Assembly (NCBI RefSeq): GCF_026210795.1
Contig: NC_089442.1
Span: forward strand, 124,001 to 188,000
Length of the DNA: 64,000 nucleotides
Direction of reading: 5' to 3'
Source of the DNA: Rhizophagus irregularis
Lineage: Eukaryota > Glomeromycota > Glomeromycetes > Glomerales > Glomeraceae
Part shown: positions 1-64,000 of the stretch, piece after piece
Layout: every line of letters starts with the position of its first letter
Position numbering within the stretch: the first letter of the stretch is position 1
Program-made: the position numbers and the translations under genes
The notes under the pieces: generated by a model
Seen by the model: only the letters and a program-made list of their open reading frames with translations
What the model was told of the DNA's origin: nothing
Databases searched by the model: none

Positions 1-533
1 AGTATAATTAATAGTATAATTAACCTTATTGATAGTAAACACTTAGAGTTAAAACTAATAAAAGTTAAAGATCATTTAAAAGTCAAAGGCAATGAAGAAG
101 CAAATAAAGTGGTCAAGAATGATATGGAAAGATTAATTTGTATTATAATTAATGACTCATAACAAAAAGACTTAAAATATAATTTATATTAGAATGGTAA
201 AAGAGTTGACAGACATATTAGAAAATTTATAAATAATATATATAAGTCTGTATTAAATAGCATAGTCTTTTAATTGTACATACAGAACAATTTTTTAAGA
301 CATAACTCATATGATAAAAAAAAAAGTCATCTGGGCATTATTTAAAAAAAATACAGAACTTAATTGTACAATATTATCAGTAAATAATAAATTCATCAAG
401 TATTTGAAACTCACAAACAATTTACTACCAACTTTAGAAATTATAAAAAAAAAAATATGATTTATATAAAGATGTAAAGTGTAGAATGTATCTTGAAAAA
501 AATGAAGATGATGATTATATAATTTATTATTAG
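1..533 (+). pseudogene. 3' end of a decayed LINE (RNase H and tail)
   Basis: Reading frame 1 is open from the window edge to the stop at 160-162. It contains a stretch like the end of a retroelement RNase H domain: IKVKDHLKVKGNEEANK, with the usual K-V-K-x-H and GNExAxK pattern. Further on, frames between 328 and 531 encode LFKKNTELNC, LKLTNNLLPTLEIIKK and KYDLYKDVKCRMYLEKN. These resemble the C-terminal tail of LINE polyproteins in Rhizophagus, including the Cys-containing end. Stops at 160 and about 458 and a frame change near 455 show it is dead. The 5' part lies outside the window. Family assignment is by recognition of residue patterns, not by a search. Confidence 0.6.
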
Positions 534-1982
534 TTAGTCTTACATGAGGCAGGCAAGGCGTGCGAACCGCTACAGTCGGCTTGGCTCGGCTTGAAGATCT
601 GCGCCAAGCCAAGCCTGAAATGAGCCGAGCCACAAAAAATCTTGGCTCAGCTCAGTTCGAGCCAAGCTGAGCCATGAAAATCCTGGCTTGAGCCAAGCTG
701 GGCTCGAGCTAGCTCGAGCTTTATCATAAAAACGTTTTCACAACGTTTTTACTTTAAATTATTAAAAAAAACGTTGCGAAACATTTTTACTTTTATATTT
801 ATATAAAACGCCGAAACTATTTGTTTCGGCGTTTTTCCTTTTGATTTTACATATAAAACGTCAAAACTGATAGTTTCGGCATTTTTTTTCGATTTTACAT
901 GTAAAAGCACCAGAATAATTGGTTCCGGCGTATTTCCTTTTGGTTTTACATGTAAAAACGCTGAAACTGATAGTTTCGGCATTTTTTTTTTGATTTTACA
1001 TGTAAAAGCGCCAGAATAATTGGTTCCGGCATATTTCCTTTTGGTTTTACATGTAAAAACGCCGAAACTGATAGTTTCGGTGTTTTTTTTCGATTTTACA
1101 TGTAAAAGCGCTGGAATAATTGGTTCCAGCGTATTTCTTTTTGGTTTTACATGTAAAAACGCTGAAACTGATAGTTTCGGCGTATTTCTTTTAATTTTAC
1201 ATGTAAAAATGCCGAAACAGATAGTTTCGGCATTTTTTTTTCGATTTTACATGTAAAAATGCCGGAATAATTAGTTCCAGCATTTTTCTTTTTGATTTTA
1301 CATGTAAAAATGCCGAAACTATTAGTTTCGGCGTTTTTTTTTCGATTTTACATGTAAAAACGCCGGAATCATTAGTTCTGGCATTTTTTTTTTGATTTTA
1401 CATGTAAAAACGCCAGAATTATTAGTTCCGGCGGTTTCTTTTTGATTTTACATGTAAAAATGCTGGAATCATTAGTTCCGGCATTTTTTTTTCAATTTTA
1501 CATGTAAAAACACCGGAATCATTAGTTCCGGCATTTTTTTTTCAATTTTACATGTAAAAACGCCAGAATTATTAGTTCCGGCGTTTTTTTCAATTTTACA
1601 TGTAAAAACGCCAGAATCATTAGTTCCGGCATTTTTTTTTTCAATTTTACATGTAAAAACTTAAATAAACGTTTTCACAACATTCTTTAATAAACAATGA
1701 AAAAAAGTTGCGAAAACGTTTCATTTATGCATGCATTATTATATAAAAACATTTCGCAACGTTTTTTGTATAATAGCTCGTTTGGCTCATGAGCCAGCTC
1801 GAGCTTTTTGAGCCAAGTCTGTTATAGGCCCGAGCTTTTGAGCTGAGCCTAATAACTGGCTCCCGAGCTCTTCCAAGCTGGCCTTCGTGAGCCACCAAGC
1901 CAATTTAATCATGGCTTAGGCTTGGCTCAGCTTGAAAAGCTTGAGCCAGCTCATGAGCCAGCTTGGCTCGTGTAGAGCACTA
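534..1982. mobile_element. Non-autonomous foldback element with internal palindromic array
   Basis: The two ends are inverted relatives. Both start (reading inwards) with TTAGT, then GGCTC/GAGCC-rich sequence (540-735 and 1765-1980), then AACGTTTTCACAACG-like blocks (731-790 and 1665-1765). The centre is a palindromic minisatellite. An 8-bp direct repeat ATTATTAG sits immediately outside each end (526-533 and 1983-1990), as expected for a hAT-type target duplication, and the insertion lies at the end of the LINE relic. No coding capacity is seen; reading frames inside are by-products of the repeat. The AT-only direct repeat could be chance, so the superfamily is uncertain. Confidence 0.6.
786..1660. 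repeat. 50-bp palindromic minisatellite, about 17 units
   Basis: Each unit joins a palindrome TTTTACATGTAAAA to a hairpin. Two hairpin types occur. Type A is GCCGAAACTGATAGTTTCGGC; type B has GCCGGAAT arms around a short loop and GTTCCGGC. Types A and B alternate on the left (about 810-1310), while the right end is only type B. T-runs of 6-9 bases separate units. Confidence 0.9.
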
Positions 1983-1990
1983 ATTATTAG

Positions 1991-4416
1991 CAATTTAGAG
2001 ATAAGTGGTTAATGGTAGTTAACAATACTAGGTATAATATGATCAAATGCTTAAAAACTTGTTTTTACAAGAAAAATATCTCTAATTAAATCAAAAAGAC
2101 ACATAACAATTAATTTCATAGAATAGGAATTTTTTTGTTTATATAATAGATTTTAATCAAAAATTATTTTATTTCCTTTATACATTTAATGTTAAGGAAT
2201 TTTTTTTCAAAAGAAAGATATAAAAAACTTAAGTCTATTGTTAAGTCAAAAAAATTATATAATAATTATTACTCTGTTTTTAGAAATATTACTATTAATA
2301 AATTTTATAAAATTATTTAACAATCATATTGCAACTTAGTAACAAAATGGAAATATACAAAAGGAATCAAAAGCAAAATCCAAAGAAAAAAATACTAGTA
2401 TATCAACGTATTTGTATATAAATGGACTTCAACTTAGTAAATAGAAGGTGATATATATAATTTAAAAGAAAGGAAAATTCTTAAACATAATAAACAATGG
2501 TCAATTGCTCTTAAGAAAATAAAACAATATATAAATCAGTTTATTAGAGAAGGAAATAGAATAATTTGAAAAGTATATAATAATATTAAGATGTATAAAT
2601 ACAAATATAATTCTTCTTTTTGTTTAGAGAATAGTGAAAGACATACTAAAGCTATATAATAATAATAATCTTATATAATCTGATTACTACTATAGGAAAA
2701 TATAGATGAATTTCATATTGATAATGATAGGGTACAGGAGCAATCTATAGAATAAGAAACTGATTTAGAGTTTTAATAGATTAGTTATGCATATAACAGA
2801 AACTTCTGTAATTTTATGTAATTAAAAAATCATAAATTCAATGCACTACTTTGCAAAAAAAAAAAAAAATTATTATTTTTATATTATAAATAAAATTTTA
2901 CAAAAAATTTATTATTTATTTTTTTTTTAAAAAAAAAAAATCAGATATTAAGAAATTTATTAAAATATTGGTTTTTTTTTTAAATATATTTATATTACTA
3001 TATTTATCAAATACCATTAAAAAAATACAAATAATATAAATAAAAAAACATTTTTTTAAAAAATTAAATAAATTAATAAATGATTTTACCTTTTATTATT
3101 AAAATTTAAAATTTGAACATACTTGCATTTAAATATACTCTTATCATATAATTTATTATTTTAAATTTTTTAAAATTTGAACATATTTGCATTTAAATAT
3201 ACTCTTATAATTTTTATCACATAATTTATTATTTTAAATTTAATTGGCTAATTATTTATATATCAAATAAATATATCATTTTTAATTAAATTTAAAAATG
3301 GTTTTTTTAAAAAAAAGAAAAATGAGTATTATCAGATAAGAAAAATATTAAAATAATAATATTTGTAATTTTAAAATCCATACTAAAATTCAAATAAATC
3401 CAAAAAAAAACATTAAAAATATTTTAATAAAAAAAACAGTAAAATAATAAAAAAAAACATTAAATAATAAAAAAAATCAAAAACTTATTTTTTTTACTTG
3501 TAATTTAAAGTTTTAAAATGATTTTTTAAAAAAAGAAAAAATTTAAAAAAAATAAAAAAAAATGCAAAAATAATAAAAAAAATTAAAAATTCATCTTTTT
3601 ACTTGTGATTTCAAAGTTCATATTAAAGTTCAAAATATTCTTTAAAAAAAAAAGAAAAAAAGAAAGATTTTTAATAATATTTTCAAATAAAAAAAAATCA
3701 AAAAACTTATCTTTTTATTTATAATTTAAAGTTTATACAGAATCCTGCTTACTTAAAATAAAAGTCATTATAGAAAATTAGCCTTTTACTAATAGTTTTT
3801 ACCTTACTTTTTTCTTAAATTCTATTGGTTAATTAGCTAAAAAGGAAAAAATCATAATAATACAACATAAAATTTCCTTTTTATAGTAGAATTTGCAAAG
3901 AATTTTATATATGATTTTTATCTTAAATTAAAGTTGCTTATCGAGATTAATGAATTTCGTCATGTTGAAATTATTAAAATTATTTATTTGCATTTTTGGT
4001 CAATTTTAATAATAGAATAATTTCGTCATTTCATCATATCAAAATATCAAAATTATTTTTACTATTTCAACAATGACCTATTTATTTTTGGCAAAAAACT
4101 TCACCTTAGACTTAAAGGTGACCTATCTTATAAGTAAGCGGGATCCTGTTTATACTGAAATTAAAGGTATTTCTAAAAAAAAAATACAAAAATAATAAAA
4201 AACAAAAAACTTTTACTTTTCTTATTTGTAATTTTAAAGTTTTTTTATTTAAAGAAAAAAAAAATAATATTTTAAAATAAATATTATAATTATAGCTAAC
4301 TAAATAATCAAATTACTTAATATATAATAATATATAAAATATATTTCAAATAATTAATAGCTAATTAAAATTTAAAATATATATCATGTGATAAGAATAT
4401 CAGTCATGTTTAAATT
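1991..4416. other. AT-rich stretch without a recognisable gene
   Basis: Mostly A/T runs and low-complexity sequence. Between about 2448 and 2660 a plus frame reads GDIYNLKERKILKHNKQW and continues for about 60 codons with a single stop, which may be a coding relic of unknown origin. Around 2700-2780 a second short frame is rich in acidic residues and broken by stops. Nothing else is supported. Confidence 0.5.
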
Positions 4417-5134
4417 TAATTCGTGATCTGTCTCAGAACTAGTGAAAGGTACTAATACATATCAGGGAACTATTATAGTAATTCAATTATTTCTTAAATA
4501 ATTTTTTCGTGCAAATTTATCAAAAATTTTTTAAATAAAAATGTTTGAAATGTTTAAAAAATATAATAAAATTTTAATATAGTCTTTGTAACTGTTGTAT
4601 CTCTGGGCAAATTCAACATCTATGCATTTTAAGGGTTAGGGCTGGAATCTGACGTTGCTAAAGAAAAATTTTTTTAATTAATTGTGCTATGACAAAAATA
4701 TTGTTATATTTAAATTTTTGTAATTTTAAAAAATATAACAAATTATGACTAAATTTTAAATTGGAATTGAGCTAAAATTATTTGAAGATTTTTAATCCAA
4801 AAGTAATGTAAATGATGGCTTAAAATTACAAAAATTTAAATATAACAATATTTTTGTCATAGCACCATTAATTAAAAAATTTTTTCTTTAGCAACATCAG
4901 ATTCCAGCCTTAACCCTTAAAAATGCATAGATGTTAAATTTTCCCAGAGATACAACAGTTACAAAGACTATATTAAAATTTTATTATATTTTTTAAATAT
5001 ATCAAACATTTTTATTTAAAAAAATTTTGATAAATTTGCACGAAAAAATTATTTAAGAAATAATTGATCTCTATAATAATTTCCCGATATATATTAGTAC
5101 CTTTCACTGGTTCTGAAGCAGATCACAAATTAAT
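4417..5134. mobile_element. Snap-back MITE with about 315-bp inverted arms
   Basis: The segment 4417-4735 returns as its reverse complement at 4803-5134 with only scattered differences. For example, the outer ends are TAATTCGTGATCTG and, reverse-complemented, TAATTTGTGATCTG; inner blocks around ATGCATTTTAAGGGTTA also match. The loop is only about 70 bp. There is no reading frame, so this is a non-autonomous element. A clear target duplication could not be fixed because the flanks are A/T-only. Confidence 0.8.
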
Positions 5135-5747
5135 TATATAAATTTTTAAAATTTATATTAATATATATATTGTATATATTATACAAGAATCCCGAATAAT
5201 ATATATAAAGGTAGGTTTTGAGTTTGCTTAACCAACATATAAAAATTTTTCCTATGTGAGATTTATTATTGCTTATTTGATAACATAATTTTTAAATAGT
5301 CAGATATAATTATGCGTAGCAGAGTATTAAATTATTAATAGTCAGATATATATTTGCGTAGCAGGATAGAATTTTTTAATATATATATATAATATAATAT
5401 ATATTTACATTTTCACATTAAAAAAATCTAATAAAATATGTAAACAAAGTTATAAACATGTTTGTATAAAAAAAATTTACTATTTTTAATATAAAGAATA
5501 AGTTAATTGTATACATAATACAGGAAACATTTTTAGACGTAAAAGTATCAGACTTGATCCTTCTGGAGGTATCATCTTGACCCGCTATATGCACGTTATC
5601 GATCACATATATTTTACAATACTCCATGAATAGGATTGACAACGTGCATGTAGGAAGGTTAAGTTAGCACCGCATTACGGGTCAAATTAATACCTTTTGC
5701 TTTTTAGACGTGATTGTGTAGCAAAAGATATTAACTTGACTTGCGAC

Positions 5748-8700
5748 TAATGATACCGGGCGAAATTGAAATATTTCGTCATGTGACAAAACTGAAATAT
5801 ATTCGGCATTCCATTTTAAATTTCAAAATTCCGAATATTTCGTCATATGACAAAATTAATAATATAGGTACAATGAAGATCTTTAGATGTTAGATCTGAT
5901 TTGATCGATTATATAGCAGTTACACGAAGAAAAATAAAAAAAACGTCCCGTCCTGAGTTCGTTTACCTTGTCAATAGTTATGTAATGATAAATTAGTAAT
6001 CACTTTAACACAATCATTTTATTCATTTAAGTATTTTAACACAATTCCCCCTAAATTTCGTCAGCTATATATTGGTAATGTCGCCATTATCGCATTACTT
6101 GTGTACTCCCGTTTTAATTTTTTGTATTTTCGCGTTATTGTAATAAAAATTAAAATGAATTCTCAGCAAAAAGAAAAAAAGCCCAGTGATCGTTCTCAGA
6201 GCGAAGTGTGGAAGCATTTTGAAAAAAAACCTCTCAAGTCCGCCGGTCATTTTTCAGCTAAATGTAATTATTGTAAAACTTTTTGGGCTTGTGGTCACCC
6301 ACAACAATTAGAAGAACATTTAGCTAATAACTGCAAAGAGTGTCCAGAATTAGTCTATGCATTTTATTTGGGTGTAGTTTCTTCACGAGATTTTGGAAGT
6401 GAAGATGCCTCTATTCCTTCACCAGAAAATAATAAAAAAAGAAAAATTCAGGTGGAACAACGAGAGTTAACTGATTGGTTCGAGTCTGCCAAAATAACTC
6501 CTCAAAAAGAAGCTTCCATCACTCGGGCTCTCGTGTGCGCATTTACGTGTTGTGGGATATCATTTTCAATTATTGAAAACCCATTTTTTATTGAATTTCT
6601 TCATGAAATGAGACCAGGATATGTGCCGCCTTCATGTGAATTGCTTAGTGGTAGATTTTTAAATCAAGAAACGGCAAGAATTAATAAAAAGGTTAAGAAA
6701 ATTATCGAAGATTCTGAGAATCTAACGCTTGGTAAGCTTATTTTTTAAATATATTTTTATTGTTTTAATAATTTATAATTTATTAATTATTCATTTAATT
6801 CTTTAACTCTATAAAGCGATTGATGGATGGACTAGTCTGAGTGGCGCTTCCATTTATAATTACATAATTTTAACACCTGATCGTGAACAATATCTTTACT
6901 CCCTTAATGATTATTCAAGTGATTATCATACGGGAGAGTTTCTAGCAAGCGAGATTACTAATATTATTGGAAAAATTGGTTCCGAAAAAATAACTGCATT
7001 AGTTACTGATAATGCTGCAAATTGTATTAAAGCACGAGAAATAGTTATAAGCCAATTTTCCAATATTATTGATCTTCGATGTATCGCACATTTTATAAAT
7101 TTAATAACTAAACAAATAATGGGTATGCTTTAAGAATATTAATATATTATGATTTTTATTTAATTAATTTTTATACCAAGTATTTATTAATTTTTTAGGG
7201 CATGATATGGCTAAACAAACAATTAAAAGTTGCAATCGAATTATATCATTCTTTAAACAGTCTCATATAGTAGGAAAATTATTGGCTGATGCTGCTACTA
7301 CGTTACAAATTGAAGGTGGAGGTCTTAAAACTTATTCTGAAACAAGGTGGACATCTATGTATGAAGCTGCAAATTCAGTTTCACGTTTACAAATTGCATT
7401 AGAACATGTAAGTCTATTTATTTTCAACTTTATCAATTATAATTGCTTAAATTTAAAAATAATTAATAAATATTATATTTACAGGTGTTGATGAATAATC
7501 CTGATGAGATTACAAATAAATCAGTTAAAAGAAGTATTAAAGGCTCAGAATTTTTTGTGAATGTTAACAAGTTAACCAAAGTCCTAAAGCCCATTAAAAC
7601 CGCAATCACCTTACTTGAAGGTGCAAGTACAAATCTTGCCGATTATTTTATTCAATTGATTTTACTAGCGAATGCTATTAAAAAATTACCATCTCAAGAA
7701 ATGGTAGGATTTCATCAACATTGTATCGAGTCATTTAATAAATATTGGGATAAGTTTGATCCAAATATATATATCTTATCGTATTTTTTACATCCTAATT
7801 ATCGAGGTTAGTAAATTTATTATTTTCAACTGAAGTACTAAACGAATTTTCATTAAATAAATTACTAACAAATTATTTATTAATTTTTTTCTAATAGGAC
7901 AAGGATTAAAAACAGAATATTGGAAAATTATAACCACTACTGCAGCGCAGGTCAAATTTGGCGAAATAATGGTGGTGATAAAAAGTTATGTAACCGTCTT
8001 TTAGCACAAATCCGCAACTATGAGTTGAGACGTAGTCCGTATAATCAAGATTTTGATAACAGTCTTGAAACACCAATGAGTTGGTGGTATTCAATCAAAG
8101 ACAAATATGATTATCTTAAAGATTTAGCAATAATGATATTTTCTATTACTCCACATAGTGCAGGATGCGAGAGGATTTTTTCTACTCTTAGTTGGTTATA
8201 TGGCAAGAGAAGGCAACGTTTGGATCTTTCAACAATTGAGTCAATGGCAAAAATTCGTTCATATTATTTGTCTAATATGAAGAATGAGCTTACTTATACT
8301 AGTCAACAATATACAAATGAAGAATTATACGAAATGATTAATAATTCAACATTTTTACAATTTGAAGAAGAGGATGATAAGGTTGATAATAGGATAAGAT
8401 CACCTACTTTAGAGATTCCTAATTATGAAGTTCGGGTTTTAATTATTGAGAATTATTTTGATTTGAAAGATACAGTAAAAGGGTTAAATAACAATGATAA
8501 AAATTCAGATGATAGCGATGTTGAAAGTGATAGTGATAGCGATGTTGGTAGTGACATTGATAGTGAGAATTTAAATGATAGTGCTAATAATAATAGTGAA
8601 AATGAAACGGAAAGTGATTATGATGTTGAAGAACTAGTTCAACAACATTTGTTAGACGACGATTTAATTGGAAATACCACTTTCAAATTGTGTATTTTGA

Positions 8701-8935
8701 TAAAATAGTTTTATATCGATATTGCAAATTGTAATACATTAATAAAATAAATGATTGGTATATAAAAATAAAGTAAATGACTAATTTAGTTAGTTTAACA
8801 TAATTATTATATTTCGTCATTTCGGATATTAAATCGGATTTCGGAAAGGGTTTCAGATTCAGAATAAGTTTAGGATTTTAGATAAAAATCTGAAATATTT
8901 CAGATTATAAAAAACAATTTCGCCCGGCATCATTA
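5748..8935 (+). mobile_element. hAT DNA transposon with 8-bp target duplication
   Basis: The left terminus is TAATGATACCGGGCGAAATT. The right terminus, reverse-complemented, is TAATGATGCCGGGCGAAATT, so 19 of 20 positions are identical. An exact 8-bp direct repeat CTTGCGAC flanks it (5740-5747 and 8936-8943). Inside is a BED-finger hAT transposase gene on the plus strand. Length is 3188 bp. The exact target duplication and near-perfect ends suggest fairly recent movement, but the transposase frame appears broken, so it may depend on another copy. Confidence 0.9.
6155..8708 (+). CDS. hAT transposase (BED finger), probably frame-broken
   Basis: This would cut and paste the surrounding element using an RNase H-like catalytic core. 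Five exons fit canonical GT-AG joins with matching phases: 6155-6731, 6817-7122, 7199-7407, 7485-7806 and from 7900 on. The first exon encodes a BED-type zinc finger (VWKHFEKK, then CNYC, H and C at about residues 37-60). The second encodes the hAT core (DGWTSLSGAS, LVTDNAANC, RCIAHFINLI). The last carries the dimerisation region (ITPHSAGCERIFSTLSWLYG, KRRQRLDLSTIESM) and an Asp/Glu/Ser-rich tail. The upstream in-frame Met at 6101 is less likely than 6155, which directly precedes the charged finger leader. In exon 5 the frame of GQGLKTEYWK runs into a stop and the conserved IWRN...LLAQIRNYEL continues one frame over, so a one-base indel lies near 7950. Skipping to an internal acceptor at about 7950 would restore frame but drop conserved residues. 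Confidence 0.8.
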
Positions 8936-8943
8936 CTTGCGAC

Positions 8944-9429
8944 GCAGTGCTAACTTGACCCTTTCACATGCATGTTGTCAATCCTATTCATGAAGTATTG
9001 TAAAATATATGTGATCGACAATGTGCATGCAGCGGGTTAAGATGACACTCCCAGAAGGATCAAGTCCGATACTTTTGCAATCGTGTAATGTGTTTTTGAT
9101 AAAACAAATACGCGTTCACATAACATTAAAATTATAAATCATATACGTGTTCATGTAACATTTAAAAAATATATATTTAAAATGAGAGCAACGGGTGGGT
9201 GGGAAGGGAAAAATAAGTGGTTTTCTGTTTTTTTATAATTTTACACTATAATTTTTGTAATAATCAATAAAAGTTATTTCATTTTTACTTAGAAAATTTT
9301 TTAAAAATATTTTTTTTGACAAATTTTACAGTAAATTTTAAAAATAAAAATTCCGCATATTGGTGGCGTTACAAAAAACATAAATAAATCCATAAATATC
9401 TATTCAATCATGATATAAATTTATATGTA
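8944..9429. other. Right arm of palindromic MITE, then AT-rich spacer
   Basis: 8944-9077 completes the split palindrome. 9078-9429 has a GGGTGGGTGGGAAGGG run near 9196 and otherwise AT-rich sequence without a recognisable gene. Confidence 0.5.
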
Positions 9430-9573
9430 AGTAAATTCGAACCTGCTGAACAACCTTACTTAAGAAGATTTTGGATGTTTCCTTTGACTAAAGTGCCTAA
9501 ATTACGCTCTGAAGTCACAGAACAGATATACGAAATATTAATAAGAAACATTTATAATATTACAAAAAAATAA
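9430..9573 (+). pseudogene. Exon-like open frame of 47 codons, origin unknown
   Basis: A plus frame without a start reads SKFEPAEQPYLRRFWMFPLT, then KVPKLRSEVTEQIYEIL and a short tail to a stop at 9571-9573. Its amino-acid make-up is protein-like rather than A/T-run-like, and a possible acceptor AAG precedes it (9429-9431). It could be the last exon of a gene carried by the putative outer element. I do not recognise the family. Confidence 0.35.
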
Positions 9574-10139
9574 TAATAGCTTTATCTATATATTATTTCG
9601 AAAATTTTTGTTTTTTTAGTTTTTTTTATATACATATTTTATAAAAAAAATTATATATAAATATATATATGTCATAAAATAAGTTGCTTAGCAGTGTAAA
9701 AAATTTATAGGTTAGATAAAAGTTTGCTTAGCAGATATGAAAAATATTTGCTTATTGACTTTAGTAAATTTTGAATTTTTTATCTGACCTATATATATAT
9801 TGTTCGGGGTCCTATTATACAGTATAATAAAACTAAATATATAAATAGTTTTTTTGAAAAATTTTTAATATTTTTTATCACTACATCATTTAATTCTAAA
9901 TAAAAATTATAATTTTGAGTAGAGTTAAAAAACATTATAAATTTTTTCAATTTAAATAATAAATGTATAAAACAAACCTGAGTAAATACAAATCATACTA
10001 AAATTTTGAAGATTTGATTAAAAAAACCTTTTTTAAAATAAAAAATTGTATTTTACTTATAAAATCAAACTTTTCTGTTTTTCTCAAAAACTATTTAAAT
10101 AACAGTCTTTATAATTTAAGAGAACTTATTCTACTTATA
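9574..10139. other. AT-rich spacer
   Basis: Contains the right end of the putative outer element (9785-9833). The rest is A/T-rich with no frame or repeat I can support. Confidence 0.5.
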
Positions 10140-10770
10140 AATTTACATACATCTGCAAATTGAATACGGCGTAATATTACGAAAATTTACGCCTGCGAAA
10201 TACTCCGTAAATTTACATGACCTTCGAAAAATTACGCAACAGTAATATTTCGTAATTTCAACGCAATATTTCGTAAGTTTACGCGTAATATTTCGTAGAA
10301 TTACAGTGTAATATTGCCATGTATGTAAATTTTACATCGTAGAATTTCTTAGATTTACGGTGCAATATTTCGAAACTTTTCGAAAGTGTAATATTTCGTA
10401 ATTTTACGTCGTGGGATTTTCGTAGGTTTACGGGTGCAATATTTCGAAACTTTTCGAAAGTGTAATATTTCGTAATTTTACGTCGTAGGATTTTCGTAGG
10501 TTTACGGGTGCAATATTTCGAAACTTTTCGAAAATGTAATATTTCGTAATTTTACGTCGTAGGATTTCGTAGGTTTACGGTATAATATTTCGAAACTTTT
10601 CTGAAGGTATAATATTTCGTAATTTTACATCGCAGAATTTCGTAGGTTTACGGTATAATATTTCGAAACTTTTCCGAAAGTATAACATTTCGTAATTTTA
10701 CATCGCAGAATTTCGCAGGTTTACGGTACAATATTTCGAAACTTTTCCAAAATATTATTATTTCGCGAAC
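10140..10770. repeat. 72-bp dyad-rich minisatellite
   Basis: About six units of 70-73 bp between 10330 and 10760 share AATATTTCGAAACTTTTCGA, GTAATATTTCGTAATTTTAC and TCGTAGGTTTACGG. The leader 10160-10330 uses the same CGTAATATTTCG / CGTAAATTTACG words irregularly. Many words are short palindromes (TTTCGAAA, ATTTCGAAACTTTTCGAAA). No coding frame. Confidence 0.85.
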
Positions 10771-11169
10771 TTTTTTCACAAATTCAAGTGATTAATATAT
10801 GTAATTACAAAATAACATTTTTCACTGTAACTTACACGTAATATTTTATAAATTTATGTAATTTTTGTATTTTTATTCGAAATATAGCTACAATAAATAA
10901 TTTGTATTTAAAACTATCATAATATTGCGTTCAATCTCGTCAATAGAATTTTTTTAATCTTATTTGTCGCTCATCTTCATTTATTTGACTTTCGTTCTTT
11001 GACTTTTTCTTTTTCAACTTCACTTCTATTTCATCTGCGATTAATATTTTGCTATATCTGATATTATAAAATAAAAGTCATTTGGATAACATTATTTGTT
11101 AATATCAAAAGGATGTGTTGTAAAGACAAATTGTTATTAAAACTTAACCTATAAACATAATTGTAATAA
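10771..11169. other. Spacer, possible charged exon on minus strand
   Basis: On the minus strand around 10965-11040 a short stretch reads RSEVEKEKVKERKSNK between stops. This could be a decayed exon belonging with the neighbouring exon-like array. Evidence is weak. Confidence 0.3.
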
Positions 11170-12400
11170 AGTCGTACGAACATTAACGAAATTATGAAGT
11201 ACATACCTTCAGTCCTTTTACACTGCTACGTTGATAGCATGCGTTAAATTCATTTCTGCATCAACGAATATTACAAGATCAAAAGTTAGACCAACAGTTA
11301 TCATTATGCGTGATTATTAATATTTTTTATAAAAAAAAAAGTAAACTTACGAACATTAACGAAATTGTGAGGTACATACCTTCCACTCCTTCTACACTAT
11401 TACGTTGAGAACATGCGTTAAATTCATCTCTACATCAAACAAACATTACAAGTTCAAAAAGTTGGACCAAACAGTTGTGATTATTATTAAAAAGTCGTAA
11501 ACATACGAACATTAACGAAATTAAGGAATACATACCTTCCATCCCTTCTACACTATTACGTTGGGAGCACGCGTTAACTTTATTTCTACAAGTTCAAAAG
11601 GTTAAACCAACAGTTTCAATATGCGTGATTATTAATATTTTTTATAAAAAAGACGTAAACATACGAACATTAACGAAATCGTGAAGTACATACCTTCCAT
11701 TCCTTCTACACTACTACGTTGAGAGCGTTAAATTCATTTCTGCATCAACGAATATTCAAGTTCAATAATTGGGCCAACAGTTGTCATTTTATGTGATTAT
11801 TAATATTTTATAAAAAAGACGTAAACATACGAACATTAACGAAATTATAAAGTACAAATACCTTCCATTCCTTCTACACTACTACATTGAAAGCACGTGT
11901 TAACTTTATTTCTACAAGTTCAAAAAGTTAAACCAACAGTTCATTATGCGTGATTATTAATATTTTTTATAAAAAAGACGTAAACACATTAACGAAATTA
12001 CAAAGTACAAATACCTTCCATTCCTTCTACACTACTACATTGAGAGCACGCGTTAATTTTATTTTTACTTTATAAGTTCAAAAGTTAGACCAACAGTTAT
12101 AATTATTAATATTGTATAAAATAGTTAAATTATGGAGTATAAATACTTTCCATACCTTTACCATTATATTGTACGCAAAACTTTCCATGAACAATTATTA
12201 ATATTATGAAATAGTCGTAAACCTACGAATATTAATGAAATTATGAAATATAAATAACTTCCATACTTCTACTATATTGAAAGTACGCGTTCATTTTTCC
12301 AGCAGCTGTTGCAAAGCTTTTTCATGTATAATTTATTAATATTATAAATATTCATAAAGCCTATGAATATATATAAATACTTTCCATGATACTTCTGCTA
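11170..12400 (-). repeat. Array of about seven 150-175-bp units with exon-like core
   Basis: Units begin with ACGAACATTAACGAAAT on the plus strand (about 11176, 11350, 11508, 11663, 11829, 11990, 12225). On the minus strand most units contain a 49-50-nt block bordered by an AG acceptor and a GTATGTA(C/T) or GTATTTG donor. The best frame of the block is open and similar between units (NEFNACYQRSSVKGLK, DEFNACSQRNSVEGVE, NKVNACSQRNSVEGME). One unit has lost the frame by a small deletion and the last ones fade. Block length is not a multiple of three, so serial splicing of all units would shift frame. Confidence 0.75.
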
Positions 12401-12844
12401 GTCTTCTGCTACGCAAATGTACAATGAGCGGTCCTTGCAAAATAGAGCGTATAGAGAATATTAAGTTTGTTTATTTAATTCGTGTTTAGCTATTTTTAGA
12501 TGATCACATGAACACATGTATATGCCATAATAGGTTAATTTATCAAATTTACTAGATTTATAAAATTAATTCGTAATCTGTGAGTCAAATTATATGATTT
12601 TGGTAGAGTCCTAAAGAATTCTGACCTCGACTATTAAAAAAAAATTCTTGCATGATAAATATAAAATTAAGAGAAATATGCATGACGTGTTGATAATATA
12701 TACTATATAAATAATATAACAAATAACTAGAGGTTAATTTGTAACACTTTTCACAAATTTATAATTTCTTATGGTCGGCACTCGGCATCAGACTTGATAG
12801 AAATAAATTTAACTTTCCAAATATTGCGAAAGAGGAACAAAAAA
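12401..12844. other. Spacer between unit array and gene array
   Basis: AT-rich; no recognisable gene or repeat. Confidence 0.5.
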
Positions 12845-13066
12845 ATGAATTTTAACAAAATTGATAAATTTTGTGCGATCAAATTCAAAATAATTTTGTG
12901 TTTCATGGATAAAAATTCTTTTATTTGTTTAACAGTTATCAGCCAAATGAGAAAAACTCAAATTAATAAATTTTATATACAAATTAATCGCAAAAACATA
13001 AAATTCACCAGTCCTGCCACACCAATAAAAAAAAAATATCTTATGCATACAATAAAATTCACCTTA

Positions 13067-14240
13067 TTATACATCATCATCTTCATCTTCAGTTTCATTT
13101 CCGCTTTCTTCTTCCTCATAGCTATTATCTTCAAAATCGGAATATCTTATGCCCGTTTGACTGTTGATTTTTTTCTTTAAAGAATAATATGATTAGCCAT
13201 GAAATGATATTTTATTAAATGCTACTACAAAATTACAAACTTACTAAAAATTTTTTAACTTTTTGTTTCATGATATTCTTTTTACACCTTATTTCGTCAT
13301 GATTTGGGTTTAAAATTGTTGAGCAGATCGCAAGAACATATGCAAGTTCTGCATTAGAATGGTCATTTTGGAGGGCTCTGTCAATAACGCTTGCTAAAAC
13401 AATCGAAGAATTTTTGTCCTTGGGATTCATTTTTTTGAACAGGCCTTCAAAACAATCTTTAACTTCGGGTTTTCTCTCCCACTTTGCTACTTCAGACGGC
13501 CCGGCATTTGTGTTTATAGGTGGTAAACGGGATCCGAATATAGAAAAAATAGCACCATCTTGATTTCGAGGACAATGTTCCTCTTACGGACCGATACTTG
13601 TTTTGTTAACTTTACAAAGAAAGTTAATACTTAATATTTTATTTTATTTTATTAAACATTTTGTTATCGAATAAGGACTTACTTGTTTATGTATATTCTC
13701 GTTGTAATACGTGATCCAATCGTCTTCAGTAAAATTAGAGAAAAAACTCGCATGGTTCAGTACTAAATATCCTTCAATCAAAATAATTAGAACGTAAATA
13801 AATAATAAAATTAAATATTTCAAAGATATTCCTACCACTATGAATGATTCTTTAACGCTTGATGACAAATTTATTTTATCAGAAAGTAAATTTTTTAATT
13901 CGGATTTAAAATCGTGTATTTCTTTACTTAAAGTATCGATTTTATTTTCAATCTTTGTTAATCGATCTACCATAATTACAATAAATATTAATTACAAGAT
14001 AATTTTATTAATTTCTTAAATATTTGCGAATACCTTCAATTTTTGAATTTACAGGAAGCCATCTCTTAGTCTGAAGAACGTTAACTTCGTCATTGATGGT
14101 TTCGCTGGTGTTGATGTTGGTTTTACTGTTGTTGTTTCTGCTTCGGCTTGGCTTCTATCACTGCGCTTGTGATTCCCTTCGATTAGCAATTCCTCAATTT
14201 TCTTACGAGAGGATTCTCTCAATTTATTTCCTGATTCCAT
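13067..14240 (-). pseudogene. Array gene copy 1, broken
   Basis: This aligns with copies 2-4 along its length but carries several lesions. Exon 1 (14034-14240) is one base shorter: near 14148 a run of As in the Ser/Arg segment has lost one, so the frame changes after residue about 31. Exons 2 and 3 are fused by a deletion that removes the intron end and the first half of exon 3, including the VSIYPTKDE motif. Exon 4 has an extra base in the region of SSKSREAIFS (about 13553) and another near 13590. Exon 5 (13067-13174) still encodes the acidic tail. The gene cannot make the family protein. Its position at the downstream edge of the array fits an old copy left to decay. Confidence 0.85.
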
Positions 14241-14339
14241 AATGATACTTTTGAAAAATGGGATTTCTTACAATTTAAGAAAAAAAAATATTTCTGAAGA
14301 AAAAAAATTGACCATTATTTATGAAAAAAAAAAACTCTT

Positions 14340-15110
14340 TAACAATTTTTCGTACCAGTCATTAACAGAAACTTTCGAATACTCAATAATTACATCATGC
14401 AAATTTTCGTACCAGTCATTAAGCAGAACCGCAGAAACTTTCTTAGTAATAATTATGTCAGTCGAGGAAATAAAAACAAATGCACGTGAACATAAGGATA
14501 AATCGCATAATTACTCATTATTCTAAACCAGGAAATTTTTTCGTACAATTCGCATAATTACTCATTATTCTAAACCAAGCAAAAAAACTTTCTTAGTAAT
14601 AATTATGTCAGTTGAGGAAATAAAAACACGCACGTGAACATAAGGATAATTTCGATTACTTACTCATTATTCTAAACCAGGCGTACCAGTCATTAAAGCA
14701 GTAACCGCAGAAACCTTCGAATATTCAATAATTATATCACTTTATATGGAAATAAATAATTACGCGTGAACATGAGTTTTTTCCTTGTTATTATTATGGA
14801 TAGAACCGCATGATTTCGATACTTACTCATTATACTAAACCAAGCAATTTTTCGTACAAGTCATTAAAGTAGAATCCGCAGGAACCTTGAACCTTCGAAT
14901 ATTTAATAATTATATCATTGTTATATCATATATGGAAATAAAACATAAACACGTGAACATGAGTTTTATTATTATGGATAGAAATTCGCATGATTTCGAT
15001 ACTTACTCATTATACTAAACCAAGCAATTTTTCGTACAAGTCATTAAAGTAGAATTCGCAGGAACTGCAGAAACCTTCGCATACTTAGTAGTAATAATTA
15101 TGTCAGTCGT
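14340..15110. repeat. 5' block of smaller repeats, unit 1
   Basis: A reduced version of the block upstream of each array gene, with units sharing TCGTACCAGTCATTAA, CTTTCTTAGTAATAATTATG and TTACTCATTATTCTAAACCA. It is several hundred bases shorter than in units 2 and 3, which explains the shorter unit 1. Confidence 0.8.
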
Positions 15111-15760
15111 ATCTTACATGGAAACAAATAAACATTAAAGTTTTTCTTTGCACGATAAAAAATTTGTATAATTTCGAACATAAGCATGCATACACAGAAT
15201 AAAAAAATCTAATGATACCACTCCTGAGTGAAATAAAATTCAAACTCATTATATATTAGTCAGGGTTGTTTGATCAGCATTTTTGATATTAGTTGGTGTG
15301 ACCGATCAGACAATGAACTCCAGTCTAACCAATAAAAAATAGAACAATTTACGAATCAATTGTAACTATGAATTTTAACAAAATTACGATCAAATTCAAA
15401 ATAATTTTTTGTGTTTCATGTATAAAAATTCTTTTATTTGTTTAACAGTTATCAGCCAAATGAGAAAACTCAAATTAATAAAATTTTATATACAAATTAA
15501 TCGCAAAAACGTAAAATTTATTGATTTGTTTTTTGAAGGAGATGCTCTTTTAAATGATTATCAAATAAATGTAATTTATAAAATTTAGAAGAGTGGGGGC
15601 ATTTTTTTTTTGAAATTGTACATATCAATTACTAATTCGTAATATTTGTTATATTATTAATATATTCACCAGTTCTACCAAACCAATAAAAAAAAATAAT
15701 AAATTTATTAAAACAAATAAACATATATATAATTATCTTATGCATATAAAATTCACCTTA

Positions 15761-17033
15761 TTATACATCATCTTCTTCATCATCTTCAGTTTCATTTCCA
15801 CCTTCTTCTTCCTCATAGTTATTATCTTCAAAATCGGAATATTTTATGGCCGTTTGATTATTGATTTTTTCCTTTAAAGAATAATATGATTGATTAGCCA
15901 TGAAATGATATTTTATTAAATACTACTACAAAATTACAAACTTACTAAAAATTTTTTAACTTTTTGTTTCATGATATTCTTTTTCAACATTATTTCGTCA
16001 TGATGTGGGTTCAAAATTGTTGAGCAGGTCGCAAGAACATATGCAAGTTCTGCATTAGAATTGCCACCTTGGAGGACTCTGTCAATAACGCTTGCTAAAA
16101 CAATCGAAGAATTTTTGTCTTTGGGATTCATTTTTTTGAACAGGCCTTCAAAACAATCTTTAACTTCGGATTTTCTCTTCCATTTTGCTACTTCAGACGG
16201 CCCGGCATTTGTGTTTATAGGTGGTAAACGGGATCCGAATATAGAAAAAATAGCCTCCATTGATTTCGAGGACAATGTTCTTCTTATGGACCGTACTTGT
16301 TTTGTTAACTTTACGAAGAAAGTTAATACTTAATATTTTATTTTATTTTATTAAACATTTTGTTATCGAATAAGGACTTACTTGTTTATGTATATTCTCG
16401 TTATAATACGCGATCCAATCGTCTTCAGTAAAATTAGAGAAAAAACTCGCATGGTTCAGTATTAAATATCCTTCAACCGCTCCATAACATTCATCTTTTG
16501 TTGGGTAAATTGATACTTTTATTAATAATTTCGAAACATTTTTCACAACATCCTAAAATTAGTCGAAATTCAAAATAATTAGAATGTAAATAAATAATAA
16601 AACTAAATATTTCAAAGATATTCCTACCGCTATGAATGATTCTTTAACGCTTGATGACAAATTTATTTTATCAGAAAGTAAAGTTTTTAACTCGGATTTA
16701 AACTCGTGTATTTCTTTACTTAAAGTATCGATTTTATTTTCAATCTTTGTTAATCGATCTACCATAATTACAATAAATATTAATTACAAGATAATTTTAT
16801 TAATTTCTTAAATATTTGCGAATACCTTCAATTTTTGAATTTGCAGGAAGCCATCTCTTAGTTTGAAGAACGCTAACTTCGTCATTAATGGTTTCGTTGG
16901 TGTTGATGTTGGTTTTACTGCTGTTGTTTCTGCTTCGGCTTTGGCTTCTATCACTGCGCTTATGATTCCCTTCGATTAGCAATTCCTCAATTTTCTTACG
17001 AGAGGACTCTCTCAATTTATTTCCTGATTCCAT
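15761..17033 (-). CDS. Array gene copy 2, unknown family, five exons
   Basis: I do not recognise the family. Exons by splice signals and frame: 17033-16826, 16758-16628, 16552-16382, 16308-15946 and 15871-15761, all GT-AG with matching phases (1,0,0,0), giving 327 residues. Residues 1-69 are basic and Ser/Arg-rich (KRSDRSQSRSRNN), which suggests nuclear location or nucleic-acid contact. Residues 70-113 form a heptad-like coiled coil (DRLTKIENKIDTLSKEI). Residues 114-170 contain VSIYPTKDE. Residues 171-291 are a probable helical domain with SIFGSRLPPINTN, KWKRK and SVIDRVLQ, ending KKFL. The tail is acidic (SDFEDNNYEEEE). The start is the only Met giving the conserved exon 1. There are no membrane segments or signal peptide. 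The coiled coil implies self-association (inference). Confidence 0.75.
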
Positions 17034-17139
17034 AATGATACTTTTGAAAAAGTGGGATTTCTTACAATTTAAGAAAAAAAAATATTTCTGAAGGAAAAAA
17101 ATTGACCATTATTTATGAAAAAAAAAACTCTTTAAACCC

Positions 17140-18175
17140 AAATCAAGCAATTTTTCGTACCAGTCATTAACAGAAACTTTCGAATATTCAATAATTACAT
17201 CATGCAAATTTTCGTACCAGTCATTAAGCAGAACCGCAGAAACTCTCTTAGTAATAATTATGTCAGTTGAGGAAATAAAAACATATACACATGAACATAA
17301 GGATAAATTCGCATAATTACTCATTATTCTAAACCAGGAAAAGAAACTTTCTTAGTAATAATTATGTCAGACGAGGAAATAAAAACAAATGCACGTGAAC
17401 ATAAGGATAAATCGCATAATTACTCATTATTCTAAACCAGGAAATTTTTTCGTACAATTCGCATAATTACTCATTATTCTAAACCAAGCAAAGAAACTTT
17501 CTTAGTAATAATTATGTCAGTTGAGGAAATAAAAACAAATGCACGTGAACATAAGGATAAATTCACATAATTTCGATTACTTACTCATTATTCTAAACCA
17601 GGTAATTTTTTCGTACCAGTCATTAAAGTAGAACCGCAGAAACTTTCTTAGTAATAATTATGTCAGTTGAGGAAATAAAAACACGCACGTGAACATAAGG
17701 ATAATTTCGATTACTTACTCATTATTCTAAACCAGGCGTACCAGTCATTAAAGCAGTAACCGCAGAAACCTTCGAATATTCAATAATTATATCACTTTAT
17801 ATGGAAATAAATAATTACGCGTGAACATGAGTTTTTTCCTTGTTATTATTATGGATAGAACCGCATGATTTCGATACTTACTCATTATACTAAACCAAGC
17901 AATTTTTCGTACAAGTCATTAAAGTAGAATCCGCAGGAACCTTGAACCTTCGAATATTTAATAATTATATCATTGTTATATCATATATGGAAATAAAACA
18001 TAAACACGTGAACATGAGTTTTATTATTATGGATAGAAATTCGCATGATTTCGATACTTACTCATTATACTAAACCAAGCAATTTTTCGTACAAGTCATT
18101 AAAGTAGAATTCGCAGGAACTGCAGAAACCTTCGCATACTTAGTAGTAATAATTATGTCAGTCGTATCTTACATG
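17140..18175. repeat. 5' block of smaller repeats, unit 2
   Basis: Lies upstream of copy 2 on its minus strand. Subunits of about 110-150 bp share TCGTACCAGTCATTAA, AACTTTCTTAGTAATAATTA, GAACATAAGGATAAATTC and TTACTCATTATTCTAAACCA. On the minus strand the last word is followed by GTAAGTAATCG or GTAAGTATCG, which look like splice donors. The block may hold the promoter and 5' untranslated exons (inference). Confidence 0.85.
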
Positions 18176-18763
18176 GAAACAATAAAAATTAAAGTTTTTC
18201 TTTGTACGATAAAAAATTTATATAATTTCGAAAACATAAGCATGCATACACATTATAAAAAATCTAATGATACACTCCTGAGTGAAATAAAATTCCAACT
18301 CATTATATATTAGTCAGGGTTGTTTGATCAGCATTTTTTGATCACGAATTTATTAGTTGGTGTGACCGATCAGACAATGAACTCCAGTCTAACCAATAAA
18401 AAATAGAACAATTTTACACATTCAATTGTAACTATGAATTTTAACAAAATTGCGATCAAATTCAAAATAATTTTTTGTGTTTCATGTATAAAAATTCTTT
18501 ATTGTTTAACAGTTATCAGTCAAATGAGAAAAACTCAAATTAATAAAATTTTATATACAAATTAATCGCAAAAACGTAAAATTTATTGATTTGTTTTTTG
18601 AAGGAGATGCTCTTTTAAATGACATATCAATTACTAATTCGTAATATTATATTATTAATATGAATTCACCAGTCCTGCCAAACCAATAAAAAAAAATAAT
18701 AAATTTATTAAAACAAATAAACATATATATAATTATCTTATGCATATAATAAAATTCACCTTA

Positions 18764-20029
18764 TTATACATCATCTTCTTCATCATCTTCAGTTTCATTT
18801 CCACTTTCTTCTTCCTCATAGCTATTATCTTCAAAATCGGAATAAATTATGACCGTTTGACTATTGATTTTTTTCTTTAAAGATAATATGATTAGCCATG
18901 AAATCTTATTTTATTAAATACTACTATAAAATTACAAACTTACTAAAAATTTTTTAACTTTTTGTTTCATGATATTCTTTTTCAACATTATTTCGTCATG
19001 ATTTGGGTTCAAAATTGTTGAGCAGATCGCAAGAACATATGCAAGTTCTGCATTAGAATGGCCATTTTGGAGGACTTTGTCAATAACGCTTGCTAAAACA
19101 ATCGAAGAATTTTTGTCTTTGGGATTCATTTTTTTGAACAAGCCTTCAAAACAACTTTTAACCTCGGGTTTTCTTTTCCATTTTGCAATTTCAGACGGCC
19201 CGGCATTTGTGTTTATAGGTGGTAAACGGGATCCGAATATAGAAAAAATAGCCTCCCTCGATTTCGAGGACAATGTTCCTCTTACGGACCGTACTTGTTT
19301 TGTTAACTACGAAGAAAGTTAATACTTAATATTTTATTTTATTTTATTAAACATTTTGTTATCGAATAAGGACTTACTTGTTTATGTATATTATCGTTGT
19401 AAAACGCGATCCAATCGTCTTCAGTAAAATTAGAGAAAAAACTCGCATGGTTCAGTGATAAATATCCTTCAACCGCTCCACAACATTCATCTTTTGTTGG
19501 GTAAATTGATACTTTTATTAATAATTTCGAAACATTTTTCACAACATCCTAAAATTAGTCGAAATTCAAAATAATTAGAATGTAAATAAATAATAAAATT
19601 AAATATTTCAAAGATATTTTTACCGCTATGAATGATTCTTTAACGCTTGATGACAAATTTATTTTATCAGAAAGTAAAGTTTTTAACTCGGATTTAAACT
19701 CTTGTATTTCTTTACTTAAAGTATCGATTTTATTTTCAATCTTTGTTAATCGATCTACCATAATTACAATAAATATTAATTACAAGATAATTTTATTAAT
19801 TTCTTAAATATTTGCGAATACCTTCAATTTTTGAATTTGCAGGAAGCCATCTCTTAGTTTGAAGAACGCTAACTTCGTCATTAATGGTTTCGTTGGTGTT
19901 GATGTTGGTTTTACTGCTGTTGTTTCTGCTTCGGCTTTGGCTTCTATCACTGCGCTTATGATTCCCTTCGATTAGCAATTCCTCAATTTTCTTACGAGAG
20001 GACTCTCTCAATTTATTTCCTGATTCCAT
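18764..20029 (-). CDS. Array gene copy 3, unknown family, five exons
   Basis: Exons 20029-19822, 19754-19624, 19548-19378, 19306-18944 and 18874-18764 follow the same splice sites and phases as copy 2 and give 327 residues. Exon 1 has the same residues as copy 2. Differences are few and mostly conservative (for example HEFKSELK to QEFKSELK, VAKWKRK to IAKWKRK, NEN to NDN). The whole unit including non-coding DNA is nearly the same as unit 2, so this is a recent duplication. No frame break is visible. Function is unknown; the domain layout is basic N-terminus, coiled coil, helical domain and acidic tail. Confidence 0.75.
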
Positions 20030-20129
20030 AATGATACTTTTGAAAAAGTGGGATTTCTTACAATTTAAGAAAAAAAAATATTTCTGAAGGAAAAAAATTG
20101 ACCATTATTTATGAAAAAAAAAAACTCTT

Positions 20130-21180
20130 TAAACCCAAATCAAGCAATTTTTCGTACCAGTCATTAACAGAAACTTTCGAATATTCAATAATTACATCAT
20201 GCAAATTTTCGTACCAGTCATTAAGCAGAACCGCAGAAACTCTCTTAGTAATAATTATGTCAGTTGAGGAAATAAAAACATATACACATGAACATAAGGA
20301 TAAATTCGCATAATTACTCATTATTCTAAACCAGGAAAAGAAACTTTCTTAGTAATAATTATGTCAGACGAGGAAATAAAAACAAATGCACGTGAACATA
20401 AGGATAAATCGCATAATTACTCATTATTCTAAACCAGGAAATTTTTTCGTACAATTCGCATAATTACTCATTATTCTAAACCAAGCAAAGAAACTTTCTT
20501 AGTAATAATTATGTCAGTTGAGGAAATAAAAACAAATGCACGTGAACATAAGGATAAATTCACATAATTTCGATTACTTACTCATTATTCTAAACCAGGT
20601 AATTTTTTCGTACCAGTCATTAAAGTAGAACCGCAGAAACTTTCTTAGTAATAATTATGTCAGTTGAGGAAATAAAAACACGCACGTGAACATAAGGATA
20701 ATTTCGATTACTTGCTCATTATTCTAAACCAGGCGTACCAGTCATTAAAGCAGTAACCGCAGAAACCTTCGAATATTCAATAATTATATCACTTTATATG
20801 GAAATAAATAATTACGCGTGAACATGAGTTTTTCCTTGTTATTATTATGGATAGAACCGCATGATTTCGATACTTACTCATTATACTAAACCAAGCAATT
20901 TTTCGACAAGTCATTAAAGTAGAATCCGCAGGAACCTTGAACCTTCGAATATTTAATAATTATATCATTGTTATATCATATATGGAAATAAAACATAAAC
21001 ACGTGAACATGAGTTTTATTATTATGGATAGAAATTCGCATGATTTCGATACTTACTCATTATACTAGTAAACCAAGCAATTTTTCGTACAAGTCATTAA
21101 AGTAGAATTCGCAGGAACTGCAGAAACCTTCGCATACTTAGTAGTAATAATTATGTAAGTCGTATCTTACATGGAAACAA
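20130..21180. repeat. 5' block of smaller repeats, unit 3
   Basis: Almost the same sequence as the block of unit 2, with single-base changes (for example TTACTTGCTC for TTACTTACTC near 20712). Confidence 0.85.
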
Positions 21181-21803
21181 TAAACATTAAAGTTTTTCTT
21201 TGTACGATAAAAAATTTATATAATTTCGAAAACATAAGCATGCATACACATTATAAAAAATCTAATGATACACTCCTGAGTGAAATAAAATTCCAACTCA
21301 TTATATATTAGTCAGGGTTGTTTGATCAGCATTTTTTGATCACGAATTTATTAGTTGGTGTGACCGATCAGACAATGAACTCCAGTCTAACCAATAAAAA
21401 ATAGAACAATTTTACACATTCAATTGTAACTATGAATTTTAACAAAATTGCGATCAAATTCAAAATAATTTTTTGTGTTTCATGTATAAAAATTCTTTTA
21501 TTGTTTAACAGTTATCAGCCAAATGAGAAAAACTCATATTAATAAAATTATATATATAAATTAATCGCAAAAACGTAAAATTTATTGATTTGTTTTTGTT
21601 TTTTGAAGAGAGATGCTCTTTTAAATGATTATCAAATAAATTTAATTTATAAAATTTAGAGGAGTGGGGGTATTTTTTTTTTTGAAATTGTACATATCAA
21701 TTACTAATTCGTAATATTATATATATTATTAATATATTCACCAGTCCTGCCAAACCAATAAAAAAAATAATAAATTTATTAAAACAAATAAACATATATA
21801 TAA

Positions 21804-23120
21804 TTATCTTATGCATATAATAAAATTCACCTTATTATACATCATCACATCATCATCTTCATCATCTTCAGTTTCATTTCCACTTTCTTCTTCCTCATAG
21901 CTATTATCTTCAAAATCAGAATAATTTATGCCCGTTTGATTATTGATTTTTTTCTTTAAAGAATAATATGATTGATTAGCCATGAAATGATATTTTATTA
22001 AATACTACTACAAAATTACAAACTTACTAAAAATTTTTTAACTTTTTGTTTCATGATATTCTTTTTCAACATTATTTCGTCATGATTTGGGTTCAAAATT
22101 GTTGAGCAGATCGCAAGAACATATGCGATTTCTGCATTAGAATGGTCATTTTGGAGGACTCTGTCAATAACGCTCACTAAAACAATCGAAGAATTTTTGT
22201 CCTTGGGATTCATCTTTGTAAACAGGCTTTCATAACAACTTTTAACCTCGGGTTTTCTTTTCCATTTTGCAATTTCAGACGGCCCGGCATTTGTGTTTAT
22301 AGGTGGTAAACGGGATCCGAATATAGAAAAAATAGCCTCCCTTGATTTCGAGGACAATGTTCCTCTTACGGACCGTACTTGTTTTGTTAACTACGAAGAA
22401 AGTTAATACTTAATATTTTATTTTATTTTATTAAACATTTTGTTACTATCGAATAAGGACTTACTTGTTTATGTATATTCTCGTTGTAAAACGAGATCCA
22501 ATCGTCTTCAGTAAAATTAGAGAAAAAACTCGCATGGTTCAGTGATAAATATCCTTCAACCGCTCCACAACATTCATCTTTTGTTGGGTAAATCGATACT
22601 TTTATTAATAATTTCGAAACATTTTTCACAACATCCTAAAATTAGTCGAAATTCAAAATAATTAGAATGTAAATAAATAATAAAACTAAATATTTCAAAG
22701 ATATTCTTACCGCTATGAATGATTCTTTAACGCTTGATGTCAAATTTATTTTATCAGAAAATAAAGTTTTTAACTCGGATTTAAACTCTTGTATTTCTTT
22801 ACTTAAAGTATCGATTTTATTTTCAATCTTTGTTAATCGATCTACCATAATTACAATAAATATTAATTAATTACAAGATAATTTTATTAATTTCTTAAAT
22901 ATTTGCGAATACCTTCAATTTTTGAATTTACAGGAAGCCATCTCTTAGTCTGAGTAATATAAATTTCGTCATTGATGGTTTCGTTGGTGTTGATGTTGGT
23001 TTTACTGCTGTTGCTTCTGCTTCTGCTTCGGCCTCTATCACTGCGCTTATGATTCCCTTCGATTAGCAATTCCTCAATTTTCTTACGAGAGGATTCTCTC
23101 AATTTATTTCCTGATTCCAT
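21804..23120 (-). CDS. Array gene copy 4, altered C-terminus, five exons
   Basis: Exons 23120-22913, 22841-22711, 22635-22465, 22390-22028 and 21953-21804 use the family splice sites; total 340 residues. It differs more from copies 2 and 3 than they do from each other: SRSRSNSSK for SRSRNNSSK, EIYITQTKRW for EVSVLQTKRW, CYESLFTKM for CFEGLFKKM. In exon 5 an extra 8 bp in the ATC-repeat near 21843 shifts the last codons, so the acidic run continues and the protein ends DVMMYNKVNFIICIR, 13 residues beyond its sisters. The core frame is intact. Function is unknown. Confidence 0.75.
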
Positions 23121-23229
23121 AATGATACTTTTGAAAAATGGGATTTCTTACAATTTAAGAAAAAAAGAAATATTTCTGAAGAAAAAAAAATTGGTCCTTA
23201 TTTATGAAAAAAAAAACTCTTTAACCCCA

Positions 23230-24190
23230 AATCAAGCAATTTTTCGTACCAGTCATTAACAGAAACTTTCGAATACTCAATAATTACATCATGCAAATTT
23301 TCGTACCAGTCATTAAGCAGAACCGCAGAAACTCTCTTAGTAATAATTATGTCAGTTGAGGAAATAAAAACATATACACATGAACATAAGGATAAATTCG
23401 CATAATTACTCATTATTCTAAACCAGGAAAAGAAACTTTCTTAGTAATAATTATGTCAGTCGAGGAAATAAAAACACATGCACGTGAACATAGGCATAAT
23501 TACTCATTATTCTAAACCAGGCAAAGAAACTTTCTTAGTAATAATTATGTCAGTTGAGGAAATAAAACCAAATGCACGTGAACATAAGGATAAATTCACA
23601 TAATTTCGATTACTTACTCATTATTCTAAACCAGGTAATTTTTTCGTACCAGTCATTAAAGTAGAACCGCAGAAACTTTCTTAGTAATAATTATGTCAGT
23701 TGAGGAAATAAAAACACGCACGTGAACATAAGGATAATTTCGATTACTTACTCATTATTCTAAAACCAGGCGTACCAGTCATTAAAGCAGTAACCGCAGA
23801 AACCTTCGAATATTCGATAATTATATCACTTTATATGGAACATGAGTTTTTTCCTTGTTATTATTATGGATAGAACCGCATGATTTCGATACTTACTCAT
23901 TATACTAAACCAAGCAATTTTTCGACAAGTCATTAAAGTAGAATCCGCAGGAACCTTGAACCTTCGAATATTTAATAATTATATCATTGTTATATCATAT
24001 ATGGAAATAAAACATAAACACGTGAACATGAGTTTTATTATTATGGATAGAAATTCGCATGATTTCGATACTTACTCATTATACTAAACCAAGCAATTTT
24101 TCGTACAAGTCATTAAAGTAGAATTCGCAGGAACTGCAGAAACCTTCGCATACTTAGTAGTAATAATTATGTCAGTCGTATCTTACATGG
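23230..24190. repeat. 5' block of smaller repeats, unit 4
   Basis: Same words as in units 2 and 3 with one internal subunit less and small deletions (for example the ATAAATAATTACGCGTGAAC piece near 23840 is missing). Confidence 0.85.
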
Positions 24191-24557
24191 AAACAATAAA
24201 CATTAAAGTTTTTCTTTGTACGATAAAAAATTTATATAATTTCGAAAACATAAGCATGCATACACATTATAAAAAATCTAATGATACCACTCCTGAGTGA
24301 AATAAAATTCCAACTCATTATATATTAGTCAGGGTTGTTTGATCAGCATTTTTTGATCACGAATTTATTAGTTGGTGTAACCGATCAGACATGAACAGTC
24401 TAACCAATAAAAATGGAACAATTTACGCATTCAACCGTAACTTTACGGAAATCCATAAAACTTACCTTATCAAAAAAGGAAAAGTAATAGTCATATTTTA
24501 GATCAGTAACGTTATACAAGATATTAGTATCGCTGTCGTTAAATATAATAAACTTTA

Positions 24558-27500
24558 TTAAAATATGTATTTATTTACAAAATATTCATTTGTTTTATTA
24601 AACCGGGGTACTATATGTACGATATCTTGTATTGCTTCTATATCAATAAAGTTATAGATTTCCGTAATTTCTAGTAAGGGACACCCATAAAGATGTGGTT
24701 GATTTTGAAATTTGAAGTCATACCACTGAATTAATGCGAGATTTAATGGAATATTTTGATTCTTAAGTTCTATTTTCGCTATTAATAAAACCTTAATTTA
24801 AAAAATCATTTTTAAATTAGCAATATTATATAAATATGTAGTATCAAATCAATTAAAAAATTACCTGCCCGTAACAAATGCCTTGATCAGAAGCGTAATC
24901 AAATAATTCATCAGAATTCATACGAACAGACACATTACTATACCAAGGTCTGCCATAATAACTGTTAGTAGCACGCATTATTGCACCATTTTCTATTATA
25001 ACTGATCTGTATATTGTCACTTGGCTTTCATTTGCAATACTTTCGTGATCCATATACAGATTTAAACATTCCAAAAAATTGTCAAATCCAGATCTCATTT
25101 TGTGGTCTATATTAGCCTGTTCTACAAAAAAATCATGGGCATCTTTTAATAGAAATTCGAAAAGTATTGCTGTAAATTTAAATATACGAGGGATAGTAGC
25201 TGAATTTGGTAATCGATGGGTTATATTTGTTATTGATTGTCGCCGAATCTATAAAAATTAATTTTTTTTAGAAATTTAACATAGTATTGTGTATTTTATA
25301 TAAATAATACTTGCTATTTTCATTATTTGAACTTCAATATTTTTTTTATTACTTAATCGGTAGGGATTCTTAACGTATTCTTTGTGAAGGCTTTCGTAAG
25401 TCTCCGTAGTGTATCCATTAACTGCACCAAATGATCGAATCGAATCAATTATATGATATGCCCACGAATGCAGTTTTGGTAATTTTAACTCCGAGGGGAC
25501 ATACATTGGAGAATTTTTATGAACATTTGAGACCAATTGTTTATAGATTCCTGAAATTATAATTTTAAGTATTAGTGGACAGCGTTGTTTTATAATAATT
25601 ATGTAGTACATACCCTAAATTTGGCCAAATCACTTTCTTTGAAATTTTCATATCGACTAATTGCATACATTTCATTCCAAGCTTCGTAAAGTTTTGCCAG
25701 ATCTTCATTCTTTACAAAATTTTCATCATCCTCATTATTTACAAACAAATTGTCCACTACAAAAACCATTACTTTCATCAGATTGCGATACTCATTAGCT
25801 GTTAATCTGGCTATTGATTGTATGCCATTTGTAAAGATCTTCAAACCGGGAAATCTTGGTATTGCGGCTAATCGATGATCTACTTCATCAACTAAAGTTT
25901 TGCCACATTGCGCCCCTAAAAGTTTTTTCGTATAATCGATTTGATAATGAAAGAGGCCTAAATCGAGATGATGCATTCTATCAGGCACTGTGGCTTGATA
26001 GATATTTATATTACTTAATATAAATTAATAAAAATAAACTCATGTTAGTGTAATGCTTGTAATGCTTACGTGATTTGGCGAAATGGCTGGATGCCTAACA
26101 AATATTATGTAAACTTACGGCAGATTCCAAAAAAAATTAGATATATTTTCAATGCAAACGGAATTTCCCGAGTTTTGATTAAAATACTGCTGCATATTAA
26201 CATGAGTTCGTGGTGTTATATCATCAATTTGTAAATTAAGATCAGCAAGATTGTCTCTTGTGACTAGACAAAAATGACAAGGATGTTTCGACATTGGTGA
26301 TTTGTATGTAAGACAGTACGTTGCAGCTTCCGGCCAGTCAGATATTATAGCTGAAACTCTAGGATAAAACCAAATCATTTCGTTATTTAAAAATAGATCA
26401 ATGCCATTTTTATTTAATTTTAATAAAGGGTCTAGTAACAATTCCAAAGATTTATGGAAGCATTCGCGAACAGCAATCTTAAATGTTTCAGACTTCCTTT
26501 CAGTAATATTATTAGATTTTAAGATCGGCAGATACGCTAATAATTGCTTTGCATCTTTCTTATTACGCCTCCAATTTTTAATATTACCAATAGACAAGTA
26601 AATGGGATGGAGTTGACTTTTTCCTAGTGTGTCAACATTTGTAGCGTCAGAATATAATATTAAAGATAAAAGCCTGGCACCAGGTGGCAGAGATTTTTCC
26701 GCATTTTCCCACCATATCCCAGTATTTTGTTCGCTAAACTCCCTTTCACCGTTATGCTTTAAGTTTATATGAAGATTAGTAAATATCCTATAATATTAAG
26801 TTGTATATTTCATACGAAAGTATAAAATAATTACCTCAACTTTCTCAAAAGTTAACGCAAAATTTTGTGATATGTCCGAAATTGACAAAATATTTTTTAT
26901 ACAGTTTATTAAAGACTGATGATAAAGAAAATACTCATTATTATTATAATTCATTATACTAGTTTTAGTATAATTTAAATTTGGTAGTTTCATATTATCC
27001 ATATATTTGCGGCCTTGTTCGATAGATCTTGGAAGAGGTGATTTATCTAAATTTGCATGTTTATTAAAGAATTTAATTATAGCATTTCCTGTCGCATTGT
27101 TAAGTTTATGTTTCGTAACTAATGCCATTAAATCACCATATGCTTCACTTGGGTAATTAACATTAATTTCTGGTTTGGATTCTTCTTCATTCAATTCTGA
27201 ATCAGAATCTTCCAAGATATTTTCAAAGACATTTTCATTTTCATCGTGGTCTATTTCTTCTATATTTTGATCAATTTCACCAACCTCTGAAATTGACATC
27301 ATACTTTGAAAACTCTGATTATTTATTTCCGAGTCTGTACTTTTATTATCAGAAAGATCTTCGCATGAATCTTCACGGACCATCTATAAAATTAATTATG
27401 TTAAAAAAGAAATTCAAAAAATTTTATAATTTCCTATTTTCTTTACCTCGATATCATGATTATTAGTTTTATGTTCAAATTCTTCTAATTCTTCACTATC

Positions 27501-27599
27501 GCTACTATCGTTATTAGGCGGAGTACAAAAATTCTTATGTTGAGTGTATGCAGACCTTGTGCTGAAGTACCTTGGACAAAAAGGGCATTTATATGACAT
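24558..27599 (-). CDS. Plavaka (CACTA-related) transposase with C2H2 finger
   Basis: A transposase of the Plavaka group, which moves DNA by an RNase H-type core. Seven exons: 27599-27447, 27383-26835, 26756-26119, 26013-25614, 25550-25315, 25248-24865 and 24791-24558, about 864 residues in all. Exon 1 is a C2H2 finger (CPFC-x12-H-x4-C, CPRYFSTRSAYTQHKNFC). Exon 2 is acidic. Exon 3 holds LILYSDATNVD and HPIYLSIGNIKNW, then HPCHFC. Exon 4 has VPDRMHHLDLGLFHYQIDYT. Exon 5 has LPKLHSWAYHIIDSIRSFG and NGYTTETYESLHKEYVK. Exon 7 has LYGCPLLEITEIYNFI and VPRFNKTNEYFVNKYIF. The join of exons 4 and 5 is one base out of frame with every GT donor I can find, and exon 5 ends at a GC donor (GCAAGT) or is also shifted. 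It may therefore be inactive. Terminal inverted repeats were not identified. Confidence 0.85.
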
Positions 27600-28189
27600 T
27601 TTTAAGAGTATTTTATTTACTTGAATTTAAACTTTACAAATTAATTAAAAAATTATTTGCTCATTTATGTCAATTTATAAACGTTTGCATAATGGTGTAG
27701 TTAGCCGAAAAATAATTAGCCACAACATGATCCGGCTCAGGCGTAGATCATTGTGAAAAGTTTACCTCTTTTTAAATTTTTCTACGAAAAGTGGCGTATT
27801 TCGATAATCATAAAGTGAGTTTCGGGCGAAGCTATATTTCAAATTTGAAACAAGCCTCGCCTAATATAAGCCAAAATCTCTAAAATCCTATTTTTGAAAC
27901 TCTATAGATCAGATCATGTTAATGGAAACATAAGCCGGTTAATCAGATCTACAAAAATTGGTTTTCCCCCTGATCGATTTTAATTTTATAATAAACATAA
28001 GCTATTATGGATATATAACCAACCCGATCAATCAAAAATTGTGCTCAATTGTAACTGCGATCTGGTTGGTTATACATTTTTTCGGTCAATAGTTGTGCAT
28101 CAAAAGACCACAAGCATTTTTCTATATATTTATCAATTAATAAGCTTAGAAAAATTTCGTTATAATCATGCACAGCTTATTATTTTATA
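27600..28189. other. Intergenic, upstream of the Plavaka gene
   Basis: Small dyads such as GGGCGAAGC / GCCTCGCC near 27815-27860 and two similar CCGGTTAATCAGATC / GATCGATTTTAAT pieces. No gene is recognised. It may include the 5' end of the Plavaka element, but no CACTA-type terminus is visible. Confidence 0.4.
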
Positions 28190-28660
28190 AAATCTGAATA
28201 TTTATTGCGAGATATTTCGGATCTAGAAATATAGTAGGGCTTTGCATGAAAGATTATCATTTATCTATTACTTTGTTGTAATGTAAACGAAAACCTTATA
28301 AAATTTGAATATTTATTGCGAAATATTTCGGATCTAGAAATATTGTAGGCTTTGCATGAAAGATTGTCATTTATCTATTAACTTTAATGTAAACGAAAAC
28401 CTTATAAAATTTGAATATTTATTGCGAAATATTTCGGATCTAGAAATATTGTAGGGCTTTGCATGAAAGATTGTCATTTATCTATTAACTTTAATGTAAA
28501 CGAAAACCTTATAAAATTTGAATGTTTATTCGGATCTAGAAATATTGTAGGGCTTTGCATGAAAGATTGTCATTTATCTATTAACTTTGTTGTAAATGTA
28601 ACGAAAACCTTATATTTATTGCGATCTAGAAATATATAGGCTTTGCATGAAATTAAACTT
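28190..28660. repeat. Tandem repeat of about 108 bp, 4-5 copies
   Basis: Units share AATATTTATTGCGAAATATT, TCGGATCTAGAAATATTGTA, GGGCTTTGCATGAAAGATTG and TGTAAACGAAAACCTTATAA. Copies start near 28197, 28305, 28408 and 28512, with a degenerate remnant near 28612. Confidence 0.85.
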
Positions 28661-29210
28661 GTTGTGTAGTCGATCATTACGCATAATGATCAAATAATTT
28701 TTTTTAACAAACAACAGTATATAGAAAGATTTACAAACAATAAAATATATAAATATGCATTGTTTCTGTTCATCTTCTGTAGGCTTGGTCCTCATCTTTT
28801 TTGTCTGCAGATTTAGTCTCTCGAGCGTCTTGCTCATTTTTCATTTCATGCCTTTTTTCTTCTACTGGATTTGCAAATGTTCCCAGATTTTTTTTTTTTA
28901 TACCTTTTTTCTTCTACTGGATTTGCAAATGTTCCCAGATTTTTTTTTTTTTAGAAATATATGCAAGTTCATGTCTTTTCTATTTCTTTTTCACACCCCT
29001 TAACAAATCCTTTCAAAAAAAAAAAAAAAATTTTGCAACGCAATGCAAGTCCACTAACAGAAAAAAAACTCATGCTATTGTTTCACAGGCATCCTTCAAA
29101 CTCTCCTTTATCCATTAACCAACCCCTTTCTTTTCTCTCTCAATTCATCCGTTAAACTCCTTTCTTCTCTTCTATCCGTTAAATTTCTCTTTTTTTTCAT
29201 TTTTTCAATC
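28661..29210. other. Spacer with 55-bp duplication and pyrimidine-rich leader
   Basis: TTTTTTCTTCTACTGGATTT with GCAAATGTTCCCAG occurs twice in direct order (28855-28885 and 28908-28940). On the minus strand this reads PVEEKRHEMKNEQDARETKS to a stop at about 28785, possibly a charged exon end. 29090-29210 is rich in C/T, like a fungal core promoter, and directly precedes the ATG of the next gene. Confidence 0.4.
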
Positions 29211-30598
29211 ATGGACAAAAATAATAATAATAAAAAAAAAAAAACACTGAAACAGTCGAGCATGTAGACAAACGGAGAAAAACCGACGAATCTTCCGATG
29301 AATTAATTAATGGTTGGTTAAATTATATATTTTTGAAAAATAAAAATAATTATTACTAATATATTATTATTTATATTATTTATATTCTACTGTTATAAAG
29401 AAGCTTTAACGAAAATATTGCGCCAGAATACAAAAATTTTATCCAAACTGGATATAATTATTTCCAACCAAAAGGCTTTAGAAAACAGAGTATCGAAAGT
29501 AGAAGAATCGGTCGATAAAAATAATGATAGTAATCAAGGGGATGAAGAATATATAAAGGTAAGACCCAAAAATACAAATATTTACGTAAATCAGTGGTTG
29601 AACATTTAGTAGTAATTCCTCATTAAATCATTATATTCTTGATTATAGAAAATAATCAAAGAAGTTGCTAAAAAGTTACTTGAAGCTTCAATATATCCTA
29701 CCCCCGATGAACCGAGAGTTCACTAATAATTATATGAATGAAAACTACGATGATTTTATTAAACGGTTTAAAAGATATGATAAATGGATTATATTTTATG
29801 AAAAAAACATTGCTTCTCCCGTAAGTTTTTGAGAAATTACGATTTTACATTAATTTATTGAAATTTAAATTTAAAATCTTTTTCTTTAGCTTCTAGCTAA
29901 ACATCGTAGTCCTAGGGTTCTTTAGCTTCTAAAGTGAAAGACATAATGTATGTCGTTTTTAAAGAATTTAACCTTCCCACAATCCCTGCCGTAAACACGG
30001 CATTAAAGGAAAGCGAAATAAGAAAATGGAAAGGGAGCCCAGCCGTGAAAAATTGTTACGGTAATTTATTCAAAAAAATCAAGAATCCGGATCCAGAGAC
30101 ATATATGTCGAGAATCCTCCAAATACTTAAAGGCAAAAATCAATTATCTAATATGCAAATTGCATATGCAATAAGTATTTGTGAAATTATTTTAAATCCG
30201 AAAAATTTACATATTCAGGTTACAGAATCTGTCATAAAACCCGTTTTAACGAAGAATTTGGTAAGCATTAGAAATTTGAATAAATAGTAATATTTAAAAA
30301 CTAATTTTGTTTTACTTCTTAGAAAAAAATTACAAGTAAGGATAATTATTCATATTCCGATAATGACGAAATAGAAGCTTCCCGAGAAGCTGAAGAGACA
30401 AACAAAGGAGTTGATGAAGCAGCAGAAGTTGATGAAGCAGAAGAAGTAGCTGACGAAGCAGAAGAAGTATTACAAGAAGAGGAAGAAAACGAGATAAGAG
30501 AAGAAGACGAGGAGGAAGGCGGAAGAATTTATATAAGTAGTACGGATGAAGAGACAAAAGAAAGAATGAGGCGATTAAAAAAACAATATAAAAAATAA
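29211..30598 (+). pseudogene. Diverged, broken relative of the array gene
   Basis: Same plan as the array genes but on the other strand. Exons are about 29211-29312, 29401-29558, 29649-29820, 29890-30260 and 30323-30598, with the same phases (1,0,0,0). Exon 1 has a KRRKTDESSDE basic segment. Exon 2 is a coiled coil (SKLDIIISNQKALENRVSKV). Exon 3 has ASIYPTPDE, matching VSIYPTKDE. Exon 4 has IRKWKG, VKNCYGNLFKKI and MQIAYAISICEIILNPKN, matching IAKWKRK, VKSCYESLF and IAYVLAICSTILNPNH. Exon 5 starts KKI and is a long Glu-rich tail ending LKKQYKK. Breaks: a poly-A run at 29232-29244 one base out of frame, a shift near 29722, and another in the first 50 bases of exon 4. It is either a relic or affected by sequencing slips. 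Confidence 0.75.
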
Positions 30599-31199
30599 AA
30601 TAATAATTGACTACGCATATATTTTTTATATTTTAATATCCCCCCATATATTTTAATATCCCATTTATTTTAATAAAGGAGATAATTTTAAATAAATACA
30701 TGTTCGGGTAAAATATATTTGATCATTATGTAGTTGGCCACTTTATTTTGTGTAAATGTGAAATATTACGATTGTAATAAATAAGAATGATTATTTTAGA
30801 AACTTGAATTACCAGATGAGATAAGTTACGTAGCGTAATATAAGTTATTGAATTTATTACAGAATATTTCGACCGTAACGCTTCAAAATAGCCCCTGTTC
30901 ATTTCCGGTCGATCGCATTTTTCGGTGTACAACGCAACCATTTTCTGAACTTTTAGCCCATTTTGAATACCAAAAACAACCAACCAAAATTAGATAATTT
31001 CTGTTTACGTGATATTTAAGAAAAAGACATAAGTTATAATTTCCTTTTTAATCCTAACAAAATCAGTTACAGGAAATACAAGGAGTTTGAACTAAATTTC
31101 AATCTAAAGCAGTTCAATTTGCGATCGAAAATAAAAAAATTTTATTGGATAATTTTTGTACAACAAAATCCGACCGAAAAATGTACCCGACCGGAAATG
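30599..31199. repeat. Spacer with inverted repeat around the minisatellite edge
   Basis: 30862-30945 and 31160-31230 are inverted relatives, sharing CGACCGGAAATGAACAGGG, CCGAAAAATG and the GTTGTAC word. This suggests that a foldback structure starts the following minisatellite. Otherwise no gene. Confidence 0.6.
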
Positions 31200-32810
31200 A
31201 ACAGGGCTAATATTTACGATCACGTATTATTACGAAATATTTCGATCGTAATGTTTCGAAACATTTACGATCACGTATTATTACGGAATATTTCGATCGT
31301 AATGTTTCGAAACATTTACGATCACGTATTATTACGGAATATTTTGATCGTAATGTTTCGAAACATTTACGATCACGTATTATTATGGAATATTTCGATC
31401 GTAATGCTTCAAGGAACATTTACGATATCGTAATTTAATGGAATATTTTGACTGTAATGTTTGAAACATTTCACGATATCGTAATTACTGCGAATATTTT
31501 GACGTAATGTTTGAAACGCATTTGCGATCCACGTATTATTGCAGGTGTTCGATCATAATGTTTGAAACATTTGCGATCATGTATTGTGCGAATATTTGTC
31601 GTAATGCTTGAGCATTTACGATGCTCGTAGTAATTGCGGAATATTTTGTAGTAATGTTTGAAACATTTGCGATATGCGTAATTCTGCGGAATATTTTGGC
31701 CGTAATGTTTGAAACATTTGCGATCCGCGTATTAATACTTGAGGAATGTTGTCGTAATGCTTGAGCATTTGCGATGCTCGTAATTACTGCGGAATATTTT
31801 GGCTAGTAATGTTTTGAAACATTTGCGATCACGTAATACGAGGAATATTTTGGCCGTAATGTTTGAAACGCATTTGCGATCACGTATTGTGCGGAATATT
31901 TACGTCGTAATGCTTGAACATTGTCATCATCTACAAATTTGTCGTAATGTTTAGCATTCACGATCTGCAATATTAATACGAATATTTGTCGTAATGCTTG
32001 GAACAATTGCGATATATTATTGTAAGAATATTTTGATGTGTACTTGAACATTTGCGATCACGTACTAATACGGAATATTTGTCGTAATGTTTGAAGCATT
32101 TGCGATCACGTGGCCAATACGAATATTTTGACATATCTTTGAGCATTGTCCGTATTATTAAGTGCTTCGTCGTAATGTTTAGTAATGCGATAAAATATTA
32201 TGCGAATATTTTGGCCGTAATGCTTGAACGCATTTGCGATCACGTATTATTGGAATATTCGTCGTAATGCTTGAGCATTCGTCGCGTAGTAATACGGAAT
32301 ATTTACGTCGTAATGTTTGAAACATTTGCGATCCCATTATTGGCTCTGGAATATTTCGATTCGTAATGTGAACATTTACGATCACGTATTATTACGAATA
32401 TTTCGATCGTAATGTTTCGAAACATTTGCGATCACGTATTAGGAATATTTTGACCGTAATGCTTTAGTGCGTTGCGATGCTTGTGTATACACGGAATATT
32501 TCGATCGTAATGCTTGAACATTTACGTCACGTATTGTGCAGATATTTGATCGTAATGTTTCGAAACATTTACGATCGCGTATTATTACGGAATATTTCGT
32601 CATTATTTGAGCATTTCGTATGCGTGTGTACGAATATTTCGATCGTAATGTTTCGAAACGTTTGCGATCACGTATGTGTACGGAATATTTTGACCGTAAT
32701 GTGAACGTTTACGATCACGTATTATTTGAATATTTCGATCGTAATGCTTCAGAACATTTACGATCCCGTATTATTTCGGAATATTTCGATCGTAAAATTC
32801 GTAGACAAAA
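31200..32810. repeat. 57-bp dyad minisatellite, about 28 units
   Basis: The unit is built from TTTACGATCACGTATTATTA, CGGAATATTTCGATCGTAA and TGTTTCGAAACA. Both ATTTCGATCGTAA and TGTTTCGAAACA contain perfect dyads. Units at 31205-31420 and 32380-32800 are clean; those at 31430-32370 are ragged, with missing letters. Open frames on both strands here are by-products of the repeat. Confidence 0.9.
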
Positions 32811-33837
32811 TCCGTAATCTGCGAACGTATCGCATTAAATGTACGTAATTTTACGAAAATCCGTAAACTTACGGAACATTATGCCGTGTTTAAATTCCTG
32901 ATGTATAATAATGATATTTACATTATAATTAAAATAATACTTCAGTTAAAAATTTTTGAAAATTCAAAAAATAATTTACATGTAATAATAATCATTACTG
33001 TTAATATTTAGTAAATACTCTTAACTGTTAAAATTATATCATTTTATTATTTTTAATTATTTATAAACTTATATAATGTACTATAAACTTAATTGTTTTT
33101 TAAAACACAAAAGTCTGTAATTTAAAATTCTGAAACTATTTAAAACTATTTTTAAAATTAATTTAATTATAGTTTAAATACTTTAAAATTTTAAAATTAG
33201 TTTAAAACTTTAAAACTAATTTAAAGTAAGTTTAATTTATAGTATAACTGGACGGATTATATAAATGTTACAAAAAGATAAAAAAATTTATTTTATTTAG
33301 TCATGTGATTTTAGTTTTAACCAATCATAATCATAAAAAAATAATTTTTTTTTCCAATTAGTAACCTGAGCAAAAAATTTATTAAATCAACCAATCATCT
33401 TCTGTAAATATTAAATAACAGGTCGAAATGCATTAATCTATACTATTTGTAAATAGTTTATACAAATTTGTGAATAGTTTATGCAATTCGTGCCATTTTT
33501 TTTTGCCTGTTTTTGGTCATTTGACATGTGTAATTGGCTATTATTTGTATAATATAATTATATTTTTCAGTAAAATTAAAAAGTTATTGTTAAAATATTA
33601 TGTTATAAGTAAAATCAATTGCATAAGTGATCAGTTATAATTATTATTAATAAAATATATGAATTATGGTGAATTATAGTATTATATTATGTTTGTAATA
33701 ATTCAAAAAATTAATTCTACTGATAAATATTATATAATAATAATTACCAATATAATATTAATTATATGCTAATTATTTACTTATATTTAGTTTATTATTT
33801 GAATAAATAATATAATATATTTTTTTGGAAGAAAATT
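32811..33837. other. AT-rich spacer
   Basis: Begins with CGTAA-type words that trail off from the minisatellite (to about 32885), then A/T-rich sequence without a gene. Confidence 0.6.
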
Positions 33838-34277
33838 AAAATTTTCCGCTATAGCGGAGTTCCGCTAGTGTCACGTGACATGAATATCGTTTCCTTTTTT
33901 GGAAATTTGTGTAACTCATTTGCATAAATAATTTTCGTTTTTCGTCAGAAGTAAAATTTCCTTTTTTGGAAATTTGTGTAACGTTTAAACCATCACCCTG
34001 TATCACACCCTCAAGCTTTCAAAAATTACTAAGTATTATTTGAACTTAGAATTTTTTTAATGAAAAAATCATATTTGTCACCTTATTCGTCACATGGTTA
34101 ATTCCGGCCAAGTTCCGTAATTCCAGTCCAATCATATAATGTTACACAAATTTCCTAAAAAGGATATTTTACTTCTGACGAAAAATGGAGCAAATTGGTT
34201 ACACTAATTTCCTATAAAGGAAATGATCTTCGCGTCACGTGACACTAGCGGAACTCCGCTATAGCGGAAAATTATAA
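33838..34277. mobile_element. MITE with about 38-bp inverted ends
   Basis: The ends read, inwards, AATTTTCCGCTATAGCGGAG followed by TTCCGCTAGTGTCACGTGAC on the left, and the same reverse-complemented on the right (34238-34277). The termini contain two palindromes of their own (CCGCTATAGCGG and TCACGTGA). Inner words TTTCCTTTTTTGGAAATTTG and GTTAATTCCGGCCAA recur in the ends of the neighbouring MULE, so both belong to one MULE-related family (inference). Confidence 0.8.
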
Positions 34278-34744
34278 AATCCTTTTTGGAATATTAGATA
34301 TATAATTAATATATTTTATTTTTTTTTAAATATATTAGATTTATTTTATTTTTTTTAAAAAAAAACCTTTTTTATAGTAAACATTTAATATTTTATATAA
34401 TATTTTTTATAAAAAAAGTTAGCAAATTTATTTTATTTTTTTTGTACTATATAAAAAAAATTTTTTTATATATCTATTATTTATATATAAAATATAACTA
34501 TAATTACACTATAATTACTATAATAATTATAAAAAATGGATTTTTTTTTTAAAAAAATATTACATAATTATATTTTTATTTTTATATAATATCATATGAC
34601 TTACAGTATTAGACTTGGATGGTATTAACTGAACCTAAAATTCTAATAGAGATTAATTCATTTTGAAGACAAAAAAAACTTTTTTAATACTTCTTTCTTA
34701 TTACACTTAATTTATAAATTAGATTTAAGTTTTGGAGTTTGTTA
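34278..34744. other. AT-rich spacer between MITE and MULE
   Basis: A/T runs; nothing else seen. Confidence 0.6.
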
Positions 34745-35008
34745 TTTATCGCTGGCGATGATCATCACCAGTGTCATGTAATTTTTTAATTTTGGCTGGA
34801 ATTAAATGATCGATATAGAAATTGCATTTTTTGGAATATTGTATAACTCATTTCCAGATCATCTTATCACACCACCTCAGATGCAGATCATTTTGATCAG
34901 CGGTCAGATTTTCCTTTTTTGGCATGTTTCTGAATACTATTTTGATACAATTTGATTATAAGACTTTATCATGTAAAAATTTTTTTTCTTAAAATTTTAA
35001 TGTTAAAA

Positions 35009-37950
35009 ATGTCTGCCTTATCTCAACACTTGTACCAAATACCATCCCATTTAATTTTAAATGATGACCAAAAAGAACAGCTTAAAACATTACCAGTAAA
35101 TTCATTTATACATATAAACTGGAAAAATGATTCTTAAAAAGATGCATTTCAATTTTTAAAATCTCATAATTTGTTGCTAAAGGATTTGGATCAGAATAGT
35201 AAGTGAAAAACACGATATAGTGATAAAAAAAAAGGGACTTTATATACTTCAATGTTTTTGTGGAAGTGATATGACATTAAAATCTTCTTCAACACGAAAA
35301 AATAGACAGATGTATACTTATGTTGGCTGTCTAGCATTTGCTAGAATTAAAAAAAATAAAGATAACAATTATATGGCATTGGATGGTTACTTGGAACATG
35401 TATTAACTCAAAACTACAACAACTACCACTACTTTATATTAATGAAATAGTTAAAACTATAGCAATTAATATGTTAAAAGCCCAAGTTCATCCAGTCGTA
35501 ATATTGGAAGATAATATGAAATTTATAGATTTAAACTTAGGAGGAAATGTTTTAATAGGCAATGAAAGATTTTTGTTAACCAGCCAAGATATTATCAATT
35601 TTAGAAATTCAATTACAAAAGACATTTGGGGTATAGATATTAGAAATAGTGTTGAAAAAAATATTCATCAAATTTTTGAAACTAACAATGATAAAATAAT
35701 TAAAAATTCTACAATTTTTTATAAACCTAAACAATCTAATCAAAATAGATTAATGTTAGTTTTAGCAACTCCAGAACAAAAAGAAATGGCATGGGAATAT
35801 AGTCATAATAAAATTATACATTTTGATAGAACTTTTGGATTTTCCAACAAAAAAGATCTTATTATTTGTTCTTTTGGTAATAAATCAAGATAATAAAGGA
35901 ATTCCAATAGGATACTTATTATTTTCTGCAGCTAGTGGAGCGCAAAAAGCAAGTAGTTCTTATAACTATTCAATTTTAAAAGAATTATTAAAGCAATACA
36001 AAGACAAATTATCCACTGAAAAAAATTGTGAATTTCTTCTAAAAGTAAGTAGTTTATCCTTCTTCACTATTTATAATATATATTTATAATATTAACTAAA
36101 TAAAATTAATTTAATTAAGTAGTTATTACAGATACTGATTATAAAAAACAACTAGCATTATTAGAGGTTTGGCCATATTTGCATCTTTTATTATATGTAT
36201 TTAATGTTGGAAAAACAAGATGAAACAAATGTTAGGTAGTTATGGTAGTTATGATATTATTTCTTATCGAAAAGATATGAAAGAATATTTAAATAATAAT
36301 ATTAAAAGGTATGTATTAATCAGTAGTGAATCAATAAGAATTTATTAAATATATTAATTATATTTTCTTAGGATTAAGATTGCACGAAATTATGAAGAAA
36401 TTGTGTATATTCTTTTTAATATGGAACAATATTTATTGGTATAAAAATATATCTTTTTAAAATTAAATGAATTATTTTTTATTTATATTTTCTTAAATAT
36501 AATTTATTTATTTTTTTAATAGAATATTTCACAATAACAACGCCAAAATAACGCAAATTCTAAAATATTATCTATTATTAATGGTGCTTTAGAATTTGTT
36601 AAATATTTTAATGAATATTGGATTAGAAATATAGAGCTTGGGTGGACGTATTATGGTAAATTAATTGCAGCAAATATTTTAAATGTATCTATTGATTCTA
36701 TACCAAATACTAATAACCATCTTGAGGCTTTTAATAATCAGTTAAAAACTCATCACTTAAACAGATTTCAAAATGAAGGCTATTTGTTAAGACTAGATGT
36801 TTTAAGTGTATTACTTATTAAAAGTATTACATCCAATCTTTTGTTACATATAGATCTTAGGAAAAAACTAGATGTGACATTAGATACTAGATTTATTCAA
36901 TATACTTCTGAGCCAAAAAAATCTGATCAAAATTTATGAAAAATAAATCAGTTAGCTTATTTTATACTAGATAAATTACGTGAGCAAAAAGCCAAGACCA
37001 TTATACAAGAAAAACAAATAATTAATGTAAAATATACGAAAGATTCACTATTATTATGGATTAAATCAAGTGAATCAAATCAGATTGGACAGAAAATTTA
37101 TACAGTAATCTTATTGCTTAACATTTATTGTTAATGTCTTGATTTCTTATCTAAAGGTGGTGCTTGCAAACACATTCGTGCTGCTATAATATGGATTAAT
37201 TGGCTACGATCACAACCTTTTTAAAATACATACTATCCTAATTTGCAATACAATCAATTACCATTAATTACTCTTCTATCACAAAAGAAAGCCTTTAATT
37301 CTTTAGATAAGAAACAAACCCAAGAATTATTATTATTTGAACAGGAGTTACAAGAAGTATATACAGGTGATTTAGAAGGTGAATTTATTTTATTATTATT
37401 ATACATTTTGTATTTAAAAATATTATTAATTTAATATTATATTTTAGATTCAATTTTGTCTAATAGTACGATTACAGATAATATAATTTCTATTGACAAA
37501 GATTCTCCAACTGAAACTATTATTCCTTCAACTGCAGTTGACACTACTATTCCTCTAACTGAAACAACCACTTCAACTAAGACTACTACTCCTCTTACTC
37601 CTCTTAATTTAAATATAAAACATTCAATAATATCTATTTGGAAGCAAGAATATATTAGCTCAATATCAAATCTTCTTGCTGATTTGAATGACTTAATTAC
37701 AGTTGAAAATAGCATGAATAGACTTACTTAAAATAGACCAGCTGAAATTGATCCTGATACAGAGAATGTAGCTAAAGAAATAACTACATTATTAAATAAT
37801 TTAAATAATTGTGAACAGTTGGAAGAGTATTACTTATAATGCCTAGCTGGAAAGAAAAAAATGAAACAAGAAATAAAAGAAAAATAAAAAGTACTGAAAA
37901 TTTATGTCCAATATCACCTTCTAAAAAACAACAACGTAAAGATTTTCATA
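35009..37950 (+). pseudogene. MULE transposase with SWIM finger, broken by stops
   Basis: A mutator-like transposase relic readable in several frames. The N-terminal part (35009-35450) contains LYILQCFCGSDMTLKSS. The catalytic region has HFDRTFGF (35820-35845) and YLLFSAASGAQKASSSYNYS. A second acidic motif follows (ITDTDYKKQLALLEVWPYLH at 36125-36190), then NHLEAFNNQLKTHHLNRF (36717-36775). A SWIM-type finger CLDFLSKGGACKHIRAAI lies at 37135-37190. A Thr/Ser-rich region and a basic end follow to about 37950. Stops interrupt it at 35136, 35205, 36222, 36940 and 37133, among others. Some gaps (for example 36080-36120) look like introns. It cannot produce a whole protein. Confidence 0.8.
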
Positions 37951-38194
37951 AAACATTTTAACATAATGAAGTCTTTGTCAAAATATATCAAAATACCATA
38001 TTATAGAATATTTTATCAATAAAAAAATATAGTAAATATAGTTTAAAAATAAATAAACTTTTTTTTTATTATAATTTTAAAAATTATAAACTTTTTTTTT
38101 AAAAATTTTAAGAAAAAAAAATTTTTTATGTGACAAAATCTGTAATCAAATTGTATCGAAAATAGTGTTCAGGGGACGTACCAAAAAAGAAAAA

Positions 38195-38514
38195 GGGCGC
38201 GGTTAAGCGGAATAGGATTGCAGTGGCACGAAAAATTTTGTATCAGTTCTCTTGATGGCATATAGCGGGAAAATATTTACCCATAGTGGTCCAGCTGTAA
38301 CAACAGTGTCGCTGTGATGTGGCAGGGCCAGTCTTCGCAGCTGTGTGGCATTCGTACCTCTTCGTTACCTTCGAAAGACACGAAGTTGATTACGACGGCG
38401 TTGAGCTGAAGACTTTGGCATTGGCAAATAAATATTTTACATGTGCCACATCGGGGAATCTGGAAAATTTTTGAGTACGCATTAAATCCGCTTTAACTCT
38501 CCCCAAAAGGAAAA
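38195..38514. mobile_element. Nested 320-bp insertion in the MULE right end
   Basis: Comparison with the left MULE end shows an extra segment between CCAAAAAAGAAAAA and AAAAGGAAAATCTGAT. The segment is richer in G+C than its surroundings and its ends are weak inverted repeats (GGGCGCGGTTAAGCGGA against GGGGAGAGTTAAAGCGGA). No coding frame. The family is not recognised; the A-rich flanks hide any target duplication. Confidence 0.55.
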
Positions 38515-38801
38515 TCTGATCACCAATCAAAATGATTTGCATTTGAGGGTGGTGTGGTAAGATGATCTCCCATTTTTCCGATTTTTATGAGAAACAAAAT
38601 TGCCTTTTTTGGAATGTGTAACGTTACTCTAGTATCTAAAAAAGGCAAGTTTGGCCGGAATTATAAAATTTGGCTGAAATTATGGATGTGACAAATAAGG
38701 GTGACAAATATGATTTTTCATACTAAAAAAATTCGTCCCTAGAATACATAGTAAAAACGGAAACAAGGAGGGTGTGACGCGGGGTGACAAATTATACATT
38801 A

Positions 38802-39051
38802 ATCTACCCCAGTATCGCCAGAAAATTTTTTCACCCCACGTGACTTTGGCCGGCATTATGAGATTTGGCTGGAATTAAGAAATTAACCATGTGTCGAATA
38901 ACGTGTGACGAATAGGATTTTAGACACCGAAAAAAATCTAAGTCCCCAGAATACTTATAAAAAATGAGAAAGTGGAGGGATTTGACACGGGTGACAAATT
39001 ATTTAGGGTCACGTGGGGGTGAAAAAATTTTCTGGCGATACTGGGGAAGAT
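38802..39051. mobile_element. 250-bp MITE with 10-bp target duplication
   Basis: Ends are ATCTACCCCAGTATCGCCAG and, reversed, ATCTTCCCCAGTATCGCCAG, continuing in near-perfect pairing through AAAATTTTTTCACCCC and CACGTGAC. The direct repeat TTATACATTA flanks it exactly (38792-38801 and 39052-39061), which fits the 8-10-bp duplications of MULEs. Its interior resembles the MULE sequence into which it inserted (38640-38790). Confidence 0.9.
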
Positions 39052-39107
39052 TTATACATTATTAAAAATCACGTGACACCGGCGATGAATCGCCTCCGGC
39101 AATTTTA

Positions 39108-39754
39108 TTAAGTTTTATTCAAATAATAAATAATTAACAATAATAAAATATCATTTTATTTAATATAGTTATTAATCACATGTTAAAAGTAAACAATATT
39201 CCCTTATCTTTACCATTATATTGAAAAAACTATTTATTTCTCAGTACATTATAGCGGTATGTAATAATTTTATTTTTCAATGTTATAATAAATTTACTTT
39301 GAATGAAATGAAATTCAAATAATAAATGTATAGTATGCTATGCCAACATATGTGATAATGTTGATTACGATTTTTTCGCAAAAATATTATAAATAAATAA
39401 GGAACTATTACATCAGTTTTTTGTTTGTCACGTACTTTCTCTTTACAAAAAATGGTTAACGCAAAATTTGAACAAAAAGAAAAACTATTAAACATTACAA
39501 AGTATTGGCATTCATTCGACAAAATACATTAAATAACAAGTGTTCTACATTATATTTTGACGAGTAATTTGATTTTACTACTGTACAGCAAAATATCCCA
39601 AATGTATTTAATATATTGTTATAAATAATGGACCGTTAGTTCATCATTTATAAAGTCTAAGTATTTAGAAATTAATGTATTTTTTGCTATAAAAATTTAC
39701 TAATGCTCCTTCGTTGAAAATAATCTTAAGAACTAAAGAAACAGGTGATGTCAA
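39108..39754. other. Spacer at the edge of the repeat compartment
   Basis: AT-rich. A 26-codon plus frame (from 39453) and its minus shadow are too short to support. No gene is recognised. Confidence 0.5.
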
Positions 39755-39840
39755 ACAGGGACGACAAATCACAAAATCGCAGATTTATTGCGTTGATGTT
39801 TACTGTACATGGAATAATCCAATCATAATTCATTAATACT
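39755..39840 (+). repeat. Left copy of a direct repeat flanking the P450 gene
   Basis: ACGACAAATCACAAAATCG, CAGATTTATTGCGTT and AATCCAATCATAATTCATTA return in the same order and orientation at 43535-43655, beyond the P450 gene, with extra bases inserted there. Confidence 0.65.
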
Positions 39841-39866
39841 GTCATGAGTAAGAAGACGCATTTAAA

Positions 39867-40150
39867 CTCACCGACGACAATCATTTCACCGACAAACGTA
39901 CCGATATATACAATAATTTTTAATTATTAAATATGTTTTTTTTTAAAAAAAAATAATTTATAATTATGTCTTTCGTATAAATAATTCTTTTTTTAATATT
40001 GCTCTAATTTATTTAATTTATTTTAGTTGTGATGAGCAAAAAACAATAGCTTTGCACTAACACTAAAATGAACTTTCTGTGGAATGATTGTCGGTGAAAC
40101 GTTTTCGGTGAGGTGACCCTATGTTTGTCGGTGAGGTGATTGTCGGTGAA
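39867..40150. mobile_element. Small MITE with CACCGACAA ends
   Basis: The left end is CTCACCGACGACAATCATTT with CACCGACAAAC. The right end, reversed, is TTCACCGACAATCACCTCACCGACAAAC, about 30 bp of pairing. Another inverted copy of the word lies inside (40085-40105). The interior is A/T-rich without a gene. No clear target duplication. Confidence 0.55.
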
Positions 40151-40834
40151 ATTAACCCAGTAAGCCAATCGGAATTCTTGAATAAGAGTATAGTGTAATC
40201 ACTTATGAATTGTATATTCGGCAACTGTTCGTACTTTTCTAATATCAAGGAGTAACATTTAAATTTGTTTTTGTTTGTAAATTCAAAAAACGGTTAGAAA
40301 TAAAAAAGAAAATATTAAAATTCGAAATTTATATTTTTTTAATTAATATTTATTTATTTTTTATTTTATTATTATTAATATTTTTTTTTAAAAAAAAAAT
40401 AACAAGTTTCATTGAGAATTTGATTTTAATATCGTGTAGTCAGTGCAGGTCTGTTTAATATTCACAATACGTATGTAAGACCTCGCAATGGTGGAAGAAG
40501 TTACATCGTTTACTTATATGTTATTTTAAAAATCCATTACATATATGACATTTTTAGGTCAATATTTTACTTTTAATGAGAAAAATAATTTCTTCTGAGA
40601 GATTTTTATTCAAGCGAATTATCATAATTTTGATGTAACGCGGATACCGAATAATTCAGGATTTCAGGCGCAAACGACGCAGCATACCTATAATTGTCTA
40701 AAAAAGAATGCACATGCTGTGTAAAGCAGTTCACCATTTCAAAAATAAAAAGTGCTTATTTTTGCTATAAATGATTTTTTTTTGTTTCTTTTTGTTTTTT
40801 TTTATTAAAACAGTATTTTCATATTTTCGTAAAG

Positions 40835-43042
40835 ATGGGAGTTATGTTAAATGATACTTATGTTCAACTTGCTTTTGGATCATTAATAATGTTGGTTTCA
40901 TATGTTTTACTGCGCCGAGTAAAATATTTAAAACTGGTAATCCCGATAAATCCGTTTATTTATAATAAACTATTGTATGCGTATGTAAAAACTATATAAA
41001 GTGAATTTATTATTTTTTTTAAATAAAAAATAAAATAAAAATATTTAGAAAGAACCTCCTCTCGTACCTTACAAATATCCAATTATTGGTCACACAAATG
41101 ATTTTTATAAAGATAACAAGAATTTTATTAAAAAATGTCATGCGGAGTACGGGGAAATCTTTTCATTATTTGTGTTTGGTAAAGTTATAACTTTTGTTGG
41201 TAAAGAACTTTCCTGTGAAATTCTCAAGAATCACAAAGATTTTAGTTTTATCGAAGCTAGCAGAGAGGTATTTTATAAAAATATTATATAAAAAATTTTA
41301 AAACATTTGAGCCCTCTCGTCTTCGTAAGAATGTAATAAAAAGAAAATTTTTTTTTTTAGAACTTTCCATTTGAAAATTTTTTGAATCGTCCAAACGAAT
41401 TCACTGATACATTTCCTAAAATGGTTCAAATAAATTTATCCGGGCAGATAAAATTATATACAGAACGAGTTCAGAGGCAACTAATTAAATCTATTGATGA
41501 AATGATTGGAAATGGTAAAGGTAAGATGAGTTGAACTAATTTGATTTAGTTATTCAATTTATTTGGTAAAGTTTTTGTTACCTACAACAGTTCGACTACC
41601 CAATTAATCCAAATTATATTAGTTTTAGAACCTCCTTTAAAATTCTTTCAATTTATCATTGCAAAACCGATTGCTGCTACTATGGTCGGTGAAGAGTTAT
41701 CTGATGATAAAGAATTGGTGAATTCGTTTGCTAATGTTACAACAGATTTTATTCCGTTCTTATCTATTTCACCTGTTTTGAACTTTATTCATCCTTATTT
41801 GCATCAGCAAGTAATGATGTAAGTATACAGTAAATCATATGGTTGATTTGGCCAGTTAACAAATTTTAATATCTAATATCATTTTCTTTTTATATTTAGA
41901 ATCGTGTTTAAATATTTAAACAATCCTTTTAAAATGCATAGAGAATTGATTAAAAAAAAGATTACACCCGTGATTGAAAAACGGTTACGTGAAATGAAAG
42001 AATCAGGCGATAATTACGTTTCTCCGGTAATTTTTTTATATTAACCATTTTAAAGCTGGAAAAAATGATTATTAAAGCATTTCCTTACTATAGATTGATA
42101 TTTTACAACGATATACTGAATTATTACATAAAGATTATACTGTTGATATTGATGTTGTAACTGATTATATGATTATCTCCATCTTTGCTTCTGTGCATAC
42201 AACTTCTAATTTTCTTACATTCTGTCTACATGGTATATTATATATTATATATATATATTGAAATGATTTTTTATAAATTTCATAAATTAACTTTATCTCT
42301 TTCTTTTTTTTAAAAAAAAAAAATAGAATTGGTAAATAATCCACAATTTCTTAAAGAAATATTAGAAGAACAAGAGCAGTTATATAAAAGTAATGAAAAA
42401 TCTTATTATTCTACCGAACAAATCGCTAGAATGGAGAAATTAGATAGTTTTATTAAAGAAACTCTGAGAGTAAATGTAAACAATGGTAAGCGTTATGTTC
42501 GTTATATTTCGTTATATTTAAAATCATATTAATTTTGATAATTTTTTATGATGACTATAATGACCCTTTTTTTTTAGTTGCATTGCAACATAAAACACTT
42601 TCTTCTTATTTTACATTTTCAAATGGATATCAAGTTCCAAAAGGTAACTTATTTTTATTCTTATTCTTAAAAAAATTTCAATAAACTAATTTACATTCTA
42701 ATAAAATGATTAAGGTCGACTTGTTAATATTTGTTCAGGAGAAATTCATTCAGATAAAGAATTACAAGGTCAATATGCTGATGAATTTAACGCGTTTCGA
42801 TACTTGAAAAAGAATTCACCAGCAACACGCGCCGACAAAGTTTCCTAACATTTGGTTTAGGGAAACATACGTGTCCGGGAAGACACTTTGCTGTTAACGA
42901 AATTAAACTTACATTACATTACTTATTATTAAAATATGATATTAAAAAGGCTAGTATTGAAAAGATTAAACCAAAAATTTATGGAGCTTTAAAATTTCCT
43001 AGTGATGAAGGATTAATATTTGAAAAGAGAGAGTTAAAATAG
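40835..43042 (+). CDS. Cytochrome P450, nine exons, apparent frame break
   Basis: A haem-thiolate monooxygenase, probably anchored in the ER by an N-terminal helix (residues about 11-26, [15 protein letters not shown]). Exons: 40835-40936, 41049-41267, 41361-41520, 41629-41818, 41900-42026, 42094-42232, 42327-42485, 42578-42643 and 42715-43042, with GT-AG joins and consistent phases. The proline hinge is [15 protein letters not shown]. The I-helix region reads [11 protein letters not shown]. The K-helix ExxR is in KETLR. The haem loop is [14 protein letters not shown], with the expected F-x-x-G-x-x-x-C-x-G. Between RADKVS and TFGLGKH the frame changes: the upstream frame meets a stop at about 42847 and one base is missing. 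This makes the gene non-functional unless it is a sequencing slip; all other parts are well kept. Substrate is unknown. Confidence 0.88.
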
Positions 43043-43925
43043 TTTTGGCACGTGACAGTCGTGACGTAACCTGAATGTTATTGGCGAAGTGGCAATTTTA
43101 TTTTACTCATTTTTACTCGTCAATAAATTTTTAAAACTTTTTTTTTCAGATTTTTCAAATTTTTCGATTTTACTTCATGTTTCCGATAACGATTAGTTTC
43201 CGATAACGATAACGGTTCAATACAGTATTATTAAAGTATGAATATTTAATTATATCTGAACGGATTAAAGTATTGCACGGTTCGTTATTTACATTTACCG
43301 TTATTGCATACTATGCATACTATGCCATCCCTTTATTGAATTTGCAGTTGAATAGAATTCGATACTACTAACTGAACGAAAATAATAAATATTAACGAAC
43401 TATGTATTATTTATGTCAAAAAAACGATATAGTAAGCCTTCAAAAGCAAATCAGCACCATATAACTCTATTATATCGTAACCAAGTGAATAAAGAAAAAG
43501 TATATTTAATAATATTTAAGCGTTCCGTTGGTACGACAAATCACACAAATCGTAGATTTTTACGTTAAAGTTTAGTATTAGACTATTAGTCTAAAATTCT
43601 TTGATCGCTGTACGTTAGTTAATGTTACTTAATCCAATCATAATTCATTAGTACTGTAAGTAATATCTGGTTAATCGAATAAATCCTTTACATCATAACC
43701 TTAAAAAGAAGGTTTAATGGATAAACAAATCTGCTTGACAAAAAAAAACTAGTAGAAACGGAGAAGCTTCTAAGGAGGGAGCTAAATAGTCAAATAGCCA
43801 ATGGCAACTAACTACTAACGATATATGTATTACAACACTAATTTAACTTTTGTAGTACAAAATAATTTAATATAAATACATGACTTTTCTAATTATAATT
43901 TATAATTAATTAATTAAAAAAAAAA
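43043..43925. repeat. Spacer holding the right copy of the P450-flanking repeat
   Basis: 43535-43655 repeats 39755-39840 in direct order. The rest is AT-rich; the 60 bases before 43926 are likely promoter of the next gene. Confidence 0.55.
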
Positions 43926-44996
43926 ATGCCACTTTTGTTATTTTTAATAAGACTTTATTATATTCTTATTACGATAATAATATTTATTTTTTCATTAATC
44001 GGATATCTTCGAAATTTAATCAAAGTATATGGAAAATTAGAAGATACAATATCAATATCCAATAAAACATGGATAAATTTATTATCAGTACCAAAATATT
44101 ATTTTAAATATTTTTATATTACAGGATTTTTATGGATAACAAGTATTATAATTGAAGTGATTTTATTAAAAAATAATTTTAATGGAATATTTTCAATATT
44201 TATTCATTTATTTGAAAATGATGATGATAATGATGATAAAGAAATTTATAAAGAATATTATGGAAAACAATCTTTAGAAGATTGTATTTTAGCTTTATTT
44301 ATGATGGAAATTCAAGTGATTCGTAGAGCTTTTGAATGTTTTTTTATAGAAAAACCTTCATTAAATTCTAAAATGCTTATAACTCATCATATTATTGGAA
44401 TCACTTATTATATTGCGACAGGATTAGCAGTGATTATCGAAGGACTTTGGAATTTAGGTGTCTTTAATAAAGGTAAAATTAATTTTCCGATTGTAATACA
44501 CGTACAATGAATGCATTGCATATTAAAATATTATATATTATTTTTTTTTTGTTTTTTTTTAGGCCAATTCACCTTTTTCCCGTCATTTTCCAATTTTTTA
44601 AAATGGAATACGATAGGCGCGGTAATATTTTTCATTTATGCGTCATATCATCAACATGTTTTGCACAGGCGTTTAGCTTCTCTTCGCCAAACGACGCCCA
44701 CACCAAAACCAACAACAACAACAGCAACTACTTCAACACTTACCAAAAGTTCAATTTATTTAATTCCAAAAGGAGATTGGTTTGATTATATTTCATCGGC
44801 TCATTATTTTGCGGAAATATTAATTTATTTTAGTTTTGTTATATTAACTAAAGGAATGAATTTAACAATTTGGTTAATATTAATTTGGACCATTATTGGT
44901 TTAGGTATAATGGCAAGAGAAAATGAATTTTGGGGAAGAGAAAGATTTGGAGAGAAATGGCCTAAAAGATGGATAATTATTCCGTTCGTACATTAA
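43926..44996 (+). CDS. DFG10: Polyprenol reductase (DFG10/SRD5A3 type)
   Basis: Belongs to the steroid 5-alpha-reductase fold and is expected to act in the ER membrane in converting polyprenol to dolichol, the lipid carrier of N-glycan assembly. Two exons: 43926-44472 and 44563-44996 (phase 1), 326 residues. It is strongly hydrophobic with about six membrane segments, starting with residues 2-27. RRAFECFFIEKPS lies near residue 140, then HHIIGITYYIATGL. The C-terminal domain carries PKGDWFDYISSAHYFAEILI, the family's cofactor and substrate signature, and ends GEKWPKRWIIIPFVH. A low-complexity Thr/Pro insert (TPTPKPTTTTATTSTL) precedes it. The start is the first Met after the stop-rich leader. 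It is convergent with the next gene, 167 bp apart. A related 5-alpha-reductase-type enzyme is the main alternative. Confidence 0.8.
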
Positions 44997-45163
44997 AAAA
45001 AAAAAAAAAAAAAGGCGCAGTTTTCACGTGATAAAATAAAAAAGAAAAATTGTTTTAAAGTTTTAAAAGTTTTTAAAAAAAAAAATTTTTTTTTTTGATT
45101 TTTCGAAAAGGATTAACAACTTAAACAGTTAATAAAAAATTTATTAAACTTTTTTTTTTCTTT

Positions 45164-46309
45164 TTAAAAAAATTTTGCTACAAATATGTGATGAATAGGT
45201 TTATAAAAATCGGAATCAATTCTAGATTTAGAATGTTTAATAATAGATTTACGATTACCAGTATTATAAGCGAAATTTTCAAGTAAATTGATGACATCAT
45301 TTTTATCATCAATGATGATATAAAATCTTAAATCAGATAAAGTAATTGGAGAATTTTGAATAAAAAATTTTATCCCTTCGTAAGAAAAATTAAAAATTTG
45401 AGGAAAATGAAATTTTTTAAGATTTTTTGGTAATATACTTGAAATAGTTTTAATAACTTGATTAGGGTTTAAAAAATTATTATCATGATAATCATAAAAT
45501 TCATGACCTATCCAATCATATTTTTCCCAAATAGAAATTTCTTCTAATAATTTACAATTTTCAATTATAGGTATAATTTTTTCAAAAGTTTCTTCTACTA
45601 ATACAATTTCTAAAATTTTTAATTGAAAACAATTAAAAGAAATAAAAGGGATAATATCAGGATATTTAAAAAAATCTATTAAACTTAGGGTAATTTTTTC
45701 TAATTTTGAATCTTGTCCTATAAAAGATAAAAAATATTTTTGAGATAATTGAGATTTTGAAATATATAAAGATTTTAAAGATTTAAAATTATTAATAATA
45801 TAGGATGAATGTTCAATATAATCCAAAAAATATGAAGGAGAATAAGAAGAAGTAGGACTTTTATCACCTCTATCATTTCTATTAATATTATTATTATTAA
45901 TATTATTATAATTATTATTTAAAAAGGAACAATCTTTAATTTTTAAAGAAATTAAATTTGAACATTTTGAAAGTTCATCCAAAAGAATAGTTTGAGTAAA
46001 TTTACAATCAACCAATTCAACTTCTTTTAAAGTATGATATTGTGAAGGTATAGATAAAGCAATTTTATAAGAATCATGATTATAAAAAAGTTCCAATTTA
46101 AGTTTTTGTAAATTTTTTTGAGAATTAATTAAATTTATCCAATGAGAAATATTTTGATCATTTTGAGGTTTTTTTATTTCAAGATTTAAAATATTTTTGG
46201 AATAATTACTTAATTCCATTATAATATGATTAAAATCATGACCATTATTATCACAAATAAAAGATTGTAATGATGAGAATAACATTGGTTGAAAGTATTG
46301 GTGATGCTT

Positions 46310-46340
<31 letters not shown>

Positions 46341-46984
46341 AATAATAATAGTTGTTGTTGTTGTAAAACTTGTTGTTGGTGTTGTTGTAATACTTGTTGT
46401 TGTTGTTGTTGAGAAGGTAAAATAATATAATTTGATGGAAGCCATTTACAATTACAAGTAACAGATGGTGCAGATAAATTAAAATGAAAAATTCTTGTAC
46501 CATTTTTCATTAATAATTTAATAAGTTCATTAATTATAGGTAAAACTTTACCTAACATGAAATTTTTTGATGGATGAAAAATTGAACAATCTTTTTCATT
46601 AGAATGAGATAAAACTTTATAAGATAATTCTTTTTTTAATAAATTTATAAGAGAATCATATAAAGTAATATAAATAAGTTCTTGTAAAAATGATAAATAA
46701 TTATAAGTAGGAGGTTTTAAATTATTGATTTGAAAGATTTCTTTTAAATCATTTAAATCATGTTCTTTTAAAAATTCTTTTGATAAAAATTGTAAATAAA
46801 CTTTAATGATTTTATGTTGTGATGTTGAATAACAAAAACGAAATGGATTTTTCCATAAGAATGGTATTACAATATTACACCAACTTTTTGATACTAAAGA
46901 ACATTTAAAAAGGGTTTTAGGATTTTCTTTATGATATGAAATAATATTTTCTAATAATTCCGGAATAAATATTGTAATGGTCAT
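45164..46984 (-). CDS. F-box protein with polyglutamine tract
   Basis: A single-exon gene of 606 residues. Residues about 5-50 form an F-box (IPELLENIISY, LFKCSLVSKSWCNIVIPFLW), which would bind Skp1 in an SCF ubiquitin ligase. The rest resembles the leucine-rich-repeat-like target-binding region common in the large F-box families of Rhizophagus: LKEVELVDCKF, LISLKIKDCSF, LKSLYISKSQL, LEKITLSLIDF, LKILEIVLVEE and LLEEISIWEKY. A glutamine/leucine run (residues about 190-229, CAA codons) and an Asn run (about 362-375) interrupt it. The start codon is the first Met, directly before the F-box. Target is unknown. The family is known for expansion and presence-absence variation between isolates. 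Confidence 0.85.
46298..46413 (-). repeat. CAA/TTG trinucleotide run inside the F-box gene
   Basis: Imperfect (TTG)n on the plus strand with TAA interruptions, read as Gln with Leu on the coding strand. Likely length-variable between isolates. Confidence 0.9.
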
Positions 46985-47992
46985 CTTTCTTTATGAAAGT
47001 ATTTCGAAGTATTTCGAAGTATTTACTTTTTTTTTTTCGCGAAAAAAAAAAAATTGAATATTTTTATTTTTTTTTCGCGACGAAGAATGATAAAAGTATT
47101 TTAAAGGAAGTTAAAAAGAAGAAGAAGAAGAAAAAAAGAAGAAAAAAAAAAGAAAAAAAAAAAAAAGAAATAAGGGTATTTATAACTTTTGTGTGTATGA
47201 AAACTGTTGAAGAAAAAAAAAGAAAAAAGAAAAAAAAATTTTTTCACATCTTTTATACTTTGTAAAAAAAAATTTTTTTTTCTTTGTATCCAATTCCCAA
47301 CTATAAATATTTATATGGAAATAATTATATCCATTTCGAAAAAAAAGTTTTAACTTGTGCTTTACTAACATCAATGTGTCGAGATTTTCACTTTGTTCTT
47401 TTAACAATACATTTATGCATGATGATCGCATGATCGTAAATAAAAGGATAAGTCACGGGGTTTTATTTTTTTTTTTTTGGGGAGAGGTGGGGGAGAAGGG
47501 GGGGAAGGGGGTAAAATTTCATAATCTACTAATTTAAATTCCCATTAGGGCTATTAAACCCAAGCTTATTCAATTCTGGCTGATTTAAACTAACTTTAAT
47601 AGGAATCAATTCGAAATTAGCCACAATTAGTTAAAATCAATAAAATGTAAATCTTTTTATTTAATACATGTATGCTACAAGATCGCTATATGAATAAAAG
47701 ATATTTTACAAAAGAAAGAAAGAGAAAAAAAAAAGGGAGAATGAAAATAACGAATAAACAAATAATAAATATAAATAAACAAAAAAAAAAAAAATATGAT
47801 ATTTATACAATAATACATTATAACATTAAATATGAATGGGAAAAAAAAAATAAATAAATAAATAAAAATATTTTTTATACAAGGAGGGAAAATTTTTAGG
47901 TATTTATGTAAGTATTTATATATATATATATATATATCTACACAGTAAATATATATATCTTTTTTTTGTCTTTTTAGTTTTTTTTTATCCTT
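46985..47992. other. Intergenic, low complexity and a G-rich tract
   Basis: Purine runs of A and GA at 47110-47240 give spurious Lys-rich frames. 47483-47512 is a strong G-run (GGGGAGAGGTGGGGGAGAAG, then GGGGGGAAGGGGG) with G-quadruplex potential on the plus strand. An AT dinucleotide run lies at 47915-47938. No gene. Confidence 0.6.
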
Positions 47993-49132
47993 TCAATTTT
48001 TTTTCCATAATTTTCGTTTGTTTGAATTAACTTCTTCTTGAATAACAACAGTAGAAGCTAAAACGAATTCTTGCCAATACTTTTCAGTATCTATTTTGGA
48101 ATCTAATTTTGATAAATTTTTTAACGAAGTAGTAAATTTACTTTCAGAATAAGTTGAAAATAATTTTGAATTCTTGTCATTATTATTACTATAATTCCCA
48201 TTATTAGAAATATCAGAAAATGAAGATTCCCGATTAGAAAGAAAACCTGAAGTAGTGGAAGATCGATATGTTGAAGGATTGGAAAAAACTGAAGGATATC
48301 TTCCCGTAAATTGAGCCGATTGATTTAAATCAACAGAATTTGTTTTATCTGATGAAAAATTTCTATAAGTCCAACCTAATGAAGAAGGTTCTAAGAATAC
48401 GATGTCATATTCATTTTCGAAAGCGGTTTTACGAAATTCAACTAAAGGTGTATTTGGATCATTTCTAGCTATGAATACCCATCTAGAACCATCCTTATAC
48501 CTAACCCATCTATATCTTTGTATGCTAGATTGATCGAATGGAGTTGTAACTTCACCTGAATAACCTTTTGGTTCATGTTCACTACTACCATATTCAAATA
48601 CTGAATGACTTCCTAATTCAGCATTATTGATTGAAAATACTCTTGGTCTTTTAATCCTTCCAAAAATTTTGGATTTTTTTATTTTAGCTTGGTCAATTGT
48701 CCATAAAGCGGTGGTAGATTTAACCGGTTTAAGGGCTTCACCATACCAATATAAATTATCAATATTATTATTTGGTCTATAGACAGTTCGACGATATGAC
48801 GGCGTACAATTTGATGATTTGTCGGTCGTATTATAAAATAATTGTGTATGTGATTTATCATTCATTACATTCTTTTTACTTTTGGAATCGTAAGCGTGAG
48901 GTGAATATTCATCATCGTCATCGTCATTATTCGTGAATACCTTTATGAGCTATAATGTATAATAAATTTATTAATTATTTATTTTTATAAATATTAATTT
49001 TGTTTATTTTTTCCTAAAAGAGAGAATTTTTATTTGTTTACTTACTCTAAATGTAACTTGATTTCGTTCTTTTAATTCATATAAAACTTTATCTTCGGGA
49101 ACTTTATCTTCAAGTACGGTAGTTGCATGCAT
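47993..49132 (-). CDS. Unknown protein, two exons, 347 residues
   Basis: Exon 1 is 49132-49046, encoding MHATTVLEDKVPEDK to QVTFR. A GTAAGT donor and a TATAG acceptor join it in phase 0 to exon 2, 48949-47993. The acidic stretch NNDDDDDEYSPHAY crosses the start of exon 2. Residues about 80-215 look like a folded domain rich in aromatic and basic residues (NLYWYGEALKP, KIFGRIKRPRVFS, RYRWVRYKDGSRWVFIARND, EYDIVFLEP, LGWTYR). The rest is Ser/Asn-rich and probably disordered. No membrane segment or signal peptide. I do not recognise the family. The exon 1 start is preferred over the internal Met at 48865 because the upstream reading is open, acidic and spliced with canonical sites. Confidence 0.75.
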
Positions 49133-50739
49133 TTTGCTTTTACGATTTTACGATGTTACGATGGTTTTTTTTTAAAAAAAAGTTTATTTTTTTAATTATG
49201 GTTGTTACTATTATTATAATTTTTTTTTTTTAAAAAAAAAATATTTTTATTTCTTTCAAAGAAACTTTAAAATAAAAACAAATTTAAGCATAATAAAAAA
49301 CAGCCCAAAAAACCAACGATTTTTATAAGTAAAATTTTTCAAAGTACGATACCCCGTTATTTACATTTCGAAACACGAAAAAAAACGCCCAATGACCAAA
49401 AATGGAAATTAAATTAAGGAAAGGGTTTTAGTATCTACATTAAGCTACATATATCAGCATGATATTAAAAATTATGAAATAGCTTATTTGGTCTATTTTT
49501 ATTTACTTTCCGCAATTCCGTAAATTCCGATTGAGAAGAAAGGTAAGTTAATGTGTGAAGTATTATTCATTACGTAAACATTATTAAATATTCGAGTAAA
49601 TATTTTCTATTATGGCGCAAAAAAAAAAAAACTAAAAAAAAACGCAAATTGACCTTTTATGAGAAAGTAAATGACAAAAACAAAAATGTCATTTTTTTTT
49701 TTTCTTTTGTTCTATGGATTTTTTTTTTGTTTATTTTGTTTTTCTTTGTTTCAAGTACACAACAATTATTTATGTGTCTACCCAAATAAATAAATGATTT
49801 CCAAATAAGATAGCACTTCTCCGACAAAATTATTTTGACTGGTCATTTTCTTCTAAATGAATGATCAAATTAAGTATAATTATACCTTTTTCTTCCTTAG
49901 ACAAAAAAATTATTTGCCAAGAATTATGCGTCAAAAAAAAAAAAAAACAAATAAAATAATTATTTTTTTTTTTAAAAAAAAAACCCGAAAAAGGACAAAT
50001 TTAATATATAAAATCTGATTAAATGGGATTGATTCTAGAACGATTTCAAAATCGGTAATGATAGTGTTTTATTTAATATAAAAGAACAGGGAAAGGAAAG
50101 AGTAAATTTAATTGGTTTATTCGGTAGATGTCCATTAAAGATCATCATCATAATCAAAATATCAAATGTTTACTTTTTTTGTCTTGACTGATTTACCTGA
50201 CAATCATTATCATATAAATTTTTGGCGTTCTAATCTTTACCATTTTCAATTTTTTGTCACTATCCAAAAATTGATAGATAATAAATTTTGGTAATTCATA
50301 CAAAATATTATTATCACATGATACTTTTTTTTCTTTGGTTTAATTAAAGTTCCCGTTTGAAAGTGTTTGAAAATAATTATCAAATCGGAGTTTTGAATAT
50401 CCGAAAATATGTTGATTTTCATGACTTTTTCAAAAAGTTTTTTCTTTTTTTCTTTTTTTCTCTTATTGTTTATGTTTACTTTCATGAGCATTTGAACAAA
50501 ACTTTGAATTTCTTCATATTGTTAGATATTTTCTAGTATTATTAAAGAAAAAAAGACAATTTTTAAATTTAAAGAAAAAAAAAAGACAATTTTTAAAATA
50601 TTTTATTATTTTAATATACGGAAAGTTGTATGCGTGCGTTCAAGTTCGCGTATCTTATAAAATAGTATTATTCCATGAAACATAATTAATTATTAATAAT
50701 TAATAATAATTAATAGAAGGTAAAAATTTGTTCCGTTTT
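49133..50739. other. Intergenic, T/A-rich
   Basis: Many homopolymer runs (for example 49216-49240 and 49961-49985). The short minus frame at 50246-50491 is A/K-rich and not supported. No gene is recognised. Confidence 0.55.
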
Positions 50740-51035
50740 CAAAAAAAGATAATTTTATGACGTTTCAAAAAGTCGATGATTATGACGGTTTAAAAAGGCA
50801 ATAATTTTGGTGTTTCTAACAAGATAATACTCCATGACTCCATGACGTTTCATATTCTGTAGCATTTCAAAATGTGATATTTCCAAAAGACAATATTCTG
50901 TAATAATTTTATAAGACAATATTCGTGACGTTTTCAAATAGTGACGTTTTCAACAGACAATATTCCGTGACGCTTTCAAAAGACAATATTGTGTGGCATT
51001 TTCAAAAGACAATATTACGTGACGTTTTTAAAAGA
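50740..51035. repeat. About 32-bp minisatellite, degenerate
   Basis: Repeated words CAAAAGACAATATTCCGTGA and TGACGTTTTCAA, about eight or nine units, better preserved on the right (50890-51035) than on the left. Confidence 0.75.
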
Positions 51036-52027
51036 TAATGCTTTGTAAATATTATTATTTACCATTGTCATTAGCATTTAGAATACACGAATTCTTTACA
51101 TGACCGACACCGGTACGTTTTCTTTCAATTCAATGGTTAATTCAATCGTTAATTCAATCGTTAATTTAATTATATTTCATACTTTATATTTAAAAAAGGA
51201 TATCCGTGTAATATCGTGTAGTTATGTGTTGCTATATTCAACAAATCCATTGATATTTTTAACGTTTGAAATAGAATACAAGCACGTGAATGATTTTCAG
51301 ATGAGTTTTATCTATTGTTGTTCAAAAGACTAAACAATATTGGAAAGATCTAAATTAAAAATCATTTAGGAGTTGCTACAAGCAGAAGTGATGGTCACCT
51401 TTTTTTGGTCATCATTTATCTTTAACTGTGTCTCGGCCAATACTCGGCCAAATGCATGGCCAATTGCAGTTTTTTTACACATTTAGATTTTGAGAATTAT
51501 TCTATATTCTTTTAGTCACACCATAAGATTAATTGGACGTTATTTTTGGTCAATTGTCGCCATATTACTATAAATTTTGACACAATAAAAATATTGGTCA
51601 TCAAATGACATTTTTTTTTAATTACATGAAATTACATGAATTTATCTTGTCAAACCTATAATGGATAACAATCTAATCAGCATTTATGGAAATCTAATAT
51701 AGTATTGTGACTAAATATAGCCGGAATTAATAAAAAATTTACTATTTAAGACATATAAGGGATAAGTGAAAAAGAAGTACGTTTACTTGCACTACAGAAA
51801 TACAGAAATAAGAGAAATCGTTTTTAAAACGCTAGTTATATTTCTTGGGATTGACTTCACGTGATATAATGATATATGGCGCAGCGTACTAGATACGATG
51901 TATTAGTAAAAGCATGAATGAAAGGTTAGTGAGATTAAAGTTTCGATGATCTTTCGTACAGTGAACGATCAGATAAAGTTAATCCGGTTGAAACGAGCGA
52001 GCTGAAAATGATTTATGTATGTATGTA
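51036..52027. other. Intergenic, no recognised gene
   Basis: Contains a TCAATCGTTAATTCAATCGT duplication near 51135-51165. The 51100-51333 frame starts within this and is not supported. Confidence 0.5.
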
Positions 52028-52215
52028 TTTCGATTTATTTGGGAATTGTATTTATTGGGATTTAGGATTTATAATTTTTGATATTTCGATTTATTTGGGA
52101 TTTATAATTTATAATTTTGAAATTTCGATTTATTTGGGATTTATAATTTTGATATTTCGATTTATTTTGGATTTAGAATTTTTGATATTTCGATTTTAGG
52201 ATTTATGATTTTTGA
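52028..52215. repeat. About 42-bp tandem repeat, 4-5 units
   Basis: Units share ATTTCGATTTATTTGGGATT and TATAATTTTTGATA. The open frame across it is a by-product. Confidence 0.8.
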
Positions 52216-53671
52216 TATTTTCGATTCATAGATTTTAGATTTTATTAATTTGAAATTCGGTACATGTACTGTATATACACTGTATATACAGTATACACTA
52301 TTTTATTACATATTTATACTGGTATTGTCTGAGTTATATTCATTTGCACTTGATTCTTGGTCTTTCATATCTTCCAAAGAAGTTTCTCTAATTAATTCCG
52401 ATTTCTGATAGATAAGGCCCAATCAAAATGACCAACATCGGACTTACAACTCCGTTCTCCGGGTTATCAAATATCCGTATACCGAGTTGTGTAATATAAA
52501 TCTGCACGTCCTGCACGTCTGCAACGCCTCATATAAGCTTACCCAAATTGATCCAACATTTTTTGTCACATTCATCAAGTATCGGCACGACATAAAATCT
52601 TAAAAATAACTCAAAACATCATAATTGATGCGCAAAAAGACCAAAAAAAGACCCGGCCAATTATGTCAAATAACTATAATAAAATAGTTTCATTATCGAA
52701 ATAAGGAGAGGTAAGAAATCAAATAGTATCATTTTTAAGAATTGGTGAAGTTCAGGTTAAGCTCGATTCGCTCAATTTTTAAATGCATTTTGATGTAAAA
52801 ATTGGATCATCTATAACTCATTATAAGGACCTTCATTAATACCACATTATACCGTTTATTAAAGTATATTAATTATCTAATTATTCTGACTTCATGATTT
52901 TCATATTCAAAATTTACCTGATTACTTTGAAAAAGTTTAAAATATATTTTAAATAATTTTTAATAATGTTTTCATCTCTGAAGTTGGGATAGATTCATTT
53001 CTAAAGATGATTAAATTATATTAAGTTTTTATTATCAGATAATATCATTTTTTTTTTCTCTCTTCGCACAACTATATATTTAATTTATTATGTCGCACAA
53101 AAAGGGATGTGTTTTGTCATATCATTATATCAAAAATGCCAAGATAAAAGTAAAAAAAGGGTAATCTAATCCCTTTAGTTTCTAAAAATAACTTTTTTTT
53201 TTTGTTATTTGAAAAAAAAAAAAAAAGGAGGCTGAACTAAATGTGTGATTCCGTAATATTTTTATTTACTCAATGAAGAAAAAAGATAATTGATTATGTT
53301 GTAATACATTTCCATTCAAGAAAAAAAAAATTAAATCTAACCAAACCTTTTTAAATAAATAATTTTTTTTTATTTCTCGGGAAAAGTTGATTATTTGAAT
53401 GGGACTAAGAAATAACCGTACCGTAAATACCCATATAAAACTATTAATGTAGTACAACGATATTACATTTCACCTCTTTTTTACAATTTTCTTACATTAT
53501 CTATACATATCAATACAAGTTTCTAAAATATAAATAACAATAATGGTATGAAAAAAAAAAACCTTAAAAAAAAAATCATTTTTCTATCAAGTTTTTTTTT
53601 TCTCCTTAATTTTTACGTCTTTTTTTAATTTTTTTTTTAAAAAAAAAAAAAAATTTTTTTAAAAAAAGGAA
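52216..53671. other. Intergenic, upstream of the glycosyltransferase gene
   Basis: A dyad TACTGTATATACACTGTATA lies near 52265-52300. The final 170 bases are T-rich then A-rich, as in fungal promoters. No gene is recognised. Confidence 0.5.
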
Positions 53672-55609
53672 ATGAAAAATTCAATGATAATGAATATGGA
53701 AGGACAATCAAATTATTTTTTAGATTGCGCAAAATATCAATTTCGTAAAATAAAATTATTACCTTTATTAATCGCTATATTTGTAATATTTTTATTTGCT
53801 ATACCTTATTATACCAAATATAATGAAAATGATAATCCTCCTTTGGTAGACCTTGAAGGTAATGCTCCACCTCTCTCTGATGATGATGATAATATACAAA
53901 ATTCAAAATGTCCAAATTATAAAATGGTGTTATTTATTTCTTCGGAAATGGAAAATATTGAAAAACGTATGTTAATGAGGGAAGAATTATTTGGTATAAC
54001 TGATAATTTGGTTCCTTGTATGAAACAAGATACTTCAAAAATTTTTTATAAATTTTTGATCAAGAAAAAAAAACCTCTTGATGATGAAGCTTTTAGAAAC
54101 TTTTTATCTGAAAAAATGGAATATAATGATATAGAAGAAATTACTCCTAAAGTTGGTGAAGATTGGGAACAATTGATGCTCAAATATGTAAGTTATCACG
54201 TTACGTATTACGTGTAATAAAAGTATTTTACGTGTAATAGAAGTATTAATAATTTTACAATTTTACTTACATATAATAAATCATTAAATTTTTTAGGCCC
54301 AATTATTACAAGAATCATGTATAACATTCGATCATTTAATATTGATCGATGTTTACACTATGATAAATCTCGAAAAACTTCAAGATAAAATTTCTTCTTT
54401 GTCAATTGCCAATCAAACAATTTCAAATACGAATAAGATGGTATGGGGATCATTCAACACTAATTTAACAGATAATATGGCAACTATATTAGGATCATCT
54501 GCCATAAAACCAATTCTTAATCATTCAAATCATCCTTCAAAGAATTATACTAGTATTATATCAAGATTTTATTATCATCATTTAAATCATCCAAATGAAA
54601 AAATTCCTGATGATTTGATCTTAATTAATGATCCATTAAGTATAGTAGAATGGCCAAATTCTATCAAAAGTATTCCTTGCGTAGATTGTATTATAGCTAT
54701 AGGTCATATTTATCAAGATTGGGAAGTTAGAAAGATTAAAGATAAACTTAAGATTTCAACGATTATTCCTTGTAAAGTTCGTTCAGATATTGAAATGTAT
54801 TCAAAGAATACAAGTAAATTAAGATCAAATATAGTTGTAATGACAAGTAGTTTCTTATATAGTGACAATTGTATGTTAGAAGCTGCTCCTCTTTCTGCAC
54901 AAAATAAACGTGATTATGCCGAAAAACATGGTTACGCTTTCGTGTCTCGTTCAACAGAATTTGTTCAACAATTATTAAGAAAGAGAAAAGAAGTTTGGGG
55001 TAAAATTGATGCAGTAGAAAAAGTTTTACCTTATTATGAATGGTTAATTTGGTTAGATATGGACGCTATTTTTGTTAATAGAACTCTTTCTATTGAAGAT
55101 TTATTAAAAATGAGTGAAGAAAAAGTTGGAGGAAAAAAAGAATTTGAAAAAATTAATTTTATTGTCGCAAGACCTATTGGTGATGATATGATTAATGCTG
55201 GCGTATTCTTAATCAGGAATAGTGATTGGGCTAGAGACTTTATTAGGAATGGTATACAAGCAAGAAGGGATCGTGCTTATCGTGGTATGAAAGAACAACA
55301 AGCTATGCGTGATGCTATTAAACAACCAAATTGGAAACCAAATGTGAGTAACTTTATATATTCTTTTTAAGGAAAGGTTTTTTTAAAATTTAATTAATTC
55401 TTACATATTTTTTATTTTTAATTTAGGTTTTATATTTGAATGGAGATGATCATACGATAAATACTTTCCCTGATAGGTACGTTCGAGGTGATTATATCGT
55501 ACATTATGCTCCTGAAGAAGGTTGTCCTGCTGACCCCGTACTTGGTGGTCTAAAAAAGGTTGCAATGTTGGAAGAATCTCCTGATGATGAAATAATTTTA
55601 CCATTTTAA
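53672..55609 (+). CDS. GT34-family glycosyltransferase, type II membrane
   Basis: Expected to transfer a hexose from a nucleotide sugar onto Golgi glycans; the family includes yeast Mnn10/Mnn11 and fission-yeast galactosyltransferases. Exons 53672-54187, 54297-55343 and 55427-55609 join in phase 0 with GT-AG sites, giving 581 residues. A single membrane helix near residues 29-47 (LLPLLIAIFVIFLFAIPYY) follows a short cytosolic end. The catalytic half begins at IVVMTSSFLYSDN. It then shows KRDYAEKHGYAF, the metal-binding DxD in WLIWLDMDAIFVN, NAGVFLIRNSDWARDF, KEQQAM, and the closing NTFPDRYVRGDYIVHYA with its His. The N-terminal half (about residues 70-330), with VLFISSEMENIEKRMLMREE, looks like a GT31-type or related fold and makes the protein longer than usual for GT34. 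Sugar specificity cannot be read from the sequence. Confidence 0.85.
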
Positions 55610-58209
55610 GTTTAATAAATATTAGATTTTAGTTAGTTGATGTATGTATTATATATAAATATATATACAGTCAGTATACAGTATGTAAAAAAATAGTATA
55701 TATATATATAAATGTAAACAACATAAAAGATTTTTTTTTTCTTTTAATAATAATAATAATTAATAAAATTATAAAAACTCAATTCTAACTTAAAAAATTT
55801 TACTGTATTTAATAATGTCATATCACGAGTACGTGAGTACATGAGGGTGGGGAGATACTTATACAGAGTCTTATACAATATGTCAGTATATTGGAATTTC
55901 CGTTAATTATATTATCAGACTTATCTATTATCAGTAGACAAGGAATCAGAACTTTTTACTTGCCCGGGATGGTAACTCATATAGTGATAGACTGATAGTG
56001 ACATTTATAGTAAGTGCTAGATATACTGCTCTAATGACGCACGGTGATGGCAATAGTCACGAGGAAATCGGCAGTTAGCCAGACTTTCGTCGGGGTAAGC
56101 AATGCGCTGTTAGTCATAAATGGGATTGCTATGGTAAGGATATGATGCCTCGTGTAGTGATAGATTAAATTCTGCGAGGCTAATCTCATGATAGATTTGC
56201 GATAACGTAATAACGTAAGTGACGTATAGGGAATCTAGGGGGGGGGGGGGGGACCTATTACAATACTAAGACCCTGTAAAAAAAGTCAATCCGTTCCATC
56301 TTTTTCCGTAAAAGGCTCATATTTCCGGAATTAATAACTTTACGGAATTTATCGAATTATTTACATTTTCCGCGAATAGATCCGTTAAAGGCTCATTTTT
56401 ACGGAGTTTTTACAACGAATAAAATTTTTTATAGGGAGAATGTTTTTCTAACTAAAAAAAATGATATTCTGTATTCTCGAATCAGTTCAAAAGTTCCAAT
56501 AACAACTACACATTGAATAATATTTTTTCAAAGTATTTTTTAAATTAAAATAAAATTTTTATTAATATTGTTATAATATTGTTAATATGTTAATATTGTA
56601 CAATAAAATCTAATAAATCAAATAAATCTAATAAATCTTTCTATGGTACAAGAAAATTTTTAAATTAGGAAGATATTATCTTTTTTTGCAATTAAAAAAA
56701 TTCAATTCATAACCAAAATGTAGACTGAAGAAAAGCTATCACTATTCAATTTTCCCAAACTATTACTTTTGATTCTAAGAATCTAATATTCTAATTAGTA
56801 AATAATGTATATATATATAAAGAATTTTTTTTTTTTTTTCAAAAAAAAAAAGATTGTACTCATTTGAAGGTGGCACAACTTTGAAACCGATACACAGTAC
56901 CAAAAAAAATTTTTTCCATTGTCGTACTTTGTTATAAAGTCCGGAACATTTTAGCTTTTGGATATGTTCCGAATTTACAGCCGATTAGGTCAAGTCGACA
57001 ACTTAGTCGGCTATTCCATGAAATTGCGTTTCACGCGCGCTATCAACGGATCAACGGATTGGCCAACCAAATTTACTAATTAGCTAAATGAATATGTTTT
57101 TAAAAAAATACTAGTTTAATAATTAAATCTTAGGAAAGCCACACAATAGCCCATGATTCTCGACGATGTCAGATCGTATCTGTTAAAATTTTTTTAAAAA
57201 AATATAAATATTCATTTCTTTTCATAACTATTACTTGATTGAATTTTTCTTGTCAATTTTATTTTGAGAATATGCAAAGTATTAAATACGTACGATATTA
57301 TTAATATTATGTTTGACCTTCCCTTCATGGTATACTCTTTTCACGGCGGTGAACTTGTGAAGGTCTAATACTCCTTTTGTGTCTTTAATACTTTCTTTGA
57401 TGCTCCCTTTGTGGAAGTGAACTATGCAAACTCTTAACGTAAAAAATTTTACAGAAGTTTTGTTATAAATTAGTACTTGTCTTATTGCCAATAGAAATGT
57501 AGTGACCTTATCCTATAGTGGCCTTATCCTAATCTTTTTTAATAAATCCAACTTTATAATTCAAAAATACATACATCTCTTGACATTTTTTTGACATGTG
57601 AGCAAACTTTACGGTTTTCAATGGATTCCATTAGATCGTCCTCAGGTTCCCTATAATGAAACAAAATCAAGGACGAAATATATGTTCCCGGTGGTACTCG
57701 TTAACCTACTAAGTTCTTAATATCTTAGATAAGGAGTTCGTCTCGCAATTTATTTATTAAATAAATTTTCTTTTTCTTCATTTTGTTTAGAATGTTGTAG
57801 AAACAATCAAAGAATCAGGAGATGGCAACTGCGGCAACTATTATCTATACCCACGGAAATTTTAATTTAAATACATAAAATACAATTAAATTTTAGTTGA
57901 AGTCAATTGTATTTCTTGAATTGGAGATTGATTATTTGCTTACTTTATTTTTAATAAACATAAATGAAATTAAATTACATACATGTACTGTACCTTCGAT
58001 GAAAATTCAGACCATCAAACCACGTATTTAGGAATCTCATATCTTTTAACTCGTTAGATAAATTTTCTTGCAAAGTTTTTGATAATGACATATATCTGAT
58101 TATAAAATGTCCATAAATCCATTTATTTCATCTTGTTAAACTAGAATACTAGACGTATAATTTTAATAGTTCTTTATTATACAACGTTATAAATCCGGTC
58201 CATATATAA
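55610..58209. other. Intergenic, with a 15-base G run
   Basis: G15 at 56238-56252. Repeated words TCCGTAAAAGGCTCATATTT / TCCGTTAAAGGCTCATTTTT at 56325-56402. On the minus strand 57282-57491 encodes 69 open codons including KGSIKESIKDTKGVLDLHKF and AVKRVYHEGK. These look protein-like and may be a relic, but I do not recognise it. No complete gene. Confidence 0.45.
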
Positions 58210-58470
58210 AAACTTGTTGCTGCAGTTGTTGCAGCAGCAGCTGCCGTCGCTTCTATCGTTATTGCTGCAGTTGTTGCTGCAACAGTTGCCGGTGCTTCAA
58301 TTGTTTTGCTGCAGTTGTTACAGCAGCAGTCGCCGACGTTTCTGTTGTTTTGCTGCAGTTGTTGCAGCAGCAGTCGTCGTCGTTTCTGTAGTTGTTGCTG
58401 CAGTCGTTACTGCTGCAATTTTTGCTGTTGCAGTTTTAGTTGTAGTAGTTGTAATTGCTCTTTCAGATCA
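58210..58470. repeat. Imperfect GCT/GTT trinucleotide array
   Basis: GTTGCTGCAGTTGTTGCAGC-type words repeat for 250 bp and are much richer in G+C than the surroundings. Every frame is low-complexity: Ala/Val or Leu/Gln on plus, Gln/Thr/Ala on minus. One minus frame has a short coiled-coil-like DLKEQLQLLQLKLQQQ. Not supported as a gene. Confidence 0.8.
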
Positions 58471-60247
58471 ACAATAACGTTATGCATTATCCTGTCGTCG
58501 TAACTGTTGTGTTAAAGAACTTTTCTCGTTATTGATTTATTAAAATTTTGAGACGATAATTGCTAATTACAGCAAAAAAAAAAATAACAAAAAAAAATCA
58601 AATTCTTTGCATCGATAAACTTACAATAATAAATTAAATTATTAAATTTTCGTAACTTTGTAGTTTATTCATTAATTTGATACAAAAGATAACAAAAATA
58701 TTTAAATTATTTCAATATTTCAATATTGATCAAATTTTTGACTCAAAAAAAAATCGAACATAAACTGAAAAGAGGGATAACGCATCCCACAAACGAGTCC
58801 TATCATACTATGACTCTATGACTAAAATTTTATCATTCAAAAGATAAAAATACATCGTTAAGAATTCTAAGAATAACATCGGCCGAATTTTATTCTAGAA
58901 ATAATTTTTATTCAAAACAATAATTTTGTATATATTATAATTTTTTCACCGAGAGAATTTCCCGGAAACTACAATCCGAAAATATTATTTGGTAAATGAC
59001 CTTCCTTATTTTAGAGAAGACGACAAAAATTACAACCGCCGATCAATCTGACAATGAATTTTTTATAGAAGCAAATTACTATATAAAGAAAGATTCTAAA
59101 TTATTACTTTCTTATGATTATAATTTCTTTGTTAGTACATCAAAAGAAAAAAAAAAAATATCTTAATATAGATTTGCATTATTTGTTTACTTTTTATGTA
59201 ACTCATAAAAAAGAAGACGACCTTTTTTCGTTTTTATTGACAAATGGCGAACTGCCATGATAATATTGTTAGATATTGCAGATATTTGTAGATATTGCAG
59301 TTTGCAGGGAATGTTTGTTGTTTGTTATGATAACCCTTGTTTCTTTTTTGAAAATAAAAGAAAGAAAGAAAAAGAAAAAGAATTGAACAATATTACATTT
59401 TTTTACAATTATTTTAATTCTCAATGACTCAATGATAAGGGGGAGGGAGATCTTTTAAAAAAGGGAAATAAAAAAAAAATAACCCTATTCCTTAATCTCA
59501 AAAAAATTAAAAATCTGGCACCTTCTAAAAATTCTTCGTGAATTCTAAATTTTAGAGACTCGTCTTTGTTGTATAAATATATGAAAGAGAAACTATAACG
59601 TGTTACGTGAAACTTTTTTTAAAAGATGAACATGACGTAGAGAACTTGAACTTTTATAGAAGAAATTGTAAATAAACCTGCGATGAAACGTATTAAGTTT
59701 TTCGCGTAAACACCAAACAATCACGGGTTGTCACTTTTTTAGAGCGGATATGTCGATATTGTTCGATATGTTAATCTTTTTAATATTTTTTTAATCTTTT
59801 TTAATATTTTTAATATTTTTAATATTCTCTTCTCACGCGATTGGAAATGATAATTAATAATTGATAATTGATAATTGATAATTGATAAATTGATGAGATT
59901 TTATAGGATAATATTTAGGAACTATTTTTTTTATTTTTTTTAGTTTTTATCTTCGGCGTTCCTTTCGGGCGTTACAATAAGTTACAATAATTACACCAAA
60001 TGACATAAATAAAACATACAATCAAATTTTTTAAGATTAGAAATATTAATATATACTTTTTTATTTTATTTTTTTTTGTTTTAAATAATATAAATGGAAA
60101 ATATATAGTTAAGTGTAAATGAGAAAAATTTTGTACAATTAGTTTTTTTTTTTTTTAGACTACTTTACAATTTACATTTAAAAAAAAAATTTTTTTTTTC
60201 TATTGTAATTACAGTAACCCTATTGTAAAAAAATTATTGTAAAATTA
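58471..60247. other. Intergenic, AT-rich
   Basis: A short ATTGATAATTG tandem at 59845-59885 and TTTTTAATATT runs at 59775-59825. No gene is recognised. Confidence 0.55.
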
Positions 60248-61302
60248 TTATTGTAATACGTGAGCTGCATCCATATATAATTTTTCTACTAAAACTCTAT
60301 ATTCATTTTCCATTAATTTTCTTAAATTTGATTCGTCCTTTCTTGTGAATGGTTGATCATATAAACGCCACTCTGCGTTGTACGAGGGACACTGTTTTAA
60401 TAATTTTGAATCATATTTGAATAATAAACGAATATTCTCGCAACCATCTTCTTCAACAGTTTCAGATTCTAAATCTTGTAAAATTTCAAATAATTTTTGT
60501 TTCCTATGAGCGATCGTTTCTCGTAATTGTTTACGGTCATCAGCTTCCCGATTTTTTATGTCGGTTAAATAGACTTCAGTTTCAGGGGTATTATTCTTAT
60601 TTTGTTTGGCGTTTCTAGTATTTCTGTAATTGGAAGAGAAAAGAATGAGATATTTGTTTTTTTTTCGAAAAAATAAAAAAAAATAAAATAAACATATAAT
60701 AAAAAAATTTACCTTAAGAATCTTGGTTTATAACATTCATAACAAGAACGAACTTGAAATTTCCAATATACGCGTACCCAATTTTTTCTTTCACCGCAAA
60801 ATTGACAACCTCTTTCCATCATTGTTAAACCAATATATTCTTGTTCAGTTAAAAGATAAGGAGGAGGTAATTGAAGATAACGCATATGTTGATGTCTTGA
60901 ATTACGCCATATGGATTGAACCGAAGGATCGTCGGACATAAGTAATTCTCGTAACCGTTTACAAGTTCCAGCGAGAGCGAAAAGTTCATAAGGTGTAAAA
61001 TCTTTACAAATTAATAAAAGATATTCAATTGAAATATCTTCAAGTTTTGAAAATTTATAAAATTCTTTTTTTGTAACATCTTCTTCATCATTAAAATTAT
61101 TATTATTAAAATTAAATGATGATTCTTTTTTCGGTGAAAAGAATTTTATGAATGGATTACTTGCTAAGAAAGCTTCTCTTGTTACATGAGATTTATTATT
61201 TTTATTATTGGGACTATTAGGACGAAATATTCTTTTTGCCAAAGGTCTAATAGCCCAAGGAATAAATTCTTCAAAAGGTGTAGCAGAAGTTTTTGGTGCC
61301 AT
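60248..61302 (-). CDS. F-box protein with CxxC/CxxC cluster
   Basis: Exon 1 is 61302-60713 and exon 2 60623-60248, joined in phase 2 (AAG/GTAAAT and CAG acceptor), 321 residues. Residues about 85-135 match an F-box (ISIEYLLLICKDFTPYELFA, CKRLRELLMSDDPSVQSIW), implying a Skp1-binding adaptor of a ubiquitin ligase. Shortly after come CQFCGERKNW and RSCYECYKPRF, two CxxC pairs that probably bind zinc. The C-terminal part is charged and helical (LRETIAHRKQKLFEILQDLE, RKLMENEYRVLVEKLY). The N-terminal 80 residues are Asn/Ser/Pro-rich. The start follows a T/A-rich leader and is the first in-frame Met. Unlike the LRR-type F-box protein in this window it has no leucine-repeat region. Substrate is unknown. 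Confidence 0.8.
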
Positions 61303-64000
61303 ATTTTATTTTTTATTTTTTTGTTAAAAATATAATAAATGATATTTGAATTATGATAAAAATTTCGTATTTTTTTTCGTATTTTTTTTTTTTTTTTTTT
61401 GAAAAAAAATAAAAAAGGGTTGGGGATACTGACGATATGAACGGACGTATTTATATCTGAAGAGAAAAATAAATAACCATATGAAGAACACAAAATAAAA
61501 AAACCAACCATATTTACATATTTAAATTATTATTTATATAGAATATATACTAATATATATAGTACATATTTTTTTGGATATATACTAATATATATTAAAA
61601 AGTATTACATATAGTACATATTTTTTTTTTTAGTTCAAATATTTATAAATGATGAAACAAATGAAACAGAAAAATCACTACACCATTTTCTATATGACAG
61701 AAACCCTTTTTCGTGATTACGGATTCTCAAGGGAATTTAACTTTGAAAGTTTAAAGACTTTTTACGATGATTCCTTCCAAAAATATTCAAATGTAATTGT
61801 AATTAAAATAACTTTAAAATAATAATATATATGTGTATCGGGTGTAGGGAATATATATAAATGCTATTATTGACTAATAAAAGAAATTAATTGAGGTAAC
61901 CAACAAATCTTTCAACCCGGCTGTGTTTAAATGATTACCTTATTTGTTAGGTTGATTAAGTCATCTCACCAGACCAGTTTACTCTCTCGTCGTCCAAATT
62001 CAGAATATCACTAACGAATACATAACGAATACATAATTCATCCCCAAACATTTATTTTTTAATGACAATCGACCTTTTAAAACGTAGAAGAATAGAATTC
62101 GATGGGTAAAAAGAAAAAAAAAGTAACACAAAACAACACAAAATGACAAAAATAGAAAATTTGTAAGTCTGTTTTTTTTTTAAGGAGGCTAAGTTTGATT
62201 TCATTCAGGAGAGAGAGAGAGAGAAACATTTTAAATAGGATCTATTGGATCTCGTTTTTTTAGATTCTTGTTTTATTTATGTTACTTTATGTAAATCACT
62301 AAATTTAATAGATTTTGATAAATGATAATAAACATTGATAATGCAAAAATCAAATAAACTTGTTTTTTTTTGTCCGCAGCGTGTTTCAATTACTTTTTAT
62401 ATACACTTTATACCACATGAATATGCATCGATATTATTTATTTATTGCATATTAACTTTGATTTTCTGACTAAAAGAGTGAATGAATGTAATGAACGTAT
62501 TAAGTTGTATGACTTTTGTGTTTATTCCGGGTATTCTGATGGTATTATCTGGTAAAAATTATATAGTAGACGCGTAATTCATATAAAATTCATATAAGGA
62601 TTAATCAATGACAAATCTTTTCGTGGGGTTATCTTCGATGGTTTTACAATTTTACGGTAAAAATTTTCCCAGCATGAAAATCATACAGCAGACAGATGAG
62701 ACAGCATGATAGTACTGTAGTAGATATTAGATATATTAGATATTAGATAGCAGATATTTTATTATTATTAAAAATAATGAATTCAATTATCTTAATTATA
62801 AATTGGGGTTTAATCAAATGTATTTTACATATTTTACAATAAAAAGAAGATGCATTCGATCGATTTTTTCAAATTCATTGCATCTTTACTACTTTGATTC
62901 CATGAACAACGAATGTCTCAACTGCAAGGTCATACATAAAATGAATCAGCAGATTATTAACCGGCAGATATTTTATGCATAATGTGGTTGAATATTTTAA
63001 CGCCACATACTTTTTTTTTTACCGTTTTATTAGAACGAATTCCGTCCTTTGATAATTGTTTTAATATGGAGGGTTATGTCCGTAGATCAACACAGGTTGT
63101 AATAATATATATTTAGTTAATCAGTACTGTGGCATCATACACATAAATTCGGAGTTCATAATAAAAAAAATTGTCACATGCAAGTTCTTTTTTTATCTCC
63201 CCCATTTTTTCTTTTTTATAGAGATATTTAAGGAATAAATCTATTTAACTCTATAAACTTTAAATTTAAACCACATAAAAATTTGGCTGAGTTTGAGTTT
63301 CATATTAGTACTCTTTTATTTTATTTGTCATAATCTCGTGAAAAATGATTCGTTTCAATTCAACTTAACTAATTTTAGTCAGAATCAACTGTAATTATTA
63401 AGTAAATGATTGCTAATAAATAAATAAATAAATATAAATATAAATATTTTAGGTTATGCTTATCGATTTTATATTGATAAAGAATATAATTTACCGTAAA
63501 AATCGTAAATTATAGAATGAATTTTTTGATACCAATGATAACTTTTACTTAAAAAATGATGTTCCGTTACATGTTACAATTAGCTATTTTCAAAAAAAAA
63601 TAAAAAAATGTGTGAATGTATTTCATTTCCGGAATTTTTTCCGAATCCAATCGTAAAGAAACATTTTTATATGCACTTAGAAATTTGGAAAATTCCCATT
63701 TAATATGCAATTAGTAATATATATGAAATTATATTTTCTTTGACTTGTTTCTTTTTGGATAAACAAAAGGTGCATCCCATGAGATTTCACATCCCGTACG
63801 AAAAAGCCGAATTTTTTGTCAAAAGATTCCATTAAATTACATAACCCAATTTTTTTTTTTTACTCTGACATCAAAAATTTTTTTTTTTTTAGAAATGTTT
63901 TTAAAAGGCGAAAATATTCCGACGGTCCTTTTATTATTATTATAGTAATTACATTTTAAAAAAAAATCGGTTATCTCCGATTACGAACGGGTTTTTATCA
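61303..64000. other. Intergenic to window end
   Basis: AT-rich with a (GA)n run near 62210-62224. One short frame is listed separately. Nothing else is recognised. Confidence 0.55.
61649..61822 (+). CDS. Small open frame, 57 codons, doubtful
   Basis: It starts MMKQMKQKNHYT and continues YMTETLFRDYGFSREF and TFYDDSFQKYSNV to a stop at 61820-61822. Composition is more protein-like than the A/T background, but there are no introns, no known domain and no neighbour to support it. It could be a chance frame or a relic exon. Confidence 0.2.
   Translation: MMKQMKQKNHYTIFYMTETLFRDYGFSREFNFESLKTFYDDSFQKYSNVIVIKITLK

What the first reader, a model, noticed from the sequence alone, without database searches (positions are those of the whole stretch)
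12845..24432. Tandem array of an unrecognised, intron-rich gene family
Four direct units of about 3 kb each carry the same five-exon gene encoding a basic SR-like N-terminus, coiled coil, helical domain and acidic tail. Units 2 and 3 are nearly the same even outside exons, unit 4 is more diverged and unit 1 is dead, so the array is still turning over. I recognise no domain. A multi-copy, lineage-specific coiled-coil protein in a transposon-rich setting is a good candidate for an undescribed family.
Basis: partly seen in the sequence, partly recalled or inferred. Interest (0 to 1): 0.72.

Follow-up and report, generated by a model that had tools for sequence, protein, structure and literature searches.

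The report
Tandem array of a fungal orphan gene
Four side-by-side copies (three intact, one broken) of a spliced gene with no recognised relative sit next to a transposon, with a fifth, much older and apparently damaged copy nearby; it is a real but unexplained gene family of a kind already reported in mycorrhizal fungi.

Summary
Four direct ~3 kb units (12.87-24.44 kb) each carry one minus-strand five-exon gene. Units 2-4 splice with GT-AG introns of 67-75 nt to 327, 327 and 340 residues; unit 1 is broken. This supports the gene model without RNA-seq. No family matches above curated cut-offs, the collections searched (none fungal) gave no relative, and low-confidence helical models match no fold. 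Between units, exons differ more than the 5' spacer, dN/dS is 0.40-0.97, and indels are rarer in exons than introns: frames seem kept while the protein drifts. Best reading: a tandemly amplified orphan gene for a coiled-coil, perhaps nuclear, protein. Expanded orphan families and tandem arrays are documented in Rhizophagus (PMC8647823, passages), so this is a new member of a known kind. The organism is inferred, not shown.

The parts
13070..14240 (-). Unit 1 gene remnant (pseudogene; low end approximate): frame breaks in exons 1 and 4, 93-nt deletion from intron 2 into exon 3
15761..17033 (-). Unit 2 gene, exons 16826-17033, 16628-16758, 16382-16552, 15946-16308, 15761-15871; 327 aa
   Evidence: GT-AG introns 67, 75, 73, 74 nt
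18764..20029 (-). Unit 3 gene, exons 19822-20029, 19624-19754, 19378-19548, 18944-19306, 18764-18874; 327 aa
   Evidence: GT-AG introns 67, 75, 71, 69 nt
21804..23120 (-). Unit 4 gene, exons 22913-23120, 22711-22841, 22465-22635, 22028-22390, 21804-21953; 340 aa, altered C-terminal end
   Evidence: GT-AG introns 71, 75, 74, 74 nt
17034..18600 (.). 5' spacer of unit 2, with internal repeats of roughly 100-180 bp; equivalent spacers lie above the ATG of units 1, 3 and 4, the last ending near 24442
29212..30598 (+). Unit 5: diverged inverted paralog with the same five-exon layout (E2 29401-29558, E3 29649-29820, E4 29916-30260, E5 30323-30598) and probable frame breaks in exon 1 (A-run) and exon 3
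24853..27383 (-). Plavaka-type transposase gene fragments between the array and unit 5 (context, not shown to belong to the family)
   Evidence: Pfam PF18759 E=3.8e-15 on 26118-26597; frames

Best explanation
This is a tandemly amplified protein-coding gene of an orphan family in an AT-rich, transposon-rich fungal genome, most likely an arbuscular mycorrhizal fungus. Shown here: four direct copies, a fifth diverged copy with the same intron phases, three intact spliced frames, a heptad-patterned segment and a charge-polarised protein. Inferred: the array grows and homogenises by unequal crossing-over and gene conversion between copies; the protein is nuclear (basic N-terminus), oligomerises through the coiled coil, binds a partner through the helical exon 3-4 region, and uses its acidic tail as a disordered charged contact. 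I put about 0.9 on 'real spliced gene family', 0.7 on 'cellular orphan gene rather than TE gene' and 0.35 on the nuclear-adaptor role.
For: Repeat structure. Gene models with GT-AG introns. Fifth copy: tblastn E=6.6e-15, and an exon-3 profile built without it hits it in two frames (E=4.9e-5 and 0.0092); intron phases 1,0,0,0 as in the array. Frame kept: 1 distinct indel in 984 exon nt vs 5 in 287 intron nt among U2-U4 (counted), Fisher p=0.003 (test chosen after seeing the data). Mosaic site partitions. Heptad pattern: 0 of 2000 shuffles reach unit 3, 24 of 2000 reach unit 5. Charge +5/+6 at residues 1-67 and -11 to -14 from 292 on, no hydrophobic N-terminus. Kind known in Rhizophagus: passages of PMC8647823 and PMC6123716.
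Against: dN/dS of 0.97, 0.59 and 0.40. Amino-acid change close to a neutral simulation: 22 observed vs mean 23.0 (5th percentile 19) for U2-U3; 36 vs 41.1 (36) for U2-U4; 22 vs 28.0 (23) for U3-U4, observed over the first 320 residues and simulated over the whole protein. Stop-free frames arise by chance in 1432, 522 and 1080 of 5000 simulations. Two of the five copies look broken. For U2-U3 alone the 5' spacer too has few indels (6 events, one at the alignment's end, in about 1570 nt). No domain supports nuclear function; structure models have low confidence (mean pLDDT 47.5 and 57.0).
Confidence: 0.6

Rival explanations
1. The gene is an accessory gene of a DNA transposon related to the adjacent Plavaka element, working like plant CACTA TnpA: a basic, dimerising protein that binds transposon ends. 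The array and unit 5 would be remnants of multiplied or nested elements.
For: A Plavaka transposase fragment lies between the array and unit 5; Plavaka transposases resemble EnSpm ones (PMC12730594, passages); the protein is basic at its N-terminus with a coiled coil. The role and build of TnpA are recalled; CACTA papers were seen only as a listing.
Against: In the flanks scanned (16-mers, up to 2 mismatches, at least 5 G/C), 0 inverted pairs bracket Plavaka, array plus Plavaka, or array plus Plavaka plus unit 5 (shuffled-control means 0.50, 0.45, 0.05); 1 pair around unit 5 alone (control mean 0.20, max 3). Head-to-tail units point to unequal crossing-over. blastn of a unit, unit 5 and the Plavaka stretch printed no match elsewhere in the 64 kb outside their own regions (dust filter on). 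No TE Pfam match for the protein.
Confidence: 0.15
2. The array is a non-functional, neutrally drifting duplicate cluster; open frames in units 2-4 only reflect recent copying.
For: dN/dS up to 0.97; stop-free frames are not improbable by chance and amino-acid change is near neutral; units 1 and 5 look broken.
Against: Indels are rarer in exons than introns (p=0.003); splice sites are intact in three copies; intron phases and layout survive in a 33%-identical paralog, so the ancestor was long functional.
Confidence: 0.2
3. A secreted, host-directed effector family (SP7-like or Crinkler-like) diversified by duplication.
For: Multi-copy, exons more diverged than the 5' spacer, and a basic segment of nuclear type.
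Against: No hydrophobic N-terminal segment (maximum 19-residue hydropathy in the first 40 residues -1.06); no Crinkler or other effector family among the Pfam matches. No signal-peptide predictor was available.
Confidence: 0.05

Closest known systems
High-copy orphan gene families of Rhizophagus irregularis (class B genes of Dallaire et al. 2021, PMC8647823; passages read)
   Same: No known domain, multi-copy; tandem arrays of expanded families reported; near TEs including CMC-EnSpm
   Different: The passages seen name no coiled-coil five-exon family; identity with any family catalogued there could not be tested
CACTA/EnSpm TnpA-type accessory proteins (recalled)
   Same: Spliced gene, basic plus coiled-coil build, transposase alongside
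   Different: No bracketing terminal repeats found, tandem rather than transposed copies, no sequence match
SR proteins (recalled)
   Same: A short Arg/Ser-containing basic stretch
   Different: No RRM match, only a few RS dipeptides; unit 5's N-terminus is Lys/Arg-rich without RS repeats

Membership tests
High-copy orphan (class B) gene of a mycorrhizal fungus | No known protein domain | tested here: met
   Unit 2 protein and unit 5 exon-4 frame: nothing above curated cut-offs in Pfam (best Tektin E=0.0032, 16.7 bits vs 34.3) or NCBIfam; PHROGs best E 0.01 and 0.0066; exon 4 of all five copies in Pfam: nothing. Full-length units 3 and 4 were not scanned
High-copy orphan (class B) gene of a mycorrhizal fungus | Multiple copies | tested here: met
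   Five copies in the window; genome copy number not testable (no genome held)
High-copy orphan (class B) gene of a mycorrhizal fungus | Genome is a Glomeromycotina fungus | tested here: inconclusive
   AT-rich (2-kb windows 15-32% GC) with Plavaka, hAT, F-box and GMA12-type genes; consistent only
CACTA/Plavaka accessory gene | Lies inside inverted terminal repeats with the transposase | tested here: not met
   No inverted pairs above controls in the flanks scanned; degenerate, very short or more distant ends could be missed
SR protein | RRM domain plus long RS domain | tested here: not met
   No RRM among Pfam matches; sequence shows few RS dipeptides
Secreted effector | N-terminal secretion signal | tested here: not met
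   Hydropathy only; no signal-peptide predictor was available

The most novel reading that the evidence does not exclude
A new nuclear, self-associating protein family of mycorrhizal fungi in which recombination within a tandem array keeps reshuffling exon variants, so that exons diverge faster than the 5' spacer while reading frames stay open: a fungal counterpart of diversifying recognition gene clusters (for example self/non-self or TE-control factors).
Probability: 0.12. Interest if true: 0.65.

Novelty: new member of a known kind. Interest (0 to 1): 0.3.

Why it matters
[quoted passage not shown] This locus gives a clean case: a gene model backed by a 33%-identical paralog, live and dead copies side by side, and a measurable exon-versus-spacer contrast. 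It would matter more if the exon excess proved to be diversifying selection.

Tried and rejected
Family searches: Pfam, NCBIfam, PHROGs and PDB sequences gave only weak matches, below the curated cut-offs where these exist, often to coiled coils such as Tektin. Related loci with the exon-4 alignment: viral contigs (91 pattern matches) and genome contigs (34) gave no confirmed relative; tblastn of the phage records with the unit 3 protein gave none. The plasmid and E. coli collections were not searched. The Plavaka fragment was also sought in viral contigs, mainly to place the organism; 5 pattern matches, none confirmed. Structure: exon 4 folded twice, with unit 2 and with unit 5 as query, helices only, mean pLDDT 47.5 and 57.0; Foldseek with the second model had 0 matches with E<=0.001 in PDB and in BFVD, and the model is too poor to interpret. 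Rfam: no match at gathering threshold.

Considered and dropped: a 15-bp inverted pair around unit 5 (28682/30730) as transposon ends; it is within shuffled controls. Positive selection as the sole cause of the exon excess: synonymous divergence is raised as well (dS 0.034-0.093); the exon-vs-intron contrast is significant in only 3 of 6 pairs (p=7.5e-6, 0.009, 0.0061; the others 0.43, 0.096, 0.24); the pairs share sequences; G/C sites differ more often than A/T sites in exons in each of the 6 pairs, so composition may add to the excess, though at A/T sites exons still exceed the 5' spacer in each of the 6 pairs; and the 3' flank is even more diverged than exons in 5 of 6 pairs.
Full report
OBSERVATION. 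Repeat finding and self-BLAST show four direct units between about 12.87 and 24.44 kb. The genes lie on the minus strand with ATGs at 14240, 17033, 20029 and 23120. Units 2, 3 and 4 give complete five-exon models with GT-AG introns of 67-75 nt and phases 1, 0, 0, 0, coding for 327, 327 and 340 residues. Unit 4's longer tail follows from an 8-nt difference near its end. Unit 1 is broken: one 1-nt indel in exon 1, two in exon 4, and a 93-nt deletion from intron 2 into exon 3. The repeated unit includes a 5' spacer with its own internal repeats.

A FIFTH COPY. tblastn of the array protein against the whole window finds a further copy at about 29.2-30.6 kb, on the plus strand, E=6.6e-15. Its exon 4 is 33% identical to unit 2. 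It has the same order of basic N-terminus, heptad segment, exons 3-4 and acidic tail, and its introns fall at matching places and phases. An exon-3 profile built from units 2-4 only matches it in two frames (E=4.9e-5 and 0.0092), which marks a frame break; exon 1 seems to break in a run of A. I read it as a decayed paralog, though a sequencing slip in the A-run is possible. At this divergence a shared splice layout is strong evidence that the five-exon gene is real. A profile scan of stop-free stretches of 20 or more codons in six frames found no convincing sixth copy; outside the five copies the best hits had E from 0.17 to 0.64 (the exon-4 profile there included unit 5, so its hit to unit 5 is by construction).

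WHAT THE PROTEIN LOOKS LIKE. Net charge is +5 to +6 over residues 1-67 and -11 to -14 from residue 292 on; no stretch in the first 40 residues is hydrophobic. The heptad contrast of the segment around exon 2 beats all 2000 shuffles in unit 3 and all but 24 of 2000 in unit 5. No family matches above curated cut-offs, PHROGs and PDB give only weak hits, and no relative was confirmed in the viral, prokaryote or phage collections. None of these collections is fungal, so absence there says little about fungi. Exon 4 models contain only helices but have low confidence, and a fold search with the better one gave nothing.

HOW THE ARRAY EVOLVES. Exon differences are 32 of 984 sites (U2-U3), 58 of 984 (U2-U4) and 39 of 984 (U3-U4); in the 5' spacer they are 9 of 1565, 21 of 1315 and 22 of 1314; in introns 6 of 282, 1 of 287 and 5 of 282. 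A different, pairwise alignment of a slightly longer spacer stretch gave 33 of 1648, 14 of 1315 and 15 of 1314, so the U2-U3 contrast depends on the stretch taken. In one search the exon excess over the 5' spacer holds in all six pairs including unit 1 (p from 2.4e-8 to 9.3e-4; pairs not independent); over introns it is significant in three of six. The 3' flank is much more diverged in five of six pairs (58 of 234 in U2-U3; the exception is 12 of 231 in U2-U4). Site partitions change along the gene: in exon 1 five sites join units 2 and 3 against 1 and 4, in the first half of exon 4 six sites join 1+2 against 3+4. This is what exchange between copies would give. dN/dS is 0.97, 0.59 and 0.40, and amino-acid change is near a neutral simulation, at or below its 5th percentile for two of three pairs. 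Indels are rarer in exons (1 distinct event in 984 nt) than introns (5 in 287 nt), p=0.003, a test chosen after seeing the data. I conclude weak constraint on residues and stronger constraint on frame.

SETTING AND KIND. A Plavaka transposase fragment (PF18759, E=3.8e-15) lies between the array and unit 5, and a hAT-type gene lies at 6.1-8.7 kb (hAT dimerisation domain E=6.9e-8; BED finger below its cut-off). No inverted repeats above controls bracket the array, the transposase, or both, in the flanks scanned. The AT-rich sequence with these genes fits a Glomeromycotina fungus, but no tool could name the organism. In passages of Dallaire et al. [quoted passage not shown] Maeda et al. 2018 (PMC6123716, passages) report 92 rapidly expanded families, in several of which over 90% of genes lie with TEs, while others show none. 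Oliveira and Corradi 2024 (PMC11075540, passages) report Plavaka as particularly prevalent in several R. irregularis strains. Manley et al. 2023 (PMC10234402, passages and sections 19 and 21) describe a burst of lineage-restricted genes. The listings of my seven answered paper searches (most capped at 10-20 rows) showed no paper evidently describing this protein family; this is not proof that it is undescribed.

VERDICT. A real, spliced, tandemly amplified orphan gene family, five copies here with three intact. The nuclear-adaptor role is a guess from composition. It is a new member of a known kind, and the most unusual measurable point, exon excess over spacer, needs more copies to interpret.

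Noticed in passing
5551-9066: A hAT-type transposase gene (hAT dimerisation domain; sub-threshold BED finger) lies between 93-nt exactly matching inverted repeats, longer than I recall for typical hAT ends; suggests a young insertion.
   Followed up: partly
33840-34273: A ~430-bp MITE-like element with 40- and 45-nt exact inverted arms.
   Followed up: no
30893-31206: A ~310-bp stretch with 19-nt inverted ends just downstream of unit 5, possibly another MITE.
   Followed up: no
31209-32795: A ~1.6-kb satellite of ~51-bp units containing self-complementary AATGTTTCGAAACATT cores.
   Followed up: no
805-1660: About 17 copies of a 50-bp unit; the consensus holds a self-complementary GCCGGAA...TTCCGGC core.
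   Followed up: no
11175-12106: 158-bp tandem repeats less than 1 kb from the low-coordinate end of the array.
   Followed up: no
45167-46984, 54342-55367 and 60712-61302: An F-box-like protein, a GMA12/MNN10-type galactosyltransferase and a sub-threshold F-box-like match: ordinary cellular genes in the rest of the window.
   Followed up: no
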